Source: Rubripirellula amarantea
GTDB taxonomy: Bacteria > Planctomycetota > Planctomycetia > Pirellulales > Pirellulaceae
Direction: 5' to 3'
DNA length: 64,000 nucleotides
Assembly (NCBI RefSeq): GCF_007859865.1
Contig: NZ_SJPI01000002.1
Coordinates: forward strand, 1,446,721-1,510,720
Made by a program: the position numbers and the translations under genes. The notes beneath the pieces are model-generated. The model searched no databases, was not told the DNA's origin, and saw nothing but the letters and a program-made list of their open reading frames with translations. Shown here piece by piece: positions 1 through 64,000 of this stretch (position 1 is its first letter; the number at the start of each line of letters is the position of its first letter).

Positions 1-3000
1 TTTCGGAGACATCCAAGGCAACTCCACCGCCAATCTCGCGAACGGTCGAGAACGTTACCTGATTTTGCCGCGCGATCGCGGTGACGGCATCCGGTGCCCA
101 AGGCGCAATCTTCACGTTGGTAATAGAACTCTTAATCGCCTGAGCGATCTCACTGGCGGACGCAGTCAGGCCGAAGTCTTCCTTGGTGACCGAGTTCACC
201 GAAACTTGAATTTTCTGTTCGTTCGAAGTTGTTGTGTACTGCGAAAACTCAATCAAGATCGTGGGCTCAGCAACCAATAGTTGAGTCGTTGCGCCGACAA
301 GTCCCGATGCGTCGAGCGTCAACCCATCGAGTCGTCGCCCTGAACGCAGGCCGATCACGGGTCTGCTGTTGGCTGCACTAGGCAGACCCGCATCGTCGCG
401 GAGTACTACTTCCAGCTCACCTGGATAAAACACGGACGAACCACCCATCGTGTAGAGCGCCGACGCGATTGCCGCAGCTTCAGCGTCAAAGGCGATCGGC
501 GTTGTCGTCTGGCCACCATACGACAACGTGTACGTGCCACCCGAAGCGCCGTCGATTTCCAATCGCGCGTAACTGCCTCCATCGAGTTGGAAATCTGTTC
601 CATCAAGTGATGCTGCATCGGTTGACGTTGGCACCACGAGACTGGTCAACGGCAAAACTGAACTCAGCGCACCGCTGACCATTTCAGCGGTGCGGAACGC
701 GCCACCAGGTTCATGGACTGTGGCCGAAACCGTGGCCGTAGGCGTGTGCGATAGAACTTCCAGGGATTGCCCGGTGCTGGCTTCCAATAAATCAAACTGG
801 AACCAATCGACATCGGCAGCGTCGGAAAGCGTTAGGCCTGTCGCTTCAGCGATTTGGTGAATGGCAGCGAGTGGTTTCGTCGATGCACTAGCGGCGGCCT
901 GCTTGGAATCATTCGGTTCCGCGATGTCGGTCGACTGAGCCAGTTCGATGCCGATCTTGTACTCGGTTGGTATCGCGCCCACGGAGAACACTCGCAAGTG
1001 ATACGTCTTGTCCTTGACCAAGCCGACGTCGCCCAGGTCGATCGGGCTGTCGCTCAGGCTAGGATTGATCGAACCAGGATTGGTTTGTCGCATCGCCAAC
1101 AAGGTATTGCCGTCGTAGAGCGAGTAGTCCAAGTTGACGCGGTTGATTCCCGATACGGATTCGACTTCGAGCAAGTCGCCCATCAGCGCATCCTTGCTCA
1201 GTTGGAACTTGTACCAATCGACGTCTTGCTCATCGCTTCTCGCGCTGTCAAAGGTCAGTCCTTCAAACACTCGGCTACTATCAAGCGGCTCGATAGGATC
1301 AAGCGGTAACGTGATTGAGCCTGAAGAATTTAGCGCCGTCGATTTGGCTTTCGTGTCGTTGCGATTGCCAAACGGATCAGTTCGATCGGGCAAGAATGAT
1401 ACTTGAGGTTCGATTTGTACGGTGTCGTCGCCGGCTCCAGCATCCACCCAGACCGTTTTCTGCACGGTTTCGCCAACCGTGATCGTGTCATCGCCGCCGA
1501 GCGAGTCAATGATGATCGCCAAAAAGTCAGCTTCGGGACCGAACACTTTTTCGACGATGTCGGTGGACGTGACACCAAAGTTTTCAAGCTGCGTGATTGT
1601 TGAAACCTCTTGACCAGGGTTCGCGGCGCTGGGACGCACGCGAACGTTTTCAGCCAACAACACATCATCCATACGACTGTGAACCGCTTCGTCGTTACGA
1701 TCAAACGCCGAGAACGAATCGAATCCGTTGAATCGTGGATCAAACGATCCCGTCGTGCTGAACGTGACTTGGTGACGCCCGAACAACGGGTTGTAAGGGT
1801 TGGTGACATAGTTGATGTCGATGTCATCGTCGCCTTCCGAACCCGCCAGATACCACGCAGCATCGGTGCTCTTGGCGTATTGCTTCCAAGCGTCATCCGT
1901 CGTCAGGTCGTCTTCACGATTTCCAAAAGGCGTGCCGTGGCGAGTGACAAGGAGGTCACCGTTCGTACCGCCGCCGCCATTGCCGTACAAGAAATCGAGC
2001 CCCGTGCCGCCATACAACACATCGCCAAAGCGAGTTTGCGAAACGATGGCTGGGTTGTCGCCGATAGCTGACGACGGATTGCTGCTACCGAGCATCCGGT
2101 TCAGGCCAGTGTCTTCTAACGTGCGGTTGGGTCCTGGTTCGTTGTAGAGGATGCCCGCCGCATCGACCCACACGCCAAAGGTTTCACTTGGACCGTCGGT
2201 CAGGAAATCGTTCAAGTCACCGGTGACAGGATCAACATCGGGATGCTGCGACCAAGCGAACAAGTGATTGCTTCCACTGCCGCCGATCAAGTCATCGTTG
2301 CCTCGCCCAGCAAATAGCACATCCGTATCGAGCAATGGGTCACCGTTAAAGAAGTCACCCCAAATACGGTCGTCGCCGGCGTACCCATAAAGCTGATCGC
2401 TACCCGGACCACCATCAATGCGGTCACGACCGGCGGAACCACGAATCAAATCGTCCCCGGGTCCTCCGCTGATGGTCGTGTGCCACGGCTTGCCAGGTGT
2501 GCTGTCGACTAGCTGAGCGATCGAAGGCGCGCTTAACGTCACCGCGAGATCATCGTCACCCATCAAGCCGGAGACTTGGAACTGTTCCACGACGGGGTTC
2601 CCGGCCGCGTTTCGCCAAGTGACATTGAAATCTCGCGATAGCCCACCGACAGGATCGCCTGAGCCGTCAAGCACATCGAGGTGAACTTGCAGTTGCGGAT
2701 TGCCAGCCGTTTCGGTGATCCAGATGCGATCGTTTTCCTGACGAACGTCGTTGACGAACTGACGGTCGCCTTCGACCAGCAGAATGTCGACGGCGCCATC
2801 ATCGGGCGCATCGTTGTGAGTGAAGTTGCCGTAGTGACCATCGAACGAATCGCCCAAGTTCGTGTAGCGAGTATCCACGTCCAGCACCATGATGTCGACG
2901 CCGCTGCCACCGTAACTGCTGTCGTTGCCGTCCATGCCTTCGAGCCAATCCGAATCGGGCCCACCATATAGCACGTCCGGACCGCCACCGCCGTAGAGTT

Positions 3001-6000
3001 GGTCTTGACCAAAACCACCGAGCAAGAAGTCGCCACCACCGCTAGTTCCCGCCGATTGGCTGCGCGCGTACAGTGGCCCTTCGACATAATCGCCATGCAA
3101 GAAGTCGGCACCGACCAAGGGCTGCGAAACACTGTCACCGATCATCAGTTCACGACGCAAATTTCCATACAGCAAGTCACCGTCGCTGCCGCCGATTAGT
3201 TCGTCGCCCCACTTGAGACTCTCGGTTGCCGAATCGTAGGACGGTGCAAAAGCGTACAACGTGTCAAAGCCGGGACCGCCCCACAGACGTTGGCCTTCTT
3301 GTTTGCCGCCTGCATCACCAACATCGCCAAAGAGCAAGTCGCTGCCTTCATCGCCGTAAACTTGATCAATGCCAGCGCCACCGCGCAGGATGTCGTCGTT
3401 AAACCCGCCTCGCATCACATCGTCGCCATCGCCACCCAAGAGGCGGTCGTTGGCGACTCCACCGTCCAGGTAATCCGCACCGCCACCGCCATCGACGATG
3501 TCTTCATCGCCACCGGCGAACACCCAGTCCGTGCCTTCACCCGCAAAGATTTGATCGGCACCATCGCCGGTTTGTCCCGGCCCCGTTTGGCGTCCGTTGA
3601 CACTGACCGAAGCGAGTAGGTTTGGGGTGATGTGCGGCGCCTGATATCGGTCTCGTCCGGTTAGTGCGACCGCGTAGTCTTCCGCTGCAGTGAATCCACT
3701 CGGTTCAACTAGGTTTCCAAAGGTATTTGCATCGCTAGCTTTCATCCAGGTGAACGATGTAAAGCCGCTGCCAAGATTCGGATTGAAGTTCACCAGCCAT
3801 CCAAAAGCGTTTTGAATGTCAGTGATGGTTGGCACCGTCGTGAACGAGCCGATGCCCCAACCCGCCAGAGCATCCGAAGGCAAACCGCCCCAAATCACGT
3901 CTTCGCCATCTCCGCCATCCAGCACGTCGTCGCCATCGTCACCGACGATCAAATCGCGACCGGATTCGCCTCGAACCAAGTCGTTGCCAGCACCTGCAAG
4001 CAGGATGTCGTCGCCACCGCCGCCGATGATTTGATCATCGCCAGAGCCCGTTTGCACGAAGTCCCAACCATCGCCAGCATTGACCGTGTTGTTCCCATCC
4101 CCGGCAAAAATTAAGTCGATCCCGTTCCCAGTGATGATGACATCGTCACCACTGCCGGTTGAAATTGCATTGGGAACGAGCACGTTGGCATCGCCCTTGC
4201 CAAGCGTTAGTGTGTTGTTACCGTCACCCGCGACGATAACCTTTTGCCCATCGCCGAGCGTAATCACATCATCGCCCGCCCCGGTCGTGACATCTGCATA
4301 ACCGTTCCCCGCCGCGACTTGGTTGTCTCCTTCGCCAGCCTGAATCACTTTCGTGCCGTGGCCGACGCTGATTAGGTCGTTGCCGCTGCCACTGGTGATG
4401 GTGATCGTGCCCAAAACGACGGAGCCCGTCGTGATCACGTTGAGTCCATCGCCCGAATTGATTGTTTTCACACCGTCGCTGGTGGAGATCGAATCATTCC
4501 CACTGCCGGTTGTGATGCTTTCCCAACCGAGACCGCCGGTGATGCGATTGTTACCTTCACCAGCCAAGATGGTTTGTACAACCGCGTCGCTTCCGCTTCC
4601 CGCATCGATGACGTCGTCACCAGTGCCGGTAGTGATGGTGTCGATACCAACACCCGTCTTGATCACATTCTTACCATTGCCAGCGTGAATGACATTGTCC
4701 CCGTCACCAGCAAAGATCGTATCGTTTCCGCCAAGCGCGGTGATTAAGTCCAGTCCACTGCCGGATACTACGCTGTTGTTACCAGCACCGACGGAGACGA
4801 TGTTGGCACCGTCACCGGCTTCAATCGTGTCGTGACCTGCACCAGCATAGATTTCATCGCTGCCGCTCCCTGCGTACGCTCGGTTGTTGCCTTCACCCAG
4901 TCGTACGACATTAATGCCATCTCGCGCGTACACCACATCGTCGTCAACGCCGGTTTCGATCGTGTCGTTACCTTGTCCGCCGTAGACGGTATCGTTGTTC
5001 GTTGTGCCGGCCGGTGGAGTGCCCGGTGAAGGATCGCTAGTGATCGTGTGAGTTTCATTAGCAGCACCTATGTCGTCGATCGTTGCACCGATGGCGATTA
5101 AGTCGCTACCCCAACCGCCGAGTATCTCGTCATTACCAGCGCCACCGAAAATGCGGTCGTCGCCATCACCACCGTGACCAAAATCAATGCCACTACCAAG
5201 ATGCATTTCATCATCACCGTCTTGGCCGTACACGATGTCATCGCCAGCACCCGCATCAACTCTGTCATTGCCACCACCTGCATAGATAACGTCGTTGCCG
5301 CGATCGCCCTCGATAATGTCGGCCCCCTTGCCCTGCAGTCCTGTGACATTTAAGTCGACAACAGTCCCGACGTCGCCGACAAGAACATCATCGCCGCGAT
5401 CCCCCAATAATCGGTCGTTCCCATGTCCGCCAATGACCGTGTCATCATCAAAGCCACCACTCAGGTTGTCGTCGCCCTCGCCGCCATCAATGCTATCGTT
5501 GCCCCGGCCCCCTTCGATCACATCGTTGCCGTCATTGCCTAGGATCGTATCGTTGCCGAACCCACCCTCGATGCGGTCAGCTCCGGCCCCACCTTCAATC
5601 AAGTCATTGCCATCAAGCCCAACAATCAAATCGCGACCGCTACCACCGAAGATCGTATCCAGGTAATCAGAACCGGTGATGTCGTCGTCACCGCCACCGC
5701 CGTACACCAACCCACCGTGATTGCCAAGCTTAATGATGTCTCGCCCGTCGCCAGCGCCTTCATTCAGACTGTCGCCGTAGACAGTCGCCGGACCATCAGA
5801 GGCGATGACAATTTGATCGTTGCCATCGCCGCCGTATGCGGTCACGCCCGCCGTGATGCCTTCCAAAATGGTCAAGCGGTCGTTGCCGCCCTGGCCTTCA
5901 AACAAAATCGCCGTCACGCCACTGTGCATTTCTTGTCGTCCTTGCGACGTTACGATCACATCGCCAGGGTTCGAGCCAGGTGCCACTGTGAACTGATCCG

Positions 6001-9000
6001 CATTCTGCGATGTCACAAACGTCAAAAGCCCCGCGCCATCCTTGTTCGAGAATGCTGGCGGGCCTTGGTCATCGGGACGATCCAAATTGAACGGCAGTAG
6101 AACTACTTCCGCCAGTTCCATCTCGTCGCCGGCGATCACTTTGTACTTGCCAAAAATCCTGATCCCAATTTCATAGTAGGCGAACAACTTCGCGGAAAGT
6201 TGGCCACTGACGTCAAAGACGTGAATCGGACCGAGCTCGATATTGTCTTTCAGTTCGTCGAGGCGAATCTTTCCATCGCCCGATTGATCGTGAAGGTCGA
6301 AGGACACGTCAATGAAGATACCGCCACCCACGCCAGCACGGGCGACGCCGAGATTCAGTTCAAGTGCGGCCTTGAGCGCACCACTGAGCGTAACTTCGGG
6401 AACGTCGGCGCCTGAGCCATCGACGCTGGCCGTATCACTGATAAAAAAGCCCTTACTGATCAGGCTCGGTTCGCTGTAACCACTGGCTGCATACTGTCGC
6501 AAGCCGAACGTGTCGTAACCGAAGTTAAAATCAATCGCTGCTGCAACGCTGCCCGTGACTCGTGCTCCGATCGGTCCCCAAATCGGGAAGAACTGGCTGT
6601 ATTCAAAACCTGCACCAAACGATGGCATGTCGTACCCGAACAGGGTCACGTCTTGACCAAGCAGCAAGCCGAATGCGCTCGCTGGGTTTTCCAAGATAGG
6701 AAATTTGAATCCACCACCTCCAGAGAATCCAACGCTACTACTAAAGGCATCTTTCTGCGATTGACTAGCCGAGGGACTGGTAGATATCTGCGAAGAAATG
6801 TCCTCGACCACCGTGTCGAGAGGCACGATCTGGCCACGACCGCGTGAACTAAGCGCCAGCTTGCCATCGACATTGAACGATCCCATCGGTATCCAAGCAT
6901 CGCCATCGACGCCTTCGAGAAGTTCCGCCAAGTCGCTAATGTCACGTGCTGCGTAAATGAATTCGTTGTAGTCGCCGTAGCCGAAGAAATCGGCTAGGTC
7001 CAACAGCGTCACTGGGCCCGCCAAGTCACTGATCACGGGTAACGGATCCGTCAACACTTCGATCACCGGGCGTACCGGATCGATCACTTGGTTCACTCGG
7101 TCGACGATCGGACCCAAGAAATCACCCAGGAACGCACCCAGGTTCATTTCTACTGCGCCGAAGCTGACCTCCGGTGCCTTCGACAGATCGCTAAAAGCGT
7201 TGATCGTCCAGTTCAAACCAAAATCGGTTCGAAGTTGAGGGAAATCCTCTCCCACATTGGCCGTTAACGTCCAATCGACGATCACGGCCTTGTTGCCAGC
7301 AAGCGAGCCGGTGAACGTTGGCGTTTGGATCGACGAGAAAATTTCTCCCAGTTTCAGACGACCATCGGCACCTGGATCGAGATCAAACTTCAACACACCA
7401 CCAGCAGCCGTGGTTTGATTCTCGACCATCAGCTTTAGGAACCCAAGGTCGACGTCAAATCCATTGTAGGGCGCGTTGGCGTTCGGATCCCAAAGTTCAA
7501 CATCAAATTGAAAACTCAGATCGTCGTTTTTGGTTGGATTGAGCGCAATGTAAACCCCCTGACTCTTGTCCAAACCGATACCAACGTTGAATTGGTAGCT
7601 CGCCGTCATTCGCAGACTTAAGTTGTCGGGAACCTTTAGACCCAAACCCGGCAAACCCAAGTCCAACTTCAAGTCACCTAGCACGATCGTGTCGCCCAGC
7701 GGCAGGCTGTATTCGACATACTGAGGAACCGTGCCCGGACCGACGTCCAGCCCGACAGATCCAGTCAAGTGTGACGTCAATCGTTGTTCGAGCTGTAAAC
7801 GCAATTGCTGAGCACTCAAACCCGCTGGATTGAGACCACTGAGCTGATCGCTCAAACTATCGAGCAACCGAGTGACGTTGTAGAGTTGATCACCGATCAC
7901 AGGCAGCTTGATCTTCTTGACCTGCTTGGAAACCTGAGCTTCCATGAGTCCGATCAGCGATTCCCAACCGTCCAAGAAAGCGCTCAAGTCTGTCGCAGGA
8001 TTAAAATTGGCGAGCGCCGTCGAAAAGTCTGGCGTCGTGACCGTAAACGACGAGGGGTTGAGCAGGTTAGGTGCCGAGAGCGTGATCGATCCGACGGGAT
8101 TACTGACCGTGGGGAAGAACGTCGGCAGGTTCATTACCGCACCACCGGCAAAGCTGGTTTGCAATGCCGATGCGGTCAGGTTCGTCAAGTAACGACGACC
8201 ATCTTGCACGGCGTCGTCTTGAACTCGAGCGGTCAGTTTGGCTGGTAACGTGCTTGGCCCAGCACCGTCGGCGTCCAACACCACCGAACCATTGCGAATA
8301 TGAACGCCAAGCGGTCCGACCGATGCCGACATGTTGATTGGCCCAGGCGTGGAAACCTTGGCGGTCAAATCGAACTTTGTGCCCTGGTCTAGCAACCCTG
8401 TGCCGGTGTCGTTGGTGTACAAGAACGGTCGCAGGTCGTTGGGGTTGGATAAGTCGACACCTAGAGCCAACGTGAACGTTGCCCGCGCGTCCCCGGATAC
8501 TTCTGCTTTGCCCTTCGCGTCAACGAGTGGTCCGAGATCACCACCCAAGTCAAAGTTCAGTCCCAGCGATTGAATCGTCATTCGGTTCCAGCGAAATACA
8601 ACTTTCAATGCGTTGTTTTCAAATGCGATCGCCAAATCACCGCTCGGAACTGCGAGCGTTGTTTCAAGGGCTTGTTCCAAGTCCTGCAACGATTCGATCG
8701 CCCTATTTTGCAGGTCGTCCAAACTTGACTCCAGCTTGTCAGCAAAGGCCAGCAAATCGTTGATGCTGGTCTTGGTGCCGGGAATCGGATCGTTGAGCGC
8801 AGGCGTATCTTCAAACGATCGCAACAGATCGACCAATCGGCGCAGCGCATCAAGCATGCTCGGCTGATAGATCGGATCGCCGTCGATACCATCGTCGACG
8901 CTGGGGACGTCCAGGCCGAGCAGTTCCAGCATGTCGGAAACTCCGCCAGCGGAAACGGAAAACGTTCCCGTTGATGGTGTCGTATTATCGCGTAGCACCA

Positions 9001-12000
9001 ACGAAGTACCGTCAAGACTGTAGTCAACCGTCACTCGCCCTGACGTTTGGCCACTGATCGCATCTCGTAGATTCCCAAACGTCCAGACCACTTTCCTGGC
9101 GACGCCGTTGGCATCGGGATCCACGGCTTCAAGATTTACGCTGGCCGTCGATCCATCACGCAGCGTGAACGTCAACTCGGGATCAGCAGCAATCGGATTC
9201 AAGTCGATTGCTTCGTCAATCACGTCCTCGATCGACAAATCGTCGTTAAGTCCAATGCCTGAAAAGTTCTTAAAACCCTTCAGCGAATCCATGCCGCGCA
9301 GGTGTACGACGGGTTCAGTGCCCTGGTGAATGTTTTGCCACGTCACCGTCGCTCCCGCATTGCCTGGCAAACTAGTGAGCCCAGGGATATTGCTAGCCAG
9401 CGTGATTGGCAAATCGAGATTCAGACTGCACTCGAGTTCCGGCAAGCCGAGCACGTCTTCCACCGAAACTCCATCGGCGTTGTTGTTGGCATCGTTGGTG
9501 GCAGCGACCATTTCGCTGATATACAACCGACCGTCACCGCTGGGGTCCGTCAACGTGAACTCAATTTCAGCGGTCGCCTGTCCGTGACCATTCTCGACGG
9601 CAACCTCCACGAAGCCAAACTTTGCGGTCGCGTCAATGTCCGATGCGGTTGCCTGAACGAGTACCTTGGCGCTAAAGTCTTCGACGTAAAGCCGATCAAT
9701 CATGGATCGGCCGTGCAACGGGCGCCCCCCGATCACGCCGTCGTCGTCATCATCTTCACCGAAAATGCCCAAGATGATCGACGCCTTCGATCCATTGGCA
9801 CCTGTGACTTTAAAACGCCCCTGGTTGTCTTCGTCTGCATGGGTCGTATCGGCCAGAGTCAAGCTCGCCCCGTCGGCCCCGATCGCGACACTCACGCGCG
9901 GCGAACTCGTTGGCGACAACTTCGACGCGTTCTCAATCGCTGAAATCGCATCATTGATTGTTGTGGCAGTTTCTAAGTCGACCAGGAACGTGGATTCGTC
10001 GGTCAGCTCGATCTGCAGGTGATGTCCGAACTTCTGTTCATTTGAAAACCCTAGTCGGCCAAGCGACCCTTTGGCGGTTTCGAGTTCACGTAGTTCCATT
10101 GCAGTGATCGAGGATCCACCGGCGCGAGCGATCGTCAACTTTCCTCCGACCATCGACACGCTCACTTCGCCCGCAAACGACGAAGATGCTATGGCTGAGG
10201 AAATCGCACTGCTGACGTCGCCGGCCAAGTCCGCCAAGCTCGCATTGGTGGAAGTCGAAGCCTTCGTCACGGTGACCGCGAATGGCGTTGCGTTGAGAAT
10301 CAATTCAAACGGGACATCGGCACCAAGTTTTCCAGAAAAACTACCGCCGTTATCGTCGAGCGATGACACCAAGCCGGTTTCAATTCCGCGCCCCCAACTA
10401 GCAAGGTCAACAAGAGCATCGTTGGTCGAAAGCGTGTAGCCGCTCCCTAGAGGCGTCAAATCAATACCGAACGTAAATGAACCTTCGGCGCGGCGCGAAA
10501 GCTGAACTTCAGAATCTGTATCAGCGATCGCCAATCCACCAAACGAATCTTTCAGTTGAATGGGGACGGTTCCCAACACCGATTCACGCAGGAACGGAAC
10601 GGTAAGTTCGACAAAGTCGCCTTCGAAGGCCAACCATGATGCTGCCTGTCCGCTAGTGAAACCAAAACGCTCAATGCCAGGTGTTGACTGACCGTCCGCA
10701 TTTCGCACACCAAATGAAAGAATCGCAGGCTTCGTCGTTCGCAACGAGATCTTTCCGTCGACAACTTCAGCGACCAATCCGCCCGCATACGAAGTGTTGC
10801 TAGTTGCGACTGCGAGTGCCGAGTTGAGATCAATCGCGAGCGCTCGCAGCGACGTGTTAGTGGTTGTGGTCGCGAACGGAACCGTGACACTGAACGCTTG
10901 ATCGTTGATGTCGACGACAAAGCTAGTATCGTTAGCAAAGCTAAACACAGCCGCCGCTGCATCAGCCGCCAGAGACAGACTGCCCAGCGTTTCGGCCAAC
11001 ATCTCTTCGAGGTCTTGCAGCGACTGCAAACGCAATTGGTCAACCGCTTGCCCGTTGCTGAAGCCAAGACGTTCAACGCCAGGCGTCGCTTGACCATCTT
11101 CGTTGCTCACTCGCAAACTTGTCACGTCCGAGCCGACCGATCGCAAAGCCAACTTTCCTTCGACCACAACGACGGTGACTTGCCCGTCAAAACTTGACTC
11201 GTCCAGCGCGGCTGTGATTGCGGCGTGCAGATCCGAAGCCAAGTCGTCGATCGCTTGGTTGCCTGCCGTTACCGAAGGCAACAGTTCGACATCAAACGAT
11301 TGCCCATTCACTTCCAGGACAAACGTGGTTACATCCAAGAATGCTTTCACCGACTGAGGCTTCGACTCGGCCACCATCTGAACTTCGAGGAACTTCTCGA
11401 GCAACGCTTTGCTCAATTCTTCCCCCACATCGCCAAACTTGCCGAACGAACCTCCGCCAAGTGGCAGCGGGTTAGTGAACGAGCCCGTGTTGCCGAGCCC
11501 GCTTAGCCAACTACCCAACTGCTGAGCCGCGCTGGCGACTTGCTTCATGTCGAGGTTCTTTATCTTCTCATACAGCGCAAGCAGATCACCCTTTGGCTCA
11601 ACCTCCACCTCCTGGGGCGTTCCCTCTTCTTGCCCGTTGCTGAAGCCGAGCTGATCGAGCTTTAAGAAACTAGATCCGGGAAGATCCGAAACTTTGACCA
11701 ACACAATCTCGTTGCCCGTGCCTACGATCGCGAGCTTGGAACCGATCGCAACGGCTGATACCTTGCCGGCGTAGACGGACCCAACGAGCGCCGCATCAAT
11801 GGCAGCGTTCACATCAGCAGCCAGCGAAACGATGTTTGAATTCCCAATCGTTGACGAAGATGGGACCGTTACCTCGAACGTGTCGGTCGGTTCAACACCC
11901 AGAGTCAATGCGAACTTCGCATTGCTGGAAAAGTTCGATGTCGATATCGGTGGCGTCTCGGCGACAAGCTTCGTTGTATTAAGCCCCAGGCTTAACCAGA

Positions 12001-15000
12001 ACTCCCCTGGGATTGGTTTTCCAGCAATCGTCGTTTCATAGAACAAGACACCATCAAGATCACAAGCCAGAGTGACGGAGTAGTCTTCGCCAACGACCAG
12101 TGTCTTTAAGTCAGCAATCGTAACCGCATCGCCATCCATCAGCTCGACATCGAAACCAGCGGACGCGGCAATGTAGCTGTTGTAGTCGCCGGGGTTGGTT
12201 TGCGTTCCCGTGTCGATGATCTTGCCTTCGAGAACGCTCACGTTGGCATCCAGCGTGACCGTATCGACCAACACATCAACATCGGCTCGGAACTCGTTCA
12301 GCGTCAGCGACAGCGTTTCCTTCCACGGCAAGGACGACTTCGTGTTCCAACTCACATTGAAATCCAGTTCTCCGTCAAGAGAGACGGCGGTTGTCACATC
12401 GCTGGAAATGGAAGTTTTCAGTTCGGCTAGAGATTCGGTGAGGTCGAATTTACGATCCCCCGTGCTGCCCGATCCGTCCAAACGAAAATGCAGATCAGCG
12501 ATTCCGGTTTTTTTATTGAATGTCGATTGCGCGGAAGCCCCCCACGAAGTCCAACCCGCCTTAAATTCATCCTGTCGCGCGGTTGCTTTACCAAAATCGA
12601 GATTGATCGTGACCGCTTCGTCATTACCGGTCGGCTGAAAACCTGCGAACGACAATCGCGACGACGCACTCGTATCAATCGCGTCGGTCGAGGCGTTGAA
12701 CTTGATCGTTTGCCCGCTGCCGATTTGAATTCCGCCAACAACAAGATGAACTCGCCATTCGTTTGCGGTTTGCGTCTTCACGAAGAACACGTCGGCTTCG
12801 TGAGCCGTTGTCTTGGAGTCATAGATGTTGATCTTGCTAGTAAAGCTGAAGGTCGAAGCGTTAGCCGGATCAAAAGCAACCGACTTGGACGGCGAGTTCT
12901 TCGTCAGGTTCAGAGACCATTCAACGTCTGTCTTTTGAAACTGTTCGGCCAACAAGATCAAGTCTGCGCCGCCACCGGTTGCATAAGACTGAATCGTCGA
13001 CAGAATCGAACCGGGGCTCGATGAAGTCAGTAGTTTCTTTAGGTTCAGCGTCTCTGCCAAAGTCGCTGGCGAGTCTTCGGATGCGTCTTCTGGATTAGCT
13101 TGCGACTGGTCTGCACTGCCAGATTCCACAAGCGCCGGAATCTGCTTGTCGAGTTCGGTGTCGATCAACTTGTCCAAGAACTCCAGCACTTCCTCTAGCG
13201 AGTCTTGTAGCTCTTCGTCCAGAACGGGTTCAGGCAACAGTTCCACGAGCGGTTCGGGAGGTGCAATACGAACGTGCAACAAATTTTCAAATTGAGCGTC
13301 AGCGACCGCGATGGGTGTGCTGCGCCCCGCATTGATGACGCTGGCAAGGGCCTGGGTTCCCACGACGACCTCGGCGATCGCAACTCCGTCGTGAGCATTA
13401 GCTTCGAGCAATTCCACAAACGCTTTCACTTCTGACGAATCAACGCTGGCGGAAAGCGAGAAATCAGCAGCTAAGCCAGAATCATGAGCGGAATGCGGAA
13501 CCCCGATCGCCAAGCCGATTGAGTTGAACAAAGACGCGCTCGTCGTTGAGTCGACTCTCAAGGCACTGCTGGACGCATTGCTGCGCAATTTCAATCGGCC
13601 TTCATGAACGGAAGCCGTAAACCCGTCGGCAGTCGCGTTGATATGCGTGGCGATCGCGTTTGCGCCGCTAAGTGCTGACGGAAACGCGATGCTTTGGCTG
13701 GTCGTCGATTCACCAACAAACACCTTCAACACACTGCCCGCTGGCACAGTTGGGGCGACCACCCGACCGTTGATCACGCCAAGGGGGTCGCCGCCATTGT
13801 CAGCGCTCAGCGTTTGAACTTCGATCGACATCGCCAGCGGCGCCGGGCCGGTCTTGGCTGCGTCGCTGGCCGCGACGATTGTTTCGGTCAACCAATTCGT
13901 CGCATAGAAACGCGGCGGTGTGCTGAGAGGAAAAACGCCCGACATGACGTCGTAATGAGTGCCATCGGCAAGAAACGTCCAGACTGGCCCGTTCACCGCG
14001 TTGGCGTAGTTCGCTGCTTCGCCGCCTAGCGTGTCTTGTTCACGCAATTCGATCTCGGTCGACGATGCGGCGAACAGCCCGGTGGCGTGTCGCGTGTGGA
14101 CACCGACGATTCCGTCCACGACCAACGCCTCGCCGTTTTCGTCAGCATACTGATGATAACGAAGACGCTGTTGCACTTCGGCTATGTCGCGCGGCGATGC
14201 GGCCTGGGCGGCGACTCGTTCCAAATCGTTGATGCGTCCGGCGCCAGGGATGACTTGCACATCCACAAAACGACCTTCGTACAAACTTAATTGCTCGCCC
14301 GATTCGGCTAATACATAGTAAGTGTCGCTGGCTTCGTGGCTGATCAACCATTGACGTTGCAGGGACGACGCGCCCTGCATAATCTCACGCTCACGCACCG
14401 TTGAACCAAGAGGCAGAGTTATGATTTCATCGCCGAGCGAATCTTTAGGCAAACTCACTTGAATCTCGGCTAACCGAGACGCATCGGTGGGCAAATGATT
14501 GATTAAGTCGTCAACCAAATCGGGCGAGTTTGCCGGACTGACGCTGAGCAATGCGTCTTCGCCCACGCGATACCAAACTCGCATGGTGCCTTGAAACCCG
14601 CGGTCGCTGGCGTTTGCATCTTGACTGATCGACGATAACGTCGGTGGAGCGATCGAGAGACGACCGGTGGCAGTAAACAGTTCGCCTAAATTCCCCTGCT
14701 CGGCTTCCAATCGATTAGAAAACAACACGTAACCGATGTCACCAGAACCATCACTGAGCGCATGATCTAGCCGTATCGCGTGCTCGCTAACACCCAATGG
14801 AACTCCGATTCCCGTCGATGGCGAGAGCAAATCGTAACCTGCGATTGCGAAGTTCGTTTCACTTGAGTCAATTTGTTTTAGATCGAGCGAAATCAGATCG
14901 CCGGTACGTCCGCCGTAAGCCAAGCCCACATTGTCAAGATGGACCGTCGCTTCGGGAGCCGCATTAACCGGTGGATTGGAATTTCCATCGATCGGTGTCT

Positions 15001-17275
15001 TGATCCGAAAAGTCAGAGTGAGCGACTCGCCGCGCAGCGATGTCGGGACAAACAGTTGTTGGCGAACGAAGCCGGCCGTTGCTTCACGCAGCAAGAATTC
15101 ACCAAGAACTGCATCACCTAACAGCACTTCCAACGTGTCGTTGATACATTCGGTTTCGACTCGCATGTCGAAGTTCAGCACCCCGGCTTGCGGATCCACG
15201 TAGAATGCATTGTGAGTTCGCTGGTATGAGTTGCTGCCAATCAGCCCGCCGTTGCCGAGAACGAGGTAGGAGTTCGATCCATTGGTTGCGATTTTCCCAT
15301 CGCCTCCGCCACCGTGTTGGGACCAACCGGCAATCATTGGGTCAAACGGAGTCAGACTGATGTCCTGAAAATCGCCGTTGACAATCTCAGGCTGCCATTG
15401 GATCGGCGCCCGAAATTGCTCATCGATCGGCGGTGTCAGTACGGCAGGCACCGTGTACTGATGGTCTTGTGTAGCGTCGTGAAAACGGCCTGGCGGACGC
15501 ACCGTCGTGCTGGCCAGCGCCGCCGGCCCGAGGGTTGGATTAGCGACGCTCGAAAAGCGATAGCCATACGACCGAGCATCGGTGTTGATGACTGTTCCAC
15601 GATACAGGTCTGACCAAACATTGGAATGCGAAAATGGCACAACCACCAGCGGATCATTCTCGACATTAACGTTGTAGGCGCCAGGGATGGGACGACCGTT
15701 AGGCAAGCCCACTAGTTCGTTTTGGTAGTACACGTCGGCGAAGGCAACGTTATCCCAAACGGTTGCTCCATAGCCGGTCGGCAAATTCAATGCGAATTGG
15801 TTATCGTCGATCGGCGTTCCGGGTTGATCGAAATCATGTGGATCCAGGAACGTCACCTGATCCACGTTCACGCCGTAGCGACCGAGTCGTTCAATCGCTT
15901 CGGTCGTGACAGCAGAACCAAATGAGTGAGCAATGAAGTGCAGTGAAACTTCTTGATCACTAGCTTTGGACGGATCGACAAGCCCGAGTTCATTCAACAT
16001 CGAGAACAACGCGTCTCCTGCCGCCTCGGTCCAACCCGATTCTCCTTCGTTGGACTCTGCTGACCAGTCAAACAGCAACACAACGCTGCCATCAGAATTC
16101 GTGTCGGTGTCCAAATTTGTGTCGGCCAACTTTTGCGGCAGCTCGCTAAGCTGAAAATAGCCTCGAGCGTTTTCTCCAGGGACGTCATAGTCGACCAACC
16201 AACCGCCGGTACGATGTTGGATTGCGTCGGCTAGACTCGCCAACGAATCACCACTAAGCCCACCGAGTTGAAAACCGTGCGTGACCACTGTGACATGACG
16301 GATCTGTCCCGCTTTGACTTCGGCAGCTAGCTTGCTGAGTGAACGACCGTCGGCAACGGCCATGTCAAGCGAATTTGCAAAGTCTTCCTGCGCCGTAGGC
16401 TCGACCCATTGTTTGAGTAAATGCTCGTAGGTTCCCCATCGCTCTTTCACCAACGCAAAGAGCCGCTGGAACTCATGTTTGGTTTGTAAGTCAGCAAGCG
16501 TTTTTGCTTCATCATGAAGCGGATTCGTCGCATCGCTTTTGTTCAGATCACTGTCGAAAACCGACACCGTGTCGGGGCTGCTGTCGGGTTGCAATAGAAA
16601 CGTACCGGAGACTACGGCTGCGTAACGATGTCCCGATGCTTCGACCCAAGCGATCTGTAGATCCCCCTGACTACTTGACTGACTAAACTTCCCAGCCGCG
16701 GAAACGCTACCGAAAGGAGTTTCCAAATCACCAAAGAGTTCGTAGCCAGCATCCTCCGCCAACATCACACCTTCGTATCCCAGAGGCATCTCATCGGCTG
16801 AAGCCTGCAACGTGAACGGACGGAGGTCGTTCCAATACGAGTAGCCAGTCTCAATTAATGAGTTTGCCTCTATGTATCCCCCCTGAATCAAGTCGACCCA
16901 GTTCGAGTGCGCGTAAAAATCTTGGGCTGCATGTAGGATTCGCCCGAAGTTGGCAGCGACATTCGCCCAATCGGGGGAGTCCGGGTTGGCGGCCTCGACT
17001 GCGCTTATATACCGCTGGTTGATTTGGGCCGCGGACCCGGTGAAATTGTTGCCGTGGAAGTGGTCCCCGCTGTTGGTGACCAACGTTGTCTGCTGAGCCT
17101 TATTCGAAGCCGCTATCGCATTTGTCACGTTGGACTTTAACGCACCTGATTGCCCTTCGAAGACAGCACCGCCAATTGAAAGCTCCTCGTGCACGCTGGC
17201 GGCGAAAAGCAATCGCCGATCTTCCAGTGTTTCCCAAATCAATCGCCGTTTTGCCAGCCGGGATTTGACAGTCAT
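1..17275 (-). CDS. Giant multidomain RTX-type exported protein (3' end outside window)
   Basis: One minus-strand frame is open from the ATG at 17275 to the window edge, at least 5,758 codons; the C-terminus is outside. The frame agrees at both ends and I met no stop when following the translation. Residues 17-23 read LEDRRLL, the N-terminal motif of many giant planctomycete exported proteins. Residues ~65-135 resemble Het-C/VWA7 proteins ([15 protein letters not shown], with H115, D119, H123). Residues ~325-550 look like an alpha/beta hydrolase (VVTHGF at 330-335, AHSFG with Ser451, FLDP near 475). Repeated ~100-residue modules ending LGFSNGQ lie at ~1787-2414. EF-hand-like loops sit near 2577, 3303 and 3657. 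An RTX array covers ~3790-5120, followed by two PPC-like domains (~5303-5443, ~5446-5530). It is probably a calcium-stabilised surface or secreted protein; the hydrolase substrate is unknown. No strong ribosome site precedes the ATG; GTG or TTG starts a few codons upstream are possible. Confidence 0.9.
1925..5900 (-). repeat. RTX (haemolysin-type) calcium-binding repeat array inside the giant gene
   Basis: On the minus strand this stretch encodes tandem nonapeptides of the form GGxGxDxxx, for example [18 protein letters not shown] and GNDGNDVIE. The DNA shows a matching periodicity of short gcc/atc/tcg words on the plus strand. The array spans about 1,300 residues with some spacer segments, far longer than in typical RTX toxins. 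Repeats of this family fold into calcium-binding parallel beta-rolls and normally accompany type I secretion. The plus strand across the array contains many short open frames that are by-products of the repeat composition. Confidence 0.93.
10035..11915 (-). repeat. Diverged ~100-residue repeat modules inside the giant gene
   Basis: Four clear copies of a module of about 95-105 residues lie around 11915-11635, 11360-11040, 10950-10640 and 10325-10035; a weaker relative is near 13720-13560. Each has a beta-rich start with a VNGQ-like turn, a helical segment such as [13 protein letters not shown], a VEGKLALRS-like strand pair and a closing LGFSNGQ. The pattern resembles flagellin IN-type motifs found in large planctomycete proteins. 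It probably forms part of an extended stalk; no catalytic residues are evident. Confidence 0.75.
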
Positions 17276-17641
17276 GATCAAACTCGCACCCACGATCGAA
17301 CATCTCCCGTGGGGCGTGGTCAAGCCATGAGAGGGCCGTGTCTTTAGAGTGACACTGGCCCCCTCATCTTACCGGTCCCAATGGGGGATGCAATCATTAA
17401 CTGTCAGATCCTATCAAACGCAAATGGACTGTATGAACGCCTCAAGTCACCTCGCTGAAATGCGTGAATATTGGCAATTCCAACAAAAACTGCCCTTAAC
17501 AGATTCCCCTAAATGCCGATTCGATCAGGGTTTTCTGGACTCGGATGAGGAAGCGACGCCCTAGCCATCTTGATTGCGGGAACGCTAAGATCCACGTCCA
17601 ACAAAAACGTCCGTACATACGTCGATGAAGAGAATCGGGAC
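17276..17641. other. Divergent intergenic region between the giant gene and yebC-like gene
   Basis: No gene is supported here. The region must hold the promoters of two divergent genes, but I cannot name convincing -35/-10 boxes. The only strong structure is the inverted repeat listed separately. Confidence 0.6.
17327..17367. promoter_or_regulatory. Strong imperfect inverted repeat upstream of the giant gene
   Basis: The arms 17327-17342 and 17351-17367 pair over about 15 positions with one mismatch and one bulge around an 8-base loop (17343-17350). The arms are GC-rich with ATGAG/CTCAT ends. It lies about 50 bases upstream of the giant gene's ATG on the minus strand and about 275 bases from the divergent yebC-like gene. 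It could be a 5'-leader hairpin of the giant transcript, an operator, or a transcription barrier between the two units. There is no T-run, so a simple intrinsic terminator is less likely. Confidence 0.55.
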
Positions 17642-18364
17642 ATGGGTAGAAGCTTTGAAGTTCGTAAAGTGTCGATGGCGAAGACTGCCGCGCAGAAAAC
17701 GAAGGTGTATTCAAAGTACGGCAAGCAGCTCTATGTCCTGGCGAAGAACTCGGGTGCGGACCCAGACAGTAACTCTTCGCTTCGCTCGTTGATCGAAAAG
17801 GCAAAGCGTGATCAGGTGCCCGCTCACGTGATTGAAAAGGCGCTTGAGAAGGCCAGCGGCGTGGGTGGGGAAGACTACTTTCCAGCTCGCTACGAAGGGT
17901 TCGGCCCAGGGGGTTGTAGCGTGATCATCGACTGCTTGACCGACAATAACAATCGCACGATCACGGATGTTCGCAATTGTTTCACTAAGACAGGCTCCAA
18001 GTTTGGAGCACCGGGTTCGGTGGCGCACAGTTTCGACCACTTTGCGATCCTGTCGTTCAAAGGCGACAACGATGAACAGGTGCTCGAAGCGATGCTGGAA
18101 GCGGAAGTCGACGTCACCGACGTTGAGTCCGAAAACGGTCAGATCACCATCTTTGCACCTGCGACTGAGCACCATAAAGCGAAACAAGCTTTGCTCGAAG
18201 CGTTTCCCGATGTGCAACTCGACGCCGATGAAATTTCCTTTGTTCCGCAAATGAATGCCGAGATTCCTGCGGACGAAGTTCCCATGTTCGAGAAGTTCAT
18301 GAGCATGCTGAACGATTGTGATGATGTCCAAGACATCTACCACAACGGGATCTTGCCTAGCTAA
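17642..18364 (+). CDS. YebC/PmpR family protein (YeeN-like)
   Basis: Encodes 240 residues, the usual length of this family. The N-terminus MGRSFEVRK followed by [18 protein letters not shown] matches the YebC/YeeN/TACO1 family. Other family signatures are the central RYEGFGPGG, the segment [15 protein letters not shown], and the end VYHN/IYHNG. The ATG at 17642 is preferred because family members begin with MGR at this point; the frame extends 24 codons further upstream without homology. Members act as transcription regulators (PmpR) or as translation factors that relieve ribosome stalling at difficult sequences; which role applies here cannot be told from sequence. It is monocistronic and divergent from the giant gene. 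Confidence 0.93.
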
Positions 18365-18729
18365 TCGCTGCGTCCCGTCGGTCGCACAACTTTCTCAGTT
18401 CTGTCTATTCTGCGGAACTGTTGCGCGTTCGTAGCCAGATCGGAAGGCGAAGATTTCGTTACGTAGATCCGCGCCGTGAAAACGATCGGTATCTGCGTAC
18501 GTGCGAGATGCATTGAAGCTCTGCAGCCTGCGACGATGTGAGCTTGCATGCGTGAATACGTCGTTTCGTTGCCAACATTGGGGTGACTCAGGCAACACCA
18601 CCTCTACCGTTAAGGTATTCTATATTCCGCTCGCAACCCTGATGGTCGCTCTTGGCGGTAGCTTACGGCAGACTCAGATTCGTGCGGGCGAACCCTATCC
18701 CTTCCAAAATCCATCGTCCCGTAAAGAAA
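18365..18729. other. Intergenic region upstream of the DUF1080 gene
   Basis: No convincing coding or RNA feature was found in these 365 bases. Short frames present on both strands lack homology-like character. Confidence 0.5.
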
Positions 18730-19725
18730 ATGATGAAACGATTACTCCCGTTCACTCTCGCAGTCCTTTGCGCAACAACCACTGCTCTTACTACTCAAAC
18801 AGCAGTGGGTCAGAACGCAAACGCAACCAAGCAAAGTCGAATCGAAAAGCGTGCCCAATCAATCACGACGAAGGTCGCTGCGGAGGTTGATTTGACAGAC
18901 GAGCAACAACAACAGTTGAAGTCGGCGCTACAGGCAAAGTTCGAGCACAACTCCTCGAACCTCAACGACAAAATGTCGGACGATGACAAGCAAGAGTTAT
19001 GGCGAGCAGGAAATAGGATTCAGCAGGAGTTGCTTGCTGAACACTTTGAACCAAGCGAGGTCAAACAAATCAACAAAGCCGTTCGTGCGATCGCGAAAGC
19101 CGGACAGCTATTCAACGGCCGAGATCTCGACGGATGGGAGCAAGTCAATGGAACGGCAACTTACGAAGTGGTAGACGGCGCGATCGTGGGCACAACGGTT
19201 GCGGGAAGCCCCAACTCGTTCTTGGCAACCAAGAAGTCCTATGCCAACTTTGACCTGCAATTCCAAGTCTTCCTGGTCGACAACGAACTCAACAGCGGCG
19301 TCCAGTTTCGATCTGCTCAACACGACGAGCAATCTCTTGCATCGGTAGACAAGAAGCATCCGGTCGGTCGAGTTTATGGATACCAGTGTGAGATCGAAGC
19401 GTCCGCTGATGGCGACATGGATCCAGAGCACTACGGTGACGCGGGATACATTTATGACGAAGCTCGTCGCGGTTGGTTGATTGACGATGAAACTCGTTTG
19501 ACAGCCAGCACTCGCGGTGCATTCAAAAACCAAGAATGGAATCGAATGCGTATTCGTTGCGAAGGCGACCATATACAAACTTGGATTAACGGCCAAAAGA
19601 TTACCGATTTCCATGACGACATGACGGCGTCAGGCTTCATTGCATTGCAAGTCCATGGGATCGGAAAGAAGGACGCCAAGTGGCAAGTCAAATGGCGTAA
19701 CATCACCATTAACGAACTGCCGTAA
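18730..19725 (+). CDS. Exported DUF1080 (3-keto-disaccharide hydrolase domain) protein
   Basis: Encodes 331 residues from the ATG at 18730, chosen because it starts a clean signal peptide (MMKRLLPFTLAVLCATTTALT, cleavage near VGQN). Residues ~45-120 are charged and helical. Residues ~125-330 form the DUF1080 beta-sandwich: LFNGRDLDGWE, then VVDGAIVGT, a YANFDLQFQVFL strand, NSGVQFRS, YGYQCEI, WNRMRIRCEG and WRNITINELP. The fold is a concanavalin/LamG-like jelly roll abundant in planctomycetes. Some members are annotated as 3-keto-glycoside hydrolases, so a periplasmic role in glycan breakdown is plausible but not shown here. A second exported protein follows after about 115 bases on the same strand. 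Confidence 0.88.
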   Translation: MMKRLLPFTLAVLCATTTALTTQTAVGQNANATKQSRIEKRAQSITTKVAAEVDLTDEQQQQLKSALQAKFEHNSSNLNDKMSDDDKQELWRAGNRIQQELLAEHFEPSEVKQINKAVRAIAKAGQLFNGRDLDGWEQVNGTATYEVVDGAIVGTTVAGSPNSFLATKKSYANFDLQFQVFLVDNELNSGVQFRSAQHDEQSLASVDKKHPVGRVYGYQCEIEASADGDMDPEHYGDAGYIYDEARRGWLIDDETRLTASTRGAFKNQEWNRMRIRCEGDHIQTWINGQKITDFHDDMTASGFIALQVHGIGKKDAKWQVKWRNITINELP

Positions 19726-19840
19726 CGAAGCCGTCTTCCTCAATGGTTTGGGCCTTCTCGAGTCGTTGACTACGTCGCGACTCAGGGACCAACCTGCCTC
19801 GAACTTTCCAACGCTACTGATGGCGACAAAGATACGTCCT

Positions 19841-20578
19841 ATGAAAATGCAAATCCTTGTATTGAGCCTAGTGATCATCTCGCTTGCGTGCGTCAGTGCA
19901 TACGCTGATGAGCCGAACCAATTGACACCCATCATGGTGCAGCCTGGGGACATTCATCTGTCCATGAACTTTGACAAGGATTTCGTCGTAAAGCGTGGGC
20001 ACAAGTTCTTTGCGGCGGGACAGGGAACGAACTGGGAAGCCAAGGACGGCGTGTTGGTTGGCACTCAATCAACGCCAGAGTATCAGGCGAAGAAAAAAGC
20101 GAGCGGCAAGGGGCACCTGGGGACCGCGCCGCGACTGCAATTTCCGAACACTCCCAAAGACGTGATCGTGAAATACTCGTTCAAAATCGTGGGCGGCAAC
20201 AAAACCAAGTTGCTACCCATGATTGAAGCGGGACATCATTTGCGCCGAATCTATTTTGGCGCCAAGGGAAGTACCCTATTGGTCGACCATGAGAAGACGA
20301 GTATTGCGGAAAGCGATTTTGTCCTGCAGCCAAACCAGTGGTATCACGTGATGTTGGAGATCAAGGACAACGATTTCCTGGTTCGATTCCAGGACGGCCC
20401 GACGATCTATGGCAACCATCCTGGCGTGGGAGCGGACTTCGCCGACTACAACCTCGGGATCACGGCAACCAACAAGGGCACCATGTACATCGACAACATG
20501 ACGATTTGGCATGCCGGTGATGTTGTGTCTGACTGGAAAGACACGAAGGCCAAGCCGGCGAGTGCGGAAGCTCGATGA
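19841..20578 (+). CDS. Exported beta-sandwich protein of unknown function (DUF1080/LamG-like)
   Basis: Encodes 245 residues from the ATG at 19841; an ATG seven codons upstream at 19820 is an alternative. MKMQILVLSLVIISLACVSAYA is a signal peptide with cleavage after AYA. The mature part has the alternating strand pattern of a LamG/DUF1080 jelly roll: WEAKDGVLVGTQ, VIVKYSFKI, WYHVMLEI, FLVRFQDG and MYIDNMTIWHAG. The WEAKDGVLVGT segment is typical of DUF1080 relatives. It lies just downstream of a DUF1080 protein and may be co-transcribed with it. I infer a periplasmic or cell-surface carbohydrate-binding or hydrolase-like protein; no catalytic residues can be assigned. Confidence 0.82.
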   Translation: MKMQILVLSLVIISLACVSAYADEPNQLTPIMVQPGDIHLSMNFDKDFVVKRGHKFFAAGQGTNWEAKDGVLVGTQSTPEYQAKKKASGKGHLGTAPRLQFPNTPKDVIVKYSFKIVGGNKTKLLPMIEAGHHLRRIYFGAKGSTLLVDHEKTSIAESDFVLQPNQWYHVMLEIKDNDFLVRFQDGPTIYGNHPGVGADFADYNLGITATNKGTMYIDNMTIWHAGDVVSDWKDTKAKPASAEAR

Positions 20579-20665
20579 ATGGCTATGCGGGATAGCTTGC
20601 GAACATCCGTCACTCGCGTGACATTCCATCGCGATAGATCAACCGATTAGCAGATACTAACGGCT

Positions 20666-21577
20666 TTAGAATCGATCACGAGGGTCGGTCAAACCATCGG
20701 CTAGGCGACGCAAGGCTTCCGTTTCAATCTGCCGCACTCGCTCGCGGGTCAAGCCAAGTTCTGCACCGATCTCTTTGAGAGTTTTCGGTTCACTTCCGCC
20801 GAGACCAAATCGTAGACGCAACACGTTTGCTTCTCGCTCTTCGAGATCGCCGAGCAACTCCATCGCATGACGCAGAATGTCGTGATCGAGCATTTCATCG
20901 TCAGGCGCTTTTTGCCGCTCATCCATCACCATTTCGCCGAGTGACCACCCCGAGTCGGTTTGATCGCTCTGAGGGGTGCTGTTGTTGATGCGAATGGCCT
21001 TGCGGATGATCGGCAGCTTCTTCTTCGGCAACCCTAGCAAACGGGCCACTTCTTCATTGGTGGGAGTGCGTCCGAGCTCTTCGCTCAAGCGGGCTGTCGC
21101 ACGCCGCCATTTGCTGAGCAGTTCCACCATGTAGGCAGGAATGCGGATGGTCTTGGCGCTGTTGATCAACGCACGCTTGATGGACTGCTTGATCCAGTAA
21201 CTCGCATACGTGCTGAATCGAGTTCCCACCGATGGATCAAAGCCCTCAACGGCCCGAAGCAGTCCGAGGTTACCCTCTTCGATCAAGTCTTGAAGCCCGA
21301 GGCCTTTGCCGGTGTAACCTCGGGCAATGTTGACAACGAGCCGCAAGTTAGCGCGAACCATACGGTCGCGAGCCATCACATCACCCTGAGCAATTCGACC
21401 GGCGAGGTCTTGCTCGTCCTGGGCGCTCAAGAGTGCGGTTTCGTTAATTTCTCGAAGGTAGGTTTCAAGCGGCGATTGTGCAGATCCGCTGCTTGAAGGG
21501 GCGCGTTTGCGTGCTTTAGACACGGCTTCTCGAAGTTCGGCTTCTTCGGATGGTGCCGTCGTATCGATTTGAGTCAT
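20666..21577 (-). CDS. RNA polymerase sigma-70 family factor (RpoD/SigA-like)
   Basis: Encodes 303 residues. Region 1.2 is at ~38-50 (PLETYLREINE). Region 2 contains ANLRLVVNIARGYTGKGLG, DLIEEGNLGLLRAVEGFDP and FSTYASYWIKQSIKRAL. Region 3 follows with KTIRIPAYMVELL and LGRTPTNEEVARLL. Region 4 has LEEREANVLRLRFGL, TLKEIGAELGLTRERVRQIE and the -35 recognition helix. The N-terminal region 1.1 of large housekeeping RpoD is missing, so it may be a group 2/3 factor or a short planctomycete primary-like factor. It acts by directing RNA polymerase to promoters. The gene stands alone; the spacer upstream contains short tandem repeats. Confidence 0.93.
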   Translation of the reverse strand: MTQIDTTAPSEEAELREAVSKARKRAPSSSGSAQSPLETYLREINETALLSAQDEQDLAGRIAQGDVMARDRMVRANLRLVVNIARGYTGKGLGLQDLIEEGNLGLLRAVEGFDPSVGTRFSTYASYWIKQSIKRALINSAKTIRIPAYMVELLSKWRRATARLSEELGRTPTNEEVARLLGLPKKKLPIIRKAIRINNSTPQSDQTDSGWSLGEMVMDERQKAPDDEMLDHDILRHAMELLGDLEEREANVLRLRFGLGGSEPKTLKEIGAELGLTRERVRQIETEALRRLADGLTDPRDRF

Positions 21578-22062
21578 ATGAGTGCCACGAAATTACGTCA
21601 GGACCGATTTCCAAGCGGCAAGGCGAACGACGAACGATCGAATCTTCACGCCAAGGGGAAGGGAGGTGCGCGAAAAACGTCTGGTCGAATTTGGACGATC
21701 GGCCCCAAACCGGGGAGGTGGATTGAGGGAACAAACTAGTTTTCGGCGACACTCAGCCGCAAACTACACCTTCGGTTAAAGAAAACCGAATGCTTCGGTC
21801 ATTCGCGTTAGCCGTCTATAGCGGACACTCCGAACGTGCAGATTGCTCGCAGCCAACGCAGACCAATGTTCAGGAGAACTTTCGATCTATCAAGCACGCA
21901 ATTCAGCCGGACTGCCGACACTGCGACAGAAACTGCGACCGACACTGCGACGAAAACTGCGACCGACACTGCAACACTGTGACGCACACCGTGATCTCGC
22001 AACTGATCTCGCAACTGAACGCGCGACGCCATGATGTTCGTCGCTGCCAAACCGAACTCGGG
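21578..22062. other. Intergenic region upstream of the sigma factor, with tandem repeats
   Basis: These 485 bases contain no supported gene. They hold the 24-bp tandem repeat listed separately and, at about 21992-22020, a duplicated 12-base word (gatctcgcaact). The frames across the repeat read as simple VAV or HCDRNCD repeats on either strand and look non-coding. Confidence 0.55.
21916..21983. repeat. 24-bp tandem repeat, 2.8 copies
   Basis: Two near-identical 24-base units (21916-21939 and 21940-21963, differing at two positions) are followed by a degenerate third (21964-21983). Each unit is itself made of two related 12-base halves (cgacactgcgac and a variant). The repeat lies between the lipoprotein stop and the sigma-factor start, about 340 bases upstream of the latter. 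Confidence 0.85.
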
Positions 22063-23037
22063 TCAACGGTAAACGCTTAGCGGCGATGCTTCTGACGCAT
22101 CGGCCGAGTACGCGCTGGGTCCAGCGGGAAGGGGCGAACCAGATGCCGACGACATCGGTGATACCATCGCGTTGGGTTGCGCCAGATCAACCGCTTGCGA
22201 CGCGGTTTGGGGCATGACAAAGAGATTGGGATCGCCGCTAAGAAGCTGGTTCACCGTGTAAGAACTCACGTTAATCTGCATCGCGAGCGGAATTCCGCCA
22301 TTGGGTTTCAGCTGGAGGCTGACTTGATGGGGAAGCACGCAGTTCTGGGCATCGTAGTACACATGGTTGGTCGACGAGGCCTGAGCAACCAACGTTCCCG
22401 ACGGATCGTAGACCATTTGGTCAGTCACGTACCCTGCCGTCGGCTCCACGAATAACACTCGTTGGTACATTCCGCTGGGCGTCATTGAGGTTGATCGAAT
22501 TTCTAACTTCCCATCGGTTCGACGAATCGGTCCTTGCACAACGGTGGCAGGATCAATCTGCACCAACCCCAGCGCGTCCATCACAAAGGTGGGGTCAACC
22601 GGCAACATCGCGCGACTGAGTTGTTGCTGGTATTGATCGTGGCGGGCATAGTACAGGGTTTTGGTCATCGTCATTCCCTCCGGAATCTCTAACCAAAACA
22701 TTTGATCGTTGCTTCCCATGTCCACACCCGAACCAAGCAACAAGGGCACGCTCGCTCGCAGGCGAAAGCTCTTATGTCGAGACAGGTTCATCGTGGCACT
22801 AAGCTTTGGCACCCCTTCCATCTCAACGGTCGCCGTGTTTGTCGAAAGCTGTTGAATGGACGACGTTCGATTGACGACGGCAGCGACCTCCTGCAGAGTT
22901 GGCACTTCGCCAAAGTTGACGGGCGGTGGAGGCGGAAACGGATTGACCGCAGGCCGACGCGAGCAAGTCGCGCCGCCACTAACAAATAGCAGCAGCAAGA
23001 CGGCGAGTGTTGTTCCGAAGGTTTGAATTAGTCGCAT
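22063..23037 (-). CDS. Probable outer-membrane or periplasmic lipoprotein (LolA/LppX-like fold)
   Basis: Encodes 324 residues. The N-terminus MRLIQTFGTTLAVLLLLFVSGGATC is a lipoprotein-type signal with Cys25 as likely lipid attachment site, although Thr at -1 is less common. A proline-rich linker (PFPPPPPVNF) follows. Residues ~45-270 alternate strands (ATVEMEG, LSATMNLSRHKSFRLRAS, MFWLEIPEG, VYYDAQNCVLPHQVSLQL), compatible with the half-barrel fold of LolA/LolB/LppX-like proteins that carry hydrophobic ligands. The last ~50 residues are low-complexity Ser/Pro/Ala. The function is not established. It is transcribed away from the next gene upstream by a 42-base gap and may form a unit with it. 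Confidence 0.8.
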   Translation of the reverse strand: MRLIQTFGTTLAVLLLLFVSGGATCSRRPAVNPFPPPPPVNFGEVPTLQEVAAVVNRTSSIQQLSTNTATVEMEGVPKLSATMNLSRHKSFRLRASVPLLLGSGVDMGSNDQMFWLEIPEGMTMTKTLYYARHDQYQQQLSRAMLPVDPTFVMDALGLVQIDPATVVQGPIRRTDGKLEIRSTSMTPSGMYQRVLFVEPTAGYVTDQMVYDPSGTLVAQASSTNHVYYDAQNCVLPHQVSLQLKPNGGIPLAMQINVSSYTVNQLLSGDPNLFVMPQTASQAVDLAQPNAMVSPMSSASGSPLPAGPSAYSADASEASPLSVYR

Positions 23038-23079
23038 CCGTGCGAGTCTCGAATTGGGGGACGGGTATCTATCGCGTCA

Positions 23080-23685
23080 TCACTGATCAGCACTTGCGCT
23101 GATCTCGTCTACGTCATCTTCCTCAGAAGATTCCTCACAGTAGAGCAACTCATTGAGTTCATCTCTTAGAGCTACCGATTCGCCGCGACTTATCGCAACG
23201 ATAGGAATCTCGATTGTGCTTTTGTCGGCTGCAACTTCGACGTGAAGGACACGCGGTTTCACTGTCGCATTGCCTTCGGTCCCACCTTCACCGTCTGCAT
23301 CGTTATCGGCGACCACATCGGTTTGTGCCGCTTCACTTCGAGGCGTATCGAGGGGACGTACGACGCGACGTCGCATCAACATGAGTGCTAACAGGTAGCG
23401 GCTTTTGGCTTTTTCAGGCGACTGTTCCATCTGTCGCAGCAGATCAACCAATACGGCGGGCGGTGCCAGTACGACTTTCTTGTCGTCGGACTTCGGCATT
23501 CGCTTCTTCCACCAACCGATTGCACCCTCGGGTGGTTCGGTCCAACTTTCGGCTGAGTAGTCATGCCGAACGTAATCGTCGCCTGATTCCAATATGACGG
23601 AGTAGTACCATTCACCCTCTTTGAGCGGCCTTTTCAAGGCATGACACTGCCGCGTGCTGCGATTGACTTTGTACTCACCAAGCAT
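23080..23685 (-). CDS. Conserved hypothetical protein, planctomycete type
   Basis: Encodes 201 residues starting MLGEYKVNRSTRQCH at the ATG at 23685. Residues 1-70 (LKEGEWYYSVILE, WTEPPEGAIGWWKKRMP) have the look of a small conserved domain found next to lipoprotein genes in Pirellulaceae. Residues ~75-110 are helical (APPAVLVDLLRQ, SRYLLALMLMRRR), then an acidic low-complexity linker and a C-terminal strand-rich segment, ending in a very acidic tail (EESSEEDDVDE). There is no signal peptide or membrane segment, so it is probably cytoplasmic. It lies 42 bases upstream of the lipoprotein gene in the same direction. Function unknown. Confidence 0.8.
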   Translation of the reverse strand: MLGEYKVNRSTRQCHALKRPLKEGEWYYSVILESGDDYVRHDYSAESWTEPPEGAIGWWKKRMPKSDDKKVVLAPPAVLVDLLRQMEQSPEKAKSRYLLALMLMRRRVVRPLDTPRSEAAQTDVVADNDADGEGGTEGNATVKPRVLHVEVAADKSTIEIPIVAISRGESVALRDELNELLYCEESSEEDDVDEISASADQ

Positions 23686-24143
23686 GAAACATCGATCGTG
23701 AAACCGGGCTAATGAAAGAACTACCGTCAGCCTAACAAAAGGGATGCCAGCAGCGAAAGATTGCTGTGGCTTAGCTAAACGACGAATCCACCCTGCCGAG
23801 CGAGTGGCTACACTGGCGTTTGAAAAATCCCCTGATATTACGTCGCCACCTGTTCACATGGCCGATCGCATATCGAGAGTGCCCGATGACGGTCCGCGAC
23901 CCTGTTTGATTGGCGTTTAAGATGTGATGCCAGGTCAAGCTGGGTGTGCTACCTTGTCACGCACCGATTTTATTCCCCCCGCCTTAGTCTGCTTCTATCC
24001 CGCGCTCACTTCGCAAGTACCTCACCTCTTGATTGAACCCGCCACTGTCTTGCTAGGCAAGCGTGATGTGGGCAGTGAAGACGGCAACGTGCCAAAGTTC
24101 AACGCAGACAACTTAGTCATTTGATCCGAAGGAAATTCTAAAG
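23686..24143. other. Divergent intergenic region
   Basis: These 458 bases separate divergent genes. I see no supported coding, RNA or repeat feature in them. Confidence 0.5.
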
Positions 24144-25559
24144 ATGGTTTACCCTCGCGTTGCCAGCTTCAAGTCACACGAAGACTTCATCGCCCACCTC
24201 CGAACCCAGGGTTTAGACTTGCCGTGCGACAAAGTCGTTGAAACAGGCGATTCCTCGACTCTGGGGCAATCCATTCCTATCGAAGGTTCGTCGATCGGAA
24301 ATCGGTTTTGCATCTTACCGATGGAAGGCTGGGATGGCACCACAGATGGCAAACCGACCGAGCTCACAGTCCGCCGCTGGCGAAACTTTGGCATCAGCGG
24401 CGCCAAGCTGATCTGGGGTGGTGAGGCTGCGGCTGTTCGACACGATGGCCGAGCAAACCCTAATCAGCTAATTGTTAACGATGCGAATGCGTCAGAGATC
24501 GAAGGCTTACGCAAGGAGCTCGTCCACGCTCACCACGAAAAGTTCGGCCGAACCGATGACCTTTTGGTCGGTTTGCAACTAACTCACTCTGGTCGCTGGG
24601 CTCGCCCCAACGACAAATCCAAGCTCGAGCCACGTACCGCACAGAGAAACCGCTTGCTTGATAAGCGGCAAGGCATTCGCGACGATTCAGCGATGTTAAC
24701 CGACAACGAGCTATCTGTTCTGGTCGATGATTTTGTTCGCGCTGCCAGGATCGCAGAATCGTGTGGCTTCGAGTTTGTCGACGTTAAGCATTGCCATGGG
24801 TACCTTGGTCACGAATTGCTTTCCGGTGTTGATCGCCCCGGGAAGTATGGCGGCAGTTTTGAAAACCGCACACGATTCCTTCGTGACATTGTTGCCGGGA
24901 TTCGGGCCGAAGCACCGACGCTTGGTCTAGGAGTACGCGTTAGCATTTTTGATTATGTTCCCTACGTGAGCGGTGCTGACAACATTGGTCAGCCGGACGA
25001 TGGCGACCCAAGATTGACGTTTGGGGGCGACGGTAGCGGCCAGGGCATCAACCTCGATGAACCGATGGAGCTGATGCGGTTGATGGAGCAACTTGGAATC
25101 AAGCTTGTCTGCACCACCGCGGGTAGCCCTTACTACAACCCACACATTCAACGCCCCGCATACTTTCCGCCCAGCGATGGTTACGGAGCACCGGAAGACC
25201 CATTGGTCGGGGTCGATCGCCAGATCCAAGCCACCGCTCAACTCAAACGTGCGTTTCCGAATCTGATTTTTGTTGGTTCAGGCTACACGTACCTTCAAGA
25301 ATGGCTGCCCGGCGTCGGTCAAGCAGTCGTAAAAGCGGGCATGGTCGACTCGATAGGCTTGGGACGAATGGTATTGTCGTATCCCGAGTTGCCAGCCGAC
25401 GTGATCGCGGGAACGACCATGCCGCGCAAAAAGGTATGTCGGACGTTCAGTGATTGTACGACTGCACCGCGCAAAGGCATGGTCAGCGGCTGCTATCCTT
25501 TGGATCCATACTACAAAGCACGCCCAGAACGCGAGATGCTCAAGCAATTGAAGGCGTGA
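24144..25559 (+). CDS. NADH:flavin oxidoreductase, old yellow enzyme family
   Basis: Encodes 471 residues, longer than typical OYEs (~360-400). FMN-barrel features are NRFCILPMEGWDG near 52-64, GLQLTHSGRWARP near 148, FVDVKHCHGYLGHELLSG near 212 (the usual HGYL motif), RPGKYGGSFENRTRF, and FVGSGYTYLQEW near 376 in the phosphate-binding region. A segment KVCRTFSDCTTAPRKGMVSGC near 430-450 sits where dienoyl-CoA-reductase-type relatives carry iron-sulphur cysteines. Only three cysteines with unusual spacing are present, so a cluster is doubtful. Substrate unknown; family members reduce activated alkenes using NAD(P)H. The ATG is preceded by gaaggaaa as a ribosome site. Confidence 0.88.
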   Translation: MVYPRVASFKSHEDFIAHLRTQGLDLPCDKVVETGDSSTLGQSIPIEGSSIGNRFCILPMEGWDGTTDGKPTELTVRRWRNFGISGAKLIWGGEAAAVRHDGRANPNQLIVNDANASEIEGLRKELVHAHHEKFGRTDDLLVGLQLTHSGRWARPNDKSKLEPRTAQRNRLLDKRQGIRDDSAMLTDNELSVLVDDFVRAARIAESCGFEFVDVKHCHGYLGHELLSGVDRPGKYGGSFENRTRFLRDIVAGIRAEAPTLGLGVRVSIFDYVPYVSGADNIGQPDDGDPRLTFGGDGSGQGINLDEPMELMRLMEQLGIKLVCTTAGSPYYNPHIQRPAYFPPSDGYGAPEDPLVGVDRQIQATAQLKRAFPNLIFVGSGYTYLQEWLPGVGQAVVKAGMVDSIGLGRMVLSYPELPADVIAGTTMPRKKVCRTFSDCTTAPRKGMVSGCYPLDPYYKARPEREMLKQLKA

Positions 25560-25742
25560 CGTCTCGGCTATGGCAACCATTGCTCTTATCGAATTCTGAC
25601 GCCAACACCGAGTGCGATTGCAAGCCATCGAGATGAAGTGGTTGCTTTCATCATGGCATCTGACGATGGCCCCTGGATCGCCTGCGACCTAACGCGGGCG
25701 ACCCGTCCTGATTTTCACACAAGCGTTGCTAACTGGCTGTCG

Positions 25743-27818
25743 TTACTTTCCGATCTGAGCGGCGAGTGCTTTCGCGTCATAAATCGAACGCAGGGCTTCG
25801 AGAATTCCTACACCGGAAACGCTAACGGCACGGCCCTGTTCATCAGAATAGATATAGTCGCTGGTCAGGCTTTGGATATTTCCATCGAAGATGAGTCCGA
25901 CCAACTCGCCAGCACGATTTACGACCGGCGAACCACTGTTCCCACCGATAATGTCAGCCGTGCAGACAAAGTTCAGTTGAACATCTCCATCAACGTCGGC
26001 TTCGTGTTCCATCCATGATTCAGGCAAATCGAAATCGTCTTGTCCCGCGTGATCATTTGCGTGTTGATACGCTCCGGCAAAGTTAGTGAACGGTGCAATG
26101 AATTCTCCGTCCTCGCTGTACCCCTTCACCGTCCCGAACGCCAAACGCAACGTGAAGGTAGCATCTGGGTAGCCACCGGTTCCCTTGATCTTGGTGACCG
26201 CCTCGGTGATTTTTGCATACGCTTGTCGTTCGCGTTCTTCGATCTGCTCATTCGTTTCTCGAACGCTGCGATACTCGGCCTCTAACGTCTTGGCGAGTTC
26301 GATCATCGCATCATCGCTCGCGTCGACGGCATCCGATCCGCCTTCGACGAGTGATTTCCTAGCGTCTACATCCACCAATGACGTGCCAGCGATCAACTCA
26401 GCCGCACGTTCGCGTGGGCCTTTACCATCAAGCACCTTCAAGACTAGTTCATCTTCAGCACCTCGGTTTTCGATCAGCAGCGAAAGTTCATCGGCAAGCT
26501 TGACCTGTTCCAAATCCGTGTAGACTGGCGCGGTGCTGTACAGTTCTTGCAGCAACGATTCTCGAGCTGCGTCGGTGTAACCACGCAGCCTCTTTTCGTC
26601 CGGCTTTTGATCTTCGGCTGCCAGCAAGACAATTTCGAGAGCATAACTAAACAGCGTGCTTCGCAGAGTAACCCCGCGGCGAAGCATGTCTCGCTTTTCG
26701 GCCTGCAGCGATGCGATCTCGTCCCAAGCTTTGGCCAACGGCTTCAAGGAAGCATCGTTGTTGATCATCCGCAACAACTCTGCTTGCTGGGTAGATTTTG
26801 TGGCGATCGTCTGTGGGTTTTGCAACCCGCCTAACATGCCAGTGTAGGCCTTACGAGCGTTCTGGATTCCGAACAGCTCATCGCGAGCACGGCGGGCTTG
26901 CTCGGTTCCTTCAAGCCCGAATTGCTGCATCAAGATTTCTTTGCGACGAAGGAAGTCCAGCACGTAGGGGATACGATCGTCGCGCAAAAACTTCAGTGCC
27001 TCAACCGTATAAATCCGCTGCGTGCGACCGGGGTTACCGCTTACAAATACAAGTTCGTCTTCGCTAAGCGGTACTTCCGACCACTTCAAAAAGTGCTCAA
27101 GCTTTGCAGGTTTACCGTCTTCGTAAACTCGCATGATGGTCGCGTCTAGGTTGTAGCGAGGGTACTCGAAGTTATCAGCGTCTCCGCCAAAGAACGCAGC
27201 CGCTGTTTCAGGAGCCCAAACCAAACGGACGTCCGTGTATTTCTTGTAGCGGTACAGATGATATTGAGCTCCACCGAACAACGTGATCACATCCGATCGA
27301 AGGCCGGTCTGATCGAGCGATTCTTTTTCAATTCGAGCGATGATAGCGCGACGTTCCGCGGCTGCGTCCTCGGTACTCGCATCATCGTCCACCGCCTCGT
27401 TAACGCGACCAGTTACGTCCTCAATCGAGACGAGTTGGTTGAGTTCCAGGTCAGGTGCTGCCAACTCCTCTTCATTGGTCTTGGCGAGGAATCCGTCGTC
27501 AATCAAATTTCGTTCAGGGCTGCTCAGCTTATGCAGCGTGTCGCTTGCTACGTGGTGGTTGGTCAGGACCAAACCATCGGATGAAACGAACGAGCCCGAC
27601 CCGCCGCTATTGAAACGCACCGACGACAACCGCAAATGATCCGCCCATGCAGCCGTCGGCTCAAACCCATGCCTTTCCTTCAGCAGACCGGTAGGAAGAT
27701 CGTTGAAAAGATACATGCCCTCATCACCTAGGACAAATTTTGCTGGAGCGAGCGCAGAGGTGGTGAACATTATCAACAGGGCAAAGAAGCAAGAGTGAAC
27801 TGACACAGTAAAATCCAT
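25743..27818 (-). CDS. Family S46 serine peptidase (dipeptidyl-peptidase 7/11 type)
   Basis: Encodes 691 residues from the ATG at 27818, which starts a signal peptide (MDFTVSVHSCFFALLIMFTT). The family S46 fold is clear: GMYLFNDLP near 34, SGSFVSSDGLVLTNHHV near 73-90 with the catalytic His, DADNFEYPRYN with the catalytic Asp region, and GGNSGSPVVN near 625-634 with the nucleophile Ser628. These enzymes remove dipeptides from the N-terminus of peptides in the periplasm. Eighteen residues after the Ser lies Gly (FDGN). DPP7 has Gly and DPP11 has Arg at the specificity position, so hydrophobic rather than acidic P1 preference is suggested. It is monocistronic and divergent from the glycosyltransferase gene. 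Confidence 0.93.
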   Translation of the reverse strand: MDFTVSVHSCFFALLIMFTTSALAPAKFVLGDEGMYLFNDLPTGLLKERHGFEPTAAWADHLRLSSVRFNSGGSGSFVSSDGLVLTNHHVASDTLHKLSSPERNLIDDGFLAKTNEEELAAPDLELNQLVSIEDVTGRVNEAVDDDASTEDAAAERRAIIARIEKESLDQTGLRSDVITLFGGAQYHLYRYKKYTDVRLVWAPETAAAFFGGDADNFEYPRYNLDATIMRVYEDGKPAKLEHFLKWSEVPLSEDELVFVSGNPGRTQRIYTVEALKFLRDDRIPYVLDFLRRKEILMQQFGLEGTEQARRARDELFGIQNARKAYTGMLGGLQNPQTIATKSTQQAELLRMINNDASLKPLAKAWDEIASLQAEKRDMLRRGVTLRSTLFSYALEIVLLAAEDQKPDEKRLRGYTDAARESLLQELYSTAPVYTDLEQVKLADELSLLIENRGAEDELVLKVLDGKGPRERAAELIAGTSLVDVDARKSLVEGGSDAVDASDDAMIELAKTLEAEYRSVRETNEQIEERERQAYAKITEAVTKIKGTGGYPDATFTLRLAFGTVKGYSEDGEFIAPFTNFAGAYQHANDHAGQDDFDLPESWMEHEADVDGDVQLNFVCTADIIGGNSGSPVVNRAGELVGLIFDGNIQSLTSDYIYSDEQGRAVSVSGVGILEALRSIYDAKALAAQIGK

Positions 27819-28093
27819 AAAACCGCTGGAGTGAGAAGACGATGCGGCGAATTGTAGCAAAGTGAACTAGGCCAGCGAAATGCTAGCGAGCGATATGCCG
27901 GTGACGTATTCTTGCTCGAAACTGCGAATTCCCCAGGCAATTTCACTCTGGCGTTCTGACTCTTTCCGTTTGTAGACTTCAGAAATGCCGGTCGTTTATT
28001 TTGCCAAGATGTTGCAAACTCAAACGTTGGCCGCCTCGATCGCCAGTCGTTGGGTGATTCCTTATCTATCGCCACAAGCAAAGGATTGCTGTG

Positions 28094-29125
28094 ATGCCAG
28101 AAAATGCTCAACCCCGTGTGCTAATTTCTCGGATGAGCGCGATCGGCGACTGCATTTTGACGCTGCCGGTTGCCTGTGCGATCCGGGACGCGTTTCCCCA
28201 CGCTTACATTGGTTGGGTCGTCGAAAAGAAGGCGGCCCCGATGGTCCGCGGCCACCAGGCACTCAATGCGGTAATCGAACTTGACCGTGGATGGTTCACG
28301 TCGGCCAAAGGGATTCGAACCGCTCGCGCAGCCCTGCGAAGTCACTGTTTCGAATTTTCGATCGATTGCCAAGGTCTTACCAAATCAGCACTTGCGGGAC
28401 GATTGTCCGGAGCGAAAACGCGCGTCGGTTTTAAAGGACGCCATGGCGGTGAAATATCAAGCCTGCTCAACAACACAAAAATTTCGCCCGTCTTCAAACA
28501 TGTCACCGATCGCTCACTGGAACTACTGATTCCACTCGGTGTGCACTCGCCCAAAGTGAAATGGAAACTGCCGCTCAGCGCGACGTCACGCCACTGGGCT
28601 ACTCGTTGGCGTCGAACCATCAACACATCCAAGTTGGCCGTTCTTAATCCTGGTGCAACGTGGGAATCGAAAATGTGGGAAGCTGATCGCTTCGCCGCCA
28701 CCGCACGATACCTGCGTGACCAATACGGATATCACAGCATTGCCGTTTGGGGCACCGACGAAGAGCGACGCATGGCCGAGAAAATGGTTGCCTTGTCGGA
28801 TGACTCCATGAGTCTTGCACCGGACACCGACTTGCACCACTTGGGCGCACTGATTGAATCAGCAGACTTGTTCATCAGTGGTGACACAGGCCCATTGCAC
28901 ATGGCGGTGGCCGTTGGCACCGCTACGATTGGACTCTACGGATCGACTCGGCCAGGGGATTCCGGTCCTTATGGACAAATCGCGATCCAAAAAGAATATC
29001 AACGGGGTTCGCGCAAGCAGCGTCGCAAAGCAGACAATTCCGCGATGAGAAAAATTACAGTCGATCACGTTTGCCAGAAGATCGATGAGATCGAAAGCCG
29101 ACGTCGTCTCAATAACGCAGCCTAG
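28094..29125 (+). CDS. Glycosyltransferase family 9 (heptosyltransferase-like)
   Basis: Encodes 343 residues. The start is the ATG at 28094, with aagga eight bases upstream; a GTG lies immediately before it. The N-terminus PRVLISRMSAIGDCILTLPV is the GT9 signature (first Rossmann strand and loop). Further family features are FSIDCQGLTKSAL, RVGFKG, LAVLNPGATWESKMW, and the sugar-nucleotide-binding segment ESADLFISGDTGPLHMAVAVG. Members transfer heptose or related sugars to the lipopolysaccharide core at the inner face of the inner membrane. The acceptor here is unknown; planctomycetes do make LPS. The C-terminal tail is basic. Confidence 0.9.
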   Translation: MPENAQPRVLISRMSAIGDCILTLPVACAIRDAFPHAYIGWVVEKKAAPMVRGHQALNAVIELDRGWFTSAKGIRTARAALRSHCFEFSIDCQGLTKSALAGRLSGAKTRVGFKGRHGGEISSLLNNTKISPVFKHVTDRSLELLIPLGVHSPKVKWKLPLSATSRHWATRWRRTINTSKLAVLNPGATWESKMWEADRFAATARYLRDQYGYHSIAVWGTDEERRMAEKMVALSDDSMSLAPDTDLHHLGALIESADLFISGDTGPLHMAVAVGTATIGLYGSTRPGDSGPYGQIAIQKEYQRGSRKQRRKADNSAMRKITVDHVCQKIDEIESRRRLNNAA

Positions 29126-29161
29126 TTTGCGAAATGTCAAACGAGGTTTGCCTAGATCGAG

Positions 29162-30601
29162 TTAGCGACTTTTTTCTAACCTGTCACCAAGCAATTCGCT
29201 CAACTCCGTCACCAGCTTGGGATTTGCAGTCGCCACGTTGATCGTTTCCTTCGCCGGATGCTCGTGATCGTACAACTCGTGGAACCCATCTTGGTGGACG
29301 ACTAGTCGGTAGCGATCGGTACGAATCGTGCTTGCCTTGTGATGATATGAAACCGCCACATGCCCTTGCGCGCTGGGGTTCCTCAGGCTTGCTTGAAGCG
29401 AAATTCCTTCGGCATAATCCGGGGCATCAATCCCAACGAGTTCGCATAGCGTCGGAAACAGGTCAATGGTCTCCACGACCGCATCGGCGGGAACCCCGGG
29501 ACGATGAACATTCGACGATCGGATGATCAATGGCGACCGCAGCGACTCTTCGAAGAGTGAATGCTTGCCCCAGATTGCATGCTCACCGAGGTGCCACCCG
29601 TGATCACCCCACAAAACCACAACGGTGTTGTCGGAAGCCCCAGTCGATTCCAGCTTATCGAGCACGCGGCCCACCTGAGCGTCGGCATAGGTCACGCACG
29701 CCGCGTAGTGTTTACGCACCTTCATCGCGAACGACGCATCAGTGTTGGGATCCTGACCCCATCGGTTGTACTTCATGAACTCACCCGAGCCGTGCCAAGT
29801 CGTCTTGCCTTCCGGCTTCGCCGGGTGTGGTGTGGGCGGAAAAACGCGGTCGACATAGGGTCGCATGTATTTCGCGGGTGCTCCAAAAGGCAGATGAGGT
29901 CGCAGAATTCCAACCGCCAGAAAGAATGGTTGATCGCCGTCCGACGCGAGTAGATCGAGCTGCCGAAGCGATTCGTTCACCGAAATTCCATCGGGATAAG
30001 TTTCGTCATCACCATCGGCAGATTGATACACATCCATTTCACCGGCGCTCTTACGAATTTCGCCATCGGCCAAGCCATGCATCCAACCCATGGGATGTTT
30101 CCAAGGACCAGCGGGAAGCAAGTGACGATCCCAAGAATGAGGCATCTCAAGAATCGAATCGTCGTTCCACAACTGACCACCTCGTCCGCCGGGGTGGTGC
30201 GAAACCTTGCCCACTGACACCGTCGTGTAGCCGTGGTCGCGAAACCAAGCTGGCATGCTTGGGTTGACCGAATCCGGCGACTGCGACAATTGCTTGGCTC
30301 GCGAGAACAGAGCTTCATTTCCCGCCGGGCCATACGTTCCCGTCAGCAACGCATAACGAGAAGCACCACACGTGGGTGCCTGAACATAGTGACGCTGAAA
30401 CAATCGCCCCTGCGATGCCAACCGATCGATGTTGGGCGAATCGATGTGTGAGGCACCGTAGCATGCGAGTTCCGGGCGCAAGTCGTCGACGCAAATCAAC
30501 AACACATTCGGGCGTTGCGTGGACGCGATTTCCGCTTTACATGCCGAACGAGGCAAAACAAAAGCAAACGCAACCAAGACCAAAGTGAGAAAGCGAATCA
30601 T
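29162..30601 (-). CDS. Exported sulfatase (iduronate-2-sulfatase-like)
   Basis: Encodes 479 residues from the ATG at 30601, which overlaps the upstream SDR stop by 4 bases (ATGA). A signal peptide spans residues 1-23 ([14 protein letters not shown]). Metal-site DD at residues 39-40 ([10 protein letters not shown]). The sulfatase signature is [11 protein letters not shown] with Cys78, the residue converted to formylglycine; Ala replaces the usual Pro of CxPxR. Further motifs are [23 protein letters not shown], and [22 protein letters not shown] with metal ligands and catalytic His/Lys. It probably removes sulfate from marine polysaccharides in the periplasm. Coupled to the SDR gene, suggesting that both act on one sugar pathway. 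Confidence 0.93.
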
Positions 30602-31377
30602 CGTGCCGTCCAACCTCCATCAACGCATAACATGCTGCCGGTGACATAGCTTGCTGCTTCGCTGGCCAAGAAGATCGCCGCCCCTTGAATTTCTTTCAGA
30701 TCACCCCAACGATTCAAGGCCGTTGCTCCGATGATGAATTGTTTCGCTTCGTCCGTTTCTGCAATGGGAACATTCATGGGAGTCAGAAAAGGCCCAGGAC
30801 ATATCGCGTTGACGGTAATTTTTTGCGGGGCAAGCTCTAGTGCGAGCGCCCTGGTCATTTGCACCACAGCTCCTTTGCTAGATGTGTAGGGAGTGCGATT
30901 GGCAAGTCCGACCAACCCGAGCGTGCTGGCGAGGTTGATGATTCTCCCTTGACCTTGCTCTTTCATCAGCGAAATCACATGCTTTGCGCAAAGCCACATG
31001 CCTTCGACGTTTACACTTTGAACACGCCGGAACTCTTCGAGCGTAAGTTCTTCGATAGAGCCGCGAATATTGACTCCTGCATTGTTGATTAGGATGTCGA
31101 CACAGCCGAAAGATTCCCGGGCGGTCGCCATCAGGCGCTGAACGTCGGCTTCTTGCGTCACGTCGGCTGCCACACCGATCGCTTTGACGTCGTACTCGTC
31201 CAAAATCCGTTTCGCGGCTTGCTCAGCTTCGGCACCATGACGACTGACCAGACAAATGTTCGAGCCCGCCGAGGCAAGCCCTGCCGCCATCGCTTCGCCG
31301 AGCCCCTTAGAGCCTCCCGTGATAATGGCAACTTGATTGTCGAGACGAAACTGTAAAAGGCCAGGCCAACGAGTCAT
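30598..31377 (-). CDS. Short-chain dehydrogenase/reductase (gluconate 5-dehydrogenase-like)
   Basis: Encodes 259 residues, the usual classical SDR length. The nucleotide-binding motif [12 protein letters not shown] is at ~20-31. NNAG is at ~98, the catalytic Ser is in [10 protein letters not shown], and YTSSK holds the catalytic Tyr and Lys. The C-terminal [14 protein letters not shown] is typical. The first strand preceded by [14 protein letters not shown] resembles gluconate 5-dehydrogenase/IdnO-type enzymes. It would interconvert a hydroxyl and a keto group on a sugar acid or similar substrate with NAD(P)H in the cytoplasm. Its stop overlaps the sulfatase start, so the two are translationally coupled. 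Confidence 0.9.
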
Positions 31378-31490
31378 GGGAATTGTCGTGCAGAAGGAAT
31401 GATGAGCGAGGAGCCACCATCGTACACGCGATGAATCAACGATGGGCTACCGTGCGGAGCACAAAGTCATTTGACCAATGCCGAGTAAGC

Positions 31491-32537
31491 CTAGCGAAAC
31501 CACTTCATCAGTCGCTTTTCGACGAGTTCATAACACAAGATTCCAGCCAGAATGGCGACGAAGCTTACCACTACCAAAGTGAAAAGTAGGTGATCACTCG
31601 TCAGCGCTGGCGAGATCTTCGAAGCGATCTTCATGAGGTGATATTGCACGGACGAGTGGACTAAGTACAGAGAGTACGACGCGTTCCCGATGTAGACCAA
31701 TGATCGGGGAAGCCACAAATTGAATCTCGTTTCGCAAAACACTAAGAGTCCAACACAAGCGGCAATTGCGAGCGCCACCATCAAGTGCCACCCCATTCGC
31801 GTCGCTAGTGAGCCGAACGGCAATGCAATGATTGAGCAAACGAACAGTGCCGCGAACAATCCGATTCCAAATCGCTTCGACGCCTTAGCGTCGCCTAATT
31901 GCAATTGGTTTGCGAACACGCAGGCAAGTCCAAGGCCCGTCACAAAGTACCACTTTTGCGCCGAGAAGACCCAGTGGTAAAGCGAATCCGTTTCGTCGCT
32001 AGACAATTGAGCGAATATCGCAAGTGCGCAAAAGCCAACGACTAGCGAGGCTGCAAACTTTCGTCCTCCGACAATGGCTGCCCCAAACATGGCATAGAAG
32101 AATGCCTCGTGAACCAGAGTCCAACCCACATTGACCACAGGCTTCGCGTCTAGAAAAAGCAAACTCGATAGGATCCTGCCGCCTTCGAACGGTCCACCCA
32201 CGGCGAGCTCGGCGACTGTGTTTGCCAGTGTGATGAACGCGTACAACGGCCACACCCTCGAAAACCTTCGCCAAGTGTAGTTTCGTGCCCGATCAGCAAT
32301 CCCAATGTCCTTGCCGTGGACGTAGTAGATAATGAACCCACTGAGAACGAAAAACAGGTTCACTCCCAAAGGGCCCAAGTGAAGCAACACGGGATGCGGA
32401 CCGTCCGTGAAGCCGAGCACCCGAGAAATGTCGCTGGCATGGAACACAAGCACCGCGAGCGCGGCTACGGCACGCAGAACCTGAAGCGTGTTGAGCTTTG
32501 TGCGTCGTTCGCGTGGCGGGGCAACGGATTGGTCCAT
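31491..32537 (-). CDS. Acyltransferase 3 family membrane protein (OafA/YrhL-like)
   Basis: Encodes 348 residues from the ATG at 32537 (MDQSVAPP); an earlier in-frame start adds 29 residues without membrane character. About ten membrane segments are predicted by eye. Family motifs are LNTLQVLRAVAALAVLVFHAS with the conserved His, GVNLFFVLSGFIIYY, and WRRFSRVWPLYAF. The C-terminal LVYIGNASYSLYLVHS also fits. Members transfer acetyl or other acyl groups to surface polysaccharides, LPS or antibiotics. The substrate is unknown; the nearby sulfatase and GT9 genes suggest a cell-surface glycan. It is in the same direction as the terpenoid operon but separated from it by about 190 bases. Confidence 0.9.
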   Translation of the reverse strand: MDQSVAPPRERRTKLNTLQVLRAVAALAVLVFHASDISRVLGFTDGPHPVLLHLGPLGVNLFFVLSGFIIYYVHGKDIGIADRARNYTWRRFSRVWPLYAFITLANTVAELAVGGPFEGGRILSSLLFLDAKPVVNVGWTLVHEAFFYAMFGAAIVGGRKFAASLVVGFCALAIFAQLSSDETDSLYHWVFSAQKWYFVTGLGLACVFANQLQLGDAKASKRFGIGLFAALFVCSIIALPFGSLATRMGWHLMVALAIAACVGLLVFCETRFNLWLPRSLVYIGNASYSLYLVHSSVQYHLMKIASKISPALTSDHLLFTLVVVSFVAILAGILCYELVEKRLMKWFR

Positions 32538-32649
32538 CGCCCGATGATAGTTCGGGGGTGGGATAAAAAAAGAAAAGATTCGACGCAAGCATTCGCTAGT
32601 GGCCAAAGCGTACGAAAACGCCACAAAGTTGCTGATAAGACGCTGTCAC

Positions 32650-32677
32650 ACGACGGCAGACAAACGACGGCAGACAA
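32650..32677. repeat. 14-bp perfect tandem duplication
   Basis: The word acgacggcagacaa occurs twice head-to-tail (32650-32663, 32664-32677) in the spacer between the chorismate-lyase-like gene and the acyltransferase gene. Confidence 0.85.
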
Positions 32678-32727
32678 ACGGCTTTGCGAATAGTCGGATC
32701 AATCAGGATGTCGATTCGCTTGCGAGA

Positions 32728-33279
32728 CTAGACCGGGGCAACAATTTCAAGCAGCTCGATTGCCGGCTGTCCATCGCAGTAGATGAGCGCGGTGCGGCCA
32801 TACATCGTTTCACCGATCGCTTGATGCATTTTGTCCGCCAAACAAGGACCGGCGATCACTTTCCACAACCCGCAAAGCTGCACTTCACGCAAAACGTTGT
32901 GTTCGATTAGCACGCGACCGAGTGGGATCTCTCGACTTTCAATCTTTCGCCACACCGGCTCGGCCAATTCCTTCGTGTTCAATCGCACAATCCCGTACTG
33001 CACGATCCGTCGCGACGACTGGGTGACCAGTGTGATTTCGCGACTGTACCAATTGTCGTGCAACTCGTGCTTGTGAACGTGGACATCAACGGGTTCCCCA
33101 TGAAAGGCTTCAACCGTGACGGTCATGTGTTCGTTGTGGTCCAGGAGCTGGTCGTACGGTGACGGCACGGATGAAACCGCCGTGAAGGTCCCTAGTTGTG
33201 AAAAATCCAATGGTGGACCGTAGAACTGCTCGATCAACTCGGACAAGTCAACTTGGTCACGCGAACCCGCTTGGCTCAT
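32728..33279 (-). CDS. Chorismate lyase (UbiC)-like protein
   Basis: Encodes 183 residues with aagga eight bases before the ATG at 33279. By eye it follows the E. coli UbiC pattern: W77-YSREI aligned to the WLREI strand (Arg80 for the catalytic Arg76), IPLGRVLIEHNVLRE aligned to the TPLGRYLF segment, CGLWKV, and YGRTALIYCDGQPAIELLEIV at the C-terminus (Glu178 for Glu155). UbiC converts chorismate to 4-hydroxybenzoate and pyruvate; relatives make 3-hydroxybenzoate or act as UTRA-like ligand domains. It is the last gene of the terpene operon, 15 bases after the polyprenyl synthase stop and in the same frame. I infer that it supplies an aromatic ring or binds a small aromatic acid. Confidence 0.7.
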   Translation of the reverse strand: MSQAGSRDQVDLSELIEQFYGPPLDFSQLGTFTAVSSVPSPYDQLLDHNEHMTVTVEAFHGEPVDVHVHKHELHDNWYSREITLVTQSSRRIVQYGIVRLNTKELAEPVWRKIESREIPLGRVLIEHNVLREVQLCGLWKVIAGPCLADKMHQAIGETMYGRTALIYCDGQPAIELLEIVAPV

Positions 33280-33294
33280 AGGATCGTTCCTTGG

Positions 33295-35145
33295 CTATTT
33301 CTCGATGGGTGTTTGCATGGGTGCCACAATGCCGAGACTAACAACCGGCGGTGACGGCATCGTGGGACGTTCGAGTACCGTGTCGACTAAAAAGTACAGC
33401 AATCGACGTAATGGTTCGACATCGATTTCATCCGCCACTTTTTCGGCGCGAGCTTGGTGTTTGTCGACCAACGTCAGCGCGGTCTCGAAGACCCCAGCTT
33501 TGTCGTAAAGTCGGCGGATCGATGCGACGCGTAGTTCGTCGCTCGATTGCGAACTCGGGTCAATCAGTCGCAACAACTGTTCCCGATCAGACGGCGAGAG
33601 CGTTTCCAGCGCCAACGCCCACAACAACGTCGGTCGACCACCGATGATATCACCACCAAGGTTGACCTTGTTGTCCGAATCACCAATCCAGTCATTGAGG
33701 TCATTGATGATCTGAAACGCAACGCCCATGTTGCGACTAAAGGTGCGTATGGCGTCCAAGTACGGAGTCACGTCGCCAGCCAACCGCATGCCGCTGGTCA
33801 AAGCAGCTTCAAACGCCGGAGAGGTCTTCAACGCATAGATCTTGAGTGCATCGAGCGGTGTTAAACTGCGATCCTTCGCATCCCGCCAAATCAATTCTGC
33901 ACCCTGACCTTCAGACAATCGCAAGTGCGCCGCCGCAAGATTGTCCACCAAATCAGCGCGAACGTCTGCGGGAACGGGGTCATCGGCGTCCAGTCGAGAC
34001 AGCAACCGATAACCAAGCCCGATCAAATAGTCACCAACATTGATGGCCGTAGGAAGTCCGAAACGGCGATGAACCGCAAGCTGACCGTAACGATAGGCGT
34101 CGTCATCCTCGATATCGTCGTGTACCAAGCTGGCCTTGTGGAACGTTTCAATGCTCAATGCCGCACGTTTGACGGAAGCTGGGATCGCGTGAATCGCTTT
34201 CTCGGATTCCGGCCCGGTTGCCTCACCGCCGGACATCGCGTCGTACGCAGCAAGCGTGATGAACGGACGCGAATGCTTGCCACCGCGAGCCAAGAAGTCA
34301 TACGAGATATGTTCCGTCGCCGCGATTGCGTCCATCGACTCGATCGTTTCGAGTGTGACAGCTTGATCGGTCAATTCCACTTGCGATCGGACACGCGGAG
34401 CGAGTTGATTGAGGGATTCGTTTTCAAACATGTCTCCCGCCGCACGCATCAAGTGGACATAGCTGCGTGTTTGCTGCTTAGCGGGAATGTACGGCGTACG
34501 GATCATGTCATTGACCCAGGCCTCATCGACCTTAGTGTTACGGCAGTCACTCGACAACAACGGCACCGCCATGCACGGGATACCGGCAAGCAAAACTTTG
34601 TCGATCGCTTTTTCAAGTACGTTGAGACAGGCAACGCCAACCACCGCATCGACGTACCCGCCGACAATGATCTTCATCACCACGGGTGATCCCTCGGCGA
34701 CCAAAACTCGGTAGCCCATGTCTTCGGCGAGACCACGAAAATCAGCAATGCTGCAGGCGCCACATTCCTTACAATTCATGCCGAACTGATCGTACTCGGC
34801 CGGACAACCTTCGGCGTGTTTAAGACAATGCGGCAACAGGAACAAACGACGCTCGGGCGGTACCGCAGCGAGCGCATCTTTCCAAAACGCGCTGCTTAAC
34901 ATCACCATTAACCAACCCAGGTAACCTTCGGGCAGATCGGCTTCCTCGATCATCCGCCGAGCGACCTGTTCCATCTGGTCCTTGTTCATCGGCGAACGGT
35001 GGTCGAGGCGCGATGCGACATCGATGCATCGGTCGCGCAGCGATTCACGAAGTTCCAGTGTTTCCGGAACGTCCTTGAGATGGCTTGTTTTGCGGCGTGA
35101 CGTTTGTCGAGAAGTGCCGTTGGAATCAGTAACGTCGATGGACAA
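33295..35145 (-). CDS. DUF116 domain-polyprenyl synthase fusion
   Basis: Encodes 616 residues from a TTG start at 35145 with GAGG about nine bases upstream; no ATG is usable before residue 53. Residues ~60-250 form a DUF116 domain with cysteines C107, C114, C125, C128, C131 (HCLKHAEGC, MNCKECGAC). Residues ~270-595 are an all-trans polyprenyl synthase: GGKHSRP at 288-294, first aspartate-rich motif HDDIEDDD at 342-348, KT near 440, second motif NDLNDWIGD at 481-489 with Asn in place of the first Asp. It would condense isopentenyl units onto an allylic diphosphate, probably to a C20-range product. DUF116 has no proven activity. It lies between the cyclase and the UbiC-like gene. Confidence 0.9.
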   Translation of the reverse strand: MSIDVTDSNGTSRQTSRRKTSHLKDVPETLELRESLRDRCIDVASRLDHRSPMNKDQMEQVARRMIEEADLPEGYLGWLMVMLSSAFWKDALAAVPPERRLFLLPHCLKHAEGCPAEYDQFGMNCKECGACSIADFRGLAEDMGYRVLVAEGSPVVMKIIVGGYVDAVVGVACLNVLEKAIDKVLLAGIPCMAVPLLSSDCRNTKVDEAWVNDMIRTPYIPAKQQTRSYVHLMRAAGDMFENESLNQLAPRVRSQVELTDQAVTLETIESMDAIAATEHISYDFLARGGKHSRPFITLAAYDAMSGGEATGPESEKAIHAIPASVKRAALSIETFHKASLVHDDIEDDDAYRYGQLAVHRRFGLPTAINVGDYLIGLGYRLLSRLDADDPVPADVRADLVDNLAAAHLRLSEGQGAELIWRDAKDRSLTPLDALKIYALKTSPAFEAALTSGMRLAGDVTPYLDAIRTFSRNMGVAFQIINDLNDWIGDSDNKVNLGGDIIGGRPTLLWALALETLSPSDREQLLRLIDPSSQSSDELRVASIRRLYDKAGVFETALTLVDKHQARAEKVADEIDVEPLRRLLYFLVDTVLERPTMPSPPVVSLGIVAPMQTPIEK

Positions 35146-35163
35146 TCCAAGTACCTCGGGGAA

Positions 35164-37071
35164 TCAATCGTGAAGGCTCTTCGGAATCAATTCAGCGTTC
35201 GTAGTTGCTGCATCATCAGTAAGGTGGGCCATCGGTGAGGCCAAGAACTGACCGAGCGCCGATGTGGTGAAGATGATGGGGTAAAGTCGTTCGTGGTACC
35301 AAAGTTTCGCGAAATAGAAGCCGATCGGCCATGGGACACGAAAATTTTGCTGCTCGATCGCTCGGACCAAGAATTCCACGCCGCTGATTATAGCCGCTTG
35401 TAAGCGTATCGTTTGCCCGTTGTCGCCGGATCCCAAAACTCTGTCGTTTTCTGACCGAAATCGCGAATAATGCAGCAGCCCTTCCACAGCCAGCGCACTT
35501 TCCTCAATCGTTGATCCCCCACCATCCCCGTAAGAAACCGACGGTCCGCCCCCCCATCCACCATCGGAATTCTGGCATCCGACCAAGTAGTCCGCCGCTC
35601 GGTCACACGCCGATTGCCATTCCCGAAGATTTTCGCTCGTCGAAGCCAGTAATACTTTGGCGGTTCCATAAATCGGATTGTCCTCGTGTTCGCGGTCCTG
35701 GTTTCCAAACCAAAGCGGCAGCCACGAACCGTCCGCTTGCTGCGAACGAATCAAAAATTGTCGACCGCGAGCGACCACCGATGCGTCTTCGCTGGACATA
35801 GGAGCAGTTGCGATCGCTCGCATCGCGTGAGCGGTCAGATCGGTACTGCTTCTATCGAACGGAAGCTTCCCCCAACCTCTGCAAAACGTGGGCATCCCAC
35901 CATCGCGATTCTGCAGCCCCCGAAGCCAAGCCACCCCCTTTTCAACAGCGGTCCGCATGTCCTCATTCAACGAAGTCGACGCCAGCGTCTTCACCGATTC
36001 AATCGCCAGAATGGCTGCGGGAGTATCGTCGCCGTCGGGAACAGCACCAGTCAAATCCGTCCAACCCCAACCGCCTGGCTCCGCTCCGGTGAAAGGATGC
36101 CGAACTTGGTGCTGACAACTCAGCATCCATTGAAGCATTTCGTCACTGAACCAGTGACCATCATCAAGCGGATCACTGCGCAGCGCGGCAATCGAAAGCG
36201 AAGTAACCCAAGTAGCCAAATTGGTATCGATGGGCCAGGATCCATCCTCCCGCATCGAATCTTTGAGAAAACGAAGCCCGTGATCGCAAACGCGGTGATC
36301 AGCTCTGCCCGATGAAGCCAAACTCATCACGACGAACGCAGTGAGCGGAGTTGCTTCTAAGTAGCCGCCGCTTTCGGGTTGCATACGCCCGAGCACTTCG
36401 AGCGTTCGCTCTACCAATCCCGCTCGCAACCATCGCCACGGCAAAAACCAAGTGGGGTGATGCACATGCTTGGCTTGCCCAATCGCAACCAACGCCGGCA
36501 CCGCGTAGCTGACCACGGGCATTTGCAACCAGCGATACATCGACTGCGGGAAGGCAGCGGCTTCAAATGGAAGAGAAGGAACATCCTTCCAAGGCACCAG
36601 TCCCGCGATCGCAAGGTTTGACAAGATGGGGACCACGAACGTTTTGTCCTTGCCGTAACGACGACGGAGCCCGTCGATGCCTCCGCTTGCATCGATGTAG
36701 CTTTGCAATTTCGTTAGCGACGATTCACTTAGACCTTCACCGATAGCTTGTTTGCTTAGCGAGGATGCCGCTAGGACTAAGTAACTTGTCGCGATGTTCG
36801 AGTGACTTCGATCGGTGTCTCCGTAACCGCCGTCGTCGTTCTGCGCCTCTCGCAAGTGCGAGATTCCGCGAGCCACTAGCGACAAGAGATCATCATCAAA
36901 CTGCTTCCCGCTGCAAATCACTGCGGACATAGCACTCACGGCCGTCGCAGTACTCAGTGCTGAACTGGAAAGCCTGCCTTCCCAGTGTCCACCCTCAACA
37001 CGCTCGTCCAACAGCACTTGGCGAATCGTATCGAGTGCAGTGCGTGCACGGGTGATTAGCGAACTATTCAT
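35164..37071 (-). CDS. Squalene-hopene-cyclase-like class II terpene cyclase
   Basis: Encodes 635 residues from the ATG at 37071, which overlaps the aldolase stop (ATGA); a GTG 17 codons upstream is an alternative. Repeated QW-type motifs are visible (DGGYGD, DGSWPIDT, DGGMPTF, ADGSWLPLW, SDGGWGGG), as expected for the double alpha-barrel of squalene and oxidosqualene cyclases. The protonating motif is DGDDTP at 346-351, matching the DxDD of class II cyclases, with Pro where hopene cyclases usually have Ala. The length fits bacterial cyclases. It probably cyclises a linear isoprenoid at the membrane. No squalene-synthesis genes are nearby, so the substrate could be squalene or the product of the downstream prenyl synthase. 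Confidence 0.9.
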   Translation of the reverse strand: MNSSLITRARTALDTIRQVLLDERVEGGHWEGRLSSSALSTATAVSAMSAVICSGKQFDDDLLSLVARGISHLREAQNDDGGYGDTDRSHSNIATSYLVLAASSLSKQAIGEGLSESSLTKLQSYIDASGGIDGLRRRYGKDKTFVVPILSNLAIAGLVPWKDVPSLPFEAAAFPQSMYRWLQMPVVSYAVPALVAIGQAKHVHHPTWFLPWRWLRAGLVERTLEVLGRMQPESGGYLEATPLTAFVVMSLASSGRADHRVCDHGLRFLKDSMREDGSWPIDTNLATWVTSLSIAALRSDPLDDGHWFSDEMLQWMLSCQHQVRHPFTGAEPGGWGWTDLTGAVPDGDDTPAAILAIESVKTLASTSLNEDMRTAVEKGVAWLRGLQNRDGGMPTFCRGWGKLPFDRSSTDLTAHAMRAIATAPMSSEDASVVARGRQFLIRSQQADGSWLPLWFGNQDREHEDNPIYGTAKVLLASTSENLREWQSACDRAADYLVGCQNSDGGWGGGPSVSYGDGGGSTIEESALAVEGLLHYSRFRSENDRVLGSGDNGQTIRLQAAIISGVEFLVRAIEQQNFRVPWPIGFYFAKLWYHERLYPIIFTTSALGQFLASPMAHLTDDAATTNAELIPKSLHD

Positions 37072-37832
37072 CGCGAACCACTTGGTTGACGCAGCGAAAG
37101 CGCCTCGCCAATCAACGACCAATCACACCCGTGAACCAACAGGTTGTAACCCCACTCGCCGGCCTTCCGTTCTTTCTCGGGACTTTCGGCAAAGTATATT
37201 CCGGCGCCTAACCCAGCGGATCGGCATTCATGAGCAACCTTCTTCGCCAACTGGATGAAGATAGGATTGGAATGATCGTTCAAGCAGCCCAGGGTTGCCG
37301 TCAGATCGAATGGTCCCACCAAAACTCCATCGACTCCATGCACTTCGATCAGGTCCGTGCAACGATCGACGGCGGTTTCACTTTCAATTTGAAGAATCAA
37401 TCCAACATCGCCGCAATGACGATCCGAGACGACTTGCATTTCGTGATCGAGAGGATTGCCACGCATGGCCGAAGCCGCACGTTCGCCTTGAATGGGTCGC
37501 AGTTTCGCCGCTGCGGCAATTTCACGAACCTGGTCAACTGACTCAACATAGGGAACGACAACAGCTTCGGCACCATCGTCGATCGCGGCGCGAACCAAAG
37601 CCGCGCGAGGTTCCAAGATGCGAACGACCGGTGCAATTCCAGCCGCTCGATAGGCAGTGCACAACCATGCCACCTGATCGCGACTGAAACAATGATGCTC
37701 ACAATCAATGAAGATGAAGTCGATTTTGCCTTTCAAAAACTTAGGCCAATGCGGTGACATACTGGTGAGCTGAAAGCCACCAAGCGAATCGCCGTCGCGA
37801 AACCGATCTCGAAAATTCTTAGGATGATTCAT
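37068..37832 (-). CDS. HpcH/HpaI aldolase family protein
   Basis: Encodes 254 residues. A TIM-barrel class II aldolase pattern is clear: FIFIDCEHHCFSRDQV at 40-54 with His46 as likely base, PVVRI with Arg71, VVVPYVESVDQV near 91-102, LILQIESE with metal ligand Glu150, and LVGPFDLTATLG with metal ligand Asp176. Family members cleave or form 4-hydroxy-2-oxo acids using a divalent metal and pyruvate. It is the first gene of the terpene operon, its stop overlapping the cyclase start by 4 bases. A biochemical link between a pyruvate aldolase, a chorismate-lyase-like protein (also pyruvate-releasing) and terpene enzymes is inferred from context only. Confidence 0.88.
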   Translation of the reverse strand: MNHPKNFRDRFRDGDSLGGFQLTSMSPHWPKFLKGKIDFIFIDCEHHCFSRDQVAWLCTAYRAAGIAPVVRILEPRAALVRAAIDDGAEAVVVPYVESVDQVREIAAAAKLRPIQGERAASAMRGNPLDHEMQVVSDRHCGDVGLILQIESETAVDRCTDLIEVHGVDGVLVGPFDLTATLGCLNDHSNPIFIQLAKKVAHECRSAGLGAGIYFAESPEKERKAGEWGYNLLVHGCDWSLIGEALSLRQPSGSR

Positions 37833-37940
37833 TTCGATATTGTAGCGAGCTGCGCGTAACGATGAAGTCGTGACACCGCCTAAGATCCGTTAGAATTCGT
37901 TCCCTCTCTTGCACTATTGTTTTTCGCACGAAGTATCCGC

Positions 37941-38870
37941 ATGAAACGCCGACAATTCTTAAACCAGAGCCTGTGTTTGTCCTCGATGGCCTTCGTTGCC
38001 GGGTCGGGTGGGCAAAGTCTGCTTGCTCGCGAACCGATCGTTCGTTCCGGGCCGCCCAGATTTCAATTGAGTTTGGCTGCCTATTCGTTGCGTGATTACT
38101 TTGAATTCAACAAAGGAAAACGCAAACCCCCTCGCGGCGATGGTCCCGCGATCGATATGCTCGGCTTTCTTGATTACTGCGTCGAGCATGGTTTCGATGC
38201 CGCAGAGCTGACCAGCTACTTTTTCCCAAGTGATGCCGACGACGACTATTTCCGCGAACTCAAGCGTCAGGCGTTCATACGCGGTATGGCAATATCAGGA
38301 ACAGCGATCGGAAACAATTTCACCGTTGGCAAAGGCGAAAACCTTGACCGTGAGATTGCCGATGCGATCGCGTGGATCGACAAAGCAGCTTTGCTCGGTG
38401 CGCCCCACATTCGGTTCTTTGCTGGTACCGGATGGGAAGTGGCCAACCATCCCAAAAGAATAGACGAAGCTATCGATGCACTAAACGTTTGCGCCGCGCA
38501 TGCCGCTTCCCGAGGAATTTTCTTAGGAATCGAAAACCATGGCAACCTGACTGTGACACAGATGCTTGAGATCATGAAACGAGTCGACAGCCCTTGGGTC
38601 GGCATGAACCTGGACACCGGCAACTTCTTCTCGGACACGCCCTATCGTGATTTGGTGAAGTGCGTTCCCTACGCAGTCAATGTCCAGGTTAAACTCACGA
38701 TGCAGACCCCAGATAAGAAACGGTATCCAGCGGACCTGGACCGCATCGGCCGGATTCTTCGCTACGGTGGCTACCAAGGATTTGTCGTTTTGGAATATGA
38801 AGAAGACCAGCCTTATCAAGAGATCCCCGGCGCGACCGAGAAGCTTCGACAAGCATTGAGCCGCCAATAG
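37941..38870 (+). CDS. Tat-exported sugar phosphate isomerase/epimerase-like TIM-barrel protein
   Basis: Encodes 309 residues from the ATG at 37941. The N-terminus MKRRQFLNQS followed by a hydrophobic stretch looks like a twin-arginine signal. The body matches the xylose-isomerase-like TIM barrel: FQLSLAAYSLRDYF, FGFDAAELTSYF, IRFFAGTGW, GIFLGIENHGNLT with a metal-ligand Glu, WVGMNLDTGNFF with Asp, VNVQVKL, and FVVLEYEED with Glu. Such proteins are very common in planctomycetes and isomerise or epimerise sugars or related polyols, here probably in the periplasm. Divergent from the terpene operon. Confidence 0.88.
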   Translation: MKRRQFLNQSLCLSSMAFVAGSGGQSLLAREPIVRSGPPRFQLSLAAYSLRDYFEFNKGKRKPPRGDGPAIDMLGFLDYCVEHGFDAAELTSYFFPSDADDDYFRELKRQAFIRGMAISGTAIGNNFTVGKGENLDREIADAIAWIDKAALLGAPHIRFFAGTGWEVANHPKRIDEAIDALNVCAAHAASRGIFLGIENHGNLTVTQMLEIMKRVDSPWVGMNLDTGNFFSDTPYRDLVKCVPYAVNVQVKLTMQTPDKKRYPADLDRIGRILRYGGYQGFVVLEYEEDQPYQEIPGATEKLRQALSRQ

Positions 38871-39012
38871 CATACAGCCATCGAGATTACTGAACGTCAT
38901 TCAAAAATCAGTGATGACTTGATGGATGTTCATGTGTTAGATCCAAGCTATCGTGACAGCGTCTTCCGGGGCGTTCGTGTTTCACGCCAACGTTCTGATT
39001 TGATGGCTTTCT

Positions 39013-40200
39013 ATGATCATGCACCCTCATTCCATTCGGACAATCGTCCCATCGCCGTGGCTTACCCGCGTCCTTCTACTTTGCGCGACATGGATTGCTG
39101 CTCCAGCTCTGCTTAATCACGCGACGGCTACTGACCTTGAGAACGCACAACCACTTTGGCAAACGGGCGTTTCAACGTTCACGGGTAGCGGTTACGAGTT
39201 GCCTCCGGTCGAGTCGTTGTCGACGCCCGCTGCGGAAGCGAGCAAGCCGTACACCATGCCGACTCAACCTGGGACGGCAGCTCCACCGGCGATTCAAAAT
39301 CCGTACGCACTACCCCAGGCACTTCAACCTGTTGCAGGCGGCACGACGGCGCAACCTTCCCCGGTGACTCAAGTTGCCGGATACAGCCCATTGAGCGACG
39401 CTCCTACGCTGGCTCCGCCCGTGCAGAACGATGGCGTTACCGATGCCCAGATCGTCGAACAAATCAACAATCAACTGAACTCTTCAGTAGAGACTCCACC
39501 TTTACGCGAAGAAGTCGTTTCCTGGTACCAGTATCCGATCCGCTGGATGAAGGGCTGGGACTCGAATGCCGAGTTTGGCATCGACGGCAGCAGCGGCAAC
39601 GCTGATACGCTAGCCCTGCAAACCGGTTTGGAACTAAAACGCAAAACCGATGCCTACACATTCGCGATCGACGTGGACTACCGACAAGCCAGCAGCCGCG
39701 ATGTGACAACCGAAGACAATGGCCGCTTCAACCTCGATTACGACCGAATTCTTGGCGATACGCCATGGTCGGTGTTCGGCAAGCTGGGGCTTGAATGGGA
39801 CAAGTTCAAGGCGTTTGATCTTCGATTGAACATGAACTCTGGTTTGGGATACCACTGGATCCGGACCGACGACACGACACTGGTCACCCGCTTCGGTGCT
39901 GGTGCGTCGAAGGAATTTGGATCTCCTGATGACGCCTGGACGCCGGAAGCCGTGTTTGGGCTCGAAGCAGAACGCCAACTGACTTCACGACAAAAGGTCA
40001 AAGGCAAGTTGGATTACTTCCCCGCATGGGAAGACTTTGCCGACTACCGCCTTGTCGCCGACGTCTCATGGGAAATCCTGCTAGACGGCAGCGAAAACTT
40101 GAGCCTGAAGGTTGCCGCGACCGATCGATACGACAGCACGCCTCAGGGGGCTCGGCCGAACGACGTGTACTACTCGCTGCTGTTGCTCTACAAGTTCTAG
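39013..40200 (+). CDS. Outer-membrane beta-barrel protein (DUF481/YdiY-like)
   Basis: Encodes 395 residues. A signal sequence lies at ~18-40 (WLTRVLLLCATWIAAPALL, cleavage near ATA). A proline/alanine/glutamine-rich linker of about 120 residues follows. From ~180 onward there are alternating amphipathic strands typical of a beta-barrel (AEFGIDGSSGNADTLALQTG, YTFAIDVDYRQA, WSVFGKLGLEWD, TTLVTRFGAGASKEF, LSLKVAATDRYD), ending with Phe (LLLLYKF), the usual outer-membrane C-terminus. DUF481 proteins (YdiY-like) have no defined function. The long Pro-rich linker before the barrel is notable and may cross the periplasm or bind peptidoglycan. Confidence 0.87.
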   Translation: MIMHPHSIRTIVPSPWLTRVLLLCATWIAAPALLNHATATDLENAQPLWQTGVSTFTGSGYELPPVESLSTPAAEASKPYTMPTQPGTAAPPAIQNPYALPQALQPVAGGTTAQPSPVTQVAGYSPLSDAPTLAPPVQNDGVTDAQIVEQINNQLNSSVETPPLREEVVSWYQYPIRWMKGWDSNAEFGIDGSSGNADTLALQTGLELKRKTDAYTFAIDVDYRQASSRDVTTEDNGRFNLDYDRILGDTPWSVFGKLGLEWDKFKAFDLRLNMNSGLGYHWIRTDDTTLVTRFGAGASKEFGSPDDAWTPEAVFGLEAERQLTSRQKVKGKLDYFPAWEDFADYRLVADVSWEILLDGSENLSLKVAATDRYDSTPQGARPNDVYYSLLLLYKF

Positions 40201-40522
40201 CCGCCTGATTTTCCTCAAAGACATCACGTGGACATCGTTCCGCGTGACGCGACGATCGACTAGGCCAATCGCGATCGAGCAAGTGCGATTGGCATCACTA
40301 CGTCACCTGGACGCGACTCAGGCTCCACTGGCTCAATCGACCGAGCCAGGACTAAGTCAGCCTAAGTCAGCCTAAGCTAGCGTTGGCATCGACGCATTGG
40401 TGAACTGGTGAGCCTCACGTCCGGGGCACGACTTCCTTGGTCTTTGGGCGAGAGTCCACGAAAAACGGCGGGGCGTCCTAAGACGCTCCGCCGCATTCGT
40501 TTTCTAGCTAGATCGAGTGAGC
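40201..40522. other. Convergent intergenic region with short repeats and fusA terminator
   Basis: These 322 bases contain no gene. They contain a 10-bp tandem word (cctaagtcag, two copies plus a variant at 40352-40380) and the fusA terminator listed separately. Confidence 0.6.
40461..40493 (-). terminator. Intrinsic terminator of fusA
   Basis: On the minus strand, 30 bases after the fusA stop, an 11-bp GC-rich stem (40483-40493 pairing with 40468-40478, one G-T pair) closes a 4-base loop and is followed by a run of five T (plus-strand aaaaa at 40461-40465). This is a textbook rho-independent terminator. On the plus strand the stem is followed by a weaker T-run (cgttttct), so it may act on the converging transcript too. 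Confidence 0.85.
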
Positions 40523-42610
40523 TTACTTAGCTCCCACCAATTGAGCCTTTCGCTTCTGCTCAATGATGTCTTCCTGGATGTTCGATGGGACTTGGTTGTA
40601 AGTCGCAAGCTCCATCGTGAACGTCCCTTGACCCTGGGTCATCGAACGCAGGTCCGTCGCGTAGCCGAAGGTTTCAGCCAAAGGCACTTCGGCGACGATG
40701 ACACACACGCCGTTGTCGACGTCGGAAGCCGACATGATACCGCGACGCTTAGTAACGTCACCCACCACCGAACCTTGGAACGACTCGGGGCACTCGATTT
40801 CGACCTTCATGATTGGCTCAAGCAACTTAGGTCCAGCTTGCTTGAAGTACTCGCGGAAACAACCTTGAGCAGCGGTGTAGAACGACTTTTCCGACGAGTC
40901 AACGTCGTGGTAGCTACCGTCAAGCAACTCGATGCGAGTTCCCACCACGGGGTACTCGGCCACAGGTCCCTTGCTGAGACTGTCGCGGAAACCCTTTTCC
41001 ACAGCAGGGATGAACTGCTTAGGAATACGACCACCAACGACCTTGTCTTCGAACTCGAAGCTGTCTTCGCTGTCCGATTCGATTGGCGATAGCGTTCCCT
41101 TGATGTGAGCGTACTGACCCGAACCACCCGATTGCTTCTTGTGCTTGTAATCAAACTCAACTGCACGGGTTGGACTTTCGCGGTAGCTAACCTTAGGAGC
41201 ACCGACTTGGATGTCGACGCCATATTCGCGGCGGATACGTTCGACGTACACGTCGAGGTGCAATTCGCCCATTCCGCTAATCAGGATTTCGCCAGTCTCT
41301 TCGTCGCTGAACACGCGGAACGTAGGGTCTTCCTTGCGGAAACGCAGCAACGCCTTGCTCATCTTGTCGGCATCACCACGATTCTTAGGTTCAACCGCAA
41401 CCTTGATCACAGGATCGGGCACGAACATCGATTCAAGCGTGCACTGATCTCGCTCGGCACAATAAGTATCACCCGAAGCCGAATCGATGCCCATCACGGC
41501 GATGATGTCGCCGGCACTGGCCTTGTCGATTTCTTCACGCTTGTCACTGTGCATACGAACGATGCGGCTGAAACGCTCGCTCTTGCCCGTACGCTGATTG
41601 ACATAAGTGCCACCCTTTTCGATGGTGCCTTGGTAAACACGCATGAACGAGAGCTGCCCGAATTGGTCGTCGGTGATCTTGAACGCCATTCCAACAAACT
41701 TGTCCTTGGGATCTGGCGTCAAAGGAATGCGAACTGATTCGTCCGAAGGGTCGCGACCGTGAATTTCGCGATCGAGTGGGCTCGGGAGGAAACGATTGAT
41801 GGCGTCGAGCAAGGGCTGAACACCCTTGTTCTTGAACGCACTGCCAAGATAAACCGGGGTTGCTCCGTTAAGCACAGCTTGACGGGCGATCTTGTAGATC
41901 TCTTCTTCGGTAGGCAATTCTTCCGAAAGCAGCATCTCCATCAACGTGTCGTCGTACATGGAGAGTGCTTCGAGCATTTCCATTCGCTTTTCTTCGGCTT
42001 CGTCCTTCAAGTCGTCTGGAATCGGACCCTCAACGACGGTTTCACCTTCGGTGCCTTCGTGGGTGTAAGCGACCATCTTGATCAGGTCGACGACGCCCTT
42101 GAAGTTGTCTTCGGCACCGATCGGAATCTGCATCATGAACGCGTCAGCTTGCAGCTTGTCGCGAAGTTGTTGGCAAACCTTGTAGGGATTCGCACCGGTG
42201 CGGTCCATCTTGTTGACAAATGCAACACGAGGAACCTGGTAACGCTTCATTTGGCGGTCAACGGTAATCGACTGCGACTGAACGCCACCGACGCTGCACA
42301 ACACCAAAACGGCTCCGTCAAGAACGCGCAACGAGCGTTCCACTTCAACCGTGAAGTCAACGTGTCCGGGCGTGTCGATCAGGTTGATCTTGTGACCCTT
42401 CCATTCGACCGACGTTGCGGCCGAGGTAATCGTAATGCCACGCTCACGCTCAAGATCCATGTGATCCATCGTGGCTCCGTCACCGTCACCGCGAACGTCC
42501 TCGATCTTGTGAATCCGTCCGGTGTAGTAAAGGATCCGCTCGCTGAGCGTTGTTTTGCCCGAGTCGATGTGGGCACTGATCCCGATATTTCGCGTATTCG
42601 CCAGACTCAT
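40523..42610 (-). CDS. fusA: Elongation factor G, spirochaete/planctomycete/mitochondrial EFG1 type
   Basis: Encodes 695 residues from the ATG at 42610 (MSLANTRN); an upstream in-frame extension lacks family similarity. G-domain motifs are AHIDSGKTT (P-loop, Ser where typical bacterial EF-G has Ala), [15 protein letters not shown] and [22 protein letters not shown] and FNVD-type spacing resemble mitochondrial EFG1 and the spdEFG1 group rather than the str-operon EF-G. Domains II-V follow, including the GGSGQYAHI segment and the C-terminal [13 protein letters not shown]. It catalyses GTP-dependent translocation on the ribosome. It stands alone, not beside rpsL/rpsG/tuf, and ends at a strong terminator. 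Confidence 0.93.
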
Positions 42611-43677
42611 AACTTCTTTTTCACCTAAACAATTGCACGTGAATCGCTGGTCGCCGGGGATGTGGCAGACAGACCACATCGGTCAGGGAGATTGGACCCT
42701 TTGGAAACCCAAACGAGGCCAGTTTTCACACGCTAGATTTTATTTCTGAGACGTTCGTCAAACTTGCTCACTGTGGCAACGCAAACACGTCACCCTGGCG
42801 GTGAGATTGTCTCGAGACCCTTATTCTATGACAGACTCCGTAAAACAGGAGTTCACCAAACGGGATCGTGAGAGCGGTCACAGCACGCTCGACCAAGCAT
42901 CGCCAAACACATGGGAGCGCAATTTCCTCCCCCAAACGCCGATTTTGACGAGCGCAGAATATCGCAAAGGTTTGCTGGCACGGGAAGGCCAAATCACGAA
43001 AACCAGCGAGGCGACATTATGCATCCCAATCCCGGCTTTAGCGGAACTCTATCTCACATTGGCAGCCTCAACTTGGCTAACTCCAATTGCGAACTGGCAG
43101 GCGAACGCGAACACCGGCCTGACACTCCGCCTTAGATACTTGGCTGATCCGCTCCGATACCTGGCCGTCCGATAGCTGCCCGATGCCTGCCCGCCAGCGT
43201 CTAGACCCCGCCTTGAGATCCCACCCTGATCCGATTTTTGGCACCTAGATGATCAGCCAACCCGAAACTGCGGCCAGCTCGCTAAGTCCATCAACTCACT
43301 ATGACGAGCTTACGTAAATTAGCTCATTGGAATCAGCTCTTCAGTGGCGCGTTCACCTGCGACCATCGACCATCTCAGGCTCATGGGCGATCCGAACTCG
43401 CTAATACCGGCCGTCGGGAACGCGGATTGGCGGAAGCGAACGGCGTCAGCATTGATCGGACGATTCCCACGGTCCGTTCATTCCCAAGTCCACTCATTCC
43501 CAGGTCCGTTTCAATCCCAAGCACCTCTGAATCTCACGTTCATTGGACGCTGTTGCACGCTGATCGCGAAAGTCGGTTTCACGCAGCCTGCCGTTTCACG
43601 TTAGACTAAGTGCTAGTTGAGCGGCCGCAATGGATAGGGTCCGCTCCCGCGCCTCGATCAAGACGCTTGACTTGACC
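42611..43677. other. Large gene-free spacer between fusA and the TPR gene
   Basis: About 1.07 kb separates two divergent genes. Short frames occur (for example 42801-43175 plus), but none has a convincing ribosome site, domain or codon bias. The stretch around 43125-43200 contains degenerate repeats of a gata-x-ctgcc word, and 43472-43520 contains a clear tandem repeat. The fusA promoter must lie near 42620-42780 on the minus strand. No RNA gene was recognised. Confidence 0.5.
43472..43520. repeat. 16-17-bp tandem repeat, three copies
   Basis: Units at 43472-43487, 43488-43503 and 43504-43520 share gtcc-x-ctcattccca with a few substitutions. They lie about 160 bases upstream of the TPR gene. 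Confidence 0.8.
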
Positions 43678-45567
43678 ATGAACCTTCCACGCGCCGTTTC
43701 CGCATCGCTGTTGCTTCTATCGGTTCCACTGATCCCGATCGGATGGCTTTTTGCGGACCAACCCGAAAGCGTCACCGTCAATAACGTTTCCAAGTATGCG
43801 GGAAACGAAGTTGATCACGTCGCTCGACTGATCGACCAGTTGGGTGCCCCCAGCTATGCCACGCGGATCCGAGCTCGTGATGAACTCCAGCGGATGGGGC
43901 TCGAAGCCTTCGAGCAACTCCGCGAAGCTCAGTTTCATCCTGATATCGAAGTGGAAATGGCCGCCAGGTACTTGGTCAGCAGCCTGTTGGTGAGTTGGTC
44001 CAAGGATTCGGACCCGGCGGATGTTCGCGAAACGCTGAATGAGTACGGTGCCCAGGACGAAGTTGAACGATCGAAACGTATCGACCGATTGGCAGAACTT
44101 GATTCACGAATTGGCCTAGCCGCATTGGTTCGACTGACCCGGTTTGAAACGTCGCTCAGACTTAGTGAGATCGCTGCGCTTGCGGCAATGAATCAAGCAT
44201 CCAGCGCCGACGAAGCCGTCCGTCGTCAACACAGTCAACAAATCTTAAATGGACTCGGCGACTCACAACGAGCCTCAGCCCAGTGGCTTCGCCTCTACGC
44301 CCAAGACCTCGTCAACGATGGGTTTTCGAAACTAGCTTGGCAGCAACTGATTCAACAACAACGCCAACAGATTGATGCTGGCACGACCAAGCCGTCGACG
44401 CAAACTTCCGTGCTTGAACTCGTTCAAATTTGCGCCGCAAGAGCCGCCAAGAATGGCCAAATTGATGAAGCCCTTGAATTAGCAAAGGAACACATTGACC
44501 TGATCCAGCCGACTACCCGTCACTTGATTGACGCCAGTAGCTGGGCGATTGATCATGGACTACACCCCTTCGTTTTGGAACTGCGCAGCAACTTCGGACG
44601 CATGTTCGACACCCAGCCTGTGTTGCTTTATGGAGCGGCTGAGGCTCATCAAAAGAGTGGTCATGCGGAGCAAGCGAATGAAATCGCATCGCTAGCTTTA
44701 AAATCCAATCCGTTTCCGGACGACGAAGATAAAAAGGACGCTTCGCCCCGCGAAATGGAAGAAACGGCTTACAAGCACCGCGATGTCGCGATGACACTAC
44801 GTCGACGAGGACTCTTTCCATGGGCTGAAAACGAGTACCAATTGATCATTCGATCCATGGAAGTTGATTCGTTGCCATCAATCGTCGCTCGAGCCGACTT
44901 GGCTCGAATGCAAGGCGAATTGCACCAACACCAAGACGTTGTCGACACACTCACTCCGCTAGTCAATCGTTTGGAAAAAGACGCGAAGCTCAAACAACGG
45001 CTCGGCACCCATCTGTTTGCCACGCTCGAATCTATCCGCAGTGATTTGGAATATCACACCGCTCAGGTCTTACTCGCGCAAAAAGATCTTGACGAAGCTC
45101 GTGAGCGATTGCGATTGGCGTATCGACTATCTCCGTTAAACATCGACATCCTCATTGAGATGTACCGAACCGAAGGGGACGACCAATGGGATGCCGAAGT
45201 CAAACGATCCCTCGATCGCGAGATCAAAGCTGCGGACCGCAAGGTTGCCGAACAACGGCGTAACCTTCGCACCGAGGGCTTCCAAGGAAAATTAAAACTG
45301 GGCGACTATCTCAACAACTACGCTTGGCTAGTTGCCAACACCGAAGGCGACATGGGCAAAGCTCTCGCCTACAGCCTTGAATCTCTGACGCTCGACCCTG
45401 ATGCCGCGAAGTACGACACGTGTGCAAGATGCTATTTCGCAAACGGCGATTTAGCCAATGCGATCGCGATGCAGAAGAAAGCAATCAAAGAAGAACCCCA
45501 CTCGCCGCCGTTGTTGCGTCAACTGCGAGAATTCGAAGAAGCGTTAGGCAATCAATCCGAGAACTAG
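43678..45567 (+). CDS. Exported tetratricopeptide-repeat protein
   Basis: Encodes 629 residues from the ATG at 43678 (an ATG 16 codons upstream at 43630 is possible). The N-terminus MNLPRAVSASLLLLSVPLIPIGWLFAD is a signal peptide or anchor. Residues ~40-130 are HEAT/PBS-like (LGAPSYATRIRARDELQRMG). Residues ~180-615 are helical pairs with TPR character, for example AAKNGQIDEALELAKEHIDL and the C-terminal LNNYAWLVANTEGDMGKAL, DTCARCYFANGDLANAIAMQ. No enzymatic motif is seen. Such proteins scaffold complexes in the periplasm; the partner is unknown. Confidence 0.87.
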   Translation: MNLPRAVSASLLLLSVPLIPIGWLFADQPESVTVNNVSKYAGNEVDHVARLIDQLGAPSYATRIRARDELQRMGLEAFEQLREAQFHPDIEVEMAARYLVSSLLVSWSKDSDPADVRETLNEYGAQDEVERSKRIDRLAELDSRIGLAALVRLTRFETSLRLSEIAALAAMNQASSADEAVRRQHSQQILNGLGDSQRASAQWLRLYAQDLVNDGFSKLAWQQLIQQQRQQIDAGTTKPSTQTSVLELVQICAARAAKNGQIDEALELAKEHIDLIQPTTRHLIDASSWAIDHGLHPFVLELRSNFGRMFDTQPVLLYGAAEAHQKSGHAEQANEIASLALKSNPFPDDEDKKDASPREMEETAYKHRDVAMTLRRRGLFPWAENEYQLIIRSMEVDSLPSIVARADLARMQGELHQHQDVVDTLTPLVNRLEKDAKLKQRLGTHLFATLESIRSDLEYHTAQVLLAQKDLDEARERLRLAYRLSPLNIDILIEMYRTEGDDQWDAEVKRSLDREIKAADRKVAEQRRNLRTEGFQGKLKLGDYLNNYAWLVANTEGDMGKALAYSLESLTLDPDAAKYDTCARCYFANGDLANAIAMQKKAIKEEPHSPPLLRQLREFEEALGNQSEN

Positions 45568-45640
45568 TCCGAACGCACAAGTCTTCATCGACTTCGCGTC
45601 CGTCGATAATGGCCGAATCGAATCGCTCTGGTAACAGCAC

Positions 45641-45666
45641 TAGATAACTGGCCTAGATAACTGGCC
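45641..45666. repeat. 13-bp perfect tandem duplication
   Basis: The word tagataactggcc occurs twice in tandem (45641-45653 and 45654-45666) in the convergent spacer after the TPR gene. Confidence 0.85.
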
Positions 45667-45756
45667 TAGCAACAGGGCGATCGAATTGGCCGAGCTAGGC
45701 CCAACCAGACTCAAACGCGGCTCGACGAGAACTTGGCTGGGCCTAGCAGTGTTAAC

Positions 45757-45807
45757 ATCTGAGCAGTATTGAAATCTGAACGTTGCTAGAATCTGAACGC
45801 TGTTGAA
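45757..45807. repeat. 17-bp tandem repeat, three copies
   Basis: Units at 45757-45773, 45774-45790 and 45791-45807 all begin atctga and share the g-ttgaa core. They lie just downstream of the NtrC-type gene's stop and close to the end of the convergent TPR gene. Confidence 0.83.
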
Positions 45808-45845
45808 ATCGTTAGGCCGGAATTTCATTGAGTCGGACCGAGTTG

Positions 45846-47264
45846 CTAGGATTCCTGCCAACGCTCGAGCAGTCGATAGAGTTTGCGACGGTGGATTCCC
45901 AAACGTTTCGCAGCGCGACTTTTATTACCCGATTCTTGCTCCAGGACATCGAGCACATGAGCACGGGTCAAGTCATCGAGACTACCGCTTTGAGCGGTCA
46001 CGCGCAACGACACGGGCGACGATGGCGATCCGCCTGAGTGAACCGGTTGTCCCGGATGCACGATCTCGCTGGGCAAGTCATCCATCGTGATTTGATGATG
46101 GTCCGCCAGGATCGTTGCCCGATGGATCACGTTGATGAGCTCGCGCACGTTACCGGGCCACGAGTAACTTATCATCGCAGTCAACGCGTCATCATCAATC
46201 GACCAACCCTTAGCGAGGAAGTGTTCAATCAAGCACTTAACGTCCTTGCCACGCTCGCGAAGGGGCGGCAAGTGAATGGGAAGCACGTTGACTCGGTAGT
46301 ACAAGTCTTGACGAAAATCACCATTGGCGACGTCCGCCGCTAAGTCTCGATTCGTTGCCGCAACGACGCGTACATCGACCCGACGTTCCTTGGATGATCC
46401 GACACGACGGAGCGAACCGTCCTCTAGAACCCGCAACATCTTTGGCTGCAGGGCCGGCGGCAGTTCCCCGAATTCATCGATGAACAATGTTCCCCCATCG
46501 GCGACTTCAAACAGACCCGGCTTTTCTTCGGTAGCCCCGGTGAAAGCACCTTTTTGATGACCGAACAATTCACTTTCGACCAGCGATTCGGGCAACGCCG
46601 CACAATTGATCGTGACCATGGGTTTTCCCGCACGTTTACTTTGCGCGTGAATCGACTGCGCGATCACCTCCTTACCCGTACCGCTCTCGCCAGTGATTAG
46701 CACTGGTTCATTCGTGCTTGCAATCCGCTGGACCATTCGCACCACGGACTGCATTGCTGGTGAACTGCCAATCAAATCCGTTCGTGGTCGAGACCTGGAA
46801 ATGATTTCTCGCAGTTGCAGGTTCTCTTTGCGAATGCGACCACGTCGAGACGCCAATTGCAAATGCAGTTCTAAATCAGACAAGGGACATGGTTTGGTCA
46901 GGAAGTCGCTGGCACCTAGCTTCATGGCCTGCACAGCGGTTTCGATCGACCCTTGACCGGTTAGCATCACAACTTCGATATCGTGCGCGTCACCGCGCAA
47001 GCGTTGCAAAAGCTCCAGCCCTGACATCCCTGGCATGTCCATGTCGAACAATCCGACGTCGTAGTTTCGACGATCGAGCGCGGACAAGGCTTCGGCGCCA
47101 CCACAAGCGCCGAATGTGTCGTAACCCTTACGCGATAGCCATCGGACACACGATTCGCGAAAGTCGTTGTCGTCCTCAACGACTAAAATGGAAAAGGTTT
47201 TAGCATCTGCATCAACACCGGCGTCAAAGGCGCCCGATCTTTCGGCAACAAGTGGGTTATTCAT
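45846..47264 (-). CDS. NtrC-family sigma-54-dependent response regulator
   Basis: Encodes 472 residues. A receiver domain is at ~24-140 (VVEDDNDF, phospho-acceptor Asp74 in LFDMDMPGM, MLTGQ, TKPCP). The AAA+ domain is at ~165-400: Walker A ITGESGTGKE, the sigma-54 contact loop GAFTGA intact, Walker B GGTLFIDEFGELP, R-finger region RVNVLPIHLPPLRER, and sensor II SWPGNVREL. A Fis-type helix-turn-helix ends the protein (NKSRAAKRLGIHRRKLYRLL). On phosphorylation it should activate sigma-54 RNA polymerase at enhancer-linked promoters. Its ATG overlaps the upstream receiver gene by 4 bases. The divergent cbb3 oxidase cluster is the obvious candidate target. Confidence 0.95.
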   Translation of the reverse strand: MNNPLVAERSGAFDAGVDADAKTFSILVVEDDNDFRESCVRWLSRKGYDTFGACGGAEALSALDRRNYDVGLFDMDMPGMSGLELLQRLRGDAHDIEVVMLTGQGSIETAVQAMKLGASDFLTKPCPLSDLELHLQLASRRGRIRKENLQLREIISRSRPRTDLIGSSPAMQSVVRMVQRIASTNEPVLITGESGTGKEVIAQSIHAQSKRAGKPMVTINCAALPESLVESELFGHQKGAFTGATEEKPGLFEVADGGTLFIDEFGELPPALQPKMLRVLEDGSLRRVGSSKERRVDVRVVAATNRDLAADVANGDFRQDLYYRVNVLPIHLPPLRERGKDVKCLIEHFLAKGWSIDDDALTAMISYSWPGNVRELINVIHRATILADHHQITMDDLPSEIVHPGQPVHSGGSPSSPVSLRVTAQSGSLDDLTRAHVLDVLEQESGNKSRAAKRLGIHRRKLYRLLERWQES

Positions 47265-48028
47265 TTGGATTCCTCGCCTTTAATTTCTTTCAACAGTTGG
47301 CCCAAGTCGACGGGCTTTGTAAACACGCCTGATGCATTGTCTCGTACTAATTGCTCGATGATCCCACCAGCCTCCCGCGACTGCCCCGTCACGAGATAGA
47401 TCGAGGGACAGTGATCGCTTTGTTGCGCTGCGTAAAAAACATTCTTGCCTTCTTCCACCGATCCAAGACGCAGGTCTAACAGGACGATGTCAAACGACAT
47501 CTGACCGATACGCTGGACGGCTTCCGCTTCGCTCGCGGCAGTGCACACTCGGAAACCGCTATCTCGTAAGACTTGCCAAGCGTTCGCAGAAAACTCAACG
47601 TCGTCATCCACCACCAACACCAACGGTTGATTGCACGCGGTGCCCATCGCACCCAGCAATTCGCAAAGATCAATCGGCTTGCGAAGCACCTTCCAAGTTC
47701 CCAAATCGAGTGCGCGCTGCACTCCATCGCTACCGGCGTAGGCAGTGATCATGAAGGCAACCAAACATGGCTGGACCTTTTTGATCTCTTCGTACAACTC
47801 AGCACCGTTCATGCCGGGCATTTGGTAGTCAAGCAAAGCGAACGAATAGCACTTCTTTTTAAGTAGCTCGAGCGCTTCGTTGCCATTGTGCGCGATGTCA
47901 ACGCGATAGTTCAGGTCTTCGAGGATATCAGCCAGGTTTGCCGCGTTGTCGCTTTCATCGTCAACAACCAAAACGCTAATCGGTTCACGAAGACTCGACG
48001 AACTTTTCCTTAATGAGGTTTGGGTCAT
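47261..48028 (-). CDS. Dual receiver-domain protein
   Basis: Encodes 255 residues made of two CheY-like domains and nothing else. Domain 1 (~18-130): VVDDESDN, phospho-Asp in FALLDYQMPGMNG, MITAYAG, LRKPID. Domain 2 (~136-250): VVDDDVEF, Asp in IVLLDLRLGS, LVTGQS, TKPVD. No output domain is present, so it probably passes phosphoryl groups or gates the kinases. It lies between the PAS kinase and the NtrC-type regulator, with 4-base ATGA overlaps on both sides. A phosphorelay intermediate or phosphate sink is the most likely role. Confidence 0.92.
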   Translation of the reverse strand: MTQTSLRKSSSSLREPISVLVVDDESDNAANLADILEDLNYRVDIAHNGNEALELLKKKCYSFALLDYQMPGMNGAELYEEIKKVQPCLVAFMITAYAGSDGVQRALDLGTWKVLRKPIDLCELLGAMGTACNQPLVLVVDDDVEFSANAWQVLRDSGFRVCTAASEAEAVQRIGQMSFDIVLLDLRLGSVEEGKNVFYAAQQSDHCPSIYLVTGQSREAGGIIEQLVRDNASGVFTKPVDLGQLLKEIKGEESK

Positions 48029-49677
48029 TGATCATCCTCGCTGGATTGAGAACTGGACTCGGACGATTCTATCTCTCGAGTCGGCAACCAAATTCGAAAG
48101 GTAGTCCCTGTTCCCACTTTGCTGTCCACCGTGATCACGCCTCGGTTGTTTTCGATAATCGAGTACGAGATCGACAAACCAAGTCCCATGCCGTGAGGTT
48201 TGGTCGTGTAGAGAGGTTCGCAGATCATAGGAAGGGATTCTTCTGCAATTCCGGTGCCGGTATCACCGATGCTGATCAACACCTGATGAATTTCACCATC
48301 GCTACCTTCAACATTGTTGGCTTGGATCGTAATCGTACCGCCACCGGACATCGCGTCGCGTGCGTTGCGAAGAAGATTGCGAAACACAATCGCAATTTGG
48401 TTGGCGTCCACCACGACCGGCATCAGATCGCCAGAAAGCTCACGCTTGACCTGGATGGTACTGGCGATTTCGATTGTCGAAATAGCGTCGTCAATCAACG
48501 CTTGCACGACCGCCGGGTCCCGGTTGGGTTGCGGCATTCGCGCACCATCGGACAACACGGAAACGACATTATTGATCAGAGAAACTTGGCGATCGATTCG
48601 GCGGAGGTGTTCGAGCTGTTTTTCCTCGCTCGCTTGCCTCGCATTAATAAGGTAGTAAGCGGAAGTCTTGATGGCGTTGAGCGGATTTCGGATCTCATGC
48701 GCGATACTTCCGGAAATTCGTCCTAAAACGGCCAACCGCTCTTGTTGAACCAATTTTGCCTGTGCGGCTTCGAGCTCACGTGTGCGTTCTCGCACTTCCC
48801 GCTCAAGCCAAGCTTGCCGTTCCTGTTGATCGGTCACATCAGCAACGAGGACTACGTAGTGAGTTAGCACATCGTCGTCATCATGCACCGGAGATACATC
48901 CACTTGGCCCCAGTAGGCACGACCCGTCGCGTGTTGACAACGCAGCACAAGGCTCGCCGATTCGCCACGCACCATTGCGTCGTTGATGCCGGAAAGCGAC
49001 ATATCGCTATCACCACCAAGAATTGCGCTGATGGACTTGCCCAACAACCATGACGAGGAATGCCCAGTGATCTGAGTCAATGCGGGATTAGCAGACTCGA
49101 TTGGGAAATTCGGTTGTCGTGCGTCGAGCACACAAATGCCTTGACGAGCAGCAGTGAGCGCTCGAGCACTAACCCGCAATTGCGATTCAATGCGACGTCG
49201 ATCCGACAAGTCGCGTATCATTCCCGTAAAGAACTTTCGCCCCGCGGCATTGGATTCACTCACCGCAAGGTCGATGGGAAATACGCTGCCGTCTTTTCGC
49301 ATCGCGACGACTTCACGTCCGATACCGATGATCTTTCGCTCATGAGTACGAGCATAGTTATCCAGGTAGCCATCATGCTGGTGCCGATAAGGCTCGGGCA
49401 TCAACATGCTGATGTTCCGGCCCATCAATTCGTCCGGCACATAGCCAAACATCGTGGTCGTAGCGGGATTCACCGATTCAATTAGGCCTCGCTCGTTGAT
49501 CGTGATGATCGCGTCAACCGCATTGTCGAGAATCGCTTTCAATTCGGCTAGCCTTCGCGGGTCACCGGTATCGCCAACATTGGCTTGCGCCGCGTGAACC
49601 TTCGGATCATCGGAACTAGGATCACCTGGATCGGGTTCACCTGCACCATGATCATGAAACGGCTTTGACTTTTTCAC
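48025..49677 (-). CDS. FixL-like PAS-PAS sensor histidine kinase (probable haem oxygen sensor)
   Basis: Encodes 550 residues with no signal peptide or membrane segment. The first PAS (~40-165) is closely FixL-like: MLMPEPYRHQHDGY, RKIIGIGR, MRKDGSVFPIDLAV, FFTGMIRDL. Haem-pocket residues of Bradyrhizobium FixL are kept at the right spacing: His101 (His200), Ile116 (Ile215), Arg121 (Arg220), Leu137 (Leu236); Val139 replaces Ile238 and Asn107 replaces Arg206. A second, non-haem PAS is at ~168-290, then a coiled segment, H-box SIAHEIRNPL with His327, N-box FRNLLRNARDAM, and G boxes DTGTGI and GMGLGLS. It should phosphorylate the receiver proteins encoded beside it according to oxygen level. Overlaps neighbours by 4 bases. 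Confidence 0.93.
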   Translation of the reverse strand: MKKSKPFHDHGAGEPDPGDPSSDDPKVHAAQANVGDTGDPRRLAELKAILDNAVDAIITINERGLIESVNPATTTMFGYVPDELMGRNISMLMPEPYRHQHDGYLDNYARTHERKIIGIGREVVAMRKDGSVFPIDLAVSESNAAGRKFFTGMIRDLSDRRRIESQLRVSARALTAARQGICVLDARQPNFPIESANPALTQITGHSSSWLLGKSISAILGGDSDMSLSGINDAMVRGESASLVLRCQHATGRAYWGQVDVSPVHDDDDVLTHYVVLVADVTDQQERQAWLEREVRERTRELEAAQAKLVQQERLAVLGRISGSIAHEIRNPLNAIKTSAYYLINARQASEEKQLEHLRRIDRQVSLINNVVSVLSDGARMPQPNRDPAVVQALIDDAISTIEIASTIQVKRELSGDLMPVVVDANQIAIVFRNLLRNARDAMSGGGTITIQANNVEGSDGEIHQVLISIGDTGTGIAEESLPMICEPLYTTKPHGMGLGLSISYSIIENNRGVITVDSKVGTGTTFRIWLPTREIESSESSSQSSEDDQ

Positions 49678-50789
49678 GTCGCCACCTCAGTTCGATCCGA
49701 GGAGTCGGCCGCGCTATTGCTCGCGTCTTGATGACAGGGCAACTCAATCACAAACGTTGCTCCCTCTGAATTGTCACCGGCGTACACTCGGCCACCATGT
49801 GCGTCGATAATTCTTCGCACAATCGCTAGCCCCAATCCCGTTCCTTCCGGCTTAGTGGTAAAGAACGGCTCGAAAAGTTGAGCCAATTGGCATTCGGTAA
49901 GTCCCGGGCCATCATCGGTGACGAAAATGCGGACGCACTTCACTGGCCCTCGACTCGCCTTTTCTAATCGAATTGTAATGTTTGATTTGCCTGAGCACGC
50001 AGCGATCGAGTTCTCAAACAAGTTGCGAAACACCTGCACCATCCGCATCGGATCGACATAGCACCGTAGTGGAAAATCATTGGGCGCCACCGTGAGCGTT
50101 GACTCTATTTTGAGCTCTGGGGAAAGGTGGCCCCAAGCCTTGACCCAAATCTGGTCAAGGTGCACCTCTTGGCGGTGCAAATGAATGGACGATGCAAAGC
50201 TGCGAATTTCCTCGAGCATTGCCTGTAGATCGCCGGCCGCTGAACGAACGTTGTGCACATCCCTGAGCGCCTCTTGATCACCGGCCACCGACAATTCAAG
50301 TAGATCCGTCGAGGCGGCGATTCGCTGCAACGCGTTGCGACTTTCGTGAGCCACCGATGCCATCATGCGTCCGATCGTCGCCAAACGCTCGTCTTGCCGA
50401 GCACGCTCTTCCATCTCCCTTAGTCTGACCGTACGAGCCAATGAAGCTCGCAACATGTCAGGATCAATCGGCTTGGGAATGAAGTCCGCAATCCCGTGAC
50501 GAATGACCCCGATCGCGCCCTCGAGGTCAGCGTTGCCAGTTACCACGATGACTGCGGCTTTGGGCGCCAGATCCCGAATCATCGGTAACAATAGATCTGC
50601 GGAACCATCGGGAAGCCGTCGATCTAAGATAATCGCGAACAACGATTCCCAATCTCGTGGCTGCATCGTTTCAGCAATGGTTGCGGCAACGTCAATGTCG
50701 TAGCCGTCAATCTCTAAGATGTCGCAGAGGTTTGATCGAGTGTCAGGATCGTCTTCAATAATCAGAACGCGTGGGTTGCGAGAGTACAT
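49674..50789 (-). CDS. Receiver-histidine kinase hybrid protein
   Basis: Encodes 371 residues, cytoplasmic. An N-terminal receiver (~6-120) has IIEDDPDT, Asp in IILDRRLPDGS, VVTGNAD and PKPID. It is followed by a kinase core with H-box ASVAHESRNALQRI (HEIRNP in most relatives), N-box FRNLFENSIAA, and G boxes DDGPGL and GTGLGLAI. Receiver-first kinases act as phosphorelay components whose kinase activity is set by their own receiver. It is the first gene of the four-gene signalling operon and its stop overlaps the FixL-like kinase start (ATGA). No ribosome site is obvious at the ATG at 50789. Confidence 0.93.
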   Translation of the reverse strand: MYSRNPRVLIIEDDPDTRSNLCDILEIDGYDIDVAATIAETMQPRDWESLFAIILDRRLPDGSADLLLPMIRDLAPKAAVIVVTGNADLEGAIGVIRHGIADFIPKPIDPDMLRASLARTVRLREMEERARQDERLATIGRMMASVAHESRNALQRIAASTDLLELSVAGDQEALRDVHNVRSAAGDLQAMLEEIRSFASSIHLHRQEVHLDQIWVKAWGHLSPELKIESTLTVAPNDFPLRCYVDPMRMVQVFRNLFENSIAACSGKSNITIRLEKASRGPVKCVRIFVTDDGPGLTECQLAQLFEPFFTTKPEGTGLGLAIVRRIIDAHGGRVYAGDNSEGATFVIELPCHQDASNSAADSSDRTEVAT

Positions 50790-51515
50790 AACGTCGTTTC
50801 AAGCTCGTTTCCGATCGTCGCTGGGCTATGACCACGGGACAAACGATGGGGCGAATAAAAGGTGGACTGCTTAACGTGTACTGATCAATAAGTCGCCTGC
50901 GTTCGCTAAAACGTCTGCGAACGCCTGCGGTGGACAATGCGACGGCGATACACCATTCGTCTGAAACAGACATGATCGCATTGCATCATCAACACGTAAC
51001 GATAGGACGGGGAGTGAAACCTTCGCTTGGATGGACCTAAGCCTGGCGCTGCGAACCATTGGCAAATGCCGAGCCATATCTTCACCAACCTTTGCAGGGC
51101 GGCGTTGAAGCCATGCAATAACGCGCAGCAAAAACAAACGTTTCGCATGCGATCTTTTTGTTTTTGTTGTCTGCATAGGTCACCGAACCGTGCGATCACA
51201 ACAGCGTGCAGTATAGCACATCGGACGTGCGACCCGGCTCACACGCACACTTGGTAGACTGTGCAGTGCGTCACACAGACTCAAAATCAGACTGCGACGG
51301 AATGTCCAGCGCTATCCGGAAAACCCAGCTTTCGCGGATGTTCCGTTCCCGTGTATTCTGCTGATGCCAATTGCTAGCTGTTCCTTGGCACAGAGAGTGA
51401 ACGTAGGGCACCCCATCAAACATTTCTTCACCGTCTCAACGAGGCGATACGCTCATTTCGTAGCGATTCGTCGTTGGACTCGTAATCTTCATCTCACCAA
51501 CAGAGGGAACTCCTG
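50790..51515. other. Divergent control region between the signalling operon and the cbb3 cluster
   Basis: These 726 bases hold no supported gene. An AT-rich inverted repeat (51129-51138 with 51157-51166, 10 bp arms) and a candidate -24/-12 element (51386-51401) are visible. No FNR-type ttgat-n4-atcaa palindrome was found. Short frames here have neither domains nor ribosome sites. Confidence 0.55.
51386..51401 (+). promoter_or_regulatory. Candidate sigma-54 (-24/-12) promoter of the cbb3 cluster
   Basis: TGGCACAGAGAGTGAA has a perfect -24 box (TGGCAC) and the correct spacing, but the -12 element reads GTGA instead of TTGC, losing the normally conserved C. It lies 115 bases upstream of the ccoNO start. 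An NtrC-family activator gene sits on the other side of the region. The match is suggestive only. Confidence 0.3.
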
Positions 51516-53942
<2,427 letters not shown>

Positions 53943-53992
53943 CGGCTGCGTTATTTTCTTAGTGTTCATTTCCTCATTTTCAAAGCACCCTC

Positions 53993-54172
53993 ATGCTTAA
54001 AGATGTCATTCGGGCGATTGACTACAGCGATTGTGCGGAAATCGCCTTGGCGTTGTTCTGCGGCGCTTTTTTGTTGATGACATTCGCGACGCTACGACTA
54101 TCGCGTCGAGCGACCGATAAGTTTGCTTCCATTCCCCTTTCCGATTCTGTTCAGGACCCGCGCGATGAGTAA
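53993..54172 (+). CDS. ccoQ: Small CcoQ-like cbb3 oxidase subunit
   Basis: A 59-residue frame fills the position of ccoQ between ccoNO and ccoP. It reads MLKDVIRAIDYSDCAEIALA, then LFCGAFLLMTFATLRLSRRA, and ends FASIPLSDSVQDPRDE. One membrane helix followed by an arginine-rich cytoplasmic edge and a short xxIPLxD segment is the CcoQ layout. CcoQ stabilises the interaction of CcoP with the CcoNO core. Its TAA overlaps the ccoP start by 8 bases (ATGAGTAA), indicating coupling. Easily missed because of its size. Confidence 0.8.
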   Translation: MLKDVIRAIDYSDCAEIALALFCGAFLLMTFATLRLSRRATDKFASIPLSDSVQDPRDE

Positions 54173-54887
54173 GAAGCTCACCGATCAAGACAACACCGGC
54201 ATTCCCGATGATCCGCTGACCGGACATCAATACGACGGGATCGAAGAATTTGATAATCCGCTGCCCGGATGGTGGAAGTGGATTTTCGTGCTTTGCATCT
54301 TGTTCTCAATTCCCTACACGCTGTTTTATCACGGCGGTGCGGAAGGCCGTTCCATCGAAGAAGGTTATGAAGTCGCATTAGCCGATAACCTGCGATTGCA
54401 GTTTGCCGAGATCGGCGAACTCAAAGCCGACCGCGCTAACGTCATCAAGTTCCTCTACAAGCCCAACATGCTTTCGATCGGGAAAGCGGTCTTCAAATCC
54501 AATTGCACATCGTGCCACGGAAGCGATGGGGGTGGTTTGGTTGGTCCCAACCTTACCGACGAAGAATACAAGAACGTGAAAGACATCGGTGACTTCATCA
54601 ACGTGCTCGAGAACGGAGCCGGTGCTGGGGCAATGCCAGCGTGGAAGAATCGACTTTCCACGAACGAAATCGTCATGGTTTCCTCATACGTGGCTTCCTT
54701 GCGTGGGACAGTTCCCGCTTCAGCAAAAGCACCTCAAGGAAACAAGATCGCCCCTTGGCCGCCAGCACCCGCTGAAGAATCGGAAGAAGAAGCTGAAGAA
54801 TCGGAAGAAGAACCCGAAGAAGCAGCCACTGGCGACGACACCAACGAAGAAGTATCCAGTGACGAGCCGGAGACACCTGAACTCTAA
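54165..54887 (+). CDS. ccoP: cbb3 oxidase subunit III, single-haem form (CcoP)
   Basis: Encodes 240 residues. The N-terminal DGIEEFDNPLPGWWKWIFVL at ~24-43 is the CcoP signature plus membrane anchor. Only one haem c motif is present (CTSCH at 114-118) with a likely axial Met157 (GAMPAW); typical CcoP has two haem c domains. The C-terminus (~205-240) is a highly acidic tail built on a duplicated 21-base unit (EESEEEAEESEEEPEE). It transfers electrons from periplasmic cytochromes to CcoO. The ATG overlaps ccoQ by 8 bases. Confidence 0.93.
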   Translation: MSKKLTDQDNTGIPDDPLTGHQYDGIEEFDNPLPGWWKWIFVLCILFSIPYTLFYHGGAEGRSIEEGYEVALADNLRLQFAEIGELKADRANVIKFLYKPNMLSIGKAVFKSNCTSCHGSDGGGLVGPNLTDEEYKNVKDIGDFINVLENGAGAGAMPAWKNRLSTNEIVMVSSYVASLRGTVPASAKAPQGNKIAPWPPAPAEESEEEAEESEEEPEEAATGDDTNEEVSSDEPETPEL

Positions 54888-54982
54888 TTCCCTCACTGGA
54901 TCAATCAGAGACTCATACCGCGGTCGGATCATAATCCTCACAACCGCGATTTGCATCAACGGTGATTCAATTGAATGACCCG

Positions 54983-56539
54983 ATGGACAATCGACCGAGC
55001 GAAATCCGAAGCAACCGTGATGTTGGCTCGTCAGTTGCACTACCGATTGAATCAGGCGGTTGTGCTAACTGCTCGAATTGTACATGCCAAAATAGCTCTG
55101 AGTTTGAAATGACTGCGTCCGACCCTCAACCTTCCCCAACGGCTCGCGAATCGTCAACTTCGCTACCGCTACTCGATGCACCCGAGCACGTGCTTAGCAC
55201 GTTAGAAGCAGACGGGTCGCGTCGCTGGTTGCGTCCGCGTTTATCGACGGGTGACTTGTGGAAACGACGCCGAATTGTCGCCTATGCATTGATTGCTTTC
55301 TTTGTCGCGTTGCCTCATTTGCGCATCGCCGGAAAGCCGCCTGTGCTGATTGACATATTGGCGCGCGAGTTCACCATTCTTGGGCACACTTTTTTGCCAA
55401 CTGACACACTCTTGCTTGCGTTAGCAATGCTTTTCGTGTTCGTCGTCATTGTCGCAACGACCGCCATATCGGGACGCCTTTGGTGCGGTTGGGGATGTCC
55501 GCAAACGGTCTACATGGAATTCGTGTTTCGTCCGATTGATCGATTGATCGAGGGCACAGTCGGCAAGGGTGGAAAACCTAAGGGGCAGGTATCTGCGGGT
55601 CGATCGGTGCTTCGAATTGCGATCTATCTAGTCATCTGCACGGTACTGGCTCACACGTTCCTGGCTTACTTCGTCGGAACGGACCGATTGGCGGGCTGGC
55701 TAACCGGGTCACCATTCACGCACCCCGTTGCCTTTTTGGTGATGGCTGGCGTGACGGCATTGATGATGTTTGACTTCTTAGTCTTCCGAGAACAAATGTG
55801 TCTGATCGCTTGTCCGTATGGTCGCTTTCAATCAGTGATGCTTGACCGAAACAGCTTGATTGTCGCGTATGATGAACCGCGCGGTGAACCGCGAAAGAAA
55901 GGCAAGCATGTCACCGGCGACGGCGCTGGTTCCTGTGTGGACTGCAATCGATGTGTGGATGTGTGTCCTACCGGCATCGACATTCGCAATGGCTTACAAA
56001 TGGAATGCATCAATTGCACTCAGTGCATTGACGCATGCAACGATGTGATGGATCGCGTCGGTGCCCCTCGAGGCTTGATCCGTTATTCATCGCAGGATGC
56101 GATTGACGGCAAGCCTCAAAAATTCCTTCGGCTGCGGACGATCATTTACCCGCTTATTTTGATCGCCCTATCAGCCGCTTTCGTGACGGTGCTGTCAACG
56201 AAGTACGCATTTGACGCCCGTTTGATGCGTGGTACGGGCAATCCGTTCTATCGAACAAACGATGGACAAGTCGCCAACCGATTCCGCTTGCGATTAACCA
56301 ACCGCACCGAGGAAACCCGAAATTACCGAGTCACGGCTTTCGAGCCTGCCGGAACGACGGTGACCTTTACGGAAGTTGGTGAAGTGAGTTTGCCGAAGGG
56401 TGGCAGCGAATTGTTGTCAATGACGATCGCGGTTGACCCCAAGGTCATTAAGAATGGACGCGCGGACGTTTCCGTCACACTGGCGGACGACTTAGAGAAC
56501 GAGCGTGTCGTGACCGCGCAGATACTAGGTCCGAGGTAG
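54983..56539 (+). CDS. ccoG: Cytochrome c oxidase accessory protein CcoG (FixG)
   Basis: Encodes 518 residues from the ATG at 54983; a GTG at 54962 would add seven. Core features: RRIVAYALIAFFVALPHLRI, LWCGWGCPQTVYMEFVFRPI, REQMCLIACPYGRFQS, two [4Fe-4S] motifs CVDCNRCVDVCPTG and CINCTQCIDAC, and a C-terminal Ig-like domain (~400-515). Five membrane helices are visible. CcoG is a copper(II) reductase needed for cbb3 assembly. Unusual here is an N-terminal CANCSNCTC cluster (about residues 26-34), upstream of the first helix and not part of the normal family, possibly a metal-binding extension. Confidence 0.93.
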   Translation: MDNRPSEIRSNRDVGSSVALPIESGGCANCSNCTCQNSSEFEMTASDPQPSPTARESSTSLPLLDAPEHVLSTLEADGSRRWLRPRLSTGDLWKRRRIVAYALIAFFVALPHLRIAGKPPVLIDILAREFTILGHTFLPTDTLLLALAMLFVFVVIVATTAISGRLWCGWGCPQTVYMEFVFRPIDRLIEGTVGKGGKPKGQVSAGRSVLRIAIYLVICTVLAHTFLAYFVGTDRLAGWLTGSPFTHPVAFLVMAGVTALMMFDFLVFREQMCLIACPYGRFQSVMLDRNSLIVAYDEPRGEPRKKGKHVTGDGAGSCVDCNRCVDVCPTGIDIRNGLQMECINCTQCIDACNDVMDRVGAPRGLIRYSSQDAIDGKPQKFLRLRTIIYPLILIALSAAFVTVLSTKYAFDARLMRGTGNPFYRTNDGQVANRFRLRLTNRTEETRNYRVTAFEPAGTTVTFTEVGEVSLPKGGSELLSMTIAVDPKVIKNGRADVSVTLADDLENERVVTAQILGPR

Positions 56540-56624
56540 CTAGCCGCTACACCCGCACACGCGCTTGCACACTTGATTGGTGTGCAGAAGCCGACCGACA
56601 ATTATCCCACTTTGAAGATCACTT

Positions 56625-57167
56625 ATGCCCTACGAACCGGAACGAATTGTTTTCGACGCCCGCGCTAATCGCAACGCAGCAATCCGCTGGGGTGGTGTCG
56701 TGGTCGGGTTCTTGACGTTTACATTGTGCTTAGGATTCGCCGCCATCACGCTTGCCACTCAAGACCCATCCGTGGCGATTGTCCCCGACTATTACCAGAA
56801 AGCTTTGGACTGGGATAAAACCGAAAAATTGCGGCGTGATTCGGAAGCACTTGGCTGGGTTGTTCAAGCGAGCGTCGGTTCCGACGGCACGCTTCATATT
56901 GACTTGCGGAACGCGGACGGACTACCGATCAAACTACGCAGCGGAACCGTAGAAATATTTCGTCACGCGCGAGCCAACCATGTCGTCACCCGCAACGTCA
57001 CCGCATCATCATCGGGAACGATCTCAATTGCGGACGTAGTTACCCACAATGGTCTTTGGACGTTCCGATTGGACTTGTTGAACGACCTGGGCGATCATTT
57101 TGTCATGTCGACTGACCATCGTGTAGAAATGGGTTCGTACCCTTTGAATAGCAACAATAAGGATTAA
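56625..57167 (+). CDS. ccoH: CcoH/FixH family cbb3 assembly protein
   Basis: Encodes 180 residues. One membrane helix at ~20-45 (WGGVVVGFLTFTLCLGFAAI) is followed by the FixH signature ATQDPSVAIVPDYYQKALDWD, where the DYYxKxLxWD pattern is diagnostic. A periplasmic beta-sandwich domain then runs to ~170. FixH is required for cbb3 assembly and associates with the CcoI copper transporter and the oxidase core. It sits between ccoG and the TauE-like gene, which starts 4 bases after its stop. Confidence 0.9.
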   Translation: MPYEPERIVFDARANRNAAIRWGGVVVGFLTFTLCLGFAAITLATQDPSVAIVPDYYQKALDWDKTEKLRRDSEALGWVVQASVGSDGTLHIDLRNADGLPIKLRSGTVEIFRHARANHVVTRNVTASSSGTISIADVVTHNGLWTFRLDLLNDLGDHFVMSTDHRVEMGSYPLNSNNKD

Positions 57168-57171
57168 CCCA

Positions 57172-57975
57172 GTGTTGGCTTTTGGGATAGCGATCTTCAC
57201 GGCTTCTTTGTTGGGCAGCCTGCACTGTGTTGGCATGTGCGGTCCGTTCGCCTTGTGGGCGACCGGCACCGACAAGCGTGCGTCAGTAATCGGGGCTTAC
57301 CATTTCGGGCGTCTAACCACTTACCTATCGGCGGGTTTAGCGGCCGGATTGATCGGTTCGACGTTAACGATCACTGGTGAAGTTGCCGGCTTCCAATCGT
57401 TGGCTGCCAAAATTGCTGGAACAACGCTGGTAGTCGTCGGACTTACACAGTTGATCGGTCGCTATCGTGCTTACCATCGAACGACTGACAGCACCGAAGG
57501 CCCCAAGCCGTCAAAGATCGCCGGATACCTTCACGCCGCAAAACCACTGATCGCTTCGCAAGGTCCCGTCGGTCGCGCTTACCTGGGCGGACTGCTAACG
57601 ACGTGGCTGCCCTGTGGATGGCTGTACTTGTTCGTCTTGGTCGCCGGAGGAACCGGAAACGTGGTTTCTTCTTTGGTTGTCATGACGGCATTTTGGATCG
57701 GAACGCTGCCCGCATTGTCAGGACTTATCTTGGGTGTCCATACGCTGAGTGATCGTTTCCGATCGTTGATTCCAATCGCGACGAGCGTGCTTTTGATTCT
57801 AACTGGTATGTACACCGCGACCGGGCGAGCGACCGCAGACTTGACTCAGATGAATCCTGATGCAATCGTTCGCGGTGTCAACGCCGATCCGAGTGCAGCG
57901 ACGCTCGAAAAGCTTTGCGATGAACCGCTGCCTTGCTGCCAATGCGGCCAGCATGCAAAGACATCCGATGACTAG
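57172..57975 (+). CDS. TauE/UreH-like membrane protein of the cbb3 cluster
   Basis: Encodes 267 residues from a GTG at 57172. Six to seven membrane segments. The GSLHCVGMCGP motif near residues 16-26 and GGLLTTWLPCGWLY near 140-153 place it in the UreH/DsbD-like transporter family often found beside ccoI/ccoS in oxidase clusters. Those relatives are thought to move copper, thiols or reductant across the membrane; some are called CcoS-associated or sulfite-exporter-like. The C-terminus carries a cysteine-rich tail (CDEPLPCCQCGQH), a plausible metal-binding element. The stop overlaps the ccoI start by 8 bases. Confidence 0.85.
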   Translation: MLAFGIAIFTASLLGSLHCVGMCGPFALWATGTDKRASVIGAYHFGRLTTYLSAGLAAGLIGSTLTITGEVAGFQSLAAKIAGTTLVVVGLTQLIGRYRAYHRTTDSTEGPKPSKIAGYLHAAKPLIASQGPVGRAYLGGLLTTWLPCGWLYLFVLVAGGTGNVVSSLVVMTAFWIGTLPALSGLILGVHTLSDRFRSLIPIATSVLLILTGMYTATGRATADLTQMNPDAIVRGVNADPSAATLEKLCDEPLPCCQCGQHAKTSDD

Positions 57976-60442
57976 CGTTCTTCGTAGTTCGGTGGCTTGC
58001 GTTCATTGCGGGCTGCCTTCGCCGCCACCGGCGCGACCGGACGTCCCAGCGTTTTGCTGCAACGGTTGTCGCGGTGCTTATGAACTAATCCGCGGCTGGG
58101 GTTTGGAAGACTATTACGCGATTCGCGACGATAGTGGTGCCAGTCCCGCGACTGAAAAGGACTCGCGGTTTGACGACCTAGACCACCCATCGCTCTTGGG
58201 CGCATCCGCACCGGTACTCGTCCATGATTCCGATGGGAACGAACTACTGCGTTCACGTCTGTGTATCAGCGGTTTGCACTGCGCAGCATGCTTGTGGCTG
58301 CTTGAACGTGCGCCCGAACGCGTTGACGGATGGTTGTCGTCTCGAGTCCGCATGCACGAACGCACCATCGAGATCACGTACGATCCCGCGACTGTACCAT
58401 TGTCGAAGATTGGGTCGCTGCTGCAGAAACTCGGGTACGAAGTGTCCCCATTGGGTAAAGATTCAGGACATTCTGAAGCCGCGACTCTTGAAAGTCGCCA
58501 GTTGCTTGTCGATATCGCGATCGCTGGATTTTGTGCGGCCAATGCGATGTGGTTGGCAATTGCCCTGTATGCGGGAGCATTCACGGGTATCGAAGCCGAG
58601 CACGCAAACGCGTTTCGAATCGCTGGTGTGGTTCTCGGATGCATTGCGGTGCTTTTTCCAGGCCGAACCTTCTTCCGTGGTGCCCTGGCGTCCATTCGTA
58701 CACGAACGCCGCACATGGATTTACCCGTCGCCATCGGGTTAGCTGCGGGTCTTGGCGGCAGTCTTTATGGGTTACTCGACGCGAATCGTGAAATCTACTT
58801 TGATTCCATCGCCGCCCTAGTGTTCTTCTTACTCGTAGGCCGTTGGTTGCAAATGCGGCAACAGCGTCGGGCGGGAGACGAAGTGGCAGGACTGATTCAA
58901 CTCGCTCCCGCTGTTGCAACTCTGCGAAAGAGCGACGGAACAACCGAGCGAGTCACATGTGATACGCTTTCGATTGGCGATACGGTTCTGGTTGCACCAG
59001 GGGAAAGCGTTCCCGTGGATGGAGTGGTCGTCGATGGCAAGTCGTCCATTGATCGCTCGCTGTTGACGGGCGAAAGTGTGCCGGTTGAAGTCGTGGTGGG
59101 AAGCCTCGTCGAAGCGGGTACCGATAACTTGCAATCGCCCCTTGAGATCACGGCGACATTGGTAGGTTCGCAAACTCGTTTATCGCAACTTACTTCTGCG
59201 GTAGCCGATGCGGCCGCCTCTCGAACGCCCATTGTTCAACTCGCCAATCGCATCGGAGGCTGGTTCGTTGCGATCGTACTTGTGCTGGCCATCGCCACGT
59301 GGGTTTACTGGTGGAACCGCGATCCGTCGTCTGTTGTTGGTCATGTCGTGGCGCTACTGATCGTGGCGTGCCCGTGCGCACTGGCACTTGCCACGCCGCT
59401 GGCGATAGCTGCGAGCATCGGAAGGCTTGCGAGTCGAAAAGTCCTCGTTCGTAGTGGTGAGTGCTTAGAACGGATCGTTGGAAAAGGAACCATCTTTTTC
59501 GACAAGACCGGCACACTAACGACCGGTCGCATGAAGGTAATTCACTGGCACGGTGATCCCGAATGGTTGGCGATCGCTGCATCCGCTCAAACTTATGTGC
59601 GTCACCCGATTGCTGCGGCATTAATCGAATACGCGAAGGACTGCGACGTTGATCCCGCCGAACATTCCGATTGGACGATCAACGTACTTCCAGGGATTGG
59701 CATCGAGGCCCAAGGAACGCCGATGGGCACCATTCAAATTGGCAACGCGAATGTGGTGAGCGACGCCATTGATGAACCATGGAACGAAATTGCCAGCCGG
59801 ATTCGCAAGGAAGGTGGCAGCCCTATCTTTGTCACCGCGAACAACTCGATTCGAGCCGTGTTTGGAACCGCCGACGCGATTCGCGATGAATCGCGTGCGG
59901 TAGTGAAGCACTTCCAGGACCTCGGTTGGAAGGTTGGCATCTTGTCGGGCGACCACCGCGCGACGGTGGCCGAGGTGGCTGCGAAACTTGGCGTTGATGC
60001 CGAGCGAGCGCGAGGCGAAATGATGCCGGACGAAAAACTTGATGCGATAAGGAAAGCATCACTTGATGGCATTGTCATGATGGTCGGCGACGGACTCAAC
60101 GATGCAGCGGCGCTTGCGGCGGCGGATGTAGGCGTCGCCATTCGCGGCGGTGTGAATGCATCGCTTGCGGCCGCCCCCATCATCATCGGCGACGGCCGCC
60201 TTGGTGGATTGGTCACGCTTGTGTCGATGGCCGGGACGACTCGCCGTGTTATTTTGCGAAACTTGGCGTTGTCGATAAGCTACAACGTTGTGGCGGTTGC
60301 CCTAGCGATGAACGGCATGATTACTCCTTTGATAGCCGCGATTCTTATGCCGATCAGTTCGCTCACGGTGATCCTTGCCACCATCGCCGGCGTGCGACTT
60401 CCCGAAGACTTAAGTTCCTCCAACTCGAAACCAACACGATGA
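57968..60442 (+). CDS. ccoI: Copper-translocating P1B-type ATPase CcoI (FixI)
   Basis: Encodes 824 residues from the ATG at 57968; ATG 57953 is an alternative. The N-terminus has the FixI zinc-ribbon-like CVHCGLPSPP...CCNGCRGAYELI at ~11-43, then an HMA domain with GLHCAAC near 98. Eight membrane helices, the CPC motif in VACPCALALATP, actuator LTGES, phosphorylation DKTGT, HP in YVRHPIAAAL, and the hinge GDGLND are all present. It exports copper from the cytoplasm for the CuB centre of the cbb3 oxidase. It belongs to the ccoGHIS block, overlapping both neighbours. Confidence 0.95.
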   Translation: MTSVLRSSVACVHCGLPSPPPARPDVPAFCCNGCRGAYELIRGWGLEDYYAIRDDSGASPATEKDSRFDDLDHPSLLGASAPVLVHDSDGNELLRSRLCISGLHCAACLWLLERAPERVDGWLSSRVRMHERTIEITYDPATVPLSKIGSLLQKLGYEVSPLGKDSGHSEAATLESRQLLVDIAIAGFCAANAMWLAIALYAGAFTGIEAEHANAFRIAGVVLGCIAVLFPGRTFFRGALASIRTRTPHMDLPVAIGLAAGLGGSLYGLLDANREIYFDSIAALVFFLLVGRWLQMRQQRRAGDEVAGLIQLAPAVATLRKSDGTTERVTCDTLSIGDTVLVAPGESVPVDGVVVDGKSSIDRSLLTGESVPVEVVVGSLVEAGTDNLQSPLEITATLVGSQTRLSQLTSAVADAAASRTPIVQLANRIGGWFVAIVLVLAIATWVYWWNRDPSSVVGHVVALLIVACPCALALATPLAIAASIGRLASRKVLVRSGECLERIVGKGTIFFDKTGTLTTGRMKVIHWHGDPEWLAIAASAQTYVRHPIAAALIEYAKDCDVDPAEHSDWTINVLPGIGIEAQGTPMGTIQIGNANVVSDAIDEPWNEIASRIRKEGGSPIFVTANNSIRAVFGTADAIRDESRAVVKHFQDLGWKVGILSGDHRATVAEVAAKLGVDAERARGEMMPDEKLDAIRKASLDGIVMMVGDGLNDAAALAAADVGVAIRGGVNASLAAAPIIIGDGRLGGLVTLVSMAGTTRRVILRNLALSISYNVVAVALAMNGMITPLIAAILMPISSLTVILATIAGVRLPEDLSSSNSKPTR

Positions 60443-60639
60443 GTGTTTTGTATGTCGCCCTACCCGTTGCGATTCTGATGGGAGCCGCTGCCATGATCGC
60501 CTGTATCAAGTGCATCCGAGGCGGCCAGTACGACGACCTCGAGGGCGCCTCGGTAAGGATGTTGATTGACGACGAGCCCATAAGGAACGGAACGGCGAAG
60601 AACGGTACGGCGAAGAACAGGTCCACGAAGAAGTCATAA
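60439..60639 (+). CDS. ccoS: cbb3 oxidase maturation protein CcoS
   Basis: Encodes 66 residues. A single membrane helix (YVALPVAILMGAAAMIACI) is followed by the CcoS signature GGQYDDLEGASVRML-IDDEP. CcoS is required to insert haem and copper cofactors into the oxidase. The ATG overlaps the ccoI stop by 4 bases (ATGA). The C-terminal tail is basic and built on a 15-base tandem repeat encoding NGTAK twice. Confidence 0.93.
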   Translation: MSVLYVALPVAILMGAAAMIACIKCIRGGQYDDLEGASVRMLIDDEPIRNGTAKNGTAKNRSTKKS

Positions 60640-60665
60640 AGCAGTATGAGAAACGACCTGTCCGC

Positions 60666-63509
60666 CTAGAACATTCCACCCTGATTGATGAAATTCTTTC
60701 TTCCATCAGTTCCGCCGGGTATCCGATAGTCAATGGCAAAGTCGATCTCAATTCCCAACAACTGGGCCAGATGTTCGCAACCTTCCTTCAGAGCTTTTTT
60801 GATCTGTACGTTCTGCTCATCTGAGAGATCACTTTCTCGTCCTAAGTTGTAGCCCGACATGCGGGCACTGATGCCAGCATTGGTACCGCCGCGTCGCGGT
60901 GGAGCGATGGTTCGGGGTGGGTTCAGTACATACAGATCACGACCGATAACGTCGATCGCTTTGTCTTCGGTTTCACTGATGATGGCCAACATGCGGTCAG
61001 CTTTATCGACGGTTAGCAAATCGGCACGCACGAGCCAGTGAGAAAGGGCCGGCCACACCTTACTATCCGAACCGCGTTCATCGAAGTCAGAATCGGCTAG
61101 ACGTTGCACAAGGAACTGCTTCAATGCAGTCACATCTCCATCCGCCGGCCTGGGCATTACCGCCAACACGCTTGCCGCATCATAGATGGAAACGAAGTGA
61201 ACTTGATCCTCAAATAGTTGATAAAAAACGTGTCGTGGCTTGCGATTTTCATCCGCAAGCGTTTGCCAATAGGGGAGCCATGCAGCGTCCTTGAGGCGGA
61301 ATTGATACGAACCAAAGTCAATCGTTCGTATCACTTCCCGAGTTGGCATCTCACTAACCTGCATCCATTGCATCTTCGACATCTTTTGAAGCGATGCGGG
61401 CAAATCGGCATAAGGAATCCCGGAAGATAAAGCCATTGCCATCGCCAGGTCTTCGGTTGATCCTGGGCTATCCGAGCTAACTTCAGCGTGTTTCGCCAGA
61501 GCATGGATCAACTGAAGACGCATCGTATCCGACGAGGAACTCGAAGACAGTTTTGCGGTCATTGGCAAAATCGAATCGAATTGCATCGACAAAATCATCT
61601 CTACAGCAGTTCGGCTTTTCGAGTTGCCGTGCTCTAGTTCGTCCAGCAAGTACTCAAACTCAACGTCGCTATCTGACATCAAGTTAGGGTACTGGTTTAC
61701 CATCATGTTCATCCACTTCGGTGAAGCCATTTCACTTCCGTCGCTAAGGATCCGGCCACCCCACGCACGACATCGTTTAAGTAGAGCGCGGGCAACTTCA
61801 CCTTTTTGCTCTTTGGTGTCTGCGAGCTGCACCAGTGCCGTCGCAGCCGAGACTGCGATGTCAACGTTGCGATCTTTCTCGAAAAGGTTCATCCAAGCGT
61901 TATAGGGGTAACCTCGATAGATCGGCGTTTCCGCATTCGTGACCGCATGCATCGCGGCCACCACTTCGCGATCACCATCGAGTGTCGCGATCGCTACGCC
62001 TTTGATCGCAAGATCCCGTGACTTACTCCTTGGCATATTAGCGATCGCGTTAGAGTCACCCGAGGTCGTTTCCCTATGAGCCTGCGGCAACGCAGTGGTA
62101 CCTGCCGTCACGCTGACATCAACGTTGCCGTTCGAATCGACAATCGCCGACGAATTTTCGGGCAGCGAAATACGGTTCACACTTCCATCGGAACGTTGAA
62201 TCGTTAACCAAGTTCCCAATAGCAGTCCAACGGGAATACCACCGGCCGCCAAAGCAACCAGCAGCCAACGCGATGGCCAAGACTCATCGGAACGGGAATT
62301 TATGTTTGCGTTCGGCTGGCTAAACGCATGATGTTGGAGTGGCCCAACCGTGCGAGCAAATTGAACTAGCTTAGCCAGATCAGCCTGATGGGCGAGCGGT
62401 TGCAAGGCTAGAGATACGTCCTGAGCCGACGATGGGCGATCAGCGCGGTCCTTGGCAACCAATCCTTCGATGATCGCTGAAAGCTGAGACGATCTTCCTC
62501 GAAACGGATCAGGCACCGTGATTGGATCAGGCGAAACGTGGGCGGTCAGCTTAGCGAAGTTCGTGGCGTGATTTGCATCATCGTAAGGTGCCGAACCAGT
62601 CAGTAGTTTCAGCAGTGTACAACCGAGGGAATAAAGATCCGAACGAATGTCAACGTCACGCGCATCGTGAATTTGTTCCGGCGACATGTAGTCGGCCGTT
62701 CCAAGCGCCAATCCAGTTGCCGTACCATCAACCTGCGATCCTTGCGTCAACTGAAACCGAGCTAGTCCGAGATCAAGCAGCTTCACCTCTCCATCGCGAT
62801 TGAGCATGATGTTCGACGGCTTGACGTCGCGATGCACGAGACCGTTTCGGTTAGCATACTCAAGTGCTGCGGCAACGGCTCGGCCGATCGCGGCAACGGC
62901 TTCAGGCGACAACGGACCGAGCCGTTGCACAATCTGGCTGAGGTCTAGTCCGTCGACGTACTCCATGATCAACACGGGTTGACCGCTAAGTTCACGCGCG
63001 TCCAAGGCCGAGACGATGTTAGGATGGCTGAGTTGCCCAAGTGCCCGCATCTCCGCTTCAAAGCGCTGAGTTGCTCGCTTATCAGATAAGCGTTTGCCCG
63101 AAATGATTTTGACGGCGACGTCGCGTCCCAATCGAAGGTGCTCGGCTCGATAAACAATGCCCATCCCGCCATGTGCGACCGCATCGAGCAGTCGGTAGTC
63201 ACCCAAATCCATGGGCAATGCGAACGGCTCGGCGTGAGGATCATCGTCCTTGTCACGGTTAATCGCTCCCAACGCCAACGAAGTGGCCCAGTCACAGTCG
63301 GGTTCCTCCATGAATGGGTTGGCGGATTCCGATTGTCGCAACTGCTGAAGCAACGAATCGCTCGAGTCGGATTCGATCTTCGCCAGTTTTCCCCGACATT
63401 CCTCACACTGTTGAACATGCTCGACCACTGGCGATTCTTGAAGCTCACCGAGCCGGCCATGGACCAGATCAACCAGTGTTTCGTCGGACGGACATAAAGA
63501 AACTTGCAT
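60666..63509 (-). CDS. Membrane serine/threonine protein kinase with N-terminal zinc-finger
   Basis: Encodes 947 residues. Residues ~30-42 hold an HxxxCxxC motif (HVQQCEEC) like anti-sigma zinc fingers. The kinase domain (~105-370) has VAHGGMGIVYRAEH, VAVKII, HRDVKPSNIML, LLDLGLARFQ and GTADYMSPEQ, all catalytic residues intact. A membrane helix follows at ~428-452 (WLLVALAAGGIPVGLLLGTW). The long C-terminal part (~520-947) is helical with possible HEAT-like pairs and no recognised domain. It phosphorylates proteins on Ser/Thr; the target is unknown. It lies directly downstream of an ECF sigma gene (74-base gap), a common planctomycete pair suggesting kinase-controlled sigma activity. Confidence 0.92.
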   Translation of the reverse strand: MQVSLCPSDETLVDLVHGRLGELQESPVVEHVQQCEECRGKLAKIESDSSDSLLQQLRQSESANPFMEEPDCDWATSLALGAINRDKDDDPHAEPFALPMDLGDYRLLDAVAHGGMGIVYRAEHLRLGRDVAVKIISGKRLSDKRATQRFEAEMRALGQLSHPNIVSALDARELSGQPVLIMEYVDGLDLSQIVQRLGPLSPEAVAAIGRAVAAALEYANRNGLVHRDVKPSNIMLNRDGEVKLLDLGLARFQLTQGSQVDGTATGLALGTADYMSPEQIHDARDVDIRSDLYSLGCTLLKLLTGSAPYDDANHATNFAKLTAHVSPDPITVPDPFRGRSSQLSAIIEGLVAKDRADRPSSAQDVSLALQPLAHQADLAKLVQFARTVGPLQHHAFSQPNANINSRSDESWPSRWLLVALAAGGIPVGLLLGTWLTIQRSDGSVNRISLPENSSAIVDSNGNVDVSVTAGTTALPQAHRETTSGDSNAIANMPRSKSRDLAIKGVAIATLDGDREVVAAMHAVTNAETPIYRGYPYNAWMNLFEKDRNVDIAVSAATALVQLADTKEQKGEVARALLKRCRAWGGRILSDGSEMASPKWMNMMVNQYPNLMSDSDVEFEYLLDELEHGNSKSRTAVEMILSMQFDSILPMTAKLSSSSSSDTMRLQLIHALAKHAEVSSDSPGSTEDLAMAMALSSGIPYADLPASLQKMSKMQWMQVSEMPTREVIRTIDFGSYQFRLKDAAWLPYWQTLADENRKPRHVFYQLFEDQVHFVSIYDAASVLAVMPRPADGDVTALKQFLVQRLADSDFDERGSDSKVWPALSHWLVRADLLTVDKADRMLAIISETEDKAIDVIGRDLYVLNPPRTIAPPRRGGTNAGISARMSGYNLGRESDLSDEQNVQIKKALKEGCEHLAQLLGIEIDFAIDYRIPGGTDGRKNFINQGGMF

Positions 63510-63583
63510 GATAGGGAGCCTTTTTGAACAAAATGACAGTCAAAACAACGTCTACAGTTAAGAACGTCGTGGTCTGACACCAT

Positions 63584-64000
63584 TTATGTGGGCAATTCAC
63601 CCAGCCGCTGTTTCAGCCGTCGAAGCACCCGGCAACGGGCCTGATAAACCGACGATACTCGCAACGACAGTCGGTCGGCCACTTCGGCCGCAGGCATATT
63701 TTCGATGGCGGTCATGCGGAATGCTTCCCAGGTCTTCGGTTCAAACTCGTCGCGGATCAAACTAAGCACCCGCTGAGCCACTGTGACTTCAATCGCTGAA
63801 ATGGAAGAGGGGTCAGCATCGAGATCGGGCACCGCCTGTAACCAATTCAACGCATCGGTGCCGCCTTGAGGCTGAGCCTGACGTGACCGGCGTCGATAGT
63901 GGTCCGCAACTTTGGTTCGCGTGATCGTCGCCATCCAAGCCCGGAAACTCGCACCGGGCCGATCACGGTCGAATTGATGAATCTTAGCGGAAATCGTTGC
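63584..64000 (-). CDS. ECF-type RNA polymerase sigma factor (5' end outside window)
   Basis: The frame is open from the stop at 63584 to the window edge; about 138 C-terminal residues are visible and the start lies beyond. Region 2 ends with FDRDRPGASFRAWMATITRTKVADHYRRR. Region 4 is EAFRMTAIENMPAAEVADRL, then SVYQARCRVLRRLKQRL, the -35-binding helix-turn-helix. An ATG at 63934 inside region 2 is not the start. It is an extracytoplasmic-function sigma factor, next to a protein kinase gene with a zinc finger, so regulation by phosphorylation is plausible. Confidence 0.92.
   Translation of the reverse strand, partial: ATISAKIHQFDRDRPGASFRAWMATITRTKVADHYRRRSRQAQPQGGTDALNWLQAVPDLDADPSSISAIEVTVAQRVLSLIRDEFEPKTWEAFRMTAIENMPAAEVADRLSLRVSSVYQARCRVLRRLKQRLGELPT

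Follow-up and report, generated by a model that had tools for sequence, protein, structure and literature searches.

A kinase gene of Rubripirellula amarantea encodes a PAS domain resembling the haem-PAS of FixL and lies divergently from a cbb3 oxidase cluster, which raises the question of whether an oxygen sensor governs the oxidase, through which proteins and with which sign. The window is the whole stretch of 64,000 nucleotides of this genome that was analysed. Direct oxygen sensing controlling the high-affinity oxidase was the original prediction for this locus. The presence of a FixL-type PAS beside the cbb3 genes stands; the kinase is not FixL/FixJ-like and appears to occupy the NmpU position of a four-protein relay. 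Published NmpU inhibits the next kinase, so control of the oxidase by oxygen sensing needs one more sign change than was assumed.

Composition of the locus and its FixL-type sensor domain

The sensor kinase gene belongs to a group of four minus-strand genes in the order S-U-T-R, named here after the Nmp relay of Myxococcus xanthus, in which each neighbour pair overlaps by 4 bp. Their features, with the supporting evidence in brackets, are:

49674–50789, minus strand: NmpS-type kinase, 371 aa, N-terminal receiver and HisKA-HATPase (domains, homology searches)
48025–49677, minus strand: NmpU-type sensor kinase, 550 aa, FixL-PAS, PAS2, HisKA and HATPase (domains; kinase core in the NmpU group)
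49210–49545, minus strand: PAS1 of the sensor kinase (residues 45–156), FixL-type haem-PAS (Pfam PAS, PDB matches, pocket residues and, weakly, the PAS tree)
49375–49377, minus strand: His101, predicted proximal haem ligand, FixL His200/His194 (PDB matches, pocket alignment, codon check)
49315–49317, minus strand: Arg121, predicted distal arginine, BjFixL Arg220 (PDB matches, pocket alignment, codon check)
48820–49191, minus strand: PAS2 of the sensor kinase, between PAS1 and the kinase core, limits approximate (two Pfam PAS stretches)
47261–48028, minus strand: NmpT-type protein, 255 aa, two receiver domains and no output domain (domains, tandem-receiver search)
45846–47264, minus strand: NmpR-type sigma54-dependent response regulator of the NtrC family, 472 aa (Pfam/NCBIfam domains)
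50790–51515, no strand: divergent intergenic region of 726 bp between the relay operon and ccoNO (ORF map)

The kinase His in the HisKA domain of the sensor kinase is His327 (48697–48699, minus strand). No FixJ or FixK gene is found in the relay cassette, where the partner of the kinase is of the NtrC type, and the NCBIfam FixL model NF041777 scores 228.3 bits on the kinase, far below its cut-off of 850. A stand-alone FixL/FixJ-type pair was ruled out by the kinase core, the neighbour genes and the receiver specificity residues, which point to a relay.

The genes on the other side of the intergenic region are:

51516–53942, plus strand: ccoNO, fused cbb3 oxidase subunits I/II (Pfam/NCBIfam)
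53993–54172, plus strand: ccoQ candidate, 59 aa (position; similar ORFs in relatives)
54123–54887, plus strand: ccoP, FixP_N and one cytochrome c domain (Pfam/NCBIfam)
54962–56539, plus strand: ccoG (Pfam/NCBIfam)
56625–57167, plus strand: ccoH (FixH) (Pfam)
57172–57975, plus strand: DsbD_2-family membrane protein, between ccoH and ccoI (Pfam)
57860–60442, plus strand: ccoI, copper P-type ATPase (subfamily models; true start probably further downstream than that of the ORF)
60439–60639, plus strand: ccoS (TIGR00847, over cut-off)

By its predicted products this is a nearly canonical fused-ccoNO cluster with recognisable ccoN, ccoO, ccoP, ccoG, ccoH, ccoI and ccoS. The completeness first claimed for it holds by models for ccoNO, ccoP, ccoG, ccoH and ccoS. 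The gene in the CcoI position matches no CcoI-specific model; subfamily models (NCBIfam) make its product a heavy-metal P-type ATPase. The 59-residue CcoQ candidate has no Pfam or NCBIfam match and is assigned by its position and by similar ORFs (42–81% identity) in 11 of the 20 relatives' cco loci. CcoP, with one CxxCH counted by eye, scores under the NCBIfam ccoP cut-off.

The FixL haem-pocket positions reported for the stretch 49300–49560, which encodes PAS1 on the minus strand, were borne out by a codon-by-codon check of the kinase numbering (N107, 49357–49359; I116, 49330–49332; I119, 49321–49323; L137, 49267–49269; V139, 49261–49263; all minus strand), by the pocket alignment and by PDB matches to FixL and DosP. 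Six of the seven positions compared are kept: His101 falls on the FixL proximal His, Ile116 and Ile119 on the distal pair Ile215 and Ile218, Arg121 on Arg220, and Leu137 and Val139 on Leu236 and Ile238/Val232. PAS1 thus has the proximal His, the distal Arg and all the hydrophobic distal residues. Asn107 stands instead of Arg206, and the salt bridge of Arg206/Arg200 to the haem propionate has no counterpart there. Val139 had been counted as a departure from FixL and is not one; FixL of S. meliloti, whose sequence was taken from pSymA, also has Val at this last pocket position, so that Asn107 is the sole pocket difference. The latter is real and recurrent, being present in 13 rows with His101 among the FixL-like PAS of relatives (PAS1 included) and in the cco-linked kinase of relative G643. 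Arg206/Arg200 was not taken as defining haem binding because the A, Q, E and H variants of S. meliloti FixL Arg200 still bind haem, with near-identical haem, oxy and CO spectra, and autoxidise in air (excerpt of PMC10765370).

Searched with phmmer against the PDB, PAS1 matches 14 distinct sequences at E<=0.001, seven from FixL, six from DosP and one from a multi-sensor kinase, with FixL 1d06 as best match (1.5e-35). Two of the six DosP sequences stand in the PDB under other names ('yddU'; 'Heme pas sensor protein'). The control set came from 80 kinase loci chosen for their kinase cores, in which a search with PAS1 at E<=1 gave 15 PAS rows that cover the pocket. His101 occurs in three of these 15 rows, His101 together with Arg121 in none and the full pocket set in none. 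In a PAS tree, from which 14 rows had been dropped (10 near-copies or repeats and 4 divergent PAS rows), a 62-row set (92/91) unites PAS1 with the FixL sequences of S. meliloti and B. japonicum. PAS2, DosP PAS-B and two NmpS PAS domains lie apart from this set, and DosP PAS-A just outside it. Placement among non-haem PAS domains, which would have spoken against the original prediction, was not seen, but the test is weak because the FixL set also took in L028, L029, L128_PAS, L130_PAS2 and L131_PAS2, five rows that lack the pocket His and of which two are plainly misaligned; the inner forks of the tree have no resolution. These sequence comparisons give good support to a predicted haem-PAS sensor of the FixL type next to the cbb3 genes, and we infer that PAS1 binds haem b and O2. 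Note that PAS2 lacks a haem pocket, with Leu instead of His at the pocket column.

Kinship of the relay with the Nmp system

In M. xanthus the protoglobin kinase NmpU transfers phosphate to NmpT and to the receiver of NmpS, which keeps the latter inactive, while unphosphorylated NmpS phosphorylates NmpR (excerpts of PMC11841059 and PMC6211767). The targets activated by NmpR include a P-type ATPase/cbb3 operon (excerpt of PMC11841059), and the excerpt of PMC6211767 records that NmpR was not phosphorylated by NmpU. Homologues of nmpSTU in Planctomycetes were already mentioned in 2018 (Bretl 2018, excerpt of PMC6211767). The window has the corresponding adjacent genes for a receiver-kinase, a tandem receiver, a sensor kinase and an NtrC-type regulator. 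The kinase at the NmpU position carries no protoglobin according to Pfam and has the FixL-PAS instead. The four overlapping genes thus reproduce the composition of an NmpS-U-T-R relay with a FixL-type PAS in the place of protoglobin.

The kinship was examined with window NmpS as query in five genomes at E<=1e-30; 150 candidates were scored in each of the three genomes that passed. Matches were obtained in Corallococcus, Hyalangium and Pyxidicoccus, the best one lying each time ~1.4 kb from a protoglobin kinase; none was obtained at this threshold in an Archangium or in a Myxococcales MAG. The Corallococcus and Hyalangium stretches hold the globin-kinase, tandem receiver, receiver-kinase and NtrC genes together, and in the Pyxidicoccus stretch just the two kinases were recognised. 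When a myxobacterial NmpS was used as query in the reciprocal search, window NmpS was second of 47 matches (134.7 vs 137.9 bits) and, among the matches listed, one of two spanning receiver and kinase. A scan of the genome collection with an NmpS alignment was unspecific, retrieving generic kinase patterns, and served to reach the myxobacterial genomes and as background; a phylum survey for NmpS, with 5 candidates scored per genome, was left out of the counts.

A tree of 54 kinase cores contains one branch (98/87) that separates U-type from S-type cores with few exceptions, namely the receiver-first L283, on a long branch, on the U side and the globin kinase L248 on the S side. The U side comprises the cores of the window kinase, of the relatives' globin kinases and of the myxobacterial globin kinases, supporting homology of the window sensor kinase core to NmpU. 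Six FixL-type U cores form one clade (100/100) within a 16-row set (96/96) that includes ten globin cores, and the five other FixL-PAS kinases of the tree are all on the S side. Twelve long-branch or unrelated rows, including the FixL-PAS kinases L134, L135 and L137 (other cores), and 4 short cores, including both pieces of the split globin kinase of G560, were dropped before this tree was built. A single clade of the 11 FixL-carrying kinases of the kinase-core tree is rejected (p-AU 6e-46), and the PAS was therefore joined to at least two kinase cores. AU tests did not prove nesting of the FixL-type U cores inside the globin U cores, the p-AU being 0.48 for the ten relatives' globin rows as one clade and 0.245 for all 13 globin U rows; the direction of the sensor swap therefore rests on distribution and not on the tree.

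The receivers were compared at five positions that we take, from the Spo0F-type specificity literature, to be those for partner recognition. In the window they read DTNDI in NmpS, DNNDI in NmpT receiver 1, EFNQV in NmpT receiver 2 and DFSRW in NmpR, so that NmpT receiver 1 and the receiver of NmpS have matching specificity residues, unlike NmpR. Those of Hyalangium read AFNEL, AFNEI, ALNEV and NAATI, in the same order. Over the whole first helix, window NmpS matches receiver 1 at 7/13 positions vs 3/13 for receiver 2, and receiver 1 is also the closer one in G003 and G040; the pattern is weaker in Hyalangium (6/13 vs 6/13) and in G044 (receiver 1 4/13, receiver 2 5/13). Likeness of the NmpS receiver to NmpT receiver 1, with a different NmpR, is the published specificity logic (excerpt of PMC6211767).

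Distribution of the sensors and their link to cco

NmpT-like tandem-receiver matches occur in at least 24 genomes, window included, when three overlapping searches are pooled (with passes in 5 of 392 genomes at phylum level, in 5 of 60 among the relatives and in 19 of 246 at order level); these counts are lower bounds, as few candidates were scored per genome. From the annotation of neighbour genes, the sensor in these 24 genomes is a protoglobin kinase in 11 and a FixL-type U in five (the window genome, G000, and G003, G540, G643 and G566), the other eight having another sensor or no call. NmpT is a single receiver in G643 and G566, and the FixL-type U of G566 is cut by the contig end, which leaves the last 32 PAS residues. 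A sixth FixL-type U, that of G001, was found by PAS search. The FixL pocket is seen in five of the six; at position 107 the kinases of the window and of G643 have Asn, those of G003 and G001 Arg, and that of G540 Trp. All six belong to the family of the window genome, in which one other genome, G613, carries globin. When the window genome and G003, G001, G012, G540, G643, G566 and G613 were searched with the Pfam protoglobin model, the match in G613 was strong (114 bits) and the other genomes had partial matches of <=27 bits or none; the window genome has one partial PF11563 match away from this locus, just over cut-off (26.9 vs 25 bits).

FixL-PAS kinases lie near cco genes in several relatives. 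G001 and G012 have a FixL-PAS kinase with an S-type core following ccoS, and in G001 this gene is followed by an NtrC gene whose product is 57% identical to the window regulator; no NtrC gene stands beside the kinase of G012 in the stretch fetched, nor does one occur in the sequence retrieved on either side of the G003, G540, G643 and G566 cassettes. Among the 17 FixL-like PAS matches (E<=1e-30) in cco-bearing genomes, window included, three lie <=10 kb from ccoNO, against a chance expectation of about 0.05 by hand estimate, with the proviso that G001 and G012 may represent one event. G643 is a further case: its receiver-kinase, FixL-kinase and receiver genes have the orientation of ccoNO and end 1.55 kb upstream of it, and no ORF >122 aa lies wholly inside the gap.

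Promoters were compared among 20 loci fetched from the 27 relatives with a ccoNO match, leaving out locus L105, which is cut at a contig end. A sigma54-like TGGCAC-N5-TTG is found upstream of ccoNO in 3/3 cco-linked relatives and in 0/17 others. It was first noticed in the promoters of G001 and G012 and then found in G643, and the 17 unlinked loci include L092 and L093, with <1.3 kb upstream shown, where a linked regulator is possible. The looser form TGGC-N7-TTG[CT] is present in 6/21 ccoNO promoters. The intergenic region of the window has two sigma54-like elements:

51386–51399, plus strand: weak sigma54-like element TGGCAC-N5-GTG upstream of ccoNO (P 0.23–0.27, not significant)
51061–51076, minus strand: sigma54-like element TGGCTCGGCATTTGCC, directed towards the relay operon (P 0.027 for that strand, two strands tested)

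The first is a degenerate copy of the element of the cco-linked relatives. The second is the best sigma54-like site of the intergenic region and possibly the promoter of the relay. Upstream of window ccoNO there is neither a significant sigma54 site (P 0.23–0.27) nor a significant operator (P about 0.14), and neither the M. xanthus NmpR consensus nor consistent FNR-like boxes were found. A repeat of the type GTGCG-N6-CGCAC, derived from the G001 and G012 promoters, is not significant in the window or in G643; one copy recurs in G003 (L100).

Sign of the switch and competing readings

AfGcHK, the NmpU of Anaeromyxobacter, shows kinase activity with O2 and none in the Fe(II) form, which is the reverse of FixL (excerpt of PMC8697598). 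The NmpU core inhibits NmpS, therefore normal FixL behaviour of the window kinase would shut cco down at low oxygen. This clash between FixL polarity and relay sign implies a different wiring or else an inverted coupling. Linker changes do invert the response of engineered kinases, and the inverted variants span several registers (excerpt of PMC11164954). The spacing from the D-x-[ST] motif to the kinase His is 36 residues in S. meliloti FixL and 54 in 5/5 directly coupled FixL-type NmpU, a linker 18 residues longer in these relatives of the window kinase; in the latter it is 47 after PAS2 (54 minus 7). We favour inversion of the coupling by a re-phased sensor-kinase linker, as a guess from this spacing.

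The reading that we prefer, and that is probably correct, is that the sensor kinase occupies the NmpU position of an Nmp-type oxygen relay acting on cco, with a FixL-type haem-PAS replacing protoglobin and with inverted sign. PAS1, binding haem b and O2, would keep the kinase on in its O2-bound form, opposite to rhizobial FixL. The kinase would phosphorylate NmpT receiver 1, as phosphate sink, and the NmpS receiver; NmpS with an unphosphorylated receiver would phosphorylate NmpR, and NmpR~P with sigma54 RNA polymerase would switch on the cco operon at scarce oxygen. The re-phased linker (54 vs 36 residues, 47 after PAS2 in the window) would set the inverted sign. More tentatively, the replacement of globin by FixL haem-PAS on an NmpU core, with re-phasing of the linker, may have kept the circuit functional and yielded a natural O2-activated FixL kinase within a relay of four proteins that governs a cbb3 oxidase.

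No sign inversion would be needed under classic FixL logic, in which the absence of O2 activates the haem-PAS kinase, which switches cco on by phosphorylating the NtrC-type regulator directly or by activating NmpS, with NmpS and NmpT as accessory proteins. FixL polarity is known (excerpt of PMC8697598), and the FixL-PAS kinases that follow the cco clusters of G001 and G012, that of G001 beside an NtrC gene, have cores of the S type, to which the kinase that phosphorylates M. xanthus NmpR belongs; a short FixL-to-NtrC route therefore seems to exist in the genus. However, the window kinase has a core of the U type, the specificity residues make NmpS and NmpT receiver 1, rather than NmpR, its likely targets, and M. 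xanthus NmpU did not phosphorylate NmpR according to the excerpt of PMC6211767. We consider classic FixL logic unlikely here, though still the most credible of the alternatives.

Another reading keeps the Nmp-type relay but places its regulon elsewhere, the cbb3 cluster being a chance neighbour. It agrees with the lack of a significant promoter or operator at window ccoNO, with relative L091, whose ccoNO is the closest (82% identical) and which has none of the four regulator genes in the 8.8 kb upstream or ~2 kb past ccoS, and with G003, where cassette and cco are >2 Mb apart. It is made improbable by the excess of FixL-like PAS matches near ccoNO (3/17 within 10 kb vs about 0.05 expected), to which G643 adds one, and by cbb3 being an NmpR target in M. 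xanthus (excerpt of PMC11841059). No less improbable is that PAS1 is FixL-like in look and senses redox, haem itself or NO/CO, or binds no haem. Asn replaces Arg206, pocket residues alone are no proof of haem, the PAS tree did not cleanly part haem from non-haem rows, and a single-sequence structure model of PAS1 (mean pLDDT 41.5) was not usable. Against this, the six other pocket positions are kept, 13 of the 14 PDB matches are to FixL or DosP, which are known haem sensors, and the Arg200 variants of S. meliloti FixL retain their haem, oxy and CO spectra (excerpt of PMC10765370).

The preferred relay has in common with NmpRSTU of M. xanthus and the AfGcHK system of Anaeromyxobacter the four domain architectures and gene adjacency, the receiver specificity logic and an NtrC-type sigma54 output; its U and S cores lie on the same branch sides as in three other myxobacteria, the M. 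xanthus proteins themselves standing outside the comparison. The cbb3 operon is a known target in M. xanthus and a likely one in the window. The window relay differs by a sensor made of a FixL haem-PAS and a second PAS instead of protoglobin, by the gene order S-U-T-R in an operon divergent from cco, and by the C-terminal helix of the regulator, which is unlike the myxobacterial ones. Haem-PAS sequence, pocket and the link to a cbb3 oxidase are shared with FixL of S. meliloti and B. japonicum, whereas the kinase core is NmpU-type and, unlike in FixL-FixJ, has as neighbours the receivers of a relay whose output is a sigma54 activator of the NtrC type. Searches of open-licence papers brought up no account of a FixL haem-PAS in an Nmp relay. 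Two unrelated haem oxygen sensors with opposite kinase sign on one kinase core amount to a natural experiment on sensor exchange and sign setting, and the exchanged-sensor relay predicts how these bacteria control respiration at low oxygen. The FixL-PAS kinases L130, L136, L138 and L139 of relatives likewise have a sigma54 regulator within ~3 kb, but with S-type cores and no NmpS or NmpT seen, a shorter circuit than the window relay; in L134 and L135, FixL PAS and NtrC are paired with yet other kinase cores.

Candidate promoter and operator elements, and CcoP of the window

The top sigma54-like site of the window's intergenic region is TGGCTCGGCATTTGCC at 51061-51076, which is oriented toward the relay operon (minus strand; NmpS-, NmpU-, NmpT- and NmpR-type genes), as if a sigma54 regulator controlled the relay too. 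An operator-like 16-mer repeat, TGGCGTTCCGACGCA[GT], is found 5' of ccoNO in loci of three relatives (L100 from genome G003, L097 and L099). The CcoP coding gene of the window (54123-54887) displays by eye a single CxxCH motif and its product scores under the NCBIfam ccoP cut-off; from its sequence, this protein is possibly a one-haem CcoP.

Sensors carried by Nmp-type kinase cores

The kinase core of the NmpU kind bears additional sensor types. Two kinases with this core adjoin a gene coding for an NmpT-like tandem receiver protein: the sensor is a PAS without the haem His in one (locus L128, genome G147) and dCache-HAMP in the other (L129, G435). At L248 (G044, 5267-8841) a protoglobin kinase with the NmpS-type core adjoins an NtrC-type regulator, a pair that is the globin counterpart of the short circuits in which a FixL-PAS kinase with that core lies near such a regulator.

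FixL-like PAS in other architectures and Nmp cassettes of other families

Reading frames of 1295 residues at L057 (G128) and L058 (G107) carry at least four FixL-like PAS in tandem, each keeping the proximal His and the Arg of the Arg220 position, with Ser in the distal Ile218 column. At L284 (G180) NmpT-like and sensor parts are apparently fused: one 743-residue frame holds a pair of receivers together with a PAS and a FixL-like PAS. In other families, genes for CcoI-like P-type ATPases are found near the globin-type Nmp cassettes of L275 and L281 and near the L289 cassette, which is cut by the contig end. L281, the one of these three loci whose cco-like neighbours were checked against NCBIfam, also has a CcoN-like gene near its cassette.
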